From Cyanothece sp. BG0011 (GTDB lineage Bacteria > Cyanobacteriota > Cyanobacteriia > Cyanobacteriales > Microcystaceae), in NCBI RefSeq assembly GCF_003013815.1, contig NZ_PRLH01000144.1, positions 1-43,912 of the forward strand: DNA of 43,912 nt, read 5' to 3'. Below the pieces are notes generated by a model, which did not search any database, was not told where the DNA came from, and saw only the letters and a list, made by a program, of their open reading frames with translations. Position numbers and translations under genes: made by a program. Below are positions 1 through 43,912 of this stretch, one piece after another. Numbering within the stretch: the first letter of the stretch is position 1; the number at the start of each line of letters is the position of its first letter.

Positions 1-1632
1 CATAAAGCAGAAACAGAAAAACAATTTCAAGCTAGAAAAAGAAGATTAATCAAAACTCACGAAACTCAGTTAAGAAACTGTAAGCAGAAAAAAAGAGAGT
101 TAGAAGATGAATATCAAATCAGACGAGAAGAATTAATCAATAAACAAAAAAGAGAACTCGAAGATTTAAAGTCAAAACCAGCAGAAAAAGACGAAGAATT
201 TAAAAGAAGATTGGAAGAATTTAAACAAAAAAAAGAACAATGGCAAGCAGAATTAAGAACCGCTATTGTTGATTCTGGTATTAAAAACTTAACTCTTTGG
301 CTATGGCATTTTAAAGACTATAATCTACAAGATCGTCTCAAAGCTATTCAATATTGTTTAGGTATTTCAAATACAGAAGATGGTAGTTATTCTTTTGATG
401 AAGGATTAACAATTAATATTAAAACTCAAGAAATGGGCAGAATTGCAGAGAGATTAAATTTATCTGTTGACGAAAGACCAGATAATCAGACAATAATTGA
501 AGCTACCGAACAAAGAATTACTGAAATTAGAGAAATAGTTCAATCTAATAGAGATAATATTGCCGAACATACAGCAGTCTGGGTCGAACTATATGGTCAG
601 GAAATTTATAAATTTACTAATAGAAAATATACTCCTTGGTGCGATCCAAAAAATGCTATTAAATTGGGGTTTGCCAAGCTAGGTTTTGTCAGCAAGTTTA
701 TAACTCCACAAAGAAAAAGCTACAAACACAAAGCAATTACTAGCTTAATAGAATTCTTGCGACAGTTAGGGGTTAGAATTGCACCTTCTAATATTCAATT
801 AAGTAACGTAGATTCTAATACTTCGATTAATGAAGTAGCATTATGGCTAGTAAATAAAACAGGTGGAACTACAATTAATAATCAATCTTTAATTTTACCT
901 GTAATGGTGAGAATGGGTTCAGATTCTCAACAAATAGAAGCAATTTTTCCTGGTAATGATGTATGGATACCTTATCGGGAAGTATTAACTAAAATCAATG
1001 ATGCTGAAAGCTGGAAAAACGACGATAAAGGCAAAAATAAAGTTAGAACTTTTATACAACAAACACTTAAAACCAAAGAACTAAGAAATAAACCCACAAT
1101 ACTTTATTGTAAAGCAGAAAATATCCGTTCAGCTTGGTCTTGGTTACAAGATACACAAATATCTAACAAAGGGCTATCCTTTTCAGATAAAAAAGATAAA
1201 AAGCAAATATTTGAAGAATTTCTAGGTTTAAGAGTAATTCGATTACGAAATAGCGAAACCCCCGAATGGTTTGCTGTAGATGGCGAAAAAATATCGGGAT
1301 TCGTGACGGGTTTATTTAAAAAAGAAAATAGCGATCGCGTATTCTATAGCTTGGGAAACAAAAGCGCACAAATGACTGGGCAAAACTCGGATTCAAAAAT
1401 TAAAAATCCCGAAAAAAGTTGGGGACATCCATCACTTTTAGAAATAACGATCGCCTATCATCAACCAAAAGATAACTTGACAGAATTAGCGGCGATCGCA
1501 CACGAATCAAGAAAAGGTATTTTACAATATGCAGATTGTTTGGAAGTCCCGAGAGTTTTACACTATGCCAAGCAAATAAATGAATATGTCTTGATGGCCA
1601 ATGAAACGGAAAACGAAGATGAAGAAAACTGA
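1..1632 (+). CDS. pPIWI_RE family protein (prokaryotic PIWI-like), 3' part, cut by left edge
   Basis: The frame is open from base 1 to the TGA at 1630-1632, so at least 543 codons are visible and the start lies outside the window. Codons 1-85 are a Lys/Glu-rich predicted coiled coil. Next comes a MID-like segment whose motif DPKNAIKLGFAK (near 643-678) matches the DPK-x-A-x-R-x-G motif of pPIWI_RE proteins. A PIWI/RNase H-like half follows, with VWIPYREVL (near 961), ENIRSAWSWL (near 1117) and a C-terminal strand HPSLLEITI (near 1426). The family is named for a conserved Arg and Glu; my candidates are the Arg at 1126-1128 and the Glu at 1441-1443. pPIWI_RE genes are known as the core of a predicted RNA-dependent defence/restriction module with a nuclease and a helicase. 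Those partners would be to the left; nothing to the right fits. Codon use is more AT-rich than in downstream housekeeping genes, consistent with an accessory gene. The family call is good, but activity cannot be judged. Confidence 0.75.
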   Translation, partial: HKAETEKQFQARKRRLIKTHETQLRNCKQKKRELEDEYQIRREELINKQKRELEDLKSKPAEKDEEFKRRLEEFKQKKEQWQAELRTAIVDSGIKNLTLWLWHFKDYNLQDRLKAIQYCLGISNTEDGSYSFDEGLTINIKTQEMGRIAERLNLSVDERPDNQTIIEATEQRITEIREIVQSNRDNIAEHTAVWVELYGQEIYKFTNRKYTPWCDPKNAIKLGFAKLGFVSKFITPQRKSYKHKAITSLIEFLRQLGVRIAPSNIQLSNVDSNTSINEVALWLVNKTGGTTINNQSLILPVMVRMGSDSQQIEAIFPGNDVWIPYREVLTKINDAESWKNDDKGKNKVRTFIQQTLKTKELRNKPTILYCKAENIRSAWSWLQDTQISNKGLSFSDKKDKKQIFEEFLGLRVIRLRNSETPEWFAVDGEKISGFVTGLFKKENSDRVFYSLGNKSAQMTGQNSDSKIKNPEKSWGHPSLLEITIAYHQPKDNLTELAAIAHESRKGILQYADCLEVPRVLHYAKQINEYVLMANETENEDEEN

Positions 1633-1886
1633 AAGCGATCGCACTAAACTAAACTTGCTATTAAAATAATTTCTGAAATCAGATTAAATCGATGAAAGTC
1701 AGATTATTTACTGTTATCGTCTCCTAATTACCTTCTAAATACAATTGTGTCTTATCTAAATTGAATTGATTATAACATCCCCCAAAAGCATGAAAAAAAA
1801 TCATCTGTTATGGGGAGGTGACATAGAAAAATAAATTGTTTGAATAGAAATAACTTTAATTGAGATATATTTGAGGAGTGCTACTT

Positions 1887-2045
1887 ATGTTATACAAACC
1901 CCTAAAAATAATGGTTATTACTGCTACTATTTTCGTGTGGATCAGACTCCTAGCAGGAACCGTAGAAGTCTTTAATAATCCTGATCAAAGCTTATTAGAT
2001 AATCAGAGGATCGCTTCAGAATCTAAGTCGTATATTCAGCGTTAA
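1887..2045 (+). CDS. small hypothetical protein with N-terminal membrane segment, 52 aa
   Basis: ATG at 1887 is preceded by GAGGAG at 1873-1878, a good ribosome binding site. The product is 52 residues. Residues 8-24 are hydrophobic, with one Arg (VITATIFVWIRLLAGTV), which suggests a signal anchor or export signal followed by a short polar tail. The last 23 bases overlap convergently with the 3' end of argJ. I do not recognise the family. The ribosome binding site and hydrophobic start make it plausible, but the short length leaves real doubt. Confidence 0.4.
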   Translation: MLYKPLKIMVITATIFVWIRLLAGTVEVFNNPDQSLLDNQRIASESKSYIQR

Positions 2046-3267
2046 TCTTGACATAATCATAACTTAAATCACAACCCCAAGCGATACCTTTTCCTGAACC
2101 ATTGCCGACGCAAACGGAGATTAAAACGGTATCTTCTTGTAAATAGGTTCCTTGTGCAGCTTTTTTCATGTAATCACTGGCTGCATCACGATCATAGGGC
2201 AAGGGTTGTCCATTTTCCATCATCACATACTCACCCAAGATAATGCGTAAATCTTCTTGATGAAACATCACCCCAGCGCGGCCGGCGGCGGCTGCAATAC
2301 GGCCCCAGTTAGGATCACGACCAAAAATAGCCGATTTAACCAAGGATGACCCCACAATGGTTTTAGCAATGTGTCGGGCTGCCTCATCATCTGGCGCACC
2401 GGATACTTGTACCTCCACTAAACAAGTCGCTCCTTCTCCATCTCTGGCGATCGCTTTTGCTAAATGTTGACACACAGTGGTTAACATTGTCTGCAAGGTT
2501 TGAGCATTTTTACTATTCATATCCGTAATGGCCGGAGTCCGAGATTGACCATTAGCCAGAGCAATTAAACTATCATTGGTACTGGTATCCCCATCGACAG
2601 TAATCTGATTAAAGCTTTCATTAGCTGCTTTGCTTAACATTTCTTGCCATAACCCTGTTGAAACCGCAGCATCACAGGTGACAAAGGATAGCATGGTGGC
2701 CATATTGGGGTGAATCATCCCGGACCCCTTAGCGATACCTCCAACCCTCACGGGACGGTTATCGATCATGGTTTCTAGAGCAATTTCTTTGGTCACTAAA
2801 TCAGTGGTAATAATGGCGTTGGCTGCGGCTTCGTTGCCATCAGCCGACAAATTTGCCACTAATTGAGGGATTCCAGACCGTAACGCCTCCATCTTGATCC
2901 GTTGTCCGATCACCCCCGTAGAAGCCAAAAGAACTGCCTCTGGAGCGATGTTTAAGGCTTGGGCAACTAATTGAGAGGATTCTACTGCATCTTGCCACCC
3001 TTGTTTGCCGGTTCCTGCATTCGCTTGACCGGCGTTACAGAGAATAGCTTTTGCGCTGGCTTTTTGTTGTAGTTTTTGGCGACAATAATCAACACAAGCA
3101 GCCCTTACCTGAGACGTAGTAAACACCCCTGCTGCGATCGCTTCTGCATCCGAGATAATTAGGGCTAAATCGGGTTTTCCTGACGGTTTTAGCCCGGCGG
3201 CTATTCCTGAGGCTTTAAACCCTTTGGGGGCGGTTATTCCTCCTGCAATTTTGCTGTAGTTTTCCAT
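2023..3267 (-). CDS. argJ: bifunctional glutamate N-acetyltransferase / amino-acid acetyltransferase ArgJ
   Basis: ArgJ transfers the acetyl group from N-acetylornithine to glutamate, and in bifunctional forms also makes N-acetylglutamate from acetyl-CoA. It runs the cyclic arginine pathway in the cytosol. The 414-residue protein has the usual family length. It contains the self-cleavage site in KGSGMIHPNMATML, with Thr191 as the predicted nucleophile that becomes the N-terminus of the beta chain. The N-terminal GGITAPKGF and the oxyanion-hole region ASTGVIG are also present. The ATG at 3267 is the natural start. The gene stands alone; the upstream minus-strand ferredoxin gene is separated from it by a terminator at 3411-3480. 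Confidence 0.96.
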   Translation of the reverse strand: MENYSKIAGGITAPKGFKASGIAAGLKPSGKPDLALIISDAEAIAAGVFTTSQVRAACVDYCRQKLQQKASAKAILCNAGQANAGTGKQGWQDAVESSQLVAQALNIAPEAVLLASTGVIGQRIKMEALRSGIPQLVANLSADGNEAAANAIITTDLVTKEIALETMIDNRPVRVGGIAKGSGMIHPNMATMLSFVTCDAAVSTGLWQEMLSKAANESFNQITVDGDTSTNDSLIALANGQSRTPAITDMNSKNAQTLQTMLTTVCQHLAKAIARDGEGATCLVEVQVSGAPDDEAARHIAKTIVGSSLVKSAIFGRDPNWGRIAAAAGRAGVMFHQEDLRIILGEYVMMENGQPLPYDRDAASDYMKKAAQGTYLQEDTVLISVCVGNGSGKGIAWGCDLSYDYVKINAEYTT

Positions 3268-3410
3268 AGTTAATCCAAGTCCTCTGGTGGTATTTATTAC
3301 TTACGGTTACTGTGCGATCGCTGTTTTGTCTGTGGAGATCACAACTCGATCTATCTTAAAGCTTTGTTTAAAGGTTCTCTAATTCTCTCTTTTTTTCTTT
3401 ATCTCAAGGA

Positions 3411-3480
3411 CATAAAAATAAGGTGAGCAGTGATTAATTCATGGTTGATCGAACCTAAATATCACAACTGCTCACCTTAT
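3411..3480 (-). terminator. rho-independent-type terminator after the ferredoxin gene
   Basis: A perfect 13-bp inverted repeat, ATAAGGTGAGCAG at 3418-3430 and its complement at 3468-3480, is followed on the minus strand by TTTTT (complement of 3414-3418). It lies about 32 bases after the ferredoxin stop codon. The 37-nt loop is longer than usual. Confidence 0.6.
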
Positions 3481-3511
3481 CGATTGTTTACGATGATTGA
3501 TCAACAGGGAC

Positions 3512-3934
3512 TTAATGGCTTTTTGGCGGTTTTCTTTTTCTGTCAGGATTATGATGAACTTGAGGAAAACCAAGGGGTTTAACCTGTTGATGTTGACGAA
3601 TCGCTTCGAGTTCATTTAACTCTGTGTAATCAACCCAGTGGATACAATCTACTGGACAAGTATCCATCGCTTCTTGAATGGTATCTTCTTCATCTCCGTC
3701 TTGATTGTAAACCCGCGATCGCCCATAATCTGACTCAATATAAAAGGTATTTGGTGCGACATGGGCGCAGTGCTTACAGCCAATACAAGTAATCTCGTCG
3801 ACGTAAACTCCTTTTTGTCGTAGTTCGCCCCCTAATTCTGGCTCATTACCAGTTCTGTCGGGGGCATCTCGAAAAATACCCCCTAGTTCTGGTTCTAATC
3901 CAGAGCGATCGGGGGTTGGGGAAAAATCAGTCAT
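3512..3934 (-). CDS. ferredoxin-like [4Fe-4S] protein with duplicated N-terminal motif
   Basis: The 140-residue protein has an iron-sulfur cluster motif C-x2-C-x2-C (CIGCKHC, residues about 50-56) and a second part CPVDC (about 93-97). Together these give the four ligands of a single [4Fe-4S] cluster, so it is probably a soluble electron carrier. The N-terminus contains a short repeat, DRSGLEPELGG and then DRTGNEPELGG, about 17 residues apart. This repeat is not part of the cluster fold. The start ATG overlaps the stop of the upstream ycf35-like gene by one base (TAATG), so translation is probably coupled. It is the last gene of a three-gene operon with DUF2997 and DUF1257. The electron-transfer partner is unknown. 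Confidence 0.85.
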   Translation of the reverse strand: MTDFSPTPDRSGLEPELGGIFRDAPDRTGNEPELGGELRQKGVYVDEITCIGCKHCAHVAPNTFYIESDYGRSRVYNQDGDEEDTIQEAMDTCPVDCIHWVDYTELNELEAIRQHQQVKPLGFPQVHHNPDRKRKPPKSH

Positions 3935-4320
3935 TACGCACTCCAGCGTTGGACAACAAGGCGAATTGAACCATCTTCATTCTTTTGTTGTTGGGCTACT
4001 TGGAACCCTTGTTTATTGGACTCATCAAGGATAGTATGCAGGGCATATCCTTGGGTCACTTTTTGCAAAAATCCTTCAACGGATAGGGGCTGTTGCCAAT
4101 ATTGCAAATCGGCGATTAATTCGTATTCGCTACCATTCCAGCTAAAACCAATGTCATAGTTATTTTCTTGTTCAACTACGATTTCAGCCGTACGGGTTTG
4201 ACCTTTGTACCCTCTGACGGTATGGGGTCCTTCTTTCCAGTCGATACCCATGTCATTTAATGATGCTTTGAGGGAGGTGAGGTTACGAATTTGGGTTTTG
4301 ATGTTACTAAAGTGTGACAT
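3934..4320 (-). CDS. ycf35: DUF1257 / Ycf35 family protein
   Basis: This 128-residue protein begins MSHFSNIKTQIRN and continues with a region rich in beta strands (GYKGQTRTAEIVV, YDIGFSWNG, YELIADLQYW). This is the pattern of the Ycf35 family, found in cyanobacteria and some algal plastids and still without a firm biochemical role. It sits between DUF2997 (56 bases upstream) and the ferredoxin gene (one-base overlap). The conserved grouping suggests a shared iron-sulfur or redox task, which is inference. No membrane segment is visible. Confidence 0.85.
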   Translation of the reverse strand: MSHFSNIKTQIRNLTSLKASLNDMGIDWKEGPHTVRGYKGQTRTAEIVVEQENNYDIGFSWNGSEYELIADLQYWQQPLSVEGFLQKVTQGYALHTILDESNKQGFQVAQQQKNEDGSIRLVVQRWSA

Positions 4321-4376
4321 ATTTCTTTGGAATTTTAAACGTTACAAAGGGGGACAAAATCAAGGGAATTTCACCC

Positions 4377-4592
4377 TTACCAATCGCTAAAAGAAGCTTG
4401 ATTCTTGGCTTCTGTGGATTGAGTAACCGGTTGAGCGTAGTATTGAGAAGTCTTTTCATTAGAAACGACTCTCCCTAATTGCGCTTCGATCGCTGCTGTT
4501 ACCTCTTGACAAGAGGAACCTATTATGCCTGTCACTGTTTCTTTGACACGGCCATCAGGGTAAATAATAAATTCTAGGGTTTCCATGTTCAT
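4377..4592 (-). CDS. DUF2997 family small protein
   Basis: The 71-residue protein has the DUF2997 signature in its first half: EFIIYPDGRVKETVTG, then GSSCQEVTAAIEAQLG with one conserved Cys. The tail is Ser/Gln-rich and probably disordered. Family members usually start at Met-Glu-Thr, so the second ATG (4586) may be the true start; neither has a clear ribosome binding site. It is first in the DUF2997-ycf35-ferredoxin operon. The function is unknown. Its fixed company with a ferredoxin hints at cluster delivery or electron transfer. Confidence 0.8.
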   Translation of the reverse strand: MNMETLEFIIYPDGRVKETVTGIIGSSCQEVTAAIEAQLGRVVSNEKTSQYYAQPVTQSTEAKNQASFSDW

Positions 4593-4778
4593 GGTTGATT
4601 CTAGAATAGGGGTCTCTAGGGTGGATAAGGACTGTTTTGCTCCAAAAAAGGATTAATTTTGCCCACTTTTCTCAAGATATTAATCTTGATGAACCGTAGC
4701 ATGATTAATCAAATTTTAGCAAAAGTTAACATTTAATTAGTGGTCTACTTATGTTACTGTAAGTTTCCCTTAACCTTC

Positions 4779-4803
4779 AAAAAAAAGTCAAGGGAGACTT
4801 TTT
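4779..4803 (-). terminator. putative terminator after the DppC-like permease gene
   Basis: An 8-bp perfect stem, AAAAAGTC (4782-4789) and GACTTTTT (4796-4803), has a 6-nt loop. Read on the minus strand it ends in a T run, about 43 bases after the permease stop. The stem is AT-rich, so strength is uncertain. Confidence 0.5.
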
Positions 4804-4845
4804 CGCCTTAGTACGAAGTTAACAAAAATATACAAAATGGACAAA

Positions 4846-5958
4846 TTATTCAAGACTGCGGGGGTCGAGGGCATCCCGTAAACCGTCTCCGAGTAAGTTA
4901 AAGCAGAGAACCGTCAAGATAATCATCAGGGCTGGTGGCCAAATTAACCAAGGCTGCAGCACTAAAATAGAAGCATTGGTCGATACAGACAGTAAATTTC
5001 CCCAACTTGGGTCAGGTTGTTGAATTCCTAAGCCGATCAGACTTAAGATTGATTCGGAGACAATAAAGCCAGGAATGGCTAAGGTTGCCGAGATAATAAT
5101 ATAGGTTGCTGTTTGGGGAAGCACATGACGAACAATAATACGCCAAGGGGTTGCCCCCATGGCCTTGGCGGCCTGTACAAACTCTTGTTCTTTGAGAGAG
5201 AGAACTTGACCCCGGATAACCCTAGCGAGTCCTGACCAACTGATAAAAGAAGTAATTAAAACAATCAATAAAAATCGTTGTGCGCTGGTGAGACTAGGAG
5301 GAAGAACAGCCGCCAAAGCCACTAATAAATAAATGCCAGGAATGGTCATTAAGACTTCTACCAAGCGCATTAAAAAAGCATCGATCCAGCCTCCAAAATA
5401 ACCAGAAATGCCCCCAACTATCATACCCAAGGGAAAAGAAACAACAATACCCACAACACCGATAAATAAGCTAATTCTTCCGCCAAATAGTAAACGACTG
5501 AACTGATCTCGTCCTTGTTCATCTGTTCCCAAAAGATTCAAATGAGCCGGGCCAACGGTTCCAAACAGATGACGGTCCATGGGAATACCCGGAAAAAGTT
5601 CCACTTCTTCAAAAGTAGGGGGTAAAGGGAGACGAATTTGTAATAATCGATAGTTGTATCCTTTAGCAAATAAGGTAATGGGTGAGGGTTGCTCAAAATT
5701 GACGTTTAAACTCCGTTTTCCCGTCTCAAGATCCGTCGGACTTTGGGTTGTCGGATAAACATGGGGTCCAATAAACTGGCCGTCTTGAGTGGTCAAATAA
5801 ATGTTGGTGGGAGGAAGGAGTGAACCGTCAGCTTGGGATGAGTAAGGATCATAAGGCGCAACAAAATCTGCAGCAATCACGGCTATATAGAAAATTATCA
5901 GTAAGACTGCCCCAAAACGGGCCAGAGGATTATCTTTAAGTTTTTGCCACCAGTTCAT
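4846..5958 (-). CDS. ABC transporter permease, DppC/OppC type (peptide/nickel family)
   Basis: This inner-membrane permease of 370 residues matches the second permease subunit of dipeptide/oligopeptide importers. It has a cytoplasmic N-terminus, a first membrane segment (about 14-34, followed by FVAPYDP) and the LLGTDEQGRDQFSRLLFGGR motif that precedes the permease domain. The ATPase-coupling EAA loop is EFVQAAKAMGATPWRIIVRHVLP, and the C-terminus is GDGLRDALDPR. It is longer than the usual near-300 residues because about 100 residues are inserted between the first segment and the LGTD motif, probably in the periplasm. No ATPase, binding protein or DppB gene is adjacent, so the partners must be elsewhere. 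The substrate cannot be told. Confidence 0.9.
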   Translation of the reverse strand: MNWWQKLKDNPLARFGAVLLIIFYIAVIAADFVAPYDPYSSQADGSLLPPTNIYLTTQDGQFIGPHVYPTTQSPTDLETGKRSLNVNFEQPSPITLFAKGYNYRLLQIRLPLPPTFEEVELFPGIPMDRHLFGTVGPAHLNLLGTDEQGRDQFSRLLFGGRISLFIGVVGIVVSFPLGMIVGGISGYFGGWIDAFLMRLVEVLMTIPGIYLLVALAAVLPPSLTSAQRFLLIVLITSFISWSGLARVIRGQVLSLKEQEFVQAAKAMGATPWRIIVRHVLPQTATYIIISATLAIPGFIVSESILSLIGLGIQQPDPSWGNLLSVSTNASILVLQPWLIWPPALMIILTVLCFNLLGDGLRDALDPRSLE

Positions 5959-6097
5959 AATTAAAGCTTAATAATTTACCGACAATTATAAACCGAGACT
6001 CACATCTTGCACGTTTGTATTTAACACTTCACTTCAAACTCCGAACGCACATTATGTTATTATTTTCTACAATTTCTAATCAATTAAAGCAACTTTG

Positions 6098-6991
6098 ATG
6101 AAAATCTCTTTTAAAAATACTGCAACTCAACCTTTTAATTTTGTTCCCTATTTATTTTTACTGCCGGCTTTATTATTACTGATTATTACTGTTTTTATTC
6201 CTGCCATTCAAGCCTTTTCTTTAAGCTTTACCCAATACAATTATGATATTACTCAACCGCCGCAATGGGTGGGGTTAGAAAATTTTCAAAGATTACTGCA
6301 AGATTCAGTATTTTGGTTGACCTTAACGAACACAATTTTATACTTAATTGGGGTGGTTCCTTTATTGGTTATTTTGCCTTTATTCCTCGCTATTTTAGTT
6401 AACAATAAACTGAAAGGGATTAGTTGGTTTCGTTTAGCTTTTTATGTTCCTGTGGTTATTTCTATGGTTGTTGCCGGTATTGCCTGGAAAGCTTTGTATA
6501 GTTCTAATGGTTTATTTAACCAAATATTACAACAATTAGGATTCAGTGAGGGTATTCCTTGGTTAACCAGTCCTGAGTTAGCATTATGGAGTGTGATGTT
6601 AGTGACTATTTGGAAAGGATTGGGTTATTATATGGTCATTTATTTAGCAGGATTACAAGCTATTCCAGCAGAATTATATGAAGCAGCGGCTATTGACGGA
6701 TCGGATGGTTGGCGTAAACATTGGGATATAACCATTCCCTTAATGCGTCCTTATTTACTATTAGTAGCTGTTATTTCTTCTATTGCTGCCACTAAAGTGT
6801 TTGAAGAAGTTTATATTATGACGCAAGGCGGCCCTTTAAATCGCTCGAAAACTATTGTTTATTATGTTTATGAAAGAGCATTTGAAGATTTAGATATTAA
6901 TTATGCTTGTACCATTGGCTTGATTCTATTTTTGATTATTTTGGTACTCTCATTTATCAACCTAAAAATTTCTAAAAATCCGACACTTTAG
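6098..6991 (+). CDS. ABC transporter permease, sugar type (MalF/UgpA family)
   Basis: This 298-codon inner-membrane permease (stop included) has six predicted membrane segments. Its EAA loop, AAAIDGSDGWRKHWDITIPLM, is typical of carbohydrate (CUT1) importers, as are the SWFRLAFYVPVVISMVVAG segment and the TQGGPLNRSKTIVYYVYERAF motif near the C-terminus. An in-frame TTG lies just upstream at 6095, but the ATG at 6098 is the better start. It runs divergently from the DppC-like gene with a 139-bp shared gap. The second permease, binding protein and ATPase are not in the window. Glycerol-3-phosphate, glucosylglycerol or another sugar are all possible substrates. Confidence 0.88.
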   Translation: MKISFKNTATQPFNFVPYLFLLPALLLLIITVFIPAIQAFSLSFTQYNYDITQPPQWVGLENFQRLLQDSVFWLTLTNTILYLIGVVPLLVILPLFLAILVNNKLKGISWFRLAFYVPVVISMVVAGIAWKALYSSNGLFNQILQQLGFSEGIPWLTSPELALWSVMLVTIWKGLGYYMVIYLAGLQAIPAELYEAAAIDGSDGWRKHWDITIPLMRPYLLLVAVISSIAATKVFEEVYIMTQGGPLNRSKTIVYYVYERAFEDLDINYACTIGLILFLIILVLSFINLKISKNPTL

Positions 6992-7025
6992 GGTTACTTT
7001 TTTCTAAGTAGCTATTATTAAAACT

Positions 7026-8006
7026 ATGAAAAAAATAATTAAAAACTTACCAAAAGCAGAATTACATATACATATAGAAGGTTCCTTAGAGCCTGAATTA
7101 ATGGTAAAAATAGCCAAACGTAATCATAAAAAATTGCCCTTTAATTCTGTAGAAGAAGCCAAACAAGCTTATCAATTTAACGATCTTCAATCTTTTTTAG
7201 ATATTTATTATCAAGGGACAAATGTTTTATGTACCGAAGAAGATTTTTATGACTTAACTTGGAACTATTTACAGAAAGCAAAAGAACAAAATATTTGTCA
7301 TACAGAAATTTTTTTTGATCCCCAAACTCACACCCATAGAGGTGTACCATTTGCCGCCATTATTACAGGAATTAGTGAAGCATTAAAAGCGGGAAAAGAA
7401 CAATTAGGAATATCGAGTTACTTAATCCTTTGTTTTCTTAGAGATTTAAGCCTAGAATCAGCCTTTGCAACCTTAGAAAATGCAATTAAATATGGGGACA
7501 AAATCAAAGCCATTGGGTTAGATTCAGCCGAAAAGAATAATCCACCTTCTAAATTTAAATCGGTGTTTGAGAAAGGAAGAGCCGCAGGATTTTTAACCGT
7601 TGCTCATGCAGGAGAAGAAGGATCTTCGGACTATATTTGGCAAGCAATTAACCTATTAAAAGTCTCTAGAATCGATCATGGAGTACGTTGTATTGATGAT
7701 CCGAAATTAGTTGAATATTTAGCTAAAATGCAAATTCCTTTAACGGTTTGTCCTTTATCTAATGTTAAATTAAAAGTGTTTAATTCTTTAGAGGAACATA
7801 ACCTTAAAATTTTATTAGATCAGGGATTATGTATTACCATTAATTCCGATGACCCGGCTTATTTTGATGGCTATCTCAACGAAAATTTTATAGGGATTTC
7901 TCAGGCTCTTAATTTAACAGAAACTGATCTCAAAAAACTGATTAATAATTCTTTTAAAGCCTCCTTTCTTGACCCCAGAGACAAAGAAAAATTGTATCTT
8001 AACTAA
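7026..8006 (+). CDS. adenosine/adenine deaminase family protein (adenine deaminase type favoured)
   Basis: This zinc hydrolase of purine salvage has 326 residues. The metal and catalytic residues are all visible: HIH (His14, His16), HAGEEG (His194, Glu197), RIDHG (His218) and NSDDPAYF (Asp275). The block TVCPLSNVKLKVF is characteristic of the adenine deaminase branch (yeast Aah1-like) rather than classical adenosine deaminase. The reaction is therefore probably adenine to hypoxanthine plus ammonia. The gene starts 34 bases after the sugar permease stop and may share its transcript. Its stop directly abuts the convergent yidD gene. The family is certain; substrate choice is inference. Confidence 0.88.
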   Translation: MKKIIKNLPKAELHIHIEGSLEPELMVKIAKRNHKKLPFNSVEEAKQAYQFNDLQSFLDIYYQGTNVLCTEEDFYDLTWNYLQKAKEQNICHTEIFFDPQTHTHRGVPFAAIITGISEALKAGKEQLGISSYLILCFLRDLSLESAFATLENAIKYGDKIKAIGLDSAEKNNPPSKFKSVFEKGRAAGFLTVAHAGEEGSSDYIWQAINLLKVSRIDHGVRCIDDPKLVEYLAKMQIPLTVCPLSNVKLKVFNSLEEHNLKILLDQGLCITINSDDPAYFDGYLNENFIGISQALNLTETDLKKLINNSFKASFLDPRDKEKLYLN

Positions 8007-8231
8007 TTATTTTTTTGTGATAGGAGGAACCGGATCGTATCCTCCAGGATGAAACGGATGACAGCGTAAAATTCTTTTTAAACCTAACCAACTCCCCCGT
8101 AAAGCCCCAAATTTTTCAATCGCTTCTAAGGTATATTGGGAGCAAGTAGGACGAAAACGACAACTCGGAGGAAATAAAGGAGAAATCAAGGTACGATAAC
8201 CTTTAATCAATAAAATAAGAATTTTTTTCAT
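8007..8231 (-). CDS. yidD: membrane protein insertion efficiency factor YidD
   Basis: The 74-residue protein shows the full YidD signature: [22 protein letters not shown], then a [25 protein letters not shown] segment, and the tail [12 protein letters not shown]. It is a small membrane-associated protein, with an amphipathic N-terminal helix, that helps YidC-dependent insertion of inner-membrane proteins. In many bacteria it neighbours rpmH-rnpA-yidC. Here it is alone and converges tail to tail with the deaminase gene. The ATG start is clear. Confidence 0.95.
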
Positions 8232-8302
8232 TAATCTTAGTAAAGAGAAAACTTAGCGTAAGAGAGCCTTTTAATTTATAATAGAAGATGGTGATCATTA
8301 TC

Positions 8303-8338
8303 GAGTCGTTTTAACTAAAAACGTCGTGACGACTTTTT
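8303..8338 (+). promoter_or_regulatory. terminator-like hairpin in the leader of the hydrolase gene
   Basis: AGTCGT (8304-8309) can pair with ACGACT (8329-8334), and TTTTT follows (8334-8338), 18 bases before the ATG at 8357. A competing inner pairing GTTTT/AAAAC and a short GTCGTGACGAC palindrome are also possible. It could be an attenuator or just the end of an upstream transcript. Confidence 0.3.
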
Positions 8339-8356
8339 GAGAGGGTAAGATAATTC

Positions 8357-9232
8357 ATGCCAACCATCGATATATCGGGAGTGCCTCATGCTTATGAGCT
8401 AACGACTCCCTCTGCCAAACCTTCGACCCCTGTGTTAATTTTTATTCATGGCTGGCTCTTAAGCCGTCAATATTGGCTACCCTTAATTAATGAATTATCC
8501 CCCGACTATCCTTGTTTGACTTACGATCTCAGAGGGTTTGGAGACTCTCAACCGTTAGATAATTATTTATTAGAAAAAAATAAGACTTCCTCTCCCTACA
8601 CTTTAGAAGCATATGCTCAAGATTTGATTATTTTACTAGAAAAATTAAATATTCAACGAGGGTGGTTAATTGGCCATTCTTTGGGAGGTAGTATTGCCTT
8701 ATGGGGGGCTGATCTGTGTCCCGAAAAAATACAAGGGGTTGTTTGTTTAAACGCCGGTGGAGGTATCTATTTAAAAGAAGAATTTGAGCGGTTTCGCCTC
8801 GCTGGACAACAATTAGTTAAATATCGCCCTCGGTGGTTATCTAATGTGCCGTTAATCGATATTCTCTTTTCTAGAATTATGGTGGCTAGTCCGATTGAGC
8901 GACAATGGGGGAAACAACGAGTGATCGATTTAATGAGGGCAGATTCAGAAGCAGCCTTAGGCTCCTTATTAGATTCTACGACAGAAAGTGAAGTTCATTT
9001 ATTACCCCAAATTGTGTCCCGTCTAGTTCAACCCGTTTATTTCTTTTCAGGGGACAAAGACACGGTAATGGAACCCCAATATGTTCGTTATTTAGCTAGT
9101 TTTCATGAACTCTTCAAATATCAAGGTCAGAATGTCATTGATGTTCCTAATTGTGGTCATTTATCTATGGTAGAACAACCTGAATTATTAGGGGAAAAAA
9201 TGCTGAATATTTTAATGACGCATGAAGTTTAA
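8357..9232 (+). CDS. alpha/beta hydrolase
   Basis: This 291-residue protein has the alpha/beta-hydrolase fold. It carries the oxyanion HGW motif (HGWLLSRQYW, about 31-40) and YDLRGFGDS before the nucleophile elbow. The elbow is GHSLGG with Ser108. An acid lies in SGDKDTV (Asp233 or Asp235), and the catalytic His268 is in CGHLSMVEQPE. It lacks a signal peptide, so it is probably cytosolic. Related cyanobacterial proteins are annotated as esterases, haloperoxidase-like enzymes or lipid-active hydrolases; the substrate here is not visible. A terminator-like hairpin lies in its leader. Confidence 0.88.
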   Translation: MPTIDISGVPHAYELTTPSAKPSTPVLIFIHGWLLSRQYWLPLINELSPDYPCLTYDLRGFGDSQPLDNYLLEKNKTSSPYTLEAYAQDLIILLEKLNIQRGWLIGHSLGGSIALWGADLCPEKIQGVVCLNAGGGIYLKEEFERFRLAGQQLVKYRPRWLSNVPLIDILFSRIMVASPIERQWGKQRVIDLMRADSEAALGSLLDSTTESEVHLLPQIVSRLVQPVYFFSGDKDTVMEPQYVRYLASFHELFKYQGQNVIDVPNCGHLSMVEQPELLGEKMLNILMTHEV

Positions 9233-9299
9233 CAGTGATTAATTAATTATTAGTTAATAACATCTTTCTAGAATCTATAAAAACTAAACAAGAAACTAG

Positions 9300-9475
9300 A
9301 AAAAATCTATTTTAAAATCGTTACAGTCAAAAACAAATACTATTGCCACCCCCTCTAACTCTCCCTTTTGTGAGGGGGAGAACCCTTGCCTATTGCCTAT
9401 TGCCCTGCCCCCAACCCCCCACACCCCCCACACCCCCCTTTAAAAGGGGGGCAGGGGGGGTTAGGTTTATCGAAG
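9300..9475 (+). repeat. composite dispersed repeat with C/G-rich palindromic tract, copy 1
   Basis: The segment starts with CGTTACAGTCAAAAAC (near 9319) and runs through short CTATTGCC units. It ends in a C-rich tract containing the 19-bp palindrome CCCCCCTTTAAAAGGGGGG (9433-9451) followed by G-rich sequence. The palindrome recurs at 42162-42180, and the GTTACAGTCAAAA module recurs inverted near 42245-42262. It lies between the hydrolase gene and the CBS-protein gene, which converge. Confidence 0.75.
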
Positions 9476-9491
9476 GTGCAAAATATGGGAA

Positions 9492-10829
9492 TTAATAAAT
9501 ATCATTAGGGGTTTGATTTAATAAAGGTTGACTAACGGGCATGACTAACACTTTATCCACTCGATTTCCGTCCATGTCCATTACTTCAAATTTTAAGCCT
9601 TTCCAATTAAAACTATCGGCTGCTTTAGGAATTTTGCCTAGATAAGTAATGACAAAACCCCCTAATGTATGGAAATTACCCTGTTTTTCGCCAGGAATCA
9701 TATTCAGTCGGAAGACCTTCTTAAACTCATCAACGCCTACGGTTCCATCCATTAACCAAGACCCATCTTCTCGCCGTATAATTGAAGGGATAACGGTTTG
9801 ATCGATGCGAGGAATATCACCGACAATGGCTTTTAACATATCATTAATAGTCACTAATCCTTGAACAATTCCATATTCATCTACCACTAAAGCAATATGA
9901 TTTCCCGTTTGTTGAAATAATTGTAAGACTTTTAATCCTAGGGTACTATCAGGAACGAATAAAGGTTGTCCCAAGGATGCCGTTAAATCAAACTGTTGAC
10001 AAGATAAACAACCAGATAATAAAGTAGTGACCTGAACAATCCCTAAAACTTCTTCTAAACTGCCTTGACACACAGGAAAACGAGTATGGGTACTATGGAC
10101 GATTTTATTACGATTCATCTCAGCCGAATCTTCTAGATTTAACCACACAATTTCAGGCCGAGTGGTCATTAAACTGCTTACTCTGCGATCGCCTAATTGT
10201 AAAACCCTCTCCACCATATCCTGTTCCACTTCTTCAAACATTCCTGCTTCTTTTCCCTGTTTCAACATGACTTTAATTTCTTCTTGAGTCACCGGCGGTT
10301 CAGTAATCGTCGTGGTAACCCCCAACAAAGATAAAATAAAATCTGTCGAAGCCCCTAATAAATTGACAATAGGGGAAACTAAACGAGAGACATATAACAA
10401 AGGAACGGCCATCAATGTGGCAATTCCTTCGGGATCACTCAAGGCTAAACGTTTAGGAACTAATTCCCCAATCACTAACGACAAATAGGTTAAACAAAGG
10501 ACAACAATGGTAATGGCGATGGTTTCGCTATGAACCATTAAACCAGGAACACGCTGTAACACCACCGTTAGATGGGCTGAGAGGTTAGCTCCTCCATACA
10601 CTCCGGCCAAAATGCCAATCAGGGTAATACCGATTTGTACCGTTGATAAAACCTGGTTGGGGTCATTGGCTAATTCTAAAGCAATTTTTGCTCTGCGATC
10701 GCCTCGAAGACTCATTTGCTCTAAGCGAATTTTGCTAGAGGAGACTAGCGCTATCTCCGATAGGGCAAAGATAGCATTACATAAGACCAATAGAAGGATA
10801 ACGAGAAGTTCGCTTGCGATCGAAACCAT
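9492..10829 (-). CDS. CNNM/CorC-TlyC family membrane protein with CBS domains
   Basis: The 445-residue protein has the standard three parts. Residues 1-185 are a DUF21/CNNM membrane region with hydrophobic helices starting SELLVILLLVLCNAIFALSE. A CBS pair spans roughly 210-325 (MTTRPEIVWLNLED, then LVVDEYGIVQGLVTINDMLKAIVGDIP). A C-terminal CorC/HlyC domain at about 345-425 includes GTVGVDEFKKVF and LGGFVITYLGKIP. The family is implicated in magnesium or cobalt transport and in ion tolerance; the old name hemolysin is not a proven activity. The gene converges with the hydrolase across the C/G-rich repeat. Confidence 0.9.
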   Translation of the reverse strand: MVSIASELLVILLLVLCNAIFALSEIALVSSSKIRLEQMSLRGDRRAKIALELANDPNQVLSTVQIGITLIGILAGVYGGANLSAHLTVVLQRVPGLMVHSETIAITIVVLCLTYLSLVIGELVPKRLALSDPEGIATLMAVPLLYVSRLVSPIVNLLGASTDFILSLLGVTTTITEPPVTQEEIKVMLKQGKEAGMFEEVEQDMVERVLQLGDRRVSSLMTTRPEIVWLNLEDSAEMNRNKIVHSTHTRFPVCQGSLEEVLGIVQVTTLLSGCLSCQQFDLTASLGQPLFVPDSTLGLKVLQLFQQTGNHIALVVDEYGIVQGLVTINDMLKAIVGDIPRIDQTVIPSIIRREDGSWLMDGTVGVDEFKKVFRLNMIPGEKQGNFHTLGGFVITYLGKIPKAADSFNWKGLKFEVMDMDGNRVDKVLVMPVSQPLLNQTPNDIY

Positions 10830-10991
10830 AGAAACTTGGTCTCAGCTTGAGTTCAAGATAGCTGATCACTTCTAGTATCAACCATTAATCCCCTGAAAAA
10901 CAGGGTGATCCTTAGTTAAATTTTTATGAAGTCCTGACATTTTTTTGATAAAAATGTAACAATAGATACAGAAAGTATTTTAAAAGTTCTC

Positions 10992-11018
10992 AATCTTCCC
11001 GTCAAATTCGGGAAAGAT
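10992..11018 (+). promoter_or_regulatory. hairpin in the leader of the DUF4278 gene
   Basis: ATCTTCCCG (10993-11001) pairs with CGGGAAAGAT (11009-11018), with one bulged A and a 7-nt loop. It lies 30 bases before the ATG at 11049 and just upstream of a strong ribosome binding site, GGAGG at 11034-11038. It could be an mRNA-stabilising 5' structure. There is no T run, so it is not a terminator. Confidence 0.35.
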
Positions 11019-11048
11019 GGGGGAACAGTAATCGGAGGAAAATAAATT

Positions 11049-11231
11049 ATGAAACTGTCATTTCGCGGAATCAGCTATAATCATGACCCGATGACCATAG
11101 AAACCAGCAATACAGAGGTCGAAGGAACTTATCGGGGTGTTCATTGGAAAAATCACCCTTATGCAAAATCTCGTCATAGTCATGGCAACAAGCAGATGAC
11201 CTATCGTGGTATCCATTATGTAGAAAATTAA
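11049..11231 (+). CDS. DUF4278 family small protein
   Basis: The 60-residue protein starts MKLSFRGISYNHDP and ends with the repeated pattern TYRGIHYVEN. An internal GTYRGVHWKNHP repeats the same YRG-(I/V)-x-(Y/W) motif. This triple YRG pattern defines DUF4278, a small family almost confined to cyanobacteria, with no known function. The start is firm because GGAGG lies 10 bases upstream. The next gene begins 59 bases after the stop and could be cotranscribed. The protein is basic and His-rich, with no membrane segment. Confidence 0.85.
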   Translation: MKLSFRGISYNHDPMTIETSNTEVEGTYRGVHWKNHPYAKSRHSHGNKQMTYRGIHYVEN

Positions 11232-11290
11232 TGTTTTTACTTTGAGTGTTTTGATGTTGGTTTAACTTAACTTTTTTAGGAACAGTGGAT

Positions 11291-11695
11291 ATGAAATTTT
11301 CAGAACGTCGTTTTAGAGGGGATGAGCAGCCCAATGCTTTAGATAGGGGTAATGAAACCGTCATCCAAAGACATTGTAGGCAAAGATGGAAATACGAATA
11401 TCCTCGACATATGAGACCTCGCCCTTGTACTGTATCGACACAAAATCCCCTGACTCATTCTCCTGTTGAGTCTCAAGTGGTGATTGATCGAGCATTAGAG
11501 GGTCAAGTTTGTCCAATTTCCATCAAATCCCCTGAACCATTGCCTGTGAATGAAGTATCAAAAACTCATTTACAAAATGTTTGTCGAAACTTAGAACGAC
11601 GACTGAAAAAAGCCCAACTAAACGGAGATCAATGGTTAATTAGTCTATTAGAGAAAGAATTTCAGGATATGGGTCAATTGTGTGTTTTTTCCTAG
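11291..11695 (+). CDS. conserved-looking hypothetical protein, 134 aa
   Basis: I do not recognise this protein. The ATG at 11291 has AGGA at 11278-11281. A GTG at 11285 is an alternative but a weaker start. The N-terminal half is basic and rich in Arg, Pro and His (residues 1-45). The middle is low in structure. The C-terminus has a helical segment with a charged pattern (CRNLERRLKKAQLNGDQWLISLLEKE) that looks like a helix-turn-helix-sized hairpin. The gene follows DUF4278 and ends 25 bases before a clear terminator, supporting a two-gene transcript. It contains no signal peptide or membrane helix. Confidence 0.6.
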   Translation: MKFSERRFRGDEQPNALDRGNETVIQRHCRQRWKYEYPRHMRPRPCTVSTQNPLTHSPVESQVVIDRALEGQVCPISIKSPEPLPVNEVSKTHLQNVCRNLERRLKKAQLNGDQWLISLLEKEFQDMGQLCVFS

Positions 11696-11720
11696 ATTTT
11701 TGTTGTCAAGAAAATTTAAA

Positions 11721-11754
11721 CCCCATCTAAATATCTTAGATGGGGAATTCTTTT
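11721..11754. terminator. terminator between convergent genes
   Basis: A perfect 10-bp stem, CCCCATCTAA (11721-11730) and TTAGATGGGG (11736-11745), has a 5-nt loop and is followed by AATTCTTTT. It lies 25 bases after the 134-aa gene and 24 bases after the convergent PAM68-like stop. It is placed best for the plus strand. Confidence 0.8.
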
Positions 11755-11777
11755 AATATTTATATTTCATTTGTTGA

Positions 11778-12248
11778 TTAATTTTTTTTAGCTTCTTGTC
11801 TAGCACTGCGCCATGCTTGAATGGTACGACCCAAATTTTGGGTAAATTCTTGCCATCCCCACCAACCTCCGGCTCGATGTTCATCCCAGGAAGCCGAAAA
11901 GATACCATAACTGAGTCCTAATACCCCTAAACCAAACAATCCTAAACTAACCGCACCAACGGCAGAATTGGGAATATCTAACCAGTCATGACTGACTATC
12001 CAATAAAAGACAAAAAATGAAGACATTCCTAGTCCTGTGGGAATACCCGAAAAAATAGCCATGCGTTTGATCATGCGTTTACTAACGCTGTCAGGAATTG
12101 CGCTAAGACTGGCATCATTAGAGCGTTTTTTCTGTTTTTTAGGGGTTGTAACTGAGGTTGTATTAGTTGCTGGAGCTTTTTTTTCTTTCTTCTTTTTTTT
12201 CTGACGGGGTTCAAAAGGGATAGAGTTCCGTGAGGAGTTGGCTGCCAT
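11778..12248 (-). CDS. PAM68-like protein (DUF3464), photosystem II assembly
   Basis: This membrane protein matches the PAM68 family, which in plants and cyanobacteria helps photosystem II assembly near the CP47/reaction-centre stage. The chosen start is the ATG at 12248 (MAANSSRNSIPFEP). A longer reading from 12290 adds 14 residues that look like leader sequence. Residues 10-50 are a Lys-rich, disordered stretch. The signature PDSVSKRMIKRM follows, then two membrane helices (about 65-85 and 95-115). The conserved end is SWDEHRAGGWWGWQEFTQN. The length of 156 is normal for the family. It stands alone, converging with the 134-aa gene. Confidence 0.85.
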   Translation of the reverse strand: MAANSSRNSIPFEPRQKKKKKEKKAPATNTTSVTTPKKQKKRSNDASLSAIPDSVSKRMIKRMAIFSGIPTGLGMSSFFVFYWIVSHDWLDIPNSAVGAVSLGLFGLGVLGLSYGIFSASWDEHRAGGWWGWQEFTQNLGRTIQAWRSARQEAKKN

Positions 12249-12340
12249 AAGTCTTGAATTGAAATAAAAAATAAAAATGTGATCAATCACACACTTTCGT
12301 TGATTTTAACTTACTGTAGGGATTAATTGCTATTTTATCG

Positions 12341-12392
12341 GTGATCAGTGATTGTCAACTGATCACTGATCACTGATTACTGATTACTGTTA
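12341..12392. repeat. ACTGATCACTGATT-type short repeat with hairpin
   Basis: TGATCAGTGAT (12342-12352) and its complement (12362-12372) form an 11-bp hairpin with a 9-nt loop, followed by tandem ACTGATC/ACTGATT units. It overlaps the stop of the minus-strand gene ending at 12390. Strings of this type are common intergenic repeats in cyanobacteria. Confidence 0.65.
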
Positions 12393-12722
12393 ACTGATAC
12401 TATCTAGACTGAGTGGCACAAAATCACCATAAATCGTTAATCCTAATAACATGGGTTGTCCTGCTTGAATAAGTTTTCCGGTTAATACACAACTTTCGTC
12501 CTTTCTAGCCACTGATTCAATGGTGGCCCGAATATCGACAGCCGAAAATTGCGGTCGATAATCTCCTGATTTTTGCTGTACATAGTTCCAGAGAATATCC
12601 CTGATTAATGCTTGATAACCTTGATGGCCAGAAAGCTCTTTAAGCTTGTCTTTGAGGGTTTTTTCTAAACGGATGCTGGTAACTTCCATTTCGGTGGTTG
12701 AAGTACGGGGAAGAGTTTTCAT
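12390..12722 (-). CDS. small protein with ribbon-helix-helix-like N-terminus
   Basis: The chosen start is the ATG at 12722 (MKTLPRTSTTE). It has AGGA on the minus strand 8 bases upstream; an ATG at 12737 would add five residues but lacks such a site. The 110-residue product has a strand-helix-helix pattern (EMEVTSIRLEKTLKDKLKEL, then GHQGYQALIRDILWNYVQ) typical of MetJ/Arc/CopG-type DNA-binding proteins. The C-terminal half (ESVARKDESCVLTGKLI, then PMLLGLTIYGDFVPLS) looks like a small beta domain of unknown role. It could be a repressor. The short divergent gap to 12772 may hold its operator. The DNA-binding role is inference. Confidence 0.6.
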   Translation of the reverse strand: MKTLPRTSTTEMEVTSIRLEKTLKDKLKELSGHQGYQALIRDILWNYVQQKSGDYRPQFSAVDIRATIESVARKDESCVLTGKLIQAGQPMLLGLTIYGDFVPLSLDSIS

Positions 12723-12771
12723 GATTTTTTTCCTCATTAAAAGGTAGACATTTCAGTAATATAAGTGTAGT

Positions 12772-13068
12772 ATGAAAAAGTCTCTTTTAACACGGTTGAA
12801 AACCTTCATGTTACTTTTTTCTGGCCTCAATTTATTTCTCCGAGTCTTCAGTGGTTGCCAAGGGTGGCCAACTGTGATCATCGGAAAGAGGGGGTTAGAG
12901 ATAAAAAGTAATTGTCCGACTAAGCAAGCAACAGTCTTTAATTTTCCGATATGGAGTCTATTTCATCGAGATTATCCCCTCTCAGGCGATAATGAATCTC
13001 CAGAGATTAGAACATCCCTAACCCTCAAAAGCGGGTGGTGGAGGCAAATCTTCCCTATCCTTAGATAA
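12772..13068 (+). CDS. doubtful small reading frame, 98 aa
   Basis: An ATG at 12772 begins a frame with a basic and then hydrophobic start (residues 1-26, MKKSLLTRLKTFMLLFSGLN), but no Shine-Dalgarno sequence is visible. The remainder (CQGWPTVIIGKRGLEI, IWSLFHRDYPL) resembles no family I know and has erratic composition. A strong terminator follows 28 bases after the stop. The stretch is therefore probably transcribed, but it may be an RNA gene rather than coding. Confidence 0.25.
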   Translation: MKKSLLTRLKTFMLLFSGLNLFLRVFSGCQGWPTVIIGKRGLEIKSNCPTKQATVFNFPIWSLFHRDYPLSGDNESPEIRTSLTLKSGWWRQIFPILR

Positions 13069-13095
13069 ATACCTAACTCCTCAAGGTTTGTCTGA

Positions 13096-13134
13096 CCCCC
13101 CGCTTTACTCCTCTAGTAGAAAGTGGGGGGTTTT
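13096..13134 (+). terminator. strong rho-independent terminator
   Basis: CCCCCCGCTTT (13096-13106) pairs with AAAGTGGGGGG (13120-13130) as an 11-bp stem containing one G-T pair, with a 13-nt loop, and TTTTGTT follows. This is among the strongest terminators in the window. Confidence 0.85.
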
Positions 13135-13241
13135 GTTAGATCAACCAGAGTAAAAAAATGTGATATTTATCTATTATTGTTGTTCTCTTACGTATCGACT
13201 CACATCAATGATTTCTGTCATTTTTAAAGCCACAAAAGACG

Positions 13242-13619
13242 ATGTTAAAACTAACTTATACCCATAATGGATTTTATATTGATTATCTTCAAGAGTCCTT
13301 AGAGACTTGGGTAACAACTCGTGTCATCTTAGCGTTACGGTCAGGAACCAGTCTTTGTGTTGAACCGAGTAGTGCTTCTTTTTTAATTTCTTTAGACTTA
13401 CCTTATGTGAATCAACTATTAGAAGATGTGAACGAATTTACAGGAGAAATTGTCGAGGTTAACCGTTGTGATGAAGAAGCAATGGAAGTTGTTCTAGAAG
13501 GTACTTGGTTAGGTTCAGATATCGCTAGTGAAGAAGGGATATTTATCTGTCGTTTAAGCGATCGCTTAGAATCTCTTCTCTATCAAATCTGGCAAGAGTC
13601 ACCAGTAAAAATTAATTAA
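13242..13619 (+). CDS. conserved hypothetical cyanobacterial protein, 125 aa
   Basis: The 125-residue acidic protein begins MLKLTYTHNGFYIDYLQESLETWV. It alternates strands and helices (VILALRSGTSLCVEPSSASFLISLDL, then LEGTWLGSDIASEEGIFICRLSDRLE). The overall look is of a compact soluble alpha/beta protein. I believe it belongs to an uncharacterised cyanobacterial family, but I cannot name one with certainty. It has no signal peptide or membrane segment. It stands alone, with the strong terminator at 13096-13134 upstream and an HIP1-containing gap downstream. Confidence 0.7.
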   Translation: MLKLTYTHNGFYIDYLQESLETWVTTRVILALRSGTSLCVEPSSASFLISLDLPYVNQLLEDVNEFTGEIVEVNRCDEEAMEVVLEGTWLGSDIASEEGIFICRLSDRLESLLYQIWQESPVKIN

Positions 13620-13816
13620 TGGTAGTGCGATCAACTAAATTAATGTAGTGTGATCGCGCTTTCTTGTAGCAACTGTCTTGATGATCAAGCGATCGCTAAA
13701 ATAATGAATAATTAGCTGAATTTTAGCTATCTGCTCCAATCAATATGCAACTTTTTCTGACCATAAGCTCAGAATAAAGTAAAATTAGAGGTATTATAAT
13801 TGAGGATAGGTCAATT

Positions 13817-13997
13817 TCGTTAACCGTAGCACAAGCCATTAAATCGGTTGAAATTTGTCAAAGTCTCTCGGATCTTCATCAAGATATTGTTTCGTTTTGA
13901 TGATGTTAAAGAAGAGATTTATATCTTAGCTGGAAAAGATATTGAAGTAATTATTTATCTTAATGGAGATTGGGAGTTTTTACCAAATGAAACCTAA
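13817..13997 (+). pseudogene. DUF6888-type gene, broken by a frameshift and lost start
   Basis: In one frame the segment reads TVAQAIKSVEICQSLSDLHQ (near 13822-13881), then DIVSF and a TGA. One base over, the protein resumes as FRFDDVKEEIYILAGKDIEV and ends at TAA 13995-13997. The two halves together match the DUF6888 pattern (ICQxLSxL, FRFDxxxEEIYILAG, DWEFL). Restoring the frame needs five bases near 13888-13895. They could have been lost by slippage between two GTTT copies. No ATG, GTG or TTG is in frame where the start should be. It overlaps the DUF6887 gene by 11 bases, as intact pairs do. Family assignment is from memory. Confidence 0.6.
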
Positions 13998-14181
13998 TTT
14001 TGAGATAATGAGTAAGGCAGAATTAAGAGCCTATGTGTTAAAACATAAGGAAGATAAAGAAGCGTTACGAGTGTTAATGAGTCGTCGCGATCCTAATTTT
14101 ATTAAATATAATTTTCCTAATACTGAAGAGGGAATAGAACATATAAAAGAAGTTATTAAACGTAAAATTGAAGGTCATTAG
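13987..14181 (+). CDS. DUF6887 family small protein
   Basis: The 64-residue protein starts at ATG 13987 (MKPNFEIMSKAELRAYVLKH), inside the last codons of the DUF6888 remnant. An upstream in-frame ATG at 13963 would add eight residues read from the DUF6888 frame and is less likely. The helical core AELRAYVLKHKEDKEALRVLM and the tail EEGIEHIKEVIKRKIE match DUF6887, usually paired with DUF6888 in cyanobacteria. Such overlapping small pairs look like toxin-antitoxin systems, but the role is not established. Its partner gene is broken here. Confidence 0.65.
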   Translation: MKPNFEIMSKAELRAYVLKHKEDKEALRVLMSRRDPNFIKYNFPNTEEGIEHIKEVIKRKIEGH

Positions 14182-14195
14182 CGATCGCCGATCTC

Positions 14196-14218
14196 GTAGT
14201 TGAGGAACGAAACCCAAC
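14196..14218. repeat. REP half-hairpin at the left end of RAYT copy 1
   Basis: GTTGAGGAACGAAACCCAAC (14199-14218) is the reverse complement of the REP core seen at 14625-14649. It sits just after GCGATCGCCGATCTCGTAG, which also precedes the second RAYT copy at 15440-15458. Confidence 0.7.
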
Positions 14219-14234
14219 AAAATAATATAAGAAA

Positions 14235-14600
14235 TTACTCCATCCCAACAGAAACATCAAAAACAGGGATTTCTGAACGTCCCCAGTCAACATCATAAAC
14301 ACCGCGCTGCACATAACGATGAAAACTGGAATATTCCCAATGTTTTGGACGTGAAACTAAGCCATGATGCACGGGGTTATAATGAATATAATCTACATGA
14401 TTAATAAAATCTTGTTCATCTCGGATTAAATGCTCCCAAAATCGTCTTTGCCAGATAGCTCTCTCTTGTTTACTTTGTCTTGACGTGGAAACGTTGCCTT
14501 GATATTTGCGATCGCATCTACGGCTAAACCAACCTTTAATCAAACGCCACCGAGTCGAAAACTCAGCATCTCTTTCGGGTAATGTCCAAATACAATGAAA
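14235..14600 (-). pseudogene. REP-associated tyrosine transposase (RAYT), copy 1, N-terminus deleted
   Basis: From about 14600 down to the TAA/TAG side at 14235 the minus strand encodes the C-terminal two thirds of a Y1 (IS200-like) RAYT. It runs from FHCIWTLPERDAEF to the end, nearly identical to the full copy at 15495-16037. It keeps the tyrosine motif DYIHYNPVHHGLV. The first 60 or so codons, including the HUH region, are missing. At the break, sequence after the His-Cys-Ile-Trp codons jumps to the AATTGATCATACTC flank found upstream of the complete gene. Both ends retain REP sequence, so this is an internally deleted element. Confidence 0.8.
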
Positions 14601-14624
14601 TTGATCATACTCAAGATGTTATGC

Positions 14625-14650
14625 GTTGGGTTTCGTTCCTCAACCCAACC
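14625..14650. repeat. REP hairpin
   Basis: GTTGGGTT (14625-14632), a 9-nt loop TCGTTCCTC, then AACCCAAC (14642-14649) form a perfect 8-bp stem. It marks the right end of RAYT copy 1. Confidence 0.8.
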
Positions 14651-15418
14651 TACTGAACTATAGGCAAATTCTGAACTTTGAACTGCGAACTCTGAATTCT
14701 CAAATGGGGTGGAGTCGATAAACCAACCGACTCCGTTGCCGTTGTAGTCGATGAGGATGGTTCCTGCGTTGGGGCGACCGAAGGAGTCAAAGCCTGTGAT
14801 GGTGGCTTCGGCTAATTGTCCGGTGGGTAGGTCAGTTATTTCCAGGTTTATAGTAGGTAGGGTGGGGAGGTTTAGGTAATTACTCCAGAGGGTTTGAGCG
14901 GTAGAATTAAGGGTGTTGAGTATTTGAGGATTAAAACTATGAAGATGACTGCTGATGAATTTTTGGCCCGGTATGCTGCTGGAGAGAGAGATTTCTTCGG
15001 AATTGAACTGATTGATGCTGACTTGAGTAGAGCTACTGGTTGGGAACAAAACAATCCCGTCGGACAAACTATTACTGGAACTGTTTTGGGAGAAGGAGAT
15101 CTCAGTGGGACTAACTTTGCTGCCAACGATATGCGTGCCTGCAATTTCAGTCGTTCCAAAATGGTTCGATGTCAGTTTATTGCTGCTAACTTGACTAGAT
15201 CCTGCTTTGTAGGTGCTGATTTGAGTGGTACTACTTTTGAAGGAGCCAAGTTGATCCGTGCCGACTTGAGAGAAGCTGATCTCCGTGGAGCCAATATGAC
15301 TGGAGTTGATTTGACTGGAGCCGATATGACTGGAGCTAAAGATGATGGAGCTTGGTATGAGAGTGCTTTCTTCTGTGATACTATTCTCCCAGATGGAACT
15401 TTCTTGGAAGGGCCTCAT
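14650..15418 (-). pseudogene. remnant of a large surface protein gene, antisense to the pentapeptide gene
   Basis: The minus strand stays open across this span (the frame continues to 14540). Its 3' part reads NTLNSTAQTLWSNYL, ITDLPTGQLAEATITGFDSF, GRPNAGTILIDYNGNG and VGWFIDSTPFENSEF. From memory this block occurs in large cyanobacterial extracellular proteins, next to Ser/Thr-rich repeats and before a metalloprotease-like part. The 5' part is itself Ser/Thr-rich (SSHIGSSQINSSHIGSTEIS), but here the DNA is also the antisense of the pentapeptide gene. After NSEF the sequence runs into REP and RAYT, so the C-terminus is cut. No start region is present. It is probably a fragment, and the recall of the family is unverified. 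Confidence 0.5.
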
Positions 15419-15433
15419 CCCGTCGAAGATTAA
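14939..15433 (+). CDS. pentapeptide repeat protein
   Basis: The 164-residue protein starts at ATG 14939, with GAGGA at 14926-14930. An earlier ATG at 14894 has no such site. The N-terminus TADEFLARYAAGERDF is typical of cyanobacterial pentapeptide proteins. From about residue 20 the A(D/N)LXX pattern builds a right-handed beta helix: ADLSR, GDLSG, ANLTR, ADLSG, ADLRE, ADLRG, ANMTG, VDLTG. The end DTILPDGT is also usual. These proteins are thought to mediate protein contacts; no enzyme activity is expected. It lies between two RAYT copies, and its antisense strand is open and Ser/Thr-rich. Confidence 0.88.
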   Translation: MKMTADEFLARYAAGERDFFGIELIDADLSRATGWEQNNPVGQTITGTVLGEGDLSGTNFAANDMRACNFSRSKMVRCQFIAANLTRSCFVGADLSGTTFEGAKLIRADLREADLRGANMTGVDLTGADMTGAKDDGAWYESAFFCDTILPDGTFLEGPHPVED

Positions 15434-15458
15434 GCTAGTGCGATCGCCGATCTCGTAG

Positions 15459-15483
15459 GTTGGGTAGAGGAACGAAACCCAAC
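15459..15483. repeat. REP hairpin
   Basis: GTTGGGT (15459-15465) pairs with ACCCAAC (15477-15483) around AGAGGAACGAA. It borders the 3' side of the full RAYT copy and follows GCGATCGCCGATCTCGTAG. Confidence 0.75.
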
Positions 15484-15494
15484 AATATCATGAA

Positions 15495-16037
15495 CTATTC
15501 CATCCCAACAGAAACATCAAAAACAGGAATTTGTGAACTTCCCCAGTCAACATCATAAACACCGCGCTGCACATACCGATGAAAACTAGAATATTCCCAA
15601 TCTTTTGGACATGAAACTAACCCATGATGCACGGGATTATAATGAATATAATCGGCATGATTAACAAAATCTTGTTCATCTCGGATTAAATGTTCCCAAA
15701 ATCGTCTTTGCCAGACAGCCCTTTCTTCTTTACTTTGTCTTGACGTGAAAACGTTGCCTTGATATTTGCGATCGCATCGACGGCTAAACCAACCTTTAAT
15801 TAACCGCCACCGAGTCGAAAACTCAGCATCTCCTTCGGGTAACGTCCAAATGCAATGAAGATAGTTAGGTAAAATAACAATGGCATCAATGACAAAAGGA
15901 TGTTTTTCGATGACGCTACGAAATGAATCTCGCAATAACACTATATTTTCTGCTTCACAGAGAAATGAACGTCGATTATGGGTAACTAAGGTAAAAAAAT
16001 AGCTACTTCCTGGTTGTTTGGCCCGACGATATTGCAT
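15495..16037 (-). CDS. REP-associated tyrosine transposase (RAYT), full length but HUH motif mutated
   Basis: This 180-residue Y1-family protein starts MQYRRAKQPGSSYFFTLVTH, typical of RAYTs, which cut and move REP hairpins using an HUH histidine pair and a catalytic Tyr. The tyrosine motif DYIHYNPVHHGLV (Tyr130/Tyr133) and the C-terminal helices are present. The expected PDHLHCIW is PNYLHCIW here: the first His of HUH is Tyr59, a change explained by one C-to-T substitution (CAT to TAT). The second His61 remains. REP hairpins flank the gene. The protein is full length, but its metal site is probably damaged. Confidence 0.88.
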   Translation of the reverse strand: MQYRRAKQPGSSYFFTLVTHNRRSFLCEAENIVLLRDSFRSVIEKHPFVIDAIVILPNYLHCIWTLPEGDAEFSTRWRLIKGWFSRRCDRKYQGNVFTSRQSKEERAVWQRRFWEHLIRDEQDFVNHADYIHYNPVHHGLVSCPKDWEYSSFHRYVQRGVYDVDWGSSQIPVFDVSVGME

Positions 16038-16063
16038 AAATTAATCATACTTAAGATGTTATG

Positions 16064-16090
16064 GGTTGGGTTTCGTTCCTTTACTCAACC
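16064..16090. repeat. REP hairpin, imperfect
   Basis: GGTTGGGT (16064-16071) faces ACTCAACC (16083-16090) with one mismatch. It ends the first unit of the 87-bp duplication. Confidence 0.7.
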
Positions 16091-16149
16091 TACTGTCTGG
16101 TTGTTTTGCCCGACGATATTACATAAATTGATCATACTCACGATGTTAT

Positions 16150-16178
16150 AAGTTGGGTTTCGTTCCTCAACCCAACTT
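16150..16178. repeat. REP hairpin, 10-bp perfect stem
   Basis: AAGTTGGGTT (16150-16159), loop TCGTTCCTC, AACCCAACTT (16169-16178). This is the best-formed REP in the window and lies about 95 bases before trpB. Confidence 0.8.
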
Positions 16179-16272
16179 ACAGACTATGGAAAAAAGTCGA
16201 TAACCCAGTTACCATGATCATAATGAGATTAAACGCTTTTTCTTCAATCGCAACACCAAGACGAAAATAACA

Positions 16273-17514
16273 ATGACAACCACACCCATTTCCCCATCAT
16301 CAAACCAAACCCAATACCCTGATGACATCGGACGCTTTGGCCAGTATGGGGGAAAATATGTGCCTGAAACATTAATGCCGGCTTTAAGCGAACTCGAAAC
16401 CGCTTATCGTCGCTACAAGGATGATCCTGACTTTCAAGCAGAATTATCACAATTATTAAAGGATTATGTCGGTCGTCCCAGTCCCCTCTATTTTGCTGAA
16501 CGCTTAACCGAACATTACGCCCGTCCCGATGGTACTGGCCCACAAATTTACTTGAAACGGGAAGATTTAAACCACACCGGCGCCCATAAAATTAATAATG
16601 CCCTGGGTCAAGTTTTATTAGCGAAACGCATGGGTAAACAGCGTATTATCGCAGAAACTGGAGCAGGGCAGCATGGAGTGGCAACGGCCACGGTTTGCGC
16701 TCGTTTTGGCTTAGAATGTGTCATTTATATGGGCATCCATGATATGGAACGGCAAAACCTCAATGTCTTCCGCATGAAACTATTAGGGGCGACGGTGCAA
16801 CCCGTAGAAGCAGGAACCGGAACCCTCAAAGATGCTACCTCAGAAGCCATTAGAGACTGGGTAACGAATGTAGAAACCACTCATTATATTTTAGGTTCGG
16901 TAGCTGGTCCTCATCCTTATCCGATGATTGTACGAGACTTTCATCATATTATTGGCCAAGAAACCCGTCAGCAATGTCAAGAAAAATGGGACAGTTTACC
17001 CGATATTTTACTGGCTTGTGTTGGGGGTGGATCGAATGCAATGGGACTGTTTTATGAGTTTGTTAAGGATGCTGAAATTCGTATTATTGGAGTTGAAGCA
17101 GCCGGGGAAAGTATTGTTTCTGGTAAACACGCTGCAACCCTCACAAAAGGTCGTCCAGGGGTGTTACACGGGGCGATGAGTTATTTATTGCAAGATGAAG
17201 AAGGACAGGTCATAGAAGCTCATTCTATCAGTGCAGGGTTAGATTATCCTGGAGTTGGACCAGAACATAGTTATCTTAAAGATAGTGGTCGGGCTGAATA
17301 TTATAGTGTTACGGATGCTGAAGCAGTGGCGGCCTTTCAACGGTTATCGGAGTTAGAAGGGATTATTCCGGCCCTAGAAACGTCCCATGCGATCGCTTAT
17401 TTAGAAACCCTTTGTCCTCAACTTGAAGGCAGTCCCCGTATTATTATTAATTGTTCGGGCCGTGGGGATAAAGATGTGCAAACGGTGGCTAAATATTTAG
17501 AGAATAAAGAATGA
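16273..17514 (+). CDS. trpB: tryptophan synthase beta chain
   Basis: TrpB joins indole with serine to make tryptophan in the cytosolic alpha2-beta2 complex. The 413-residue protein starts with [16 protein letters not shown]. The PLP lysine is Lys106 in [21 protein letters not shown] lies in the catalytic part, the phosphate-binding loop is GGGSNAMG, and the C-terminal GRGDKD is present. All hallmarks of the TrpB1 class are there. The gene is alone, as is common in cyanobacteria where trp genes are scattered. The 5' flank carries the REP hairpin at 16150-16178, and an AT-rich repeat follows the stop. Confidence 0.97.
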
Positions 17515-17521
17515 AGAATGA

Positions 17522-17559
17522 AGAATTTAGAATGAAGAAAAAATTAAATTCTAAATTCT
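17522..17559. repeat. AT-rich inverted repeat after trpB
   Basis: AGAATTTAGAAT (17522-17533) and its complement (17548-17559) form 12-bp arms within tandem AGAATGA and TTCTAAA units. A related inverted repeat lies at 20888-20946. It may act as a weak terminator. Confidence 0.6.
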
Positions 17560-17610
17560 AAATTCTAAATTTGTCTCTTCCCCAAATTTAAACGAGAAGA
17601 AATATTAATA

Positions 17611-18333
17611 ATGGTCTTCGTAGATAGTCGCAGAAAAAAACAATTAGAAACCTGTCTTCAAAAATTAGGGATATCTAACACCTCAGTGGTTAATTTAGAA
17701 TTGCTGGATCTGGCCCTAACCCATCCGACAATATCTAGGGAAACGAATTATCAACAATTAGAGTTTGTGGGAGACTCAGTGGTTAGATTAGTATCGGCTG
17801 AGATATTATTAGAAACCTATCCCGATGAATTGGTAGGAGAATTTGCTGCTATTCGTTCCATTTTAGTGAGCGATCGCACGTTAGCGGAGTTTGCTGAACA
17901 ATATGGCTTAGATCGTTATCTTCTCATGGCTGATAGCGTGGCACAAGATACAATGGGTCGAGTGTCTTGGTTAGCGGATGCCTTTGAAGCGGTATTAGGG
18001 GCATTATATCTGAGTACCAAAAACATGACGTTAGTGCGTCCTTGGTTAGATCCTTTATTATTAAAAAAAGCAGCCGAAATTCGTTCCGATCCAGCCCGTC
18101 AAAATTATAAAGATGCACTGCAAGAATGGACTCAGGCTCAATACAAAATATTACCAGACTATCGGGTTATTGAACAACATAAAGATCGCGGCCATGATGA
18201 ACGATTTTTTGCCGAAGTTTCCCTTAAGGATCGTAAACTAGGATCAGGCTATGGTCGTTCTAAAAAAATGGCAGAACAAGCAGCGGCCAAAGATGCTTTT
18301 TACTCTGTTGTTCATCAAAAAATTGAAGGTTAA
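17611..18333 (+). CDS. rnc: ribonuclease III
   Basis: RNase III cuts double-stranded RNA in rRNA and mRNA processing. The 240-residue protein has an N-terminal endonuclease domain with the signature QLEFVGDSVVRL (Glu51, Asp55). The second metal-ligand pair is in LADAFEAVLGALYL (Asp123, Glu126). A C-terminal double-stranded RNA-binding domain starts near 160 (NYKDALQEWTQ) and ends with KKMAEQAAAKDAF. The first Glu of the usual NERLEF motif is Gln here, as the motif reads YQQLEF. The dienelactone hydrolase gene follows two bases after the stop, so the two probably share a transcript. Confidence 0.95.
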   Translation: MVFVDSRRKKQLETCLQKLGISNTSVVNLELLDLALTHPTISRETNYQQLEFVGDSVVRLVSAEILLETYPDELVGEFAAIRSILVSDRTLAEFAEQYGLDRYLLMADSVAQDTMGRVSWLADAFEAVLGALYLSTKNMTLVRPWLDPLLLKKAAEIRSDPARQNYKDALQEWTQAQYKILPDYRVIEQHKDRGHDERFFAEVSLKDRKLGSGYGRSKKMAEQAAAKDAFYSVVHQKIEG

Positions 18334-18335
18334 AC

Positions 18336-19079
18336 ATGACACAGTTAGACATTAAAACCGAAGACATTGTTATCAAGAATGGTGACTTAAATATTGATGG
18401 TTATTTAGCAATGCCTACAGAAGACGGAGAATTTCCGGCGGTGATCGTTGTTCAAGAAATTTTTGGGGTTAATGATCATATTAAAGATGTCACCAGACGC
18501 TTTGCTAAAGAGGGATATGTGGCTATTGCTCCTGCTATTTATCAACGGTTAGATCCTGGGTTTGAAACCGGTTACACTCCTGAAGCGATTGAGATCGGGC
18601 GAAAGTATAAAAACCAAACTAAAGCGTCTGAATTATTATCAGATATTCAAGCAACAATTGACTATCTTTATACATTACCCGAAGTGAAAAAAACAGGGGT
18701 AGGAACCATCGGTTTTTGTTTTGGGGGTCATGTGGTTTATTTAGTGTCAACCTTGCCAGAAATTAAAGCAACGGCTTCTTTTTATGGAGCAGGAATTGCT
18801 AACTGGAAACCAGGAGAAAAAGATAAAGCGACAGTTGATTGTACGCCAGATATTAAAGGGACTTTATATGCCTTTTTTGGTAAAGAAGATGGGAGTATTC
18901 CTCAAGAACAAGTTGACATGATTGAAAACGCTTTAAAAGATAATAATATTCCTCATAAAGTGTTTCGCTATGATGGTGCAGAACATGGTTTTTTCTGTGA
19001 TCAACGAGGTAGTTATCATGCAGAAGCGGCTCAAGATGCTTGGGCAAAGGTCTTAGAATTATTCAAAAGCGAGTTATAA
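18336..19079 (+). CDS. dienelactone hydrolase family protein
   Basis: The 247-residue alpha/beta-fold hydrolase has the dienelactone hydrolase triad. The Cys nucleophile is in GFCFGGH (Cys128), Asp185 is in FGKEDGSIP, and His217 is in DGAEHGFF. The conserved QEIFGVNDHIKD stretch lies near residue 40. Bacterial members open dienelactones or other lactones/esters; in a cyanobacterium without visible aromatic catabolism genes the substrate is unknown. The start ATG lies two bases after the rnc stop. There is no signal peptide, so it is cytosolic. Confidence 0.92.
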   Translation: MTQLDIKTEDIVIKNGDLNIDGYLAMPTEDGEFPAVIVVQEIFGVNDHIKDVTRRFAKEGYVAIAPAIYQRLDPGFETGYTPEAIEIGRKYKNQTKASELLSDIQATIDYLYTLPEVKKTGVGTIGFCFGGHVVYLVSTLPEIKATASFYGAGIANWKPGEKDKATVDCTPDIKGTLYAFFGKEDGSIPQEQVDMIENALKDNNIPHKVFRYDGAEHGFFCDQRGSYHAEAAQDAWAKVLELFKSEL

Positions 19080-19299
19080 GTGTGTTTTTTCTGGGTAAAT
19101 AGTCTTAATTTTAGAATTTTACTCATTTTTAACAAAAATTAAAGACTTCTACTGGGGACTCGATGGTATGATAAAACAGAAATATTGAGGTTATAAAAAG
19201 GTTATGACTTGCCTCGTGTTTTTTGTAAGTTTCAACCTTAATTCTTAACTTTAATATGATCGCCTTAACTTCAAAAGATCATACCTTCTTTCCTCAGTC

Positions 19300-20247
19300 A
19301 TGAAAAAGAAATTATATTATTTACTGTGTGGATTTCTAGGAATAATGGTCATGTTCCTCGTTTTTATCCCGTCTCACACAGTCGCCCAAAATTCTCCGAT
19401 GGAAATTAAAATCGCCACAGGAAATGAGTCAGGAGAATATTACTCAGTTGCCAAAGATTTAGAAAAATTTGCCCTCACTAAAAACCTCGATATTGATCTG
19501 ATTCCTACCCGAGGAGCATTAGATAATATTGATAATGTATTTCGTCATGAAACCATCCCTTTAGGAGTGACACAAAGCGATCTTTTAGCCTTTCTTAATA
19601 CCTTTGCTAACAAGGATGAAATTGCACGGTTGCAAGCGGAATCTATTCGAGCGGTTTTACCTTTGTATGATGAAGAAGTGCATCTCATTACCCGAAAAGA
19701 CATTAATTCCGCCTCAGAATTGACAGGAAAACGGGTTTCCATCGGAGAGTCAGGCAGTGGAACCAGTACCACCGCTTCTACTTTAATGTATCATTTAGAT
19801 ATTCAACCGAAAGCTATACAAGCGTTAGATATTAAACGCAGTATTGATGCCCTTCGTAAACAAGAAATTGATGGCTTTTTCTATGTAGTTGGTGTTCCTG
19901 CGAAAGTGTTAGAAGAACAGATTTTACCAGAAGATAACTTTCATGTTTTACCGTTAGCGTTACCGACTCAACCCAATGACGAATTTTTATCGAAAATTTA
20001 CGCAAATGCGGTTCTCCCTGCGAATACTTATGGTTGGCAAACAGAATCTGTTAATACCTTAAACGTTAAATCCTATTTATTTACCTTTGCTGATGAAGAC
20101 TGTAACCATGTCACTCCTGTGGCTAAACTAATCACAGAAAATTTAGCTTGGTTACAAGAAAATGGTGATCCTGTTTGGAAAAAAGTCAACCCCAAAAATT
20201 TATCACAACTCAATTCTCAACGGGTGTCGAGTTGCCCGGTTATGTAA
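19300..20247 (+). CDS. TAXI family TRAP-type solute-binding protein
   Basis: The 315-residue exported protein has a signal peptide (residues 1-30, KKKLYYLLCGFLGIMVMFLVF, cut near SHTVAQN). It then has the TAXI pattern IKIATGNESGEYYSVAKDLE, PTRGALDNIDN, and GKRVSIGESGSGTSTTAS. TAXI proteins are periplasmic receptors for TRAP transporters and bind small organic acids or amino acids. The membrane partner is not adjacent. The next gene (DUF3011) starts 24 bases after the stop. Confidence 0.88.
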   Translation: MKKKLYYLLCGFLGIMVMFLVFIPSHTVAQNSPMEIKIATGNESGEYYSVAKDLEKFALTKNLDIDLIPTRGALDNIDNVFRHETIPLGVTQSDLLAFLNTFANKDEIARLQAESIRAVLPLYDEEVHLITRKDINSASELTGKRVSIGESGSGTSTTASTLMYHLDIQPKAIQALDIKRSIDALRKQEIDGFFYVVGVPAKVLEEQILPEDNFHVLPLALPTQPNDEFLSKIYANAVLPANTYGWQTESVNTLNVKSYLFTFADEDCNHVTPVAKLITENLAWLQENGDPVWKKVNPKNLSQLNSQRVSSCPVM

Positions 20248-20271
20248 TTTCTCTTTTAAGGATGAATCATC

Positions 20272-20868
20272 ATGATCATTAATTGCCTAAACCGTCTTAC
20301 TATTATTACTGGTATTAGTCTGGGACTTCTTTTACAGACTATTCCGGCAGAAGCGAGACAGACCATAAGCTGTGAATCTTTTAAGTATCGTTATCAATTT
20401 TGTCGCGCTAATACTCGCGGAGGAGTCAGACTTACCCGACAACTGAGTAACACCCGGTGTGTCGAAGGAGATACCTGGGGCTATGATCGAGACGGGATCT
20501 GGGTGGATAGAGGTTGCGCTGCGGAGTTTAGCGTGCGCGATCGCAACCCTGGTTATGATAACAGTAATAATAGTAGTGGCGGTAGCGATGCGGCTGCTAT
20601 TGTGGGAGGGGCGTTAGTGGTTGGGGCGATCGCTGCCGCCATTGCTGGTGGATCTAATAATAATAGTAGTGATGGCCGAACCATTACTTGTAATTCGGAT
20701 AATGGTCAATATACCACTTGTCCTGTCTCTTTGGGTAGGGATGATTGGATCGTTCTTGATCGCCAGTTAAGTCAAGCGGGTTGTTGGGAAGGGGATACCT
20801 GGGGCTATGATAGTCAAAAAATTTGGGTTGATAATGGCTGTCGAGGTGTCTTTGAAATTAGACGCTAA
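20272..20868 (+). CDS. secreted protein with two DUF3011 domains
   Basis: The 198-residue protein has a signal peptide ending near EARQ (residue 30). Two homologous DUF3011 modules follow. The first (about 30-95) contains RLTRQLSNTRCVEGDTWGYD and IWVDRGCAAEF. The second (about 135-198) contains VLDRQLSQAGCWEGDTWGYD and IWVDNGCRGVF. Each has Cys residues likely to form disulfides. The linker is Asn/Ser/Gly-rich around a hydrophobic Ala/Gly segment (AAAIVGGALVVGAIAAAIAGG), which may be a membrane or glycine-zipper segment. DUF3011 may bind ligands or carbohydrates; this is not shown here. Confidence 0.85.
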   Translation: MIINCLNRLTIITGISLGLLLQTIPAEARQTISCESFKYRYQFCRANTRGGVRLTRQLSNTRCVEGDTWGYDRDGIWVDRGCAAEFSVRDRNPGYDNSNNSSGGSDAAAIVGGALVVGAIAAAIAGGSNNNSSDGRTITCNSDNGQYTTCPVSLGRDDWIVLDRQLSQAGCWEGDTWGYDSQKIWVDNGCRGVFEIRR

Positions 20869-20887
20869 TTAATAATTGTTGATTCTC

Positions 20888-20946
20888 AGAATGTAGAATG
20901 TGCAATTAAGAATGTTTAATCACACCAATTCTAAATTCTACATTCT
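20888..20946. repeat. AT-rich inverted repeat between convergent genes
   Basis: AGAATGTAGAAT (20888-20899) and its complement (20935-20946) form 12-bp arms around a 35-nt loop. It is of the same family as the repeat after trpB and probably also ends both convergent transcripts. Confidence 0.6.
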
Positions 20947-20959
20947 AAATTTTCAATTT

Positions 20960-22159
20960 TTAACCTTCCCAGATGCCTAATTCTTTTAACCCATTGCGTA
21001 AATTTTCGGCTGCAACTTGATTATTTTGGGCTTCATAAAGGCTAACAGCTTTTTTAAAGGCTTCGGAACTTTCAGGAAGTTTCTTCAACTTAAATAAAAC
21101 AACACCTAAGTTTTGATAAGCTGCTGCATAATTGGGACTTAAAGAGATTAATTTTTCATAAATAGCCACCGCGTCAGCTAACTTTCCCATAGCACTCAAA
21201 GTCATGGCAAAGTTATAGTATCCCGTGATAAAACTGGGGTCAATTTTGAGGGTAGTTTCGTAAGCTTGGGCTGCGTTCTTATAGTCTCCCATGCTTTGTA
21301 AAACCACACCAATATTATTATAAGCCCCTAACTTTAAAGGTGCCATAATGGGCTGATCAATGGCTTTTTGAAAGTGTTTAATTGCCTTTTCTTTCTCTTC
21401 TTGTTTACTGAGGAGGTTTCCTAAGTGATAATGGAGTTCATATAAAACATGAGTATCCGCTTTATTGGATTTTAAACCCTGTTTAAATAATTTAATGGCT
21501 TGTTTTTCTTTGCCAATTTGGGCGTATAAAGCCCCTAATTTACTACAAGTATAGGGATCATTCGGATTTTCTTTGATAAAGTTTTCCATCGCTTGTTGGG
21601 CGCGATTATACTTATCTAAAGAGGCGATCGCCCCTGGAGTGTAACCGTAATGAAACACGGTAATTGCAGGAAGATCGACAATTTTCCAATGACTTTCTTT
21701 TTTTAATAATTCACTCACACTATCGTCAATAATAGCGTGATAAGGTCGAGAAAAATTGACCTCTGGATGTTTCCGAAATAAACGAGAAACTAAAGAATAA
21801 GGAGACTGAGAAGAACCAATTTCATGACGAACTAAATTAACCACTAAATTTTCATCTTTTTCGATAGCTTCTTTAATTTGTGGTGCTACTTTTTTATTTA
21901 AAACTTCATCCGCATCGAGAACTAAAACCCAATCACCTGTAACATATTTTAATGCCTCATTTCTGGCCTCTGCAAAATCATCGCCCCACTCAAATTTCGG
22001 TACATTAGCCCCAAATTTTTCAGCAATTTCTACAGTTTGATCCGTTGATCCTGTGTCTAAGATCACCATTTCATCAACAACATCTTGGACACTTTCTAAA
22101 CATTTAGAGAGGGTTGCTTGTTCATTTTTGACAATCATGCAGAGGCTTAATTTTGTCAT
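20960..22159 (-). CDS. family 2 glycosyltransferase with C-terminal TPR repeats
   Basis: The start is ATG 22159, with GGGAG shortly upstream; a TTG at 22171 would add four residues. Residues 1-190 are a GT-A-type family 2 domain: LSLCMIVKNEQATLSKCLES, the nucleotide-sugar site DTGSTDQT, and metal-binding LVLDADE. From about 190 to 390 follow TPR units (AQQAMENFIKENPNDPYTCSKL, AYETTLKIDPSFITGYYNFA, YEKLISLSPNYAAAYQNLG). This GT2-TPR fusion is frequent in bacteria, where the TPR may dock acceptor proteins. The acceptor is unknown. It lies downstream of the DUF2993 gene with 17 bases between. Confidence 0.9.
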   Translation of the reverse strand: MTKLSLCMIVKNEQATLSKCLESVQDVVDEMVILDTGSTDQTVEIAEKFGANVPKFEWGDDFAEARNEALKYVTGDWVLVLDADEVLNKKVAPQIKEAIEKDENLVVNLVRHEIGSSQSPYSLVSRLFRKHPEVNFSRPYHAIIDDSVSELLKKESHWKIVDLPAITVFHYGYTPGAIASLDKYNRAQQAMENFIKENPNDPYTCSKLGALYAQIGKEKQAIKLFKQGLKSNKADTHVLYELHYHLGNLLSKQEEKEKAIKHFQKAIDQPIMAPLKLGAYNNIGVVLQSMGDYKNAAQAYETTLKIDPSFITGYYNFAMTLSAMGKLADAVAIYEKLISLSPNYAAAYQNLGVVLFKLKKLPESSEAFKKAVSLYEAQNNQVAAENLRNGLKELGIWEG

Positions 22160-22176
22160 GATGACTCCCAATATTG

Positions 22177-22932
22177 CTACTTCTTACGTTGAGGAAAGTG
22201 GTCGATTTTGGCGATACCATAAAAGATGAGTTCATTTTTACGGATACGCACTCGATCTACTTTCAACTGTGTTCCATCGAGGGCAAATTGATCTAAGTCT
22301 AGCAAGTTATTTACATGATCAATCAAAGATTTTCCTAAATTTTTCGCTTTGTCATCCCCTTTATAGGTGACGTTGACGAATTGAATTTTGCGCCGGTCTA
22401 ACACTTCAATTTCTGAAGTCATATCTAAGTCAACGGTTTCCCCGGTTTTCCCTAGTTGAATTTGACTTCTGAGGGTCAATGATTTATCTTCATTGACTAG
22501 CATTTCTGTTTTTTTGAAGTTTAACGCCTGTCCTTCGTACTGTAAGCGTTGTAGCTTTTCTACGACAAAGGGAGTGTTGAAAGAAGTGGTTAAGTCTTCT
22601 TCGGTGAGAACAACTCTCATGGTTGCTTGAGTCGGTTGTCTTAGTTTGATCTGACCTTTAAAAATGGCACTAAAATCAATGGACACTGCTTGCACATAGA
22701 GTTCCATCCCGTCGATGCGGAGGCCATTATACATCAGCATTCCGTTACCGATGAAGTCAAAACCGTCCACACTGCCTTGTAATAACTTGGCAACGGGTTC
22801 GGCCCTCACCATCGCTTCTATTTTACCTGTTCGCTTGAATAAAGCCGCGATCGCGGTACTAACGGCCTTACTGACGATCTGATCGCCACCTTGATTGGGA
22901 AAAGGAAGGGTTCCAAACACAACTGCTGTCAT
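22177..22932 (-). CDS. DUF2993 (LmeA-like) protein
   Basis: The 251-residue protein matches the DUF2993 family: an N-terminal amphipathic region, DQIVSKAVSTAIAALFKRTGK, KLLQGSVDGFDFIGNGMLM, and the tail KVDRVRIRKNELIFYGIAKI. The family includes actinobacterial LmeA, a phospholipid-binding cell-envelope protein; cyanobacterial members may also handle lipids. No clear signal peptide is visible, so it is probably peripheral. It is followed closely by the GT2-TPR gene on the same strand. Confidence 0.82.
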   Translation of the reverse strand: MTAVVFGTLPFPNQGGDQIVSKAVSTAIAALFKRTGKIEAMVRAEPVAKLLQGSVDGFDFIGNGMLMYNGLRIDGMELYVQAVSIDFSAIFKGQIKLRQPTQATMRVVLTEEDLTTSFNTPFVVEKLQRLQYEGQALNFKKTEMLVNEDKSLTLRSQIQLGKTGETVDLDMTSEIEVLDRRKIQFVNVTYKGDDKAKNLGKSLIDHVNNLLDLDQFALDGTQLKVDRVRIRKNELIFYGIAKIDHFPQRKK

Positions 22933-22999
22933 TATCCATTACTGGGTTGTACGTTGTTTGATCTTAACATTACGAAATATTAAATGCTGTAACTTTTCT

Positions 23000-23198
23000 T
23001 TATGTTTTGTATTAGATATGATCAATCATAGATTTAAATCAATTACTACGATTCGTATATGCCTAGGATAAGGTTAAGAGTCGTTAATGTCATCGATTAC
23101 CTTAAATCTATCCTAAATTTAACCTAGGGCAACAACAATGAACGTTAAGATGATACACGAAAAGCCAAATGATAGACATTAAAAAAGGACTATAATAA
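23000..23198. other. leader of the small secreted protein gene, with inverted repeats
   Basis: The stretch contains GCCTAGGATAAGGTTAA (near 23061) and a partly complementary TTAACCTAGGGC (near 23119-23130), an imperfect long-range inverted repeat. No other gene is visible. Confidence 0.3.
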
Positions 23199-23558
23199 AT
23201 GAAAAATTTAAGACTGACTCAATCAATTATCTTATTAACAGCCATGTTAGCCGGTGGTGTTATTGCTTCGGATGCTTATGCAGAAGCTGATACACAAGAT
23301 GAAATTAGCTATGTTAAAAAGGCTGTGGAATATTTGTATGAAGAAGCTCCCAATCAATCATTTACAGTGCGAGAATTGTTAGATGATGGTTACGAAATGT
23401 GTAAAAAGATTGCTGATAATTCTAATAGAGATCCTTTAGAAAGTTTAGCAGAAGATGCTATTCGCTCAGGGTTAGGTTTAGGACGTGGTCAATCTGAAGA
23501 ATCTCAAGAAGATGTTGAAATGATGAGACTGGCTGAGCGATATCTTTGTGATAGTTAA
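23199..23558 (+). CDS. small secreted helical protein, 119 aa
   Basis: It has a typical signal peptide: basic start, hydrophobic core SIILLTAMLAGGVIA and a cleavage site near AYAEA (about residue 30). The mature part is acidic and helical with two Cys residues (YEMCKKIA and RYLCDS), possibly one disulfide. The layout, with a helix ending in G-x-x-x-C and a final A-x-x-x-C helix, loosely recalls DUF732 proteins of actinobacteria, but I would not assign it. It ends 25 bases before a clear terminator, so it is probably its own transcript. Confidence 0.65.
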   Translation: MKNLRLTQSIILLTAMLAGGVIASDAYAEADTQDEISYVKKAVEYLYEEAPNQSFTVRELLDDGYEMCKKIADNSNRDPLESLAEDAIRSGLGLGRGQSEESQEDVEMMRLAERYLCDS

Positions 23559-23583
23559 TTCAATAATATTGATACACCCAATT

Positions 23584-23612
23584 GCAAACCCCTATCATCT
23601 AAGGGGTTTTGC
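23584..23612 (+). terminator. terminator after the small secreted protein
   Basis: AAACCCCT (23586-23593) pairs with AGGGGTTT (23602-23609) with an 8-nt loop, and ends in TTTTGC. Confidence 0.75.
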
Positions 23613-23680
23613 TATTTCTAAAAAAATGATCTATTTTATAACCATCTATAATTTTTTTATGAATTTTCAGTCATAAAGTC

Positions 23681-25300
23681 GTGAAAAAAATTTTGATTTT
23701 GATCGTCTACTTATGTGGCTTACCAACTTTTGTTTTAAAAACCCTTGCTCAACCGTCTCAAACCTTCAGTCAAGTTGATGCTTCTCTGGCTCAAACTTCG
23801 TCTTGTTTAACATCTTTACCAGAAACAGAAAATGAAAGCTTTTTTATTCAATCTATTAATATAGAAGGAAATACCGTACTTCATACAGAAATTTCTCAGC
23901 TAACTCGTCCCTTTAATGAACAAACAGTAACCTTAGAAAGTTTATTATGTTTGCGATCGCAAATTACTGATCTTTATCTGGCTAATGGCTATATCAATTC
24001 TGGGGCTTTTTTACCTAATAATCAAGATTTAAGTCAAGAAATTGTTACGATTCAAGTCAGAGAAGGAACCTTAGAAGAAATACAAATTATTGGGTTACAA
24101 CGTTTACAAGATAATTATATTCGTAGTCGTCTCCAATTTGCTACCGAAACCCCTTTAAATCAAAAGAGTATCGAGGAAGCCTTAGAATTATTAAAATTAG
24201 ATCCTTTAATTCAACAAATTAACGCCGAATTAACCGCAGGAAAAGCACCGGGGCAAAGTATTTTAATGGTTGAAGTTCAAGAAGCTTCCGCTTTTCAAGC
24301 AACCATTGGCACAGATAATTATCGTCCTCCTAGCATCGGTTCGACTCAAGGAATTGTGGCTTTAAATCATAATAATTTATTAGGTTGGGGAGATAGTATT
24401 TATGCTGAATATGACCGCACCGAAGGACTTGATTTTTATAATTTTTCCTACACGGTTCCTGTTAATGCTGACGATGGAACCATTAGCTTTCGTTATTGGA
24501 ATAGTGATAGTGGTATTATTTCTGAGGAATTTGATGAATTTGATATTAATAGTGAAAATGAAACCCTTTCTTTTACTTTTCGTCAACCCATTATTAAAAA
24601 TCTTAATCATGAATTGAGTTTAGGAATTACATTTGATCGTCGTCGAGAACAAACTTTCTTATTAGATGAACCGTTTTCTTTATCGATTGCAGCAGAAAAT
24701 GGTACAATCAAATTAACAGGAATTCGTTTTTTTAAAGAATATTTAAACCGAGGAAAAACCACTGTATTAGCGGTTCGTTCTCAGTTTAATTTTGGGGTTG
24801 ATTTATTTAATCCAACCATTAATAATATTGGAGTAGATGGGCGTTTTTTTTCTTGGCAAGGTCAAGTACAATGGGTCAAACAATTATCCCCCAGATTGTT
24901 ATTCTTAACCAGTATTGATACTCAAGTTACCCCAGATTCTTTACTTCCTTTAGAACAAATTCCTATTGGTGGTATTAATAGTGTGCGAGGATATCGTCAA
25001 AATAAACTCTTAACTGATAATGGTTTTATTGCTTCGATTGAAACTCAATTTTCCCTTTTAGAAAATTCCAGAGTCTTACAATTAACTCCTTTTTTTGAAT
25101 TAGGAACGGGATGGAATCATTTACTACCAGACCCCGATCCTGCTACATTAATAAGTGTTGGATTAGGCTTACGTTGGGCAATTACCTCTAATATTGGTCT
25201 TCGTGTTGATTATGGCATTCCTCTAGAACCCACCAGAAAACAAGGTAACTCTTGGCAAGAAAATGGGTTTTATTTCTCCTTACGTTATCAACCTTTTTGA
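23681..25300 (+). CDS. ShlB/FhaC/HecB family outer-membrane transporter (TpsB)
   Basis: The 539-residue protein begins at a GTG (23681), with a signal peptide ending near LAQPS. One or two POTRA regions span about 55-210: SFFIQSINIEGNTVL, LYLANGYINSGAF and EIQIIGLQRLQDNYIRSRL. A beta barrel with the ShlB-type NHNNLLGWGD and the Omp85-family loop motif GGINSVRGYRQ follows, ending in F (YQPF). TpsB proteins secrete large TpsA partners with TPS domains. No TpsA gene is in the window. The gene stands between the small secreted protein's terminator and acpH. Confidence 0.9.
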   Translation: MKKILILIVYLCGLPTFVLKTLAQPSQTFSQVDASLAQTSSCLTSLPETENESFFIQSINIEGNTVLHTEISQLTRPFNEQTVTLESLLCLRSQITDLYLANGYINSGAFLPNNQDLSQEIVTIQVREGTLEEIQIIGLQRLQDNYIRSRLQFATETPLNQKSIEEALELLKLDPLIQQINAELTAGKAPGQSILMVEVQEASAFQATIGTDNYRPPSIGSTQGIVALNHNNLLGWGDSIYAEYDRTEGLDFYNFSYTVPVNADDGTISFRYWNSDSGIISEEFDEFDINSENETLSFTFRQPIIKNLNHELSLGITFDRRREQTFLLDEPFSLSIAAENGTIKLTGIRFFKEYLNRGKTTVLAVRSQFNFGVDLFNPTINNIGVDGRFFSWQGQVQWVKQLSPRLLFLTSIDTQVTPDSLLPLEQIPIGGINSVRGYRQNKLLTDNGFIASIETQFSLLENSRVLQLTPFFELGTGWNHLLPDPDPATLISVGLGLRWAITSNIGLRVDYGIPLEPTRKQGNSWQENGFYFSLRYQPF

Positions 25301-25347
25301 ATAGGAAAAGATCGGTTAAAATACTAGATTAGAATTACTTTTTAGTT

Positions 25348-25941
25348 ATGAATTATTTAGCTCATTTATTATTAGCAGAAAATACCCCAGACTCTCGCAT
25401 TGGAAACTTATTAGGAGATTTTGTCAAAGGAAGAATCGATCAAGAAAATTCTCCCTATTCTCCAGGAATTATTAAAGGAATTAGAACCCATTTTAAAGTA
25501 GATGCGTTTACCGATACCCATGAGGTTTTTAAACAGAGTAAAAAAAGAATTTATTCATCTCAGGGACGCTTCTCTGGGGTTTTAATTGATGTTTTTTATG
25601 ATCACTTTTTGGCTAAAAATTGGGATTTATTTTCTTCAGAAAAGTTAGAAACCTTTGCTGACAATATTTATATTATTTTACAGAAAAATTATTATTTACT
25701 TCCTGAAAAATTACAGTTAATTTTACCTAGAATTATTCTAGAAAACTGGTTAGTTTCTTATCAAAAAACAGAAGGAATTCAACAAACCTGTCAACGACTG
25801 GGTAGACGAATTAAACGACCCAATCATTTTGCGATCGCTCATCATGATTTACAACAAAACTACCCTGAATTAGAGAGGGATTTCTTTTCATTTTTCCCTC
25901 AACTTGTCAAGTATGTTGAGCAAAATCGTCACACTTTTTAA
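25348..25941 (+). CDS. acpH: acyl carrier protein phosphodiesterase (AcpH family)
   Basis: The 197-residue protein begins MNYLAHLLLAENTPDSRIGNLLGDFVKG and has FKVDAFTDTHEVF and IDVFYDHFLAKNW, the conserved His/Asp metal pattern of AcpH (DUF479). Family enzymes remove the 4'-phosphopantetheine arm from acyl carrier protein. Cyanobacterial copies are common but poorly tested. It lies 47 bases after the TpsB gene and converges with DUF2839, whose stop is one base away. No membrane segment is present. Confidence 0.9.
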   Translation: MNYLAHLLLAENTPDSRIGNLLGDFVKGRIDQENSPYSPGIIKGIRTHFKVDAFTDTHEVFKQSKKRIYSSQGRFSGVLIDVFYDHFLAKNWDLFSSEKLETFADNIYIILQKNYYLLPEKLQLILPRIILENWLVSYQKTEGIQQTCQRLGRRIKRPNHFAIAHHDLQQNYPELERDFFSFFPQLVKYVEQNRHTF

Positions 25942-25942
25942 C

Positions 25943-26155
25943 CTATTGAACATCCCACCAACCCAAACCGGGGCCGACAACACGAACCGTTAGCCAAATA
26001 GCGACCATAATACCAATACCCACCCAAGCGCCTTTTGTGGTCCATTGATAAAAAGCTTGAGCTTGACGTTTAGAAACAGGAACCCAAGGTAAAATACGTT
26101 CTTCTTGACCGTACTGTTCTCCTAAAGCTTCTTTGCGACGTTTGGCTTCACCCAT
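25943..26155 (-). CDS. DUF2839 family small membrane protein
   Basis: The 70-residue protein starts MGEAKRRKEALGEQYG, the hallmark of DUF2839. A membrane helix (about 42-62, GAWVGIGIMVAIWLTVRVVG) and a short aromatic tail follow. The family is cyanobacterial and unassigned, probably in the thylakoid or plasma membrane. It converges with acpH at a one-base gap, so no separate terminator fits between them. Confidence 0.85.
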   Translation of the reverse strand: MGEAKRRKEALGEQYGQEERILPWVPVSKRQAQAFYQWTTKGAWVGIGIMVAIWLTVRVVGPGLGWWDVQ

Positions 26156-26640
26156 ATCTTATCCTACAACTCATCTTTTTTTATCATAACCGTTGAAGGG
26201 AAATCTTAAAAACATCGGGAATTCATTCCCCAAAGACCCTTACCGTCGTAGCATAGATCATGAAACTCAATTTTTTGGGGTTGGTGACACTTCACCCAAC
26301 TTGACTTATTCAGTCTCTTTTCCCTGTCGGCCCTACCTTGAATATTACCCATGATCACTCTATTTTAGATATAGCTCAAGCCGTTAATATGACCTAAACC
26401 ATAGGGTGTTTTGAACAGACCTTTAGTGAAAAAATTTTCTTAACCTAGAACAGATACAAGCTGAATAGACAGTGACACTGATATGATTGATCCTCGTTTA
26501 GATTATATCCTAGAAACCCATCAAACCTCTGTTTTGTCGTCTCAACCTTTATATTTTCTTCAGCCGTCACCCAACAAAAAATCATCCATCAATTGACGAG
26601 GCTTTTGTTAGCAAGTCTTCTCCTTAACCCACTCATTAAA
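26156..26640. other. intergenic region with no convincing gene
   Basis: The 485 bases hold only short frames, the longest being 36 codons from an ATG at 26481. Nothing resembles a protein family or a known RNA. The region contains the promoter side of DUF2839 and the leader of DUF1824. I see no inverted repeat of note. Confidence 0.5.
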
Positions 26641-27069
26641 ATGATTACCATGACTCAAGCGAATAGTAATTTAAGTGTTGATGAAGCCCTCAAAATCCTT
26701 AAAGACTATAGTTGTCTCCAGATTAAAATTGTAGATTTTGAAGCAGATAAACATAAATTACGTCAAGCTATCAAAATTGTTTCAGATTTGTGTGTCACTG
26801 AAAATCTTGGTATTTGTGCTGATAGCTTTGAAGAAGGATTCAAAACCCTGAAAAGTTATCTCAAAGCCTTAGACATCTCTGAAAATGTAGACCCCTCTCC
26901 TACAGCCCCCAGACAAACCCCCATCTACATTAAATTTAATACTGAAACCATGTCTTACTATGTGGATTACTACACAGGAAGTTACCGAGGGGTTTTAATT
27001 TCGTGTCAATCGGATAACCATAACTTAGTGGGAACCTACGGTCATTTTCCTCTCAATTTATTTGAGTAA
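26641..27069 (+). CDS. DUF1824 family protein
   Basis: The soluble protein ends in the DUF1824 signature IYIKFNTETMSYYVDYYTGSYRGVLISCQS and GTYGHFPLNLFE, and has LGICADSFEEGFKTLKSYLKAL in the middle. The start may be the ATG at 26641 or the ATG at 26650 (MTQANSN). An upstream TTG at 26593 gives an unlikely hydrophobic extension. The size of 140-142 residues fits the family, which is confined to cyanobacteria and plastid-bearing relatives and has unknown function. The map gene lies 95 bases on. Confidence 0.85.
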   Translation: MITMTQANSNLSVDEALKILKDYSCLQIKIVDFEADKHKLRQAIKIVSDLCVTENLGICADSFEEGFKTLKSYLKALDISENVDPSPTAPRQTPIYIKFNTETMSYYVDYYTGSYRGVLISCQSDNHNLVGTYGHFPLNLFE

Positions 27070-27164
27070 TTCTGCTTGGTTAATCGATGCTCCTGAACCC
27101 TAGGGATCAAGAAATTTGGTATCATAGAAAAAAAATCATTATTAGTTAATTTCACCTCGAAAAC

Positions 27165-27926
27165 ATGGGAGAAACCATTACCTTATTATCGAAACGAGAA
27201 ATTGAAAAAATGCGTCGGGCTGGCCGCTTAGCCGCCGAATTGTTAGACCATTTAGCCGACATGGTTAAACCAGGGGTTAGTACCTTAGAAATTAATGATG
27301 AAGCGGAAAAATGGACTCAAGCCCACGGCGCAACTAGCGCACCTTTAGGGTATCATGGTTTTCCTAAATCGATTTGTACCAGTGTTAATCATGTCATTTG
27401 TCACGGTATTCCTAACGCCAAACAAATCCTTCAAGAGGGGGATATTATTAACATCGATGTTACCCCTATTTTAGATGGCTATCACGGGGATACCTCAAGA
27501 ACTTTCTTTGTGGGTACTCCTTCTCCTTTAGCCAAACGATTGGTAGAAGTGACCGAAAAATGTTTAACCGAAGCCATTCAAACCGTTAAACCTGGGTCAA
27601 GAATTGGAGACATCGGGGCTGCTATCCAAGAATGTGCCGAACCTCAAGGATTTTCTGTGGTCAGGGATTTTGTCGGCCACGGCGTGAGTAATATCTTTCA
27701 TACTGCCCCCCAAGTTCCCCATTATGGAAAGCGCGGAAAGGGCAAAAAACTACGGCCTGGGATGGTATTTACCATTGAACCTATGATTAATGAGGGGACT
27801 TGGGAAGCCGTCATTTTAGAAGATGGTTGGACGGCTATCACTAAAGATGGTAAGTTATCGGCACAGTTTGAACATACCATTGCTGTGACAGACACAGGCG
27901 TGGAAATTTTAACCCTTCCTGATTAA
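27165..27926 (+). CDS. map: methionine aminopeptidase, type I
   Basis: It removes the initiator Met from new proteins using two metal ions. The 253-residue protein carries all ligands and catalytic residues of the type I family: His80 in NHVICHGIP, Asp98 and Asp109 in INIDVTPILDGYHGDTSRTF, His172 in GHGVSNIFH, Glu205 in FTIEPM and Glu236 in QFEHTI. There is no N-terminal zinc-finger extension. A VOC gene follows two bases after the stop, implying a shared transcript. Confidence 0.96.
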   Translation: MGETITLLSKREIEKMRRAGRLAAELLDHLADMVKPGVSTLEINDEAEKWTQAHGATSAPLGYHGFPKSICTSVNHVICHGIPNAKQILQEGDIINIDVTPILDGYHGDTSRTFFVGTPSPLAKRLVEVTEKCLTEAIQTVKPGSRIGDIGAAIQECAEPQGFSVVRDFVGHGVSNIFHTAPQVPHYGKRGKGKKLRPGMVFTIEPMINEGTWEAVILEDGWTAITKDGKLSAQFEHTIAVTDTGVEILTLPD

Positions 27927-27928
27927 AA

Positions 27929-28297
27929 ATGTTGCAATATCGCACTGCTTTTTTAACCTTAGGGACGACTAATTTTGAATTAGTCGTTAATTTTTACAGT
28001 CAATTATTATCCCAACAACCCCACCCCTATCAACCCAAACGTTATGCTCAATTTAACTTATTGGGGTTACGGTTGGGGATTTTTCAGCCTCAAAGTAGCC
28101 ATGAAACTGAGTTTAACAATGCAGCCAGAAGTGGTTTAAGTTTGTGTTTAGAAGTGGAAAACTTAGAAAATGCGATCGCTTTTTTAACAGAGATGGGTTA
28201 TCCTACTCCTGGAAAGATTAATGTAGCGTCTCATGGTCAAGAAATTTATGCTTATGACCCCGATGGTAATCGTTTAATTTTACATCAATCTTCCTAA
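27929..28297 (+). CDS. VOC (glyoxalase/bleomycin resistance) superfamily protein
   Basis: The 122-residue protein has the paired beta-alpha-beta-beta-beta units of the VOC fold: FLTLGTTNFELVVNFYSQLL, ARSGLSLCLEVENLENAIAFL, and the final YAYDPDGNRLILHQ. The metal and substrate role is open; the family covers glyoxalase I, dioxygenases and antibiotic-binding proteins. The start is two bases after the map stop, and the gene converges with Uma2 at a three-base gap. Confidence 0.88.
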   Translation: MLQYRTAFLTLGTTNFELVVNFYSQLLSQQPHPYQPKRYAQFNLLGLRLGIFQPQSSHETEFNNAARSGLSLCLEVENLENAIAFLTEMGYPTPGKINVASHGQEIYAYDPDGNRLILHQSS

Positions 28298-28300
28298 ATA

Positions 28301-28903
28301 TTAGCGAGGTAAAATATCATTTAAACAAAGTTTTAAACTTGGTAAACTAGGAGAAATAATGGATTCTGTTAAACGATATTGTTTTTGTTGATAATCTTCA
28401 TCAATCAGTTCACAAACTGTAAAGGTAGGTTGTTTCGGTTTGCCGATAAAAGCAACACCACCTAACCCTTGATAATCCACAATCCAATATTCCCGAATTC
28501 CTAATAAAGCATATTCTTCTACTTTTCTAGCATAATCTGTTTCCCAATTACTACTTACCACTTCAACCACTAATTTAATGGATTTCCCTAACGTAATTAC
28601 TGGTTCTTTTTTCCATAGGGGTTCATGTACTAAAACCGTTTCATCGAGTACAATAATATCGGGACGGCGAGCGGTTGGGGTGTTAGCAAACGGACGAATT
28701 AAACAAGTTCTAGGAATAAACCAAGTGGGTTGTTCTGCTGTTAAAGCAATACCCATTTGAGTTGCTAATTTACCACTAACAGTTTCATGGAGTCCTGTTG
28801 GTTCCATATCAATTAATTCTCCATCAACCAATTCATAGCGAGGGGAATCACCATATTGATTAATAAAAGTTTCTAAAGTAAGAAATTGAGAGGATGTTAC
28901 CAT
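28301..28903 (-). CDS. Uma2 family (DUF820) endonuclease-like protein
   Basis: The 200-residue protein belongs to the Uma2/DUF820 family, a PD-(D/E)XK-type nuclease fold abundant in cyanobacteria. The elements are YELVDGELIDMEPTG, RPDIIVLDE (first Asp), LVVEVVSSNWETDYARKVEEYA (Glu and Lys of the motif) and GIREYWIVDYQ. Biological roles are not settled, and many copies occur per genome. It lies alone, opposite to map-VOC. Confidence 0.92.
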   Translation of the reverse strand: MVTSSQFLTLETFINQYGDSPRYELVDGELIDMEPTGLHETVSGKLATQMGIALTAEQPTWFIPRTCLIRPFANTPTARRPDIIVLDETVLVHEPLWKKEPVITLGKSIKLVVEVVSSNWETDYARKVEEYALLGIREYWIVDYQGLGGVAFIGKPKQPTFTVCELIDEDYQQKQYRLTESIISPSLPSLKLCLNDILPR

Positions 28904-29006
28904 GATACATAATATTCGTTATACAATTTTTTGTCTGTGTAACGTGCGGCATGAGTTACTTTAATGCAAAAAATAACTTATCAATTTAAGAACTGAGCCT
29001 TTAATC

Positions 29007-29615
29007 ATGTATATTTTAACAGAATTACAGTATAAAAAAGAAGCAGAGCCAATTTTAAAAAAAATATTTATTGATGATGATCCCTTTGGAAAATGCGTTA
29101 ATTCAAGTATAGAGGAAAGTTTGATAGTTTTTCCTTGTCGTAGTTATATTGAACCTCACTTAATAGAAGGAATAATTAAAGTTGCATATAAATTAAAAGA
29201 AAAAAACTGCTATTTAACAAATATATTTAGATATGATGATACTCCGAATCATTATTATATTTCCTTATCTGAATTATCTGAAGAATATCTAAGGTCATCA
29301 TCTAATATTTCCTCAAATGAAGTAACATTAAAGATAGATGATTGGATTGAATATGTAATCTATTCTGAGAAGGGAACTTGGGGATTGATGATATCTCATG
29401 AACGTCATGGGATACTTGCTGGATCATCTCAATTCATTAATATTATACGTCAGTCTGTTTCTGATTTAGATAATCAAGTACATCTTTTTCTTGACAAAAT
29501 TGAATCGTTGAGGTTTAGTCCTAATGCTACATTAGAATGGGTGCCAGAATTACTCTATCACATTTATAATAAAGAAAAGGCTCAAGAAATGCTATCTCGA
29601 ATAAAAATGCTGTAA
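29007..29615 (+). CDS. unknown protein, 202 aa, AT-rich
   Basis: I do not recognise this protein. It has 202 residues, is acidic, shows mixed helix and strand, and carries no signal peptide or membrane helix. Recognisable stretches are HYYISLSELSEEYLRS, WIEYVIYSEKGTWGLMISHERH and GILAGSSQFINIIR. The WGLM-x-S-x-E-x-x-G-I pattern is of the kind seen in immunity proteins of polymorphic toxins, but no toxin gene adjoins it. Codon use is more AT-rich than in sbcD or map, suggesting acquisition. The gene starts 103 bases after the Uma2 start and ends 58 bases before sbcD. Confidence 0.6.
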   Translation: MYILTELQYKKEAEPILKKIFIDDDPFGKCVNSSIEESLIVFPCRSYIEPHLIEGIIKVAYKLKEKNCYLTNIFRYDDTPNHYYISLSELSEEYLRSSSNISSNEVTLKIDDWIEYVIYSEKGTWGLMISHERHGILAGSSQFINIIRQSVSDLDNQVHLFLDKIESLRFSPNATLEWVPELLYHIYNKEKAQEMLSRIKML

Positions 29616-29673
29616 ATACTTCTATTTATTAATTTAGGGAGAATATTGATTTTATCAATTATAAATTATCATT

Positions 29674-30894
29674 ATGATCAAAGTTCTTCACTTTTCTGAT
29701 ATTCATCTCGGTAGCGGATTTTCTCACGGAAAAATTAACACAAATACTGGTTTAAACACTCGTTTAGAAGACTTTATTAATTGTTTAAAGTTATGTATTG
29801 ATCGGGCAATTAACGAACCTGTTGACCTCGTTTTATTTGGGGGTGATGCCTTTCCTGATGCCACACCCCCTCCTTATATTCAAGAGGCCTTTGCTGCTCA
29901 ATTTCGACGCTTAGCTGATGCGAATATACCCACCATTTTATTAGTGGGAAACCATGATCAACACTCTCAAGGAAATGGAGGGGCAAGTTTATGTATTTAT
30001 CGCACCTTAGCGGTTCCTGGTTTTATTGTTGGAGATAACTTAATTACCCATAAAATAAGCACTAATAATGGTGATATTCAAGTGATAACTTTACCTTGGT
30101 TAACTCGTTCTTCTTTATTAACCAAATCCAAAACAGAAGGGTTATCTTTAGACGAAATTAATCAGTTATTAATCAAAGCATTAGAACCGGTTTTAGAAGA
30201 AGAAATAAGAAAATTAGATCCCAATCTTCCTACTATTTTATTAGGTCATTTAATGGTCAACCGTGCCAGATTTGGGGCAGAACAATTTTTAGCCGTGGGA
30301 CGAGGGTTTACTATTCCTATTTCCCTATTAATCCGTCCTGAATTTGATTATGTTGCCCTCGGCCATGTCCATAAACATCAAAATCTTAATCCTACTAATG
30401 ATCCCCCTGTCATTTATCCAGGAAGCATAGAAAGGGTTGATTTTAGTGAAGAAAAAGAAGAAAAAGGGTATATCTTAATTCATCTTAAAAAAGGGGAAGT
30501 TAATTGGGATTTTTGTCCTTTACCGGCTCGTCCTTTTCTCACCATAAAAGTTGATATTTCCCAATCAGAAGATCCTCAAGGGGACTTAGTTAAAGCCATT
30601 GAAAAAAAGACTATTGAGAATACGGTAGTCAGAGTTAATTATCAGATTCGTTCTGAACAATTAGAGCTAATTAATAATACTGTCATTCATGAAGCTTTAA
30701 AAGCTGCCCATAGTTATACCATTCGTCCTGAAATTATTAGTCAATTGTCCCGTCCTCGTTTACCCGAATTAGGAATCGGAAAAAGTTTAGATCCCATCGA
30801 AGCATTAAAAACCTATCTTGATAATCAAGAAGACATTAAGGACATTAGGAATGATATGTTAGAAGCAGCACAATTATTATTAACTGAAGAATAA
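29674..30894 (+). CDS. sbcD: exonuclease SbcCD, subunit D
   Basis: The 406-residue protein is an Mre11-type metallophosphoesterase acting with SbcC in double-strand-break and hairpin processing. Metal motifs are DIHLG (Asp9, His11), GGDAF, GNHD, GHLMVNRA and GHVHKHQ. The C-terminal part after about 270 is the capping domain. sbcC is not adjacent; the partner must be elsewhere. The next gene downstream is convergent. Confidence 0.92.
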   Translation: MIKVLHFSDIHLGSGFSHGKINTNTGLNTRLEDFINCLKLCIDRAINEPVDLVLFGGDAFPDATPPPYIQEAFAAQFRRLADANIPTILLVGNHDQHSQGNGGASLCIYRTLAVPGFIVGDNLITHKISTNNGDIQVITLPWLTRSSLLTKSKTEGLSLDEINQLLIKALEPVLEEEIRKLDPNLPTILLGHLMVNRARFGAEQFLAVGRGFTIPISLLIRPEFDYVALGHVHKHQNLNPTNDPPVIYPGSIERVDFSEEKEEKGYILIHLKKGEVNWDFCPLPARPFLTIKVDISQSEDPQGDLVKAIEKKTIENTVVRVNYQIRSEQLELINNTVIHEALKAAHSYTIRPEIISQLSRPRLPELGIGKSLDPIEALKTYLDNQEDIKDIRNDMLEAAQLLLTEE

Positions 30895-30916
30895 CTATTA
30901 TCAATTAATAATTCTA

Positions 30917-32503
30917 TCAAACCCTATCAATCCAGTTAATTTTTTGAGTTTTAACGGTGGTTGCATCGGGCATTTTTTGTTGACGCATTAATTCGGAGAT
31001 AGCAGCGATATCTCGATCTCTGTTCACTCCTGCTACTGCCATAATTTTATTATTTTGCAGATAAAATGCTAGAAACTCAGGTGAATCTAAATTGCCATCG
31101 ATCGCTATTTCGTCCCATTGTTCAGCGTGTCCGACATAACGCAATTTTAAGTTATATTGTCCTGACCAAAAGAAAGGCACAATTTGAGAAACGTCTTGTA
31201 ATTGATGGCGGCCTAACATATTTTTAGCGGCAATCCGTCCCTGTTGGGCTGCTAGTCGCCAATGTTCGATACGAGTTAATTTTTCCATGGGTAAGTAAGG
31301 AAACAGTGCCATATCCCCGGCTGCATACATATCTTCTATGTTCGTCTGTAGATATTGATTAACGGCGATACTGTTATCTTCTGCTTTGAGATCCCTATCG
31401 GTTAGATAGTCTGTATTGGGTACGACACCAATACCCACAATAACGAGATGGGTAGCAATGGTTTCTCCATTGTCTAATTTGACTGACTCTACTTTCTCAT
31501 TACCCTGAAATTCAACCGCTTTTGTGCCAAGTTTAAAGGTGACTCCATTGGTTTCGTGGAGTTTTTGAAACCGCTTACCTAACTTATCCCCTAATATTTT
31601 TTTGAAAGGAACCTCACTCGGAGAAACCACTGTCACGTTTAATCCCTGCTGAGTTAAACTAGCAGCTGCTTCGGTGCCGATAAAACTCGAACCGATAATT
31701 AAAACGTTTTTGACATCTTTAGCTGTTTCTAAGATTAAGTTCACATCTTCCGGTTGACGTAAAGTGAAGATATTAGCTAAATTTGACCCTGGTATCTTTA
31801 ATTGTTTAGCCTTTCCCCCTGTGGCTAAGAGTAAGGAATCATATTCAAGACGAGAATTATCGTCAAAAGTCAGGGTTTTCTGGGATGGGTCGACTTTTGT
31901 GACGGTTTTGCCCAATTTTAATTCGATATCATATTGATCGTAAAATTCATGACTCCGTAAAGTTAACCCCTTTTCTCTGGTTTTTCCTTGTAAATACTTC
32001 TTACTTAATAGTGTGCGATCATAAGGTAATTTTTCTTCGGCACTAATGAAAATGATTTTACCCTGAAACCCTTCTTGTCGTAATGTCTCCACTGCGTTGA
32101 TTCCTGCTGCACCGGCACCCAAAATAACAAAGGTGCGATTATCGACATTAGGAACATATTGAGCCATTTCTAAGGTTCGATGATGGGAGGTTTCCTCAGG
32201 CAACTGAACGAATACTTGTTCTCCTTCAACTCTAGTTATATAACTAAATAAAGAGTCTAATCCGGGTGGTTTTTCTTGTTGCCCTGCGATCGCATTAAAA
32301 CAGGCATTATGCCAAGGACACACTATTCTTTCTCCGGACAAAATTCCTTTTTCTAAAGGTGCGCCAAAGTGGGGGCAAAATGCGCCAGTTGCATAAAATT
32401 TATCGTTAATTTTAGAGAGTAATATTGGTGTATTGTTAACAGTAATTTGCTGCATTTGACCGTTTTGTAGGTCATTGATGTGGGCTACCGCTATTTCTTT
32501 CAT
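30917..32503 (-). CDS. Rieske-domain FAD/NAD(P)-dependent oxidoreductase (AIFM3-like)
   Basis: The start is ATG 32503; a TTG two codons upstream is less likely. Residues 1-105 form a Rieske [2Fe-2S] domain with ligands Cys43, His45, Cys62 and His65 (CPHFGAP, CPWHNACF). From 125 a pyridine-nucleotide disulfide oxidoreductase domain binds FAD (GAGAAGINAVETLR) and NAD(P)H, with the second FAD motif IEDMYAAGDMALFPY near 395. The layout matches animal AIFM3/Nfrl and bacterial ferredoxin-reductase-like proteins. It probably passes electrons from NAD(P)H to an unknown acceptor. No dedicated partner gene is adjacent. Confidence 0.9.
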   Translation of the reverse strand: MKEIAVAHINDLQNGQMQQITVNNTPILLSKINDKFYATGAFCPHFGAPLEKGILSGERIVCPWHNACFNAIAGQQEKPPGLDSLFSYITRVEGEQVFVQLPEETSHHRTLEMAQYVPNVDNRTFVILGAGAAGINAVETLRQEGFQGKIIFISAEEKLPYDRTLLSKKYLQGKTREKGLTLRSHEFYDQYDIELKLGKTVTKVDPSQKTLTFDDNSRLEYDSLLLATGGKAKQLKIPGSNLANIFTLRQPEDVNLILETAKDVKNVLIIGSSFIGTEAAASLTQQGLNVTVVSPSEVPFKKILGDKLGKRFQKLHETNGVTFKLGTKAVEFQGNEKVESVKLDNGETIATHLVIVGIGVVPNTDYLTDRDLKAEDNSIAVNQYLQTNIEDMYAAGDMALFPYLPMEKLTRIEHWRLAAQQGRIAAKNMLGRHQLQDVSQIVPFFWSGQYNLKLRYVGHAEQWDEIAIDGNLDSPEFLAFYLQNNKIMAVAGVNRDRDIAAISELMRQQKMPDATTVKTQKINWIDRV

Positions 32504-32611
32504 GGACAACTATATGGGTTGCGTCTTGTCAATATTCTCCTTAAATCAAATTAATTTGACATCTAGCTATAGACTGAGAATCATTGAACAGAAATTTTTG
32601 CCCATCAAACT

Positions 32612-33391
32612 TTATGAGGATAGCTTTTTAATATTAATCGGCTCAACTGCTGCTATTTTGGCTGATTGAGTTGTGGTTGAAGTGGTAGGAGAAGCGGAAG
32701 ATTCTTTGATGACTTCTGAGTTGAATCGATAACCCACATTGCGTACCGTTTGAATTAAACTCGGTTGACGGGGATCGGTTTCAATTTTCTTCCGTAAAGA
32801 CAACACATGGGTGTCAATGGTACGGGGATTATCGATCGCCTCTGGCCAAGCTCGTTGTAGCAATTCTGCGCGACTGAGGGGGTTTCCTTCTGCTTGAGCT
32901 AGGACGTACAATAAACTAAATTCTTGGGGGGTCAAATCCACAAAATGTCCTTGAAACTGAACCCGACGTTGGACGAGATCAATTTTTAGGTCACCATAAT
33001 CTAGAAACAAAGGAGCAGAAGCAACCCGTACCCGTCGAATTAAGGCTTCTACCCTAGCCATAAATTCTTGCATTCCAAAGGGTTTGGTTAAATAATCATC
33101 GGCCCCTGCACTGAGTCCCTTAACAATATCTTTTTCTGTGTTCCGGGCTGATAAGATCAGAATCATTGATTGCCGTTGTTGATGAAGCCACCGGCACAAT
33201 TCTAGTGGATCTCCGTCAGATAGATCAGCATCGAGGATCACTAAGGTGGGTTGGCGACGGTTAAAGACACTCCTGGCCTGTTGCAGATTGGCGCATTGTT
33301 GCGCTGTATAACCGGCTTGTTGCAGATGCCAACCTAATAATGAGCGTAGATGAGGATTCCCCTCAACAATAGCAGTATAAATGAGACTCAC
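32612..33391 (-). CDS. OmpR-family response regulator with atypical acidic pocket
   Basis: The gene begins at a GTG (33391). The 259-residue protein has a receiver domain (1-120) with phospho-acceptor Asp54 (LVILDADLSDGD), Ser81 and Lys103 (LTKPFG), and a winged-helix DNA-binding domain (about 130-230, RTIDTHVLSLRKKIE, TVRNVGYRF). In the acidic pocket the usual Asp-Asp or Glu-Asp reads Glu10-Gly11 (VEGN), so magnesium binding may be weak. A Ser/Thr-rich tail follows. It may be an NblR-like regulator, but that is not certain. No histidine kinase is nearby. Confidence 0.88.
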   Translation of the reverse strand: MSLIYTAIVEGNPHLRSLLGWHLQQAGYTAQQCANLQQARSVFNRRQPTLVILDADLSDGDPLELCRWLHQQRQSMILILSARNTEKDIVKGLSAGADDYLTKPFGMQEFMARVEALIRRVRVASAPLFLDYGDLKIDLVQRRVQFQGHFVDLTPQEFSLLYVLAQAEGNPLSRAELLQRAWPEAIDNPRTIDTHVLSLRKKIETDPRQPSLIQTVRNVGYRFNSEVIKESSASPTTSTTTQSAKIAAVEPINIKKLSS

Positions 33392-33640
33392 CTTAGTTTT
33401 CGTCCTTCTAATTTGACAGTCCTTAGCGTAACAAACGTATTGTCAAGAATTTGTAACATCGGCTACGCTGCCTTTCCGCATTTCCTAAGAAAACCTTAAG
33501 ATTCTACAAAATTCTTTCTTGTCTTGCTCAACTAAGCGGTACGGTTTTCAAATGAATAAGACAGAGATAGAATGGAAAATACCGAACCGGTAGGATTTTC
33601 TTAAAATTTTTGATTTACTTAATATTGTAACTTGTTTTTC

Positions 33641-33659
33641 TCTTAATGATTCATTAAGA
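33641..33659. promoter_or_regulatory. 19-bp palindrome upstream of the DUF6761 gene
   Basis: TCTTAATGA-T-TCATTAAGA (33641-33659) is a perfect palindrome with a single central base, 54 bases before the ATG at 33714. It is suited to a dimeric regulator. It could also form a weak hairpin. Confidence 0.45.
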
Positions 33660-33713
33660 TTAAGTCATTTATTTTTTACCAACGCCCCTGGAGACTATTC
33701 CCATTCATCGATT

Positions 33714-33965
33714 ATGCTGCAACATCCCTTGGCAATTCGTTATTACCAAAACCTAACAGACGGCATGGTGGAACTATGGAACCGAGGCCGTCGCTTTGAT
33801 GAAATTCAATGTTATATGGATGGTTATCTTGCTTGTCTGCGACAGGTAGATGTGTTAGAACCCTATGTAATTCATCGTTTAGAGGAGGATGCTTGGCGTT
33901 TTTTCCGCGATCCTTCTAATTTTGAATTCACTGCTTTAGAACGGGAGACTGATTTTTACCGATAA
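33714..33965 (+). CDS. DUF6761 family small protein
   Basis: The 83-residue protein begins MLQHPLAIRYYQNLTDGMVELWNRG and continues with the FDEIQCYMDGYLACLR and LEPYVIHRLEEDAWRF segments that define DUF6761. It is an all-helical soluble protein of cyanobacteria with no known function. A 19-bp palindrome lies upstream and a strong terminator follows 33 bases after the stop, so it is a single-gene transcript. Confidence 0.85.
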   Translation: MLQHPLAIRYYQNLTDGMVELWNRGRRFDEIQCYMDGYLACLRQVDVLEPYVIHRLEEDAWRFFRDPSNFEFTALERETDFYR

Positions 33966-33998
33966 TAATGCTCTAAAAAAGTGATGAAACAGAACGTT

Positions 33999-34026
33999 AG
34001 CCCGCATATGCGGGCTTATTTTTTTT
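33999..34026 (+). terminator. terminator after the DUF6761 gene
   Basis: A perfect 18-base palindrome, AGCCCGCATATGCGGGCT (33999-34016), is followed by TATTTTTTTT. It touches the stop of the convergent grxD gene at 34025. Confidence 0.9.
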
Positions 34027-34348
34027 AAGAAGCGAGCGCCACTTCTACCATTTGTTGTAGCTCACCATTTTGGTACATTTCGATCATAATATCAGAGCCA
34101 CCGACAAATTCCCCGTTAATATAAACTTGGGGAATGGTGGGCCAATTAGAATACTCTTTGATGCCTTGACGAATATCAGGATCGGCTAAAACGTCAACAG
34201 TCTCGAAAGGAACCCCTAGGGTACTCAAAATTTGTACCACATTGTTAGAAAAGCCACATTGAGGCATTAATTTATTACCTTTCATAAAGACCAAGATTTT
34301 GTTATTGTTCACCATTTGGTCGATTTTTTCTTTGATGTCTGAGGTCAT
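34025..34348 (-). CDS. grxD: monothiol glutaredoxin, Grx4 (GrxD) family
   Basis: The 107-residue protein has the CGFS active site (Cys31, in [12 protein letters not shown]), the [17 protein letters not shown] glutathione-binding region and the usual MKGNK strand. Grx4-type proteins bind [2Fe-2S] clusters with glutathione and work with BolA in cluster trafficking and iron regulation. The bolA gene lies upstream on the same strand, but a TnpB element is inserted between them (34521-35795). The gene therefore needs its own promoter within 34349-34520. No other partner is adjacent. Confidence 0.95.
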
Positions 34349-34385
34349 ACTTGCTCCTTGAGGAATTTATTCAATGATAATTGGC

Positions 34386-34507
34386 TCAAACTGAGATCCA
34401 TTAGCTGATTTAATCACAGAGGAATAGAACTGTTTTTGTTAGGCTACCAGCAACAGATAGACCCATCAGCCTTACCTCTATAACCAGGTTATTTCATCTC
34501 AGTTTGA
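34386..34507. repeat. 12-bp perfect inverted repeat between grxD and the TnpB element
   Basis: TCAAACTGAGAT (34386-34397) and its complement ATCTCAGTTTGA (34496-34507) are separated by 98 bases. The right arm lies next to the end of the TnpB element. Confidence 0.55.
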
Positions 34508-34516
34508 CATACTCCA

Positions 34517-34546
34517 CTCGTTAAGCTCCTACGTCGCTATAACGAG
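34517..34546 (-). ncRNA. right-end hairpin, likely part of a TnpB guide (omega) RNA
   Basis: CTCGTTAAGC (34517-34526) pairs with GCTATAACGAG (34536-34546) around TCCTACGTC, with one bulge. It overlaps the end of tnpB, the place where omega RNA scaffolds of this family sit. The full RNA would extend upstream into the tnpB 3' end and carry the guide past the element end. Confidence 0.4.
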
Positions 34547-35795
34547 GGATTCTTAAACTCGCGCTTAAGATTTCCTGCTTCACAGATTGGTAACTAGGCA
34601 AAGCCCCCGTCCCATCATCTCCACAGGCATTTTCAGATACGCTATGCCCTAGCGCATATTCTTCTACACCACGATTTCTGATAACTTGCGCTGCTGCCAC
34701 GTCTCGGTGGGTTTTATACCCACATTCAGGACAATTATGCTCTCTAACATCAAGGGTTTTCTTACCAGTATGAAACCCACAATTAGGGCAAATTTGAGAT
34801 GTAAAATTCTTGTCAACTTCATTAACAAAAACATCTCTTTTCCATGCTACCCATTTAAGAATGGTTATGAATTGTCTAAAACCAGCATCAAGACAATGTT
34901 TAGATAACATTCCTTTAGCCCATGACCTAAAATCAATATCTTCAATAAATATTGATTGTGATTGGTCACAAAGACGATGAGCTAACTTGAAATGCCAGTC
35001 TTTACGAGTATCAGAAATTCGTTGATGTAATCTAGCTATCTTTTTGTTTAACTTGTGTCTATTATTAGAGCCTTTTTTCTTATTTCTTAATCTACGCTGT
35101 AGCAATTTCAGCTTACGATGTAGTCGATTTAAGAATCGAGGTCTATCCACAAGTTCACCATCGGAAGTAGCCAAGAATTTATCTAAACCTAAGTCAATAC
35201 CTAAAGGATGTCCATGAAAAGAAACGTCAGGAATATTAACATCTAACTGTAAAGAAAGCATCATGAAGTAACCATTAGCTCTCCTTACAATGCGAGCTTG
35301 TTTTAACTCAAACCCATCAGGTATTTCTCTAGACTTTCTAAACTTTACCCATCCTAGGTGTGGTAATTTAATTTCGTTACCTTTAATACAATCTTTTAGC
35401 ATTTGAGGATATACATAAGACCGCATTCTATCCCTATTTTTAAAGCGCGGAAAGCCTAACTTTTTGGACTGCATATCGGCAAAAGCTCTATCTAAAGTCC
35501 TCAAGACTTGTTGTAAAACTTGAGCGTTTACTGATTTGAGTATGTCATTAGTTTTCTTGGCCTTTGTTAATGCTTTAGCTTGATTGTGATAATTAGGGTA
35601 AGGTACGTCAGGAGAAATAATATATTCCTGAATTAATGAGCAAGAATTAACAGGGGATTTTCTAGAACTTAGCCAGTCCTTACGATCTCTTAAAGCATAA
35701 TTCCAGACGGAGCGACAAACATTTAAAGTATGTTCAATTACCTCAATTTGTTGCTTATTTGGGATTAGCTTAAATTCGTAAGTTAATGTAAGCAT
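34521..35795 (-). CDS. tnpB: TnpB, RNA-guided endonuclease (IS605 OrfB family)
   Basis: The start is ATG 35795 (MLTLTYEFKLIPNKQQIEVI); a GTG four codons upstream is less likely. The 424-residue protein shows all RuvC catalytic residues: Asp201 (GIDLGLDKFLA), Glu285 (IFIEDIDF) and Asp365 (THRDVAAAQVI). It also has an intact zinc finger, Cys336, Cys339, Cys355 and Cys358 (CPNCG, CPECG). TnpB is the RNA-guided nuclease ancestor of Cas12. The gene looks intact and functional. It has no TnpA next to it, so mobility would depend on a transposase elsewhere. It lies inside the bolA-grxD interval. Confidence 0.93.
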   Translation of the reverse strand: MLTLTYEFKLIPNKQQIEVIEHTLNVCRSVWNYALRDRKDWLSSRKSPVNSCSLIQEYIISPDVPYPNYHNQAKALTKAKKTNDILKSVNAQVLQQVLRTLDRAFADMQSKKLGFPRFKNRDRMRSYVYPQMLKDCIKGNEIKLPHLGWVKFRKSREIPDGFELKQARIVRRANGYFMMLSLQLDVNIPDVSFHGHPLGIDLGLDKFLATSDGELVDRPRFLNRLHRKLKLLQRRLRNKKKGSNNRHKLNKKIARLHQRISDTRKDWHFKLAHRLCDQSQSIFIEDIDFRSWAKGMLSKHCLDAGFRQFITILKWVAWKRDVFVNEVDKNFTSQICPNCGFHTGKKTLDVREHNCPECGYKTHRDVAAAQVIRNRGVEEYALGHSVSENACGDDGTGALPSYQSVKQEILSASLRIPRYSDVGA

Positions 35796-35903
35796 TAGTT
35801 CGACCACTATTAATACTTTCCCTAGTTTAAATTAATCTACACACAATGTCAACTCGTGTAAGTTGTCTCCCGCTGGTCGGTTTATTTGTTGGCAAAAATT
35901 CAT

Positions 35904-35952
35904 CTCCCGTTAATTTCTATGAGTCTTTTTTTGGGGAGAAATATAACGGGAG
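35904..35952 (-). terminator. hairpin downstream of bolA
   Basis: CTCCCGTTA (35904-35912) and TAACGGGAG (35944-35952) form a 9-bp stem, extendable through ATTTCT/AGAAAT with one bulge. On the minus strand ATTTTT follows a few bases later. It lies 32 bases after the bolA stop and could end bolA transcription before the TnpB element. Confidence 0.5.
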
Positions 35953-35983
35953 TCCTCTTTTTGTATTTCAGGATAGAGGGAAT

Positions 35984-36238
35984 TTATTTTTGGGCGGCTT
36001 CCCAACCTTGAGGGGTGTATGTTTTTAAGGCCAGAGCATGAATCGCTTCAGATGCCATGGCATCTTGGAGGGCCCCATAGACGATTTGATGTTGCTTAAT
36101 CATGGTTTTTCCTTCAAACTGAGCAGAGACAACGATCGCCTCAAGATGATCACCACCACCGGTGAGATCCCTGACTACCACCTGAGCGTCGGGGAGTTGG
36201 GACTTAATCATATCTTCAACTTGTGCAAGTGCAACCAT
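35984..36238 (-). CDS. bolA: BolA family protein
   Basis: The 84-residue protein has the BolA fold, seen as [51 protein letters not shown]. The conserved GDH-L-E and H-Q-x-V-Y residues can help bind a [2Fe-2S] cluster with a CGFS glutaredoxin. Grx4-BolA pairs act in iron-sulfur and iron homeostasis. It is divergent from lepA across 286 bases and upstream of the TnpB element and grxD. Confidence 0.93.
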
Positions 36239-36524
36239 TGGCTTTTTCTCTGGAAAACGAATAAAAATACTACTCTTAATCTTAGCGGTTTTTGCTCACT
36301 TGATCTGCTCTTTTTTCTGGCAGGGAATACCCATATAACCTAGAAGGTATCCAGGTTTATGTCTTGTTGGTCCCTCATTATTGAAAGTGTTAATATTTCC
36401 TGATTTAACCCATCACAAACAAGATCCCTAAGAAAAAGCCTCCAATTGGTGGTAGTTAAAGCAAAAAAATCTTACACTAATACACAAGGCCAACTTTTGT
36501 AAACTTACCCCACCAACAGATTCT

Positions 36525-38336
36525 ATGACCGACGTTCCTGTGTCTCGTATTCGTAACTTTTGTATCATTGCTCATATCGATCATGGTAAATCAACCCTAG
36601 CCGATCGAATGCTACAAATGACTGAAACCGTTGCTCAACGGAAAATGAAAGAGCAGTTCCTCGATAACATGGACTTGGAACGGGAACGGGGTATTACCAT
36701 TAAACTCCAAGCGGCTAGGATGAACTATCGCTCCAAAGACGGGCAAGAATACGTTCTCAACCTCATTGATACCCCCGGTCACGTGGACTTTTCCTATGAG
36801 GTATCCCGTTCCTTAGCAGCTTGTGAAGGGGCGTTATTAGTGGTGGACTCCTCTCAAGGGGTAGAAGCGCAAACCCTAGCTAATGTTTATCTGGCCTTAG
36901 AAAATAATTTAGAAATTATTCCAATTTTAAATAAAATTGACTTACCTGGATCAGAACCAGAACGGGTAACCAATGAAATCGAAGAAGTGGTGGGGTTAGA
37001 TTGTACGGGTATTATTAAAGCGTCGGCCAAAGCAGGGATCGGGGTGGATGAAATTTTAGAATCCATTGTTCATTTAGTTCCCCCTCCTAGCGATACGGTG
37101 GATAAGCCGTTGCGGGCCTTGATTTTTGATAGTTATTACGATCCCTATCGGGGTGTGATTGTTTATTTTCGGGTCATGGATGGAACAGTAAAAACTGGCG
37201 ATCGCGTTCGTTTAATGGCTTCTGGTAAGGAATACGAAATTGATGAGTTGGGGGTATTATCTCCTGGTCAAATAGAGGTAGAATCCCTCCATGCAGGGGA
37301 AGTGGGTTATTTTGCTGCCGCTATTAAAGCGGTAGAAGATGCAAGGGTAGGGGATACTATCACCTTAGCTGAAGCACCCTCAAAAGAACCGTTACCCGGT
37401 TACACTGAAGCGAAACCCATGGTTTTTTGTGGTCTATTCCCCACCGATGCGGATCAATATGAAGATTTACGAGAAGCCTTAAACCGCCTTAAACTCAACG
37501 ATGCAGCCCTATCCTACGAACCGGAAACCTCGAGTGCCATGGGGTTTGGTTTCCGTTGTGGGTTCTTGGGGTTACTGCACATGGAAATTGTTCAAGAACG
37601 CCTAGAACGGGAATATGATCTCGATTTAATTACCACTGCCCCTTCTGTAATTTATCGTGTCACCACCATTGATGGGGAAGTGATGCAAATTGATAACCCC
37701 AGTTTACTGCCACCCCCCCAAGAACGGGAAAAGGTAGAAGAACCCTATATTGAAGTGGAAATGATTACCCCGGAAACCTATGTAGGGACGTTGATGGAAC
37801 TCTGTCAAAGTCGTCGGGGGGTGTTTAAGGATATGCGTTACTTTACCCTCTCAAGAACGTCTTTGATCTATGAGTTACCCTTAGCTGAGGTGGTGACGGA
37901 CTTTTTTGATCAGTTAAAGTCAAGATCCCGTGGTTATGCCAGTATGGAGTATCAATTGATCGGTTATCGGGAAAATCCCCTGGTTAAATTGGATATTTTG
38001 GTTAATAAAGACAGTGTGGATGCCTTGGCCATGATCGTTCACCGTGATAAAGCTTATCATGTGGGTCGGGCTTTGACGGAGAAGTTAAAAGAATTGATTC
38101 CCCGTCATCAGTTTAAGGTTCCTATTCAAGCTGCGATCGGGGCCAAAGTCATCGCGAGTGAACATATACCAGCATTGCGTAAAGATGTGTTAGCGAAGTG
38201 TTACGGGGGAGATATTTCTCGTAAGAAAAAACTGCTACAAAAGCAAGCTAAGGGTAAGAAACGAATGAAGGCGATCGGTACGGTAGATGTGCCTCAAGAG
38301 GCGTTTATGGCCGTGTTGAAGCTCGATCCTCAATAG
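36525..38336 (+). CDS. lepA: elongation factor 4 (LepA)
   Basis: LepA is a ribosome-associated GTPase that binds stalled or back-translocating ribosomes. The 603-residue protein has all GTPase motifs: AHIDHGKST (16-24), DTPGHVDF and NKIDLP. It also has the LepA-specific C-terminal domain ending [25 protein letters not shown]. The EF-G-like middle domains are intact, and length is normal. The ATG start is clear. A REP-like inverted repeat follows the gene. Confidence 0.97.
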
Positions 38337-38413
38337 TGTATCAGTCGCTCAGTTATTAGTGACCATTAATATTAATAGCCCTTATCATGGCGCGGTTGAA
38401 GGAAAATTAAACA

Positions 38414-38478
38414 GTAGGGTGGGCAAGTCAAAAACTTATTGAAACTAACTTCATCCTTGGAAACCTTGCCCACCCTAC
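38414..38478. repeat. REP-like inverted repeat with 14-bp perfect stem
   Basis: GTAGGGTGGGCAAG (38414-38427) and its complement (38465-38478) enclose a 37-nt loop. GTAGGGTGGGCA-type palindromes are widely scattered in cyanobacterial genomes. It lies between lepA and the RNase III-like gene. Confidence 0.75.
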
Positions 38479-38520
38479 AAAATTCGTTGTTATTATTTCT
38501 TTAGGTCGCAAAAATTATCT

Positions 38521-39489
38521 ATGCAGTGGAATTCATCCCCAGTTGAAACAAAAATTAGCTTAAACTTTAAAAATCCCGATCTGCTTTTTCTTGCCTTAAG
38601 TGATCCTTCCTATGCCAAACAAATTAATCAGCCTGAAAGTGATAATCAACGGTTAGAATCCTTAGGAGAAACCTTACTGGATCTGATTATTATTGACTAT
38701 TTATATCATCATTTTCCTTATTTAACTATTAGTAAAATGACGGCATTACAGGATAAGTTATCAGCAAAAGAAAAACTCACCAATCTCTGGTTTAGTTTAG
38801 GATTAGGGGAAAGTTATCCCTTTTTAGATGTTAATCAAGAAAGACATCGTTTACGGGTTAAACCCAGTAATCCTTTTGAAAAATCTCTCAAAGCATTAGT
38901 AGGGGCCATTCATATTGATCGGGGGTTTTCTCATTCCTACAATTGGATTAATAAACACTTAATGGCCCCTTTATTAGAACGGCATCAAAAAGATGATCTA
39001 GAGCGCGTCAATCCTGAAAAACAGTTGAATCTTTTAGGCTCTACCCTATTAAACGTAGTTTCTTTTGATTATTTATACCGTCTTTTACCTTATGTTAATC
39101 CAGGGCGATTAAAAACATTATCCAAACGCTTAATTTCCAAAAAACAACAAACCGAATACCTTAAAAAAGTAGCAACAGAAGACTGGGAAATGATCACCAC
39201 TGAACAAGATAAAATCTCTAAAAAGTCTTTTCCCTCTTTAGTGGGTGCAATGTTTATTCATTTTGATCATGAAAACCCGAAAACTCGCTATCGAAACAGT
39301 CGAAAATGGTTCAAAGAAAACTTTATGGATGAAGACAAAATTTTATACGAGGCGATCGCTTCACTCCTCAAAGATGGTATTCCGCAAAAATGGATTATTC
39401 GTGAAATTTTAGGCTATAAAAGTAAAGATTATGATCGAGGGAGAGCGAGATTTCATGAACTAATGGATCAAAGTTCCAATCAAATATAG
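38521..39489 (+). CDS. tandem RNase III-like protein lacking catalytic residues
   Basis: The 322-residue protein has two RNase III-like domains. Domain 1 (about 15-155) keeps the frame QRLESLGETLLDLIIIDYLY and KSLKALVGAIHIDRGF. Its metal-ligand positions read Glu46, Glu50 (Asp expected), Lys121 (Asp expected) and Lys124 (Glu expected). Domain 2 (about 160-270) reads EKQLNLLGSTLLNVVSFDYLY and KSFPSLVGAMFIHF, with Asn170, Ser174, Lys235 and Pro238 at those positions. Cleavage is therefore very unlikely. A short helical tail (LLKDGIPQKWIIREILGYK) follows; no double-stranded RNA-binding domain is present. It may be an RNA-binding or regulatory pseudoenzyme. A true rnc lies at 17611. Confidence 0.8.
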   Translation: MQWNSSPVETKISLNFKNPDLLFLALSDPSYAKQINQPESDNQRLESLGETLLDLIIIDYLYHHFPYLTISKMTALQDKLSAKEKLTNLWFSLGLGESYPFLDVNQERHRLRVKPSNPFEKSLKALVGAIHIDRGFSHSYNWINKHLMAPLLERHQKDDLERVNPEKQLNLLGSTLLNVVSFDYLYRLLPYVNPGRLKTLSKRLISKKQQTEYLKKVATEDWEMITTEQDKISKKSFPSLVGAMFIHFDHENPKTRYRNSRKWFKENFMDEDKILYEAIASLLKDGIPQKWIIREILGYKSKDYDRGRARFHELMDQSSNQI

Positions 39490-39498
39490 CTTCCCTGG

Positions 39499-39535
39499 AA
39501 AAAACCCCGCACCGCACTAAAAAGCGGTGTCGGGG
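39499..39535 (-). terminator. terminator after hemN
   Basis: CCCCGCACCGC (39505-39515) pairs with GCGGTGTCGGGG (39524-39535) with one bulged T. Read on the minus strand it ends in TTTTTT (complement of 39499-39504), 9 bases after the hemN stop. Confidence 0.88.
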
Positions 39536-39543
39536 TACTACTA

Positions 39544-40941
39544 TTAAATAGCCTTAGAAAAAGACTGTTCTTTACGTCCTTTGAGATAAGGATCAAATAC
39601 CGCCGCAATATTTCTAATTAACCAGCGGCCAGTATTAGTGACTTCTAAGCGATCGCTATGTAAATGAATTAATCCATCGGCTTCTAAGGGTTTAAGATCG
39701 ATTAATTCTTGAGCAAAATATTCGTCAAAATCAAGATCAAAATGAAGATTATACTTCTCTTCAATGCGATCTTTATAGAGTTGAGATTGACACATTAATT
39801 CCATAATCACGGCGCGACGAATGATGTCATCTTTGCTTAAGGTAACGCCTTTTTCGATGGGTAAATGTCCCTCGTCTAAGACTTTATAGTAATCTTTGAT
39901 CTTCTTATGATTTTGAACATAGACATCATGTAACATACTAATTGATGTCATGCCAAACGCTAAAAGATCGGATTCTGGTTTTGTGGTGTAACCCTGAAAG
40001 TTGCGATGTAAATCCCCTTGAGATTGAGCGATCGCCAGTTCATCATTGGCTTTCGCAAAGTGATCCATTCCGATGAATAAATAATCGTTATTATTGAATT
40101 CTTCGATGGTCATTTGCAACATGGCTAACTTTTCTGACGCATTAGGAAGTTCATCAACAGGGAGATTTTTTTGCGCTGGTTTAATCCAAGGAATATAAGC
40201 AAAATTAAACACAGCAATGCGATCGGGATCTAATTCTATGGTCTTTTGAACGGTCTTTTTAAAGGTGTCTCTGTTTTGATACGGTAGTCCATAAATAAGG
40301 TCAACATTGACACTTTCAAACTCAGCTTCTCTCATCCAACCCATAACATTAAATAACATTTCTTCGGGTTGAACACGGTTAATAACTTTCTGTACTTTCG
40401 GGTCAAAATCTTGTATTCCGAAACTAATACGATTAAACCCTAACTGTCTCAAGAAAAAGATTAAATTACGATCAAGATATCGGGGATTGACTTCAATGGA
40501 TATTTCAGCATCTTTGTCAATATTAAAGTTTTTGACTAACGTATTAAATAAGCGATCAATTTGGGATTGATTTAAGTAGTTTGGAGTTCCACCTCCCCAG
40601 TGAATTTGATTAACTGCACGATTGGGGGAAATTAATTCGGCGGTTCTTTCAATATCTTTAATTAAATATTCTAAGTAAGGATCAGCAACTTTTTTATTCC
40701 CTGTAATAATGGTATTACAACCACAAAAATAACAAGCGGTTTCACAAAAAGGAATATGACAATACAGAGAAAGAGGTGTTTTTTTATGGTTTCCTGCTGC
40801 GATTCCTGCTCTAAATTCTACTTCACCTACCTTAGTTTTAAGTTCTGTTGCAGGGGGGTAACTGGTATATCTGGGTAAAGATTTGTCGTATTTTTTGATT
40901 AAGTCTTGGTCAAATTCAATGGTTTTAGCTGTTAAGTTCAT
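39544..40941 (-). CDS. hemN: oxygen-independent coproporphyrinogen III oxidase
   Basis: HemN is a radical-SAM enzyme that decarboxylates coproporphyrinogen III without oxygen, in heme and chlorophyll synthesis. The 465-residue protein has the cluster motif CETACYFCGC (Cys66, Cys70, Cys73, with Cys75 as in E. coli HemN), HWGGGTPNYL, SIEVNPRYLD, VNVDLIYGLP and a full HemN C-terminal domain. Length equals classical HemN rather than HemW. It lies downstream of the heme oxygenase gene on the same strand; a terminator-like hairpin in between may reduce read-through. This order matches the ho2-hemN part of the low-oxygen cluster of Synechocystis (known from the literature). Confidence 0.95.
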   Translation of the reverse strand: MNLTAKTIEFDQDLIKKYDKSLPRYTSYPPATELKTKVGEVEFRAGIAAGNHKKTPLSLYCHIPFCETACYFCGCNTIITGNKKVADPYLEYLIKDIERTAELISPNRAVNQIHWGGGTPNYLNQSQIDRLFNTLVKNFNIDKDAEISIEVNPRYLDRNLIFFLRQLGFNRISFGIQDFDPKVQKVINRVQPEEMLFNVMGWMREAEFESVNVDLIYGLPYQNRDTFKKTVQKTIELDPDRIAVFNFAYIPWIKPAQKNLPVDELPNASEKLAMLQMTIEEFNNNDYLFIGMDHFAKANDELAIAQSQGDLHRNFQGYTTKPESDLLAFGMTSISMLHDVYVQNHKKIKDYYKVLDEGHLPIEKGVTLSKDDIIRRAVIMELMCQSQLYKDRIEEKYNLHFDLDFDEYFAQELIDLKPLEADGLIHLHSDRLEVTNTGRWLIRNIAAVFDPYLKGRKEQSFSKAI

Positions 40942-40992
40942 AGTCTTAATTAGCCTCTCAAGAGTTTAGATAACTTAGGTAGGATCGAGCAG

Positions 40993-41060
40993 AAAAAAAG
41001 GGGAAGTCAGTTTAATAAAAATAGCAACTCAATGGTTTATTTTTCTAACTTTTCCCCTTT
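40993..41060 (-). terminator. terminator-like hairpin between heme oxygenase and hemN
   Basis: AAAGGGGAA (40997-41005) and TTCCCCTTT (41052-41060) form a 9-bp stem with a 46-nt loop, followed on the minus strand by a T run (complement of 40993-40999). It could end the heme oxygenase transcript or act as a partial attenuator. Confidence 0.5.
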
Positions 41061-41081
41061 GTAATAACAGGATTGACAGCT

Positions 41082-41837
41082 TTATTCGGCAATAGCTACA
41101 TTATGGGGATGACCCTGACCATGAGGGTGTTCAGTTGCCCCAGGAATTGCCTGACGAGTGATTAATTCAAACACATGATCGCCGATGGCTTCTTTAACAT
41201 CAGCTTCTAATTCATGTACTACGTCACGGTTTAATGTAAAGGCGTGGTTGGCCTCATCAATAATCTTTTGTTCTAAGGTTTCATCGATGGGTACAGCGTT
41301 TAAACCATCACGATATTTTCCTTTAAATTCTCGTCTGGCTTCTGCGGTAGCAATTTGCTCAAATTCGTAGAATTGGGTTCCTTGATTTTCAGGTAATTCT
41401 AAGGCTGAACGAGCAATATTTTTTAAGCTTTGACCCCCAGATAAATCACCCATATAACGCACATAAGAATGGGCAACTAATAAGGCAGGTTCAGTTTGAG
41501 AAACTTCTCGAATTCTTGCTACATAGGTTTGACCTGCTACTGATGGAAAAATATCGGCCGCCCAATTTTCTCCGTAGTAGTATTCTAGGTCTTTTACTAA
41601 GTTTTGTTTACGGTTTAATTCGGGAAAATAAATCTTACTAATAACGGGATCGTCTTTATGGCGTTCTAATTCTTCCTCTAGAGTAGAATATAAGAAATAA
41701 AAGTCAGCTAACAGTTTACGAAAGGGTTCTCTTTCTACAATACCCTTGAGGAAACACTTGGTAAAGGCTGTATTCTCCGCTAGGGTGTGAGAATGACTGG
41801 TTCCTTCCCGAAGCTTGAGGGCTAAGTTATTACTCAT
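41082..41837 (-). CDS. heme oxygenase
   Basis: It opens heme to biliverdin, the first step toward phycobilins. The start is ATG 41837; a TTG two codons upstream is less likely. The 251-residue protein begins MSNNLALKLREGTSHSHTLAEN, with the axial His17, and has YVRYMGDLSGGQSL on the distal helix. The C-terminus is His-rich (EHPHGQGHPHN), an addition that may bind metal. The neighbouring hemN suggests the low-oxygen isozyme (HO2) rather than HO1. The 5' gap to the catalase-like gene is about 600 bases and filled with repeats. Confidence 0.93.
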   Translation of the reverse strand: MSNNLALKLREGTSHSHTLAENTAFTKCFLKGIVEREPFRKLLADFYFLYSTLEEELERHKDDPVISKIYFPELNRKQNLVKDLEYYYGENWAADIFPSVAGQTYVARIREVSQTEPALLVAHSYVRYMGDLSGGQSLKNIARSALELPENQGTQFYEFEQIATAEARREFKGKYRDGLNAVPIDETLEQKIIDEANHAFTLNRDVVHELEADVKEAIGDHVFELITRQAIPGATEHPHGQGHPHNVAIAE

Positions 41838-41998
41838 GATCAATACCTCTTAGTAGCAGTCAGAGGTTAGACTTTAGACGAAAATTACTCTCTCTGTCTT
41901 CAGCCCTAAATCCACTGCCTTAATTTCCATTTCAGTTTATTACTATACAGTTATATTATCACTTAACTGCTAAACGTAGCAAAACTTAACATAGACTC

Positions 41999-42096
41999 AT
42001 AGCGGTTTTCAATTGGGTGTATCAATATTTTAGTTAAGTTGAGTGTGGGGAGGATTTGCATTTTAATGTTTAATCTATGCAAATGAAAACCGCTAT
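41999..42096. repeat. MITE-like element with 17-bp terminal inverted repeat
   Basis: ATAGCGGTTTTCAATTG (41999-42015) and CAAATGAAAACCGCTAT (42080-42096) are inverted with one mismatch, 13 outer bases perfect. The core between the arms is 64 bases, with no gene. It sits in the ho upstream region. Confidence 0.65.
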
Positions 42097-42117
42097 CATA
42101 TCTTACACCTTCAATCG

Positions 42118-42265
42118 TTCCCCACACCCCCCACACCCCCCACACCCCCACACCCCCCACACCCCCCTTTAAAAGGGGGGCAGGGGGGTAGGGGCAGGGG
42201 GGGTAGGGGCAGGGGTAGTAGGGGGCAGGGGGGGATGGCTATAGTTTTGACTGTAACGACTTAAA
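42118..42265. repeat. composite C/G-rich repeat, copy 2
   Basis: Tandem CACCCCCC units lead into the 19-bp palindrome CCCCCCTTTAAAAGGGGGG (42162-42180), then GGGGCAGGGG(G)TA units. It closes with the GTTTTGACTGTAACGA module (near 42245-42260), which is inverted relative to copy 1 at 9300-9475. No gene lies within it. Confidence 0.75.
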
Positions 42266-42438
42266 TATTAATTTTTTTTAGTTTGTTATTTAGTTTTTCT
42301 GTACTGATGCAAAGGGTCAGTAGAGTGAGTTCGGCGTTGAATTTTAAAAAGAAAATGGTTTTTATTGTTAAATTTAATACAAATAACTGAAAATTTAGGT
42401 ATAAAAAGAGAAACATTAGGGAAAACTAAGGGGTCATT

Positions 42439-43479
42439 ATGTCACAATTAGGTCAAGAATATTTTCCAGAAGACGAACAAGAAACCATTAAAAAATTAGT
42501 TGAAATATTTGAATTTTTGATGAGGGATTATCAGTTTTCTCCGAGTCCAAGAACCCAACATCCTAAGAGTCATGGTTATGTTCAAGGGGAGTTTATTATT
42601 GAAGAAAATATGTCCGATCAATTCAAAGTCGGAATTTTTTCCAAACCGCAAACTTATCCGATATGGGTTCGCTTTTCTAATGGCAGTGGGGCCTCTGATG
42701 AAACAGGGAATTTCCAACCCGATACAACGGGAGATATTCGAGGGGTTTCCATTAAATTATTAGGAGTTAAAGGGTGCAAAGCATTTGAAAATTCTGCCCC
42801 CGATGAACAAGATTTTATTGCAGTGAATACCCCAATCTTTTTCCTCAGAGATGCTAAAGCTTATTTAGATTTCTTTCCTATTGTTAATGGTATTCGAGAG
42901 GGAAAAATTATTATGAATGCTGATGGAAGTCCTAAACAGATTCCTGATGAATTAAAAGCGTCTTATGAAGCGATCGCTTATTCTTTACCTTTATTAAATC
43001 AAGTCAGAAGTCAGGTTATGACCAGTCCTTTGGAGGCAAATTATTGGAGTGCAACCCCTTATAAATTTGGAAATACTGCCATGAAATATGCTATATTTCC
43101 TCATCTTGAAGGGGAAAAATTTAATATTGATACGGCGGAGGATAAAACGAATTATTTAAGAGAAGCAATGACGAAATATTTAGCCACAAAAGATGCTTAC
43201 TTTGACTTCTGCATTCAACAACAAACTGATGCAGAAAAAATGCCCATTGAAGATCCGACAGTGTTATGGGATGAGAAAGAATCTCCTTTTATTAAAGTAG
43301 CAACTATGAGGATTTTTCAACAGGAATTTAATAGTCAAGAACGGATAGAAAATGATGAAAAACAGTCTTTTTCACCTTGGAATTGTTTACAAGAATATCG
43401 ACCATTAGGGGGAGTGAACCGGGCGCGTAAAATTTATGCAGATATGGCTGATTTTCGTAATGAAATAAATCAGAAATAA
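42439..43479 (+). CDS. catalase-like heme protein
   Basis: The 346-residue protein resembles a catalase core: HPKSHGYVQGEF with the presumed distal His, WVRFSNGSG, DIRGVSIKLLG, DFIAVNTPIFFLRDAKAY, EDPTVLWDEKESPF, and a C-terminal NRARKIYADMADFR. The standard proximal RxxxY of monofunctional catalase is not obvious; a Tyr in ARKIYADM may replace it. Related proteins include catalase-like, allene-oxide-synthase-related and lipid-peroxide-active enzymes. It may act on organic peroxides more than hydrogen peroxide, which is inference. The protein is cytosolic. The gene stands alone after the repeat region. Confidence 0.85.
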   Translation: MSQLGQEYFPEDEQETIKKLVEIFEFLMRDYQFSPSPRTQHPKSHGYVQGEFIIEENMSDQFKVGIFSKPQTYPIWVRFSNGSGASDETGNFQPDTTGDIRGVSIKLLGVKGCKAFENSAPDEQDFIAVNTPIFFLRDAKAYLDFFPIVNGIREGKIIMNADGSPKQIPDELKASYEAIAYSLPLLNQVRSQVMTSPLEANYWSATPYKFGNTAMKYAIFPHLEGEKFNIDTAEDKTNYLREAMTKYLATKDAYFDFCIQQQTDAEKMPIEDPTVLWDEKESPFIKVATMRIFQQEFNSQERIENDEKQSFSPWNCLQEYRPLGGVNRARKIYADMADFRNEINQK

Positions 43480-43514
43480 TTGTTGTATAAGTTTTAACCT
43501 TTCTCCATTAATAA

Positions 43515-43912
43515 TTAAGCTAAGTCAAACAGTAAAATTTCCGTATCGTTACTAATAGCAATTAGGTCAATTTTAGTTTCTTGAGTAATAGCGACACCAT
43601 CCCCACTGTTAATAGTTTGACCATGAATTTGTACTGAACCTTTGGCAACTTGAATCCATAAAGATCGATTACTATTAATACTATAGTTAATCTGATCACC
43701 TTGATCTAGAAAAGCAACATAAAGCTGCACATCCTGATTGATTTTGACAGAATCATCTCTTCCTCCCCCAGAAGCGACTAATCTTAATTTCCCCTGTTTT
43801 TCTTCCGCAGGAAAATGCTTTTCTTCATAGCTAGGTTTTAGTCCCCGTGTGTCAGGAAGAATCCAAATTTGTAGCAAGTGAACCTGAGCAGTTTTTGAAG
43901 CATTAAACTCGC
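43515..43912 (-). CDS. pirin family protein, C-terminal part, cut by right edge
   Basis: The frame remains open to the right edge (at the 5' side it reads EFNASKTAQVHLLQIWILP). The visible 132 codons cover the end of the first cupin and the second cupin of a pirin/YhaK-type bicupin, including PDTRGLKPSYEEKHF and SNRSLWIQVAKGSVQI. Homologous pirins are non-heme iron proteins with quercetinase activity or redox sensing; here the metal-ligand cupin is mostly outside the window. It converges with the catalase-like gene, whose stop is 35 bases away. Confidence 0.88.
   Translation of the reverse strand, partial: EFNASKTAQVHLLQIWILPDTRGLKPSYEEKHFPAEEKQGKLRLVASGGGRDDSVKINQDVQLYVAFLDQGDQINYSINSNRSLWIQVAKGSVQIHGQTINSGDGVAITQETKIDLIAISNDTEILLFDLA

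Follow-up and report, generated by a model that had tools for sequence, protein, structure and literature searches.

A three-gene pPIWI_RE operon split between two contigs of Cyanothece sp. BG0011 and the probable AUU start of its REase gene

The window, which is the whole stretch of DNA that was analysed (43,912 nucleotides), begins inside a pPIWI_RE gene, and the gene sequences place it in a REase-helicase-pPIWI_RE operon that is split over two contigs, C72 and C166, of the same genome. We are moderately confident of the following explanation taken as a whole: this would be a known three-gene pPIWI_RE module of the MerR-HTH kind, sitting as a mobile island in a genome that resembles Crocosphaera, in which the PIWI protein acts as the sensor and the REase as the cutter, and in which the REase is limited in two ways.

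The window module is of a known and little-tested kind. pPIWI_RE islands were predicted in 2013 (PMC3702460), and what we add is the rest of the operon, a probably dead PIWI site, a helical insert, evidence about mobility and the observation of the AUU start. A preliminary description made from the DNA letters had called the gene part of an RNA-guided defence module; for the window protein, both 'RNA-guided' and 'defence' are terms that we infer. It had also presented the family as little studied and, in agreement with this, PsPIWI-RE (PMC10991935) was the only tested member that we found in the open-licence literature, where absence is weak evidence.

The gene and its operon

The window is the entire contig C166 of a genome of 5.6 Mb in 227 contigs. 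Frame 1 reads without a stop from base 1 as far as the TGA at 1630-1632, which gives 543 codons in the window. Base 1 is the contig end, therefore the pPIWI_RE protein was truncated by the assembly. Regarding its identity, Pfam matched RNaseH_pPIWI_RE (PF13032, E 1.7e-43, 149.9 bits against a cut-off of 25) and MID_pPIWI_RE (PF18157, E 4e-23, 82.7 bits against 26.6) on the window protein. Both scores are far above the curated cut-offs and confirm the family assigned in the preliminary description. The profile search also found PF13111 (pPIWI_RE_X) outside the window, on the N-terminal piece on C72 (114.8 bits against 30.5). The four motifs from which the family had been recognised are present in the order given then, namely DPKNAIKLGFAK (residues 215-226), VWIPYREVL (321-329), ENIRSAWSWL (373-382) and HPSLLEITI (476-484). 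The PADLOC model PprPIWI matched as well (E 5.6e-93), which is an annotation and not a proof of defence. DUF3893 has been linked to the pPIWI_RE family and DUF3962 to the N-terminal domain of its proteins (PMC3702460), and plasmid homologs carry the annotation DUF3962. The window protein had no match in NCBIfam or among phage records, and a sequence search against solved structures gave a best E of 0.025 with unrelated names. The window contains no tRNA gene and no Rfam family at the gathering score.

We searched the BG0011 genome with the three proteins of an intact operon, L002 (REase, helicase of 1084 aa, pPIWI_RE of 975 aa). Both L002 and L003 are Crocosphaera sp. loci, and the L002 pPIWI_RE protein is 100% identical to that of genome G609, which belongs to the genus of BG0011. 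The end of C72, a contig of 7,672 bp, carries the REase, the helicase and the part of pPIWI_RE that corresponds to residues 1-360 of L002, and C166 resumes at residue 429. The 354 N-terminal codons run from an ATG at 6610 of C72 to 7671, and the assembly gap, counted on the L002 homolog, amounts to around 68 codons of pPIWI_RE if the gene is collinear. The genes on C72 are closely spaced: the REase occupies 2054-3301, the helicase 3298-6591 and pPIWI_RE runs from 6610 to the contig end, the helicase ATG (3298) overlapping the REase stop (3301). This is the order of the published islands, with the gap between C72 and C166 falling inside the third gene, and the same order was found at 15 of 18 loci. 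The remaining three lacked one or more genes by that search, and their pPIWI_RE frames were found by another one.

Fold and catalytic positions

The MID-PIWI fold, proposed as a check in the preliminary description, appears in the predicted structure. The structural work drew on 29 of the 50 listed ORFs, some of which are fragments or repeats of one gene, together with the window protein. The AlphaFold model of the latter (pLDDT 84.7, pTM 0.80) gave 34 Foldseek matches in the PDB at E <= 0.001, and 33 of these are titled Argonaute, PIWI, SPARTA, SPARSA or SPARDA. Rank 22 of the 34 was held by the lobes of the yeast Mediator kinase module, a complex that includes Med13. Med13 is the other PIWI family of PMC3702460. 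The TM-scores by query length were 0.26-0.45, and as far as the model goes the resemblance is one of fold and not a close one. Strands at residues 277-285, 297-306 and 311-315 are followed by a helix at 325-334. For the full-length L002 protein (pLDDT 85.0) there were 97 matches at E <= 0.001; the best 50 of the 97 were Argonaute/PIWI entries (best E 1.8e-13), and for most of these 50 the alignment spanned 923-1,149 columns and the TM-score was 0.33-0.52.

The two presumed catalytic Asp columns hold Asn285 and Lys371 in the window protein (Table 1). In an alignment of 30 rows, Asp was present at both columns in only one of the 29 rows having both, that of G634. The spacing between the two residues is 86, against 85 for D525-D610 of PsPIWI-RE. 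With the positions placed by alignment and spacing, and without the PsPIWI-RE sequence, the PIWI site of the window protein is probably dead; only a subset of pPIWI_RE proteins keeps the catalytic residues (PMC3702460). R414/R416 and E481, the residues of the RE signature, stand at near-invariant columns, and the paralog on C183 of BG0011 lacks the Glu of the pair.

Table 1. Coordinates of the features in the window and at related loci (G000 is the BG0011 genome).
Feature	Position	Strand	Basis
pPIWI_RE, C-terminal 543 codons; 5' end cut by contig edge	1..1632	+	ORF, Pfam, PADLOC, homolog match
Lys/Glu-rich segment inserted between the X and MID domains; 29-residue tandem repeat modelled as three helices, at aa 6-26, 35-54 and 64-91	16..273	+	composition, alignment, self-comparison, AlphaFold
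MID domain PF18157 (aa 112-263); expected guide 5'-end pocket	334..789	+	Pfam; function from PMC3702460
PIWI / RNase H-like domain PF13032 (aa 279-531)	835..1593	+	Pfam, Foldseek
Asn285, presumed column of first catalytic Asp	853..855	+	alignment column, spacing
Lys371, presumed column of second catalytic Asp	1111..1113	+	alignment column
Arg414 and Arg416 (R-x-R), conserved R of RE signature here	1240..1248	+	alignment
Glu481, conserved E of RE signature	1441..1443	+	alignment
Conserved module 3' end in Crocosphaera copies; 93-94% identity after module in G635, G609; G431 match stops at 1639	1633..1695	+	DNA comparison
Right junction zone, without homology to the module or to the empty site	1696..1773	.	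DNA comparison
Flank with argJ-like gene (2023-3267), next to cryptochrome-DASH-like gene in G626, G624	1774..3267	-	gene names by reading translations
Further pPIWI_RE module, other subfamily	L018 (G000:C23) 6129-13666		own genome
Further pPIWI_RE module, other subfamily	L019 (G000:C183) 5036-12296		own genome
Probable ATT start, SD at 7 nt	L017 (G000:C72) 2054; L002 930; L003 4158; L106 960		leader comparison
Probable ATT start, SD at 7 nt	L108 13570; L109 12754; L032 2170; L110 9047		leader comparison
Probable ATT start, SD at 7 nt	L128 9888; L130 2766; L131 1501; L132 1501		leader comparison
Probable ATT start, SD at 7 nt	L133 2766; L134 2766; L136 1501		leader comparison

The Lys/Glu-rich insert

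The preliminary description had seen a long Lys/Glu-rich coiled coil ahead of the MID domain, which might be an oligomerisation arm. The Lys/Glu-rich segment is real, but it is internal and not an N-terminal arm, and a long coiled coil is not supported: the segment contains a 29-residue repeat and forms three separate helices in the models, which in L002 lie at 433-453, 462-481 and 488-519. A linker to unknown domains beyond the window was discarded too, because L002 and L003 place the segment between X and MID.

Regarding composition, K/R/E/Q residues reach a peak of 39 in 60 in the window segment, the highest among 15 proteins compared; the peak was 33-39 of 60 in the group with the insert and did not exceed 27 of 60 in any other member scanned. 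A Lys/Glu-rich segment occupies the same place, between X and MID, in L002, L003 and two Nostoc proteins, and the repeat is common to the Crocosphaera and Nostoc relatives. Self-comparison had its maximum at a lag of 29 residues (0.28 in the window protein, 0.41 in Nostoc), and TRF found an array of 87 bp in 2.4 copies in Nostoc L032. At the insert position the C23 paralog of BG0011 and L036 have a short stretch only, by alignment, and the insert was seen in neither of the BG0011 paralogs, C23 (by alignment) and C183 (by composition only). The insert may be a helical repeat whose role is to space or connect the two lobes, N-terminal and MID-PIWI, or to dock a partner.

Partner proteins and proposed mechanism

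A nuclease and a helicase had been predicted as partners of the window gene, and both are encoded upstream of it on C72. The first is a REase-fold protein in which Pfam recognised a MerR HTH, pPIWI_RE_Y (PF18156) and pPIWI_RE_REase (PF18154). Its D...DxK site (D322, D336 and K338, numbered from the ATT) is invariant in 15 of 15 genes, and the zinc-ribbon cysteines are present. The second is a helicase-like protein that matches pPIWI_RE_Z (PF18155, 171 bits); Pfam matched only this Z domain on it and no helicase domain. Nevertheless, it has Walker A (GIPSAGKS), Walker B (VIIDEVD) and motif VI, with four Cys (337/358/378/384) between Walker A and Walker B. From these motifs and from PMC3702460 it would be a helicase of 'DinG-type'.

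The Asp positions of the PIWI domain are lost and the site of the REase is intact; therefore we read the PIWI protein as a sensor that only binds and the REase as the enzyme that cuts. Judged from these residues, the intact REase is likely to be the cutter rather than the PIWI domain, although PsPIWI-RE cuts with its PIWI domain (PMC10991935). In the mechanism that we propose, pPIWI_RE, loaded with a short guide or placed on an RNA-DNA hybrid, would mark foreign DNA that is being transcribed or replicated, the DinG-type helicase would remodel the marked DNA and the REase, not the PIWI domain, would cut it.

It is possible, though we hold it only tentatively, that no small-RNA guide takes part and that pPIWI_RE attaches directly to R-loops or RNA-DNA hybrids and brings in the helicase and the REase, which is the published model in a guide-free form. 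The DinG-type partner together with the hybrid argument of PMC3702460 would fit this, as would the restriction of PsPIWI-RE cleavage to mixed RNA/DNA pairs (PMC10991935) and the lack of an Rfam family at the gathering score in the window. However, the MID domain has been kept, and conserved residues of it were mapped to the pocket for the guide 5'-end (PMC3702460).

Distribution and mobility

The BG0011 genome has three pPIWI_RE modules, on C72/C166, C23 and C183; the gap divides the first of them, and in the second the REase runs to the contig end. We found PF13032 in 12 of the 386 genomes of the phylum sample and in 100 of the 388 of the order sample, 97 of them above the cut-off. The pPIWI_RE family is common in this order, and with 100 of 388 order genomes carrying it we no longer regarded the rarity of the window gene as a surprise. 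Three matches were listed in 6 of the 100 carrier genomes, BG0011 included, though some of the matches may be pieces of one gene.

In BG0011 the window module lies between a cryptochrome-DASH-like gene and argJ. These two genes are adjacent in G626 and G624, with 75 and 90 bp between the matches; neither genome has a module at the argJ site, and that of G624 is located elsewhere. Because these two relatives have an empty site, the module looks mobile. The adjacency was seen in two of the seven argJ loci fetched and the cryptochrome-DASH match was absent from the fetched stretch in the other five (L099-L103); this neighbourhood is not constant. The conserved module ends at around C72:1947-1979 and at 1689-1695 of the window in the Crocosphaera copies, and at 1986 and 1639 in G431, and the flanking genes differ among L002, L003 and the BG0011 copy.

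We also compared DNA identities between BG0011 and its relatives. Against G431, which belongs to another family, identity was 82.7% in the C72 part of the module, 81.4% in the window part and 72% in argJ. The respective values were 88.2%, 83.9% (part only) and 81% against G624, and 88.2%, 84.4% and 85% against G609. Thus, the excess of the module over argJ is clear for G431, moderate for G624 and absent or slight for G609. Full-length pPIWI_RE relatives lie on two Nostoc plasmids, one of which was typed conjugative. No recombinase gene was seen within the three-gene module of BG0011. The mapped empty sites make the effect of the module testable in near-relatives.

A role of these genes in replication or repair, and not in defence, is unlikely. 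This reading draws on PsPIWI-RE, whose knock-out is more sensitive to ciprofloxacin and for which the authors suggest a role in DNA replication (PMC10991935), but a mobile accessory module fits with the patchy distribution in both samples, the differing flanks in one genus, the empty sites, the identity excess for G431 and the carriage on plasmids.

Some further observations concern mobile elements and repeats. On the Nostoc plasmids L044 and L142 the modules have tyrosine recombinase genes close by, and next to the L142 module there are also genes for a methylase and a HaeIII-type restriction enzyme. A C/G-rich repeat with a TTTAAA core occurs at 9408-9459 and 42137-42188 of the window, and a similar C/G-rich stretch at around 1860-1910 of L017, close to the left junction of the module. 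The window has a TnpB-like gene, named by reading its translation, at 34521-35807 (minus strand). Finally, at 14199-16176 of the window a direct repeat of 300 nt (89%) and repeats of 87 nt surround a small ORF on the minus strand (15495-16037), which is REP-transposase-like by reading.

Start and promoter of the REase gene

The start of the REase was studied in 15 distinct intact MerR-HTH genes. A survey of ORFs found REase-like ORFs at 18 of 20 loci (none in L126 and L127), with the MerR HTH in 10; a survey of the HTH motif over 20 loci found it at 16, 15 of them distinct, and not at the other four. Among these four, L137 (G770) has an HTH with one changed residue and was taken as a 16th gene, and L138-L140 match the REase query only from residue 66-67 onward. 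L044 was omitted from the start counts because it has the same start region as L132.

In 15 of 15 genes there is no ATG, GTG or TTG between the upstream in-frame stop and a conserved ATT, and the SD GAGGA lies exactly 7 nt 5' of this ATT. The first such codon comes at +45, +51 or +60, inside the HTH; CTG was not scored as a canonical start, and it occurs only inside the HTH. The 16th gene, broken downstream, has the same leader. Between +3 and +44 after the ATT, third codon positions took 616 of the 932 pairwise substitutions (column permutation p 5e-5), and upstream of the SD the three codon positions were about equal (798, 912 and 867 substitutions). The codon periodicity appears ahead of any canonical start and therefore translation begins before one. 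Furthermore, BG0011 has ACT five codons before the ATT, where the others have ATT or GTT, which is evidence against a start at that codon. All 15 genes likewise use ATT for another Ile, at alignment column 29, so the invariance of the ATT alone is weak evidence. From the leaders as a whole, the REase probably starts at AUU, a rare start codon. Those REases without the MerR HTH whose starts were read (L019, L036, L041, L122-L125) have an in-frame ATG near the conserved part, and the start of the C23 gene of BG0011 is cut by the contig end. We did not find the AUU start of the REase in print, within the open-licence literature, where absence again says little.

It is very unlikely that this reading is wrong and that translation of the REase starts at the first GTG or TTG within the HTH, or that the protein arises through frameshifting out of an ORF further upstream. 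NCBI does place the start of the Nostoc edaphicum REase at a GTG inside the HTH (CDS at 4516), but it begins the gene of Nostoc sp. TCL26-01 at this very ATT (record position 32169). Moreover, both the codon periodicity and the conservation of the HTH precede any ATG, GTG or TTG, and the position of the first such codon varies among the genes. As to the frameshift, an ATG in a different frame lies just upstream in G609 and G635 but is absent in BG0011.

Upstream of the probable AUU start, at 54-71 nt before the ATT, there are tandem repeats with a 10-bp period, approximately TTTGC(A/C)TAG in either orientation, which score 14-18 of 18 with a motif derived from the very sequences on which it was scored. 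BG0011 has two tandem 10-bp copies at 1999-2017 of C72, and related repeats are found upstream of the other MerR-HTH operons. A promoter-like sequence, TAGACA-18-TATACT, overlaps the BG0011 copies; the stretch has three sites of this kind, against 0.3 expected. A search of the BG0011 genome that allowed up to one mismatch gave a single match to the repeat pattern, at this promoter, and a single match to a reversed control pattern as well. We read the repeats as a candidate operator for autorepression by the HTH of the REase. Autorepression by the HTH had already been proposed, as one of two possibilities (PMC3702460).

The REase would therefore be kept scarce in two ways in the explanation that we favour. 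Its MerR-type HTH would repress the promoter through the 10-bp repeats, which overlap the -35 region, and the AUU start behind the SD would be weak, with an expected discrimination by IF3. Since the helicase ATG overlaps the REase stop, helicase translation may be throttled along with that of the REase. A further idea, which we hold to be unlikely, is that the conserved AUU is a trigger and not a brake alone. The nuclease and the coupled helicase would become abundant only when start-codon fidelity falls, for example if infection or stress shifts the ratio of IF3 to ribosomes; the guided PIWI sensor would thus be armed, and autorepression by the HTH would reset the system.

Integrity of the operon

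That the window gene is a decaying remnant is most unlikely. In favour of decay are the contig break within the gene, the TAA that interrupts the homolog in G431 and the broken REase of G770, but the frames are open on both sides of the break and collinear with the intact L002 homolog to the last codons of each contig, and all three genes retain their domains. The pPIWI_RE gene could be interrupted within the around 68 unsequenced codons. A tandem DNA repeat was discarded as the cause of the contig break, because TRF finds none in the Lys/Glu-rich segment of the window.

Comparison with known systems

The closest likeness described is the three-gene pPIWI_RE island of PMC3702460, with the same gene order, the X/MID/PIWI architecture, Y-ZnR-REase, the Z-helicase and the RE residues, as well as the fusion of a MerR HTH to some REases and the patchy distribution. 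The differences are that the window PIWI domain lacks both presumed Asp and that the AUU start and the helical insert with its 29-residue repeat are additions here; a search of the main text of PMC3702460 gave none of the terms 'start codon', 'initiation codon' and 'coiled'.

PsPIWI-RE of Pseudomonas stutzeri belongs to the same PIWI-RE family and its dinG gene lies directly upstream; it binds a guide and the complementary target, and its RNA-guided cleavage of DNA depends on D525 and D610 (PMC10991935), whereas the presumed counterparts in the window protein are Asn and Lys. This clade is a clean test case for which subunit cuts, the PIWI domain looking dead and the REase intact.

SPARTA/SPARDA and RsAgo are among the best Foldseek matches of the window protein (8i87, 8u72, 6d9k), with a sequence identity of only 8-13% in the Foldseek alignments. 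In these short Argonautes and in RsAgo the N-terminal domain and the operon differ from those of pPIWI_RE. RsAgo has been described as showing RNA-guided DNA binding (PMC10991935), and the EVE-domain paper PMC7641849 deals, in its excerpts, with Piwi-related Argonautes and not with pPIWI_RE.

The HTH of the REase matches the N-terminal HTH of the IS607-family TnpA (62% over 45 residues in Nostoc sp. UHCC 0302). However, the annotated IS607 transposase gene and an unannotated BG0011 ORF with a related HTH (L016, named by reading) both start at ATG, unlike the REase copies with their ATT. If the AUU start holds, a presumed defence operon would have a conserved translational control, and the HTH would be annotated too short in at least one public record.

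Regarding other unusual starts, infC of E. coli starts at AUU. The sigR gene of Streptomyces starts at GTC and is under IF3 control (PMC5472188). The REase has what such non-canonical-start genes have in their sequence, that is no canonical start, an SD at the usual spacing and a near-cognate codon, in 15 of 15 intact genes and in the broken one. IF3 control has been shown for sigR, whereas for the REase we infer it; what sigR, infC and the REase have in common is the non-canonical start of a gene that would be costly if over-produced.
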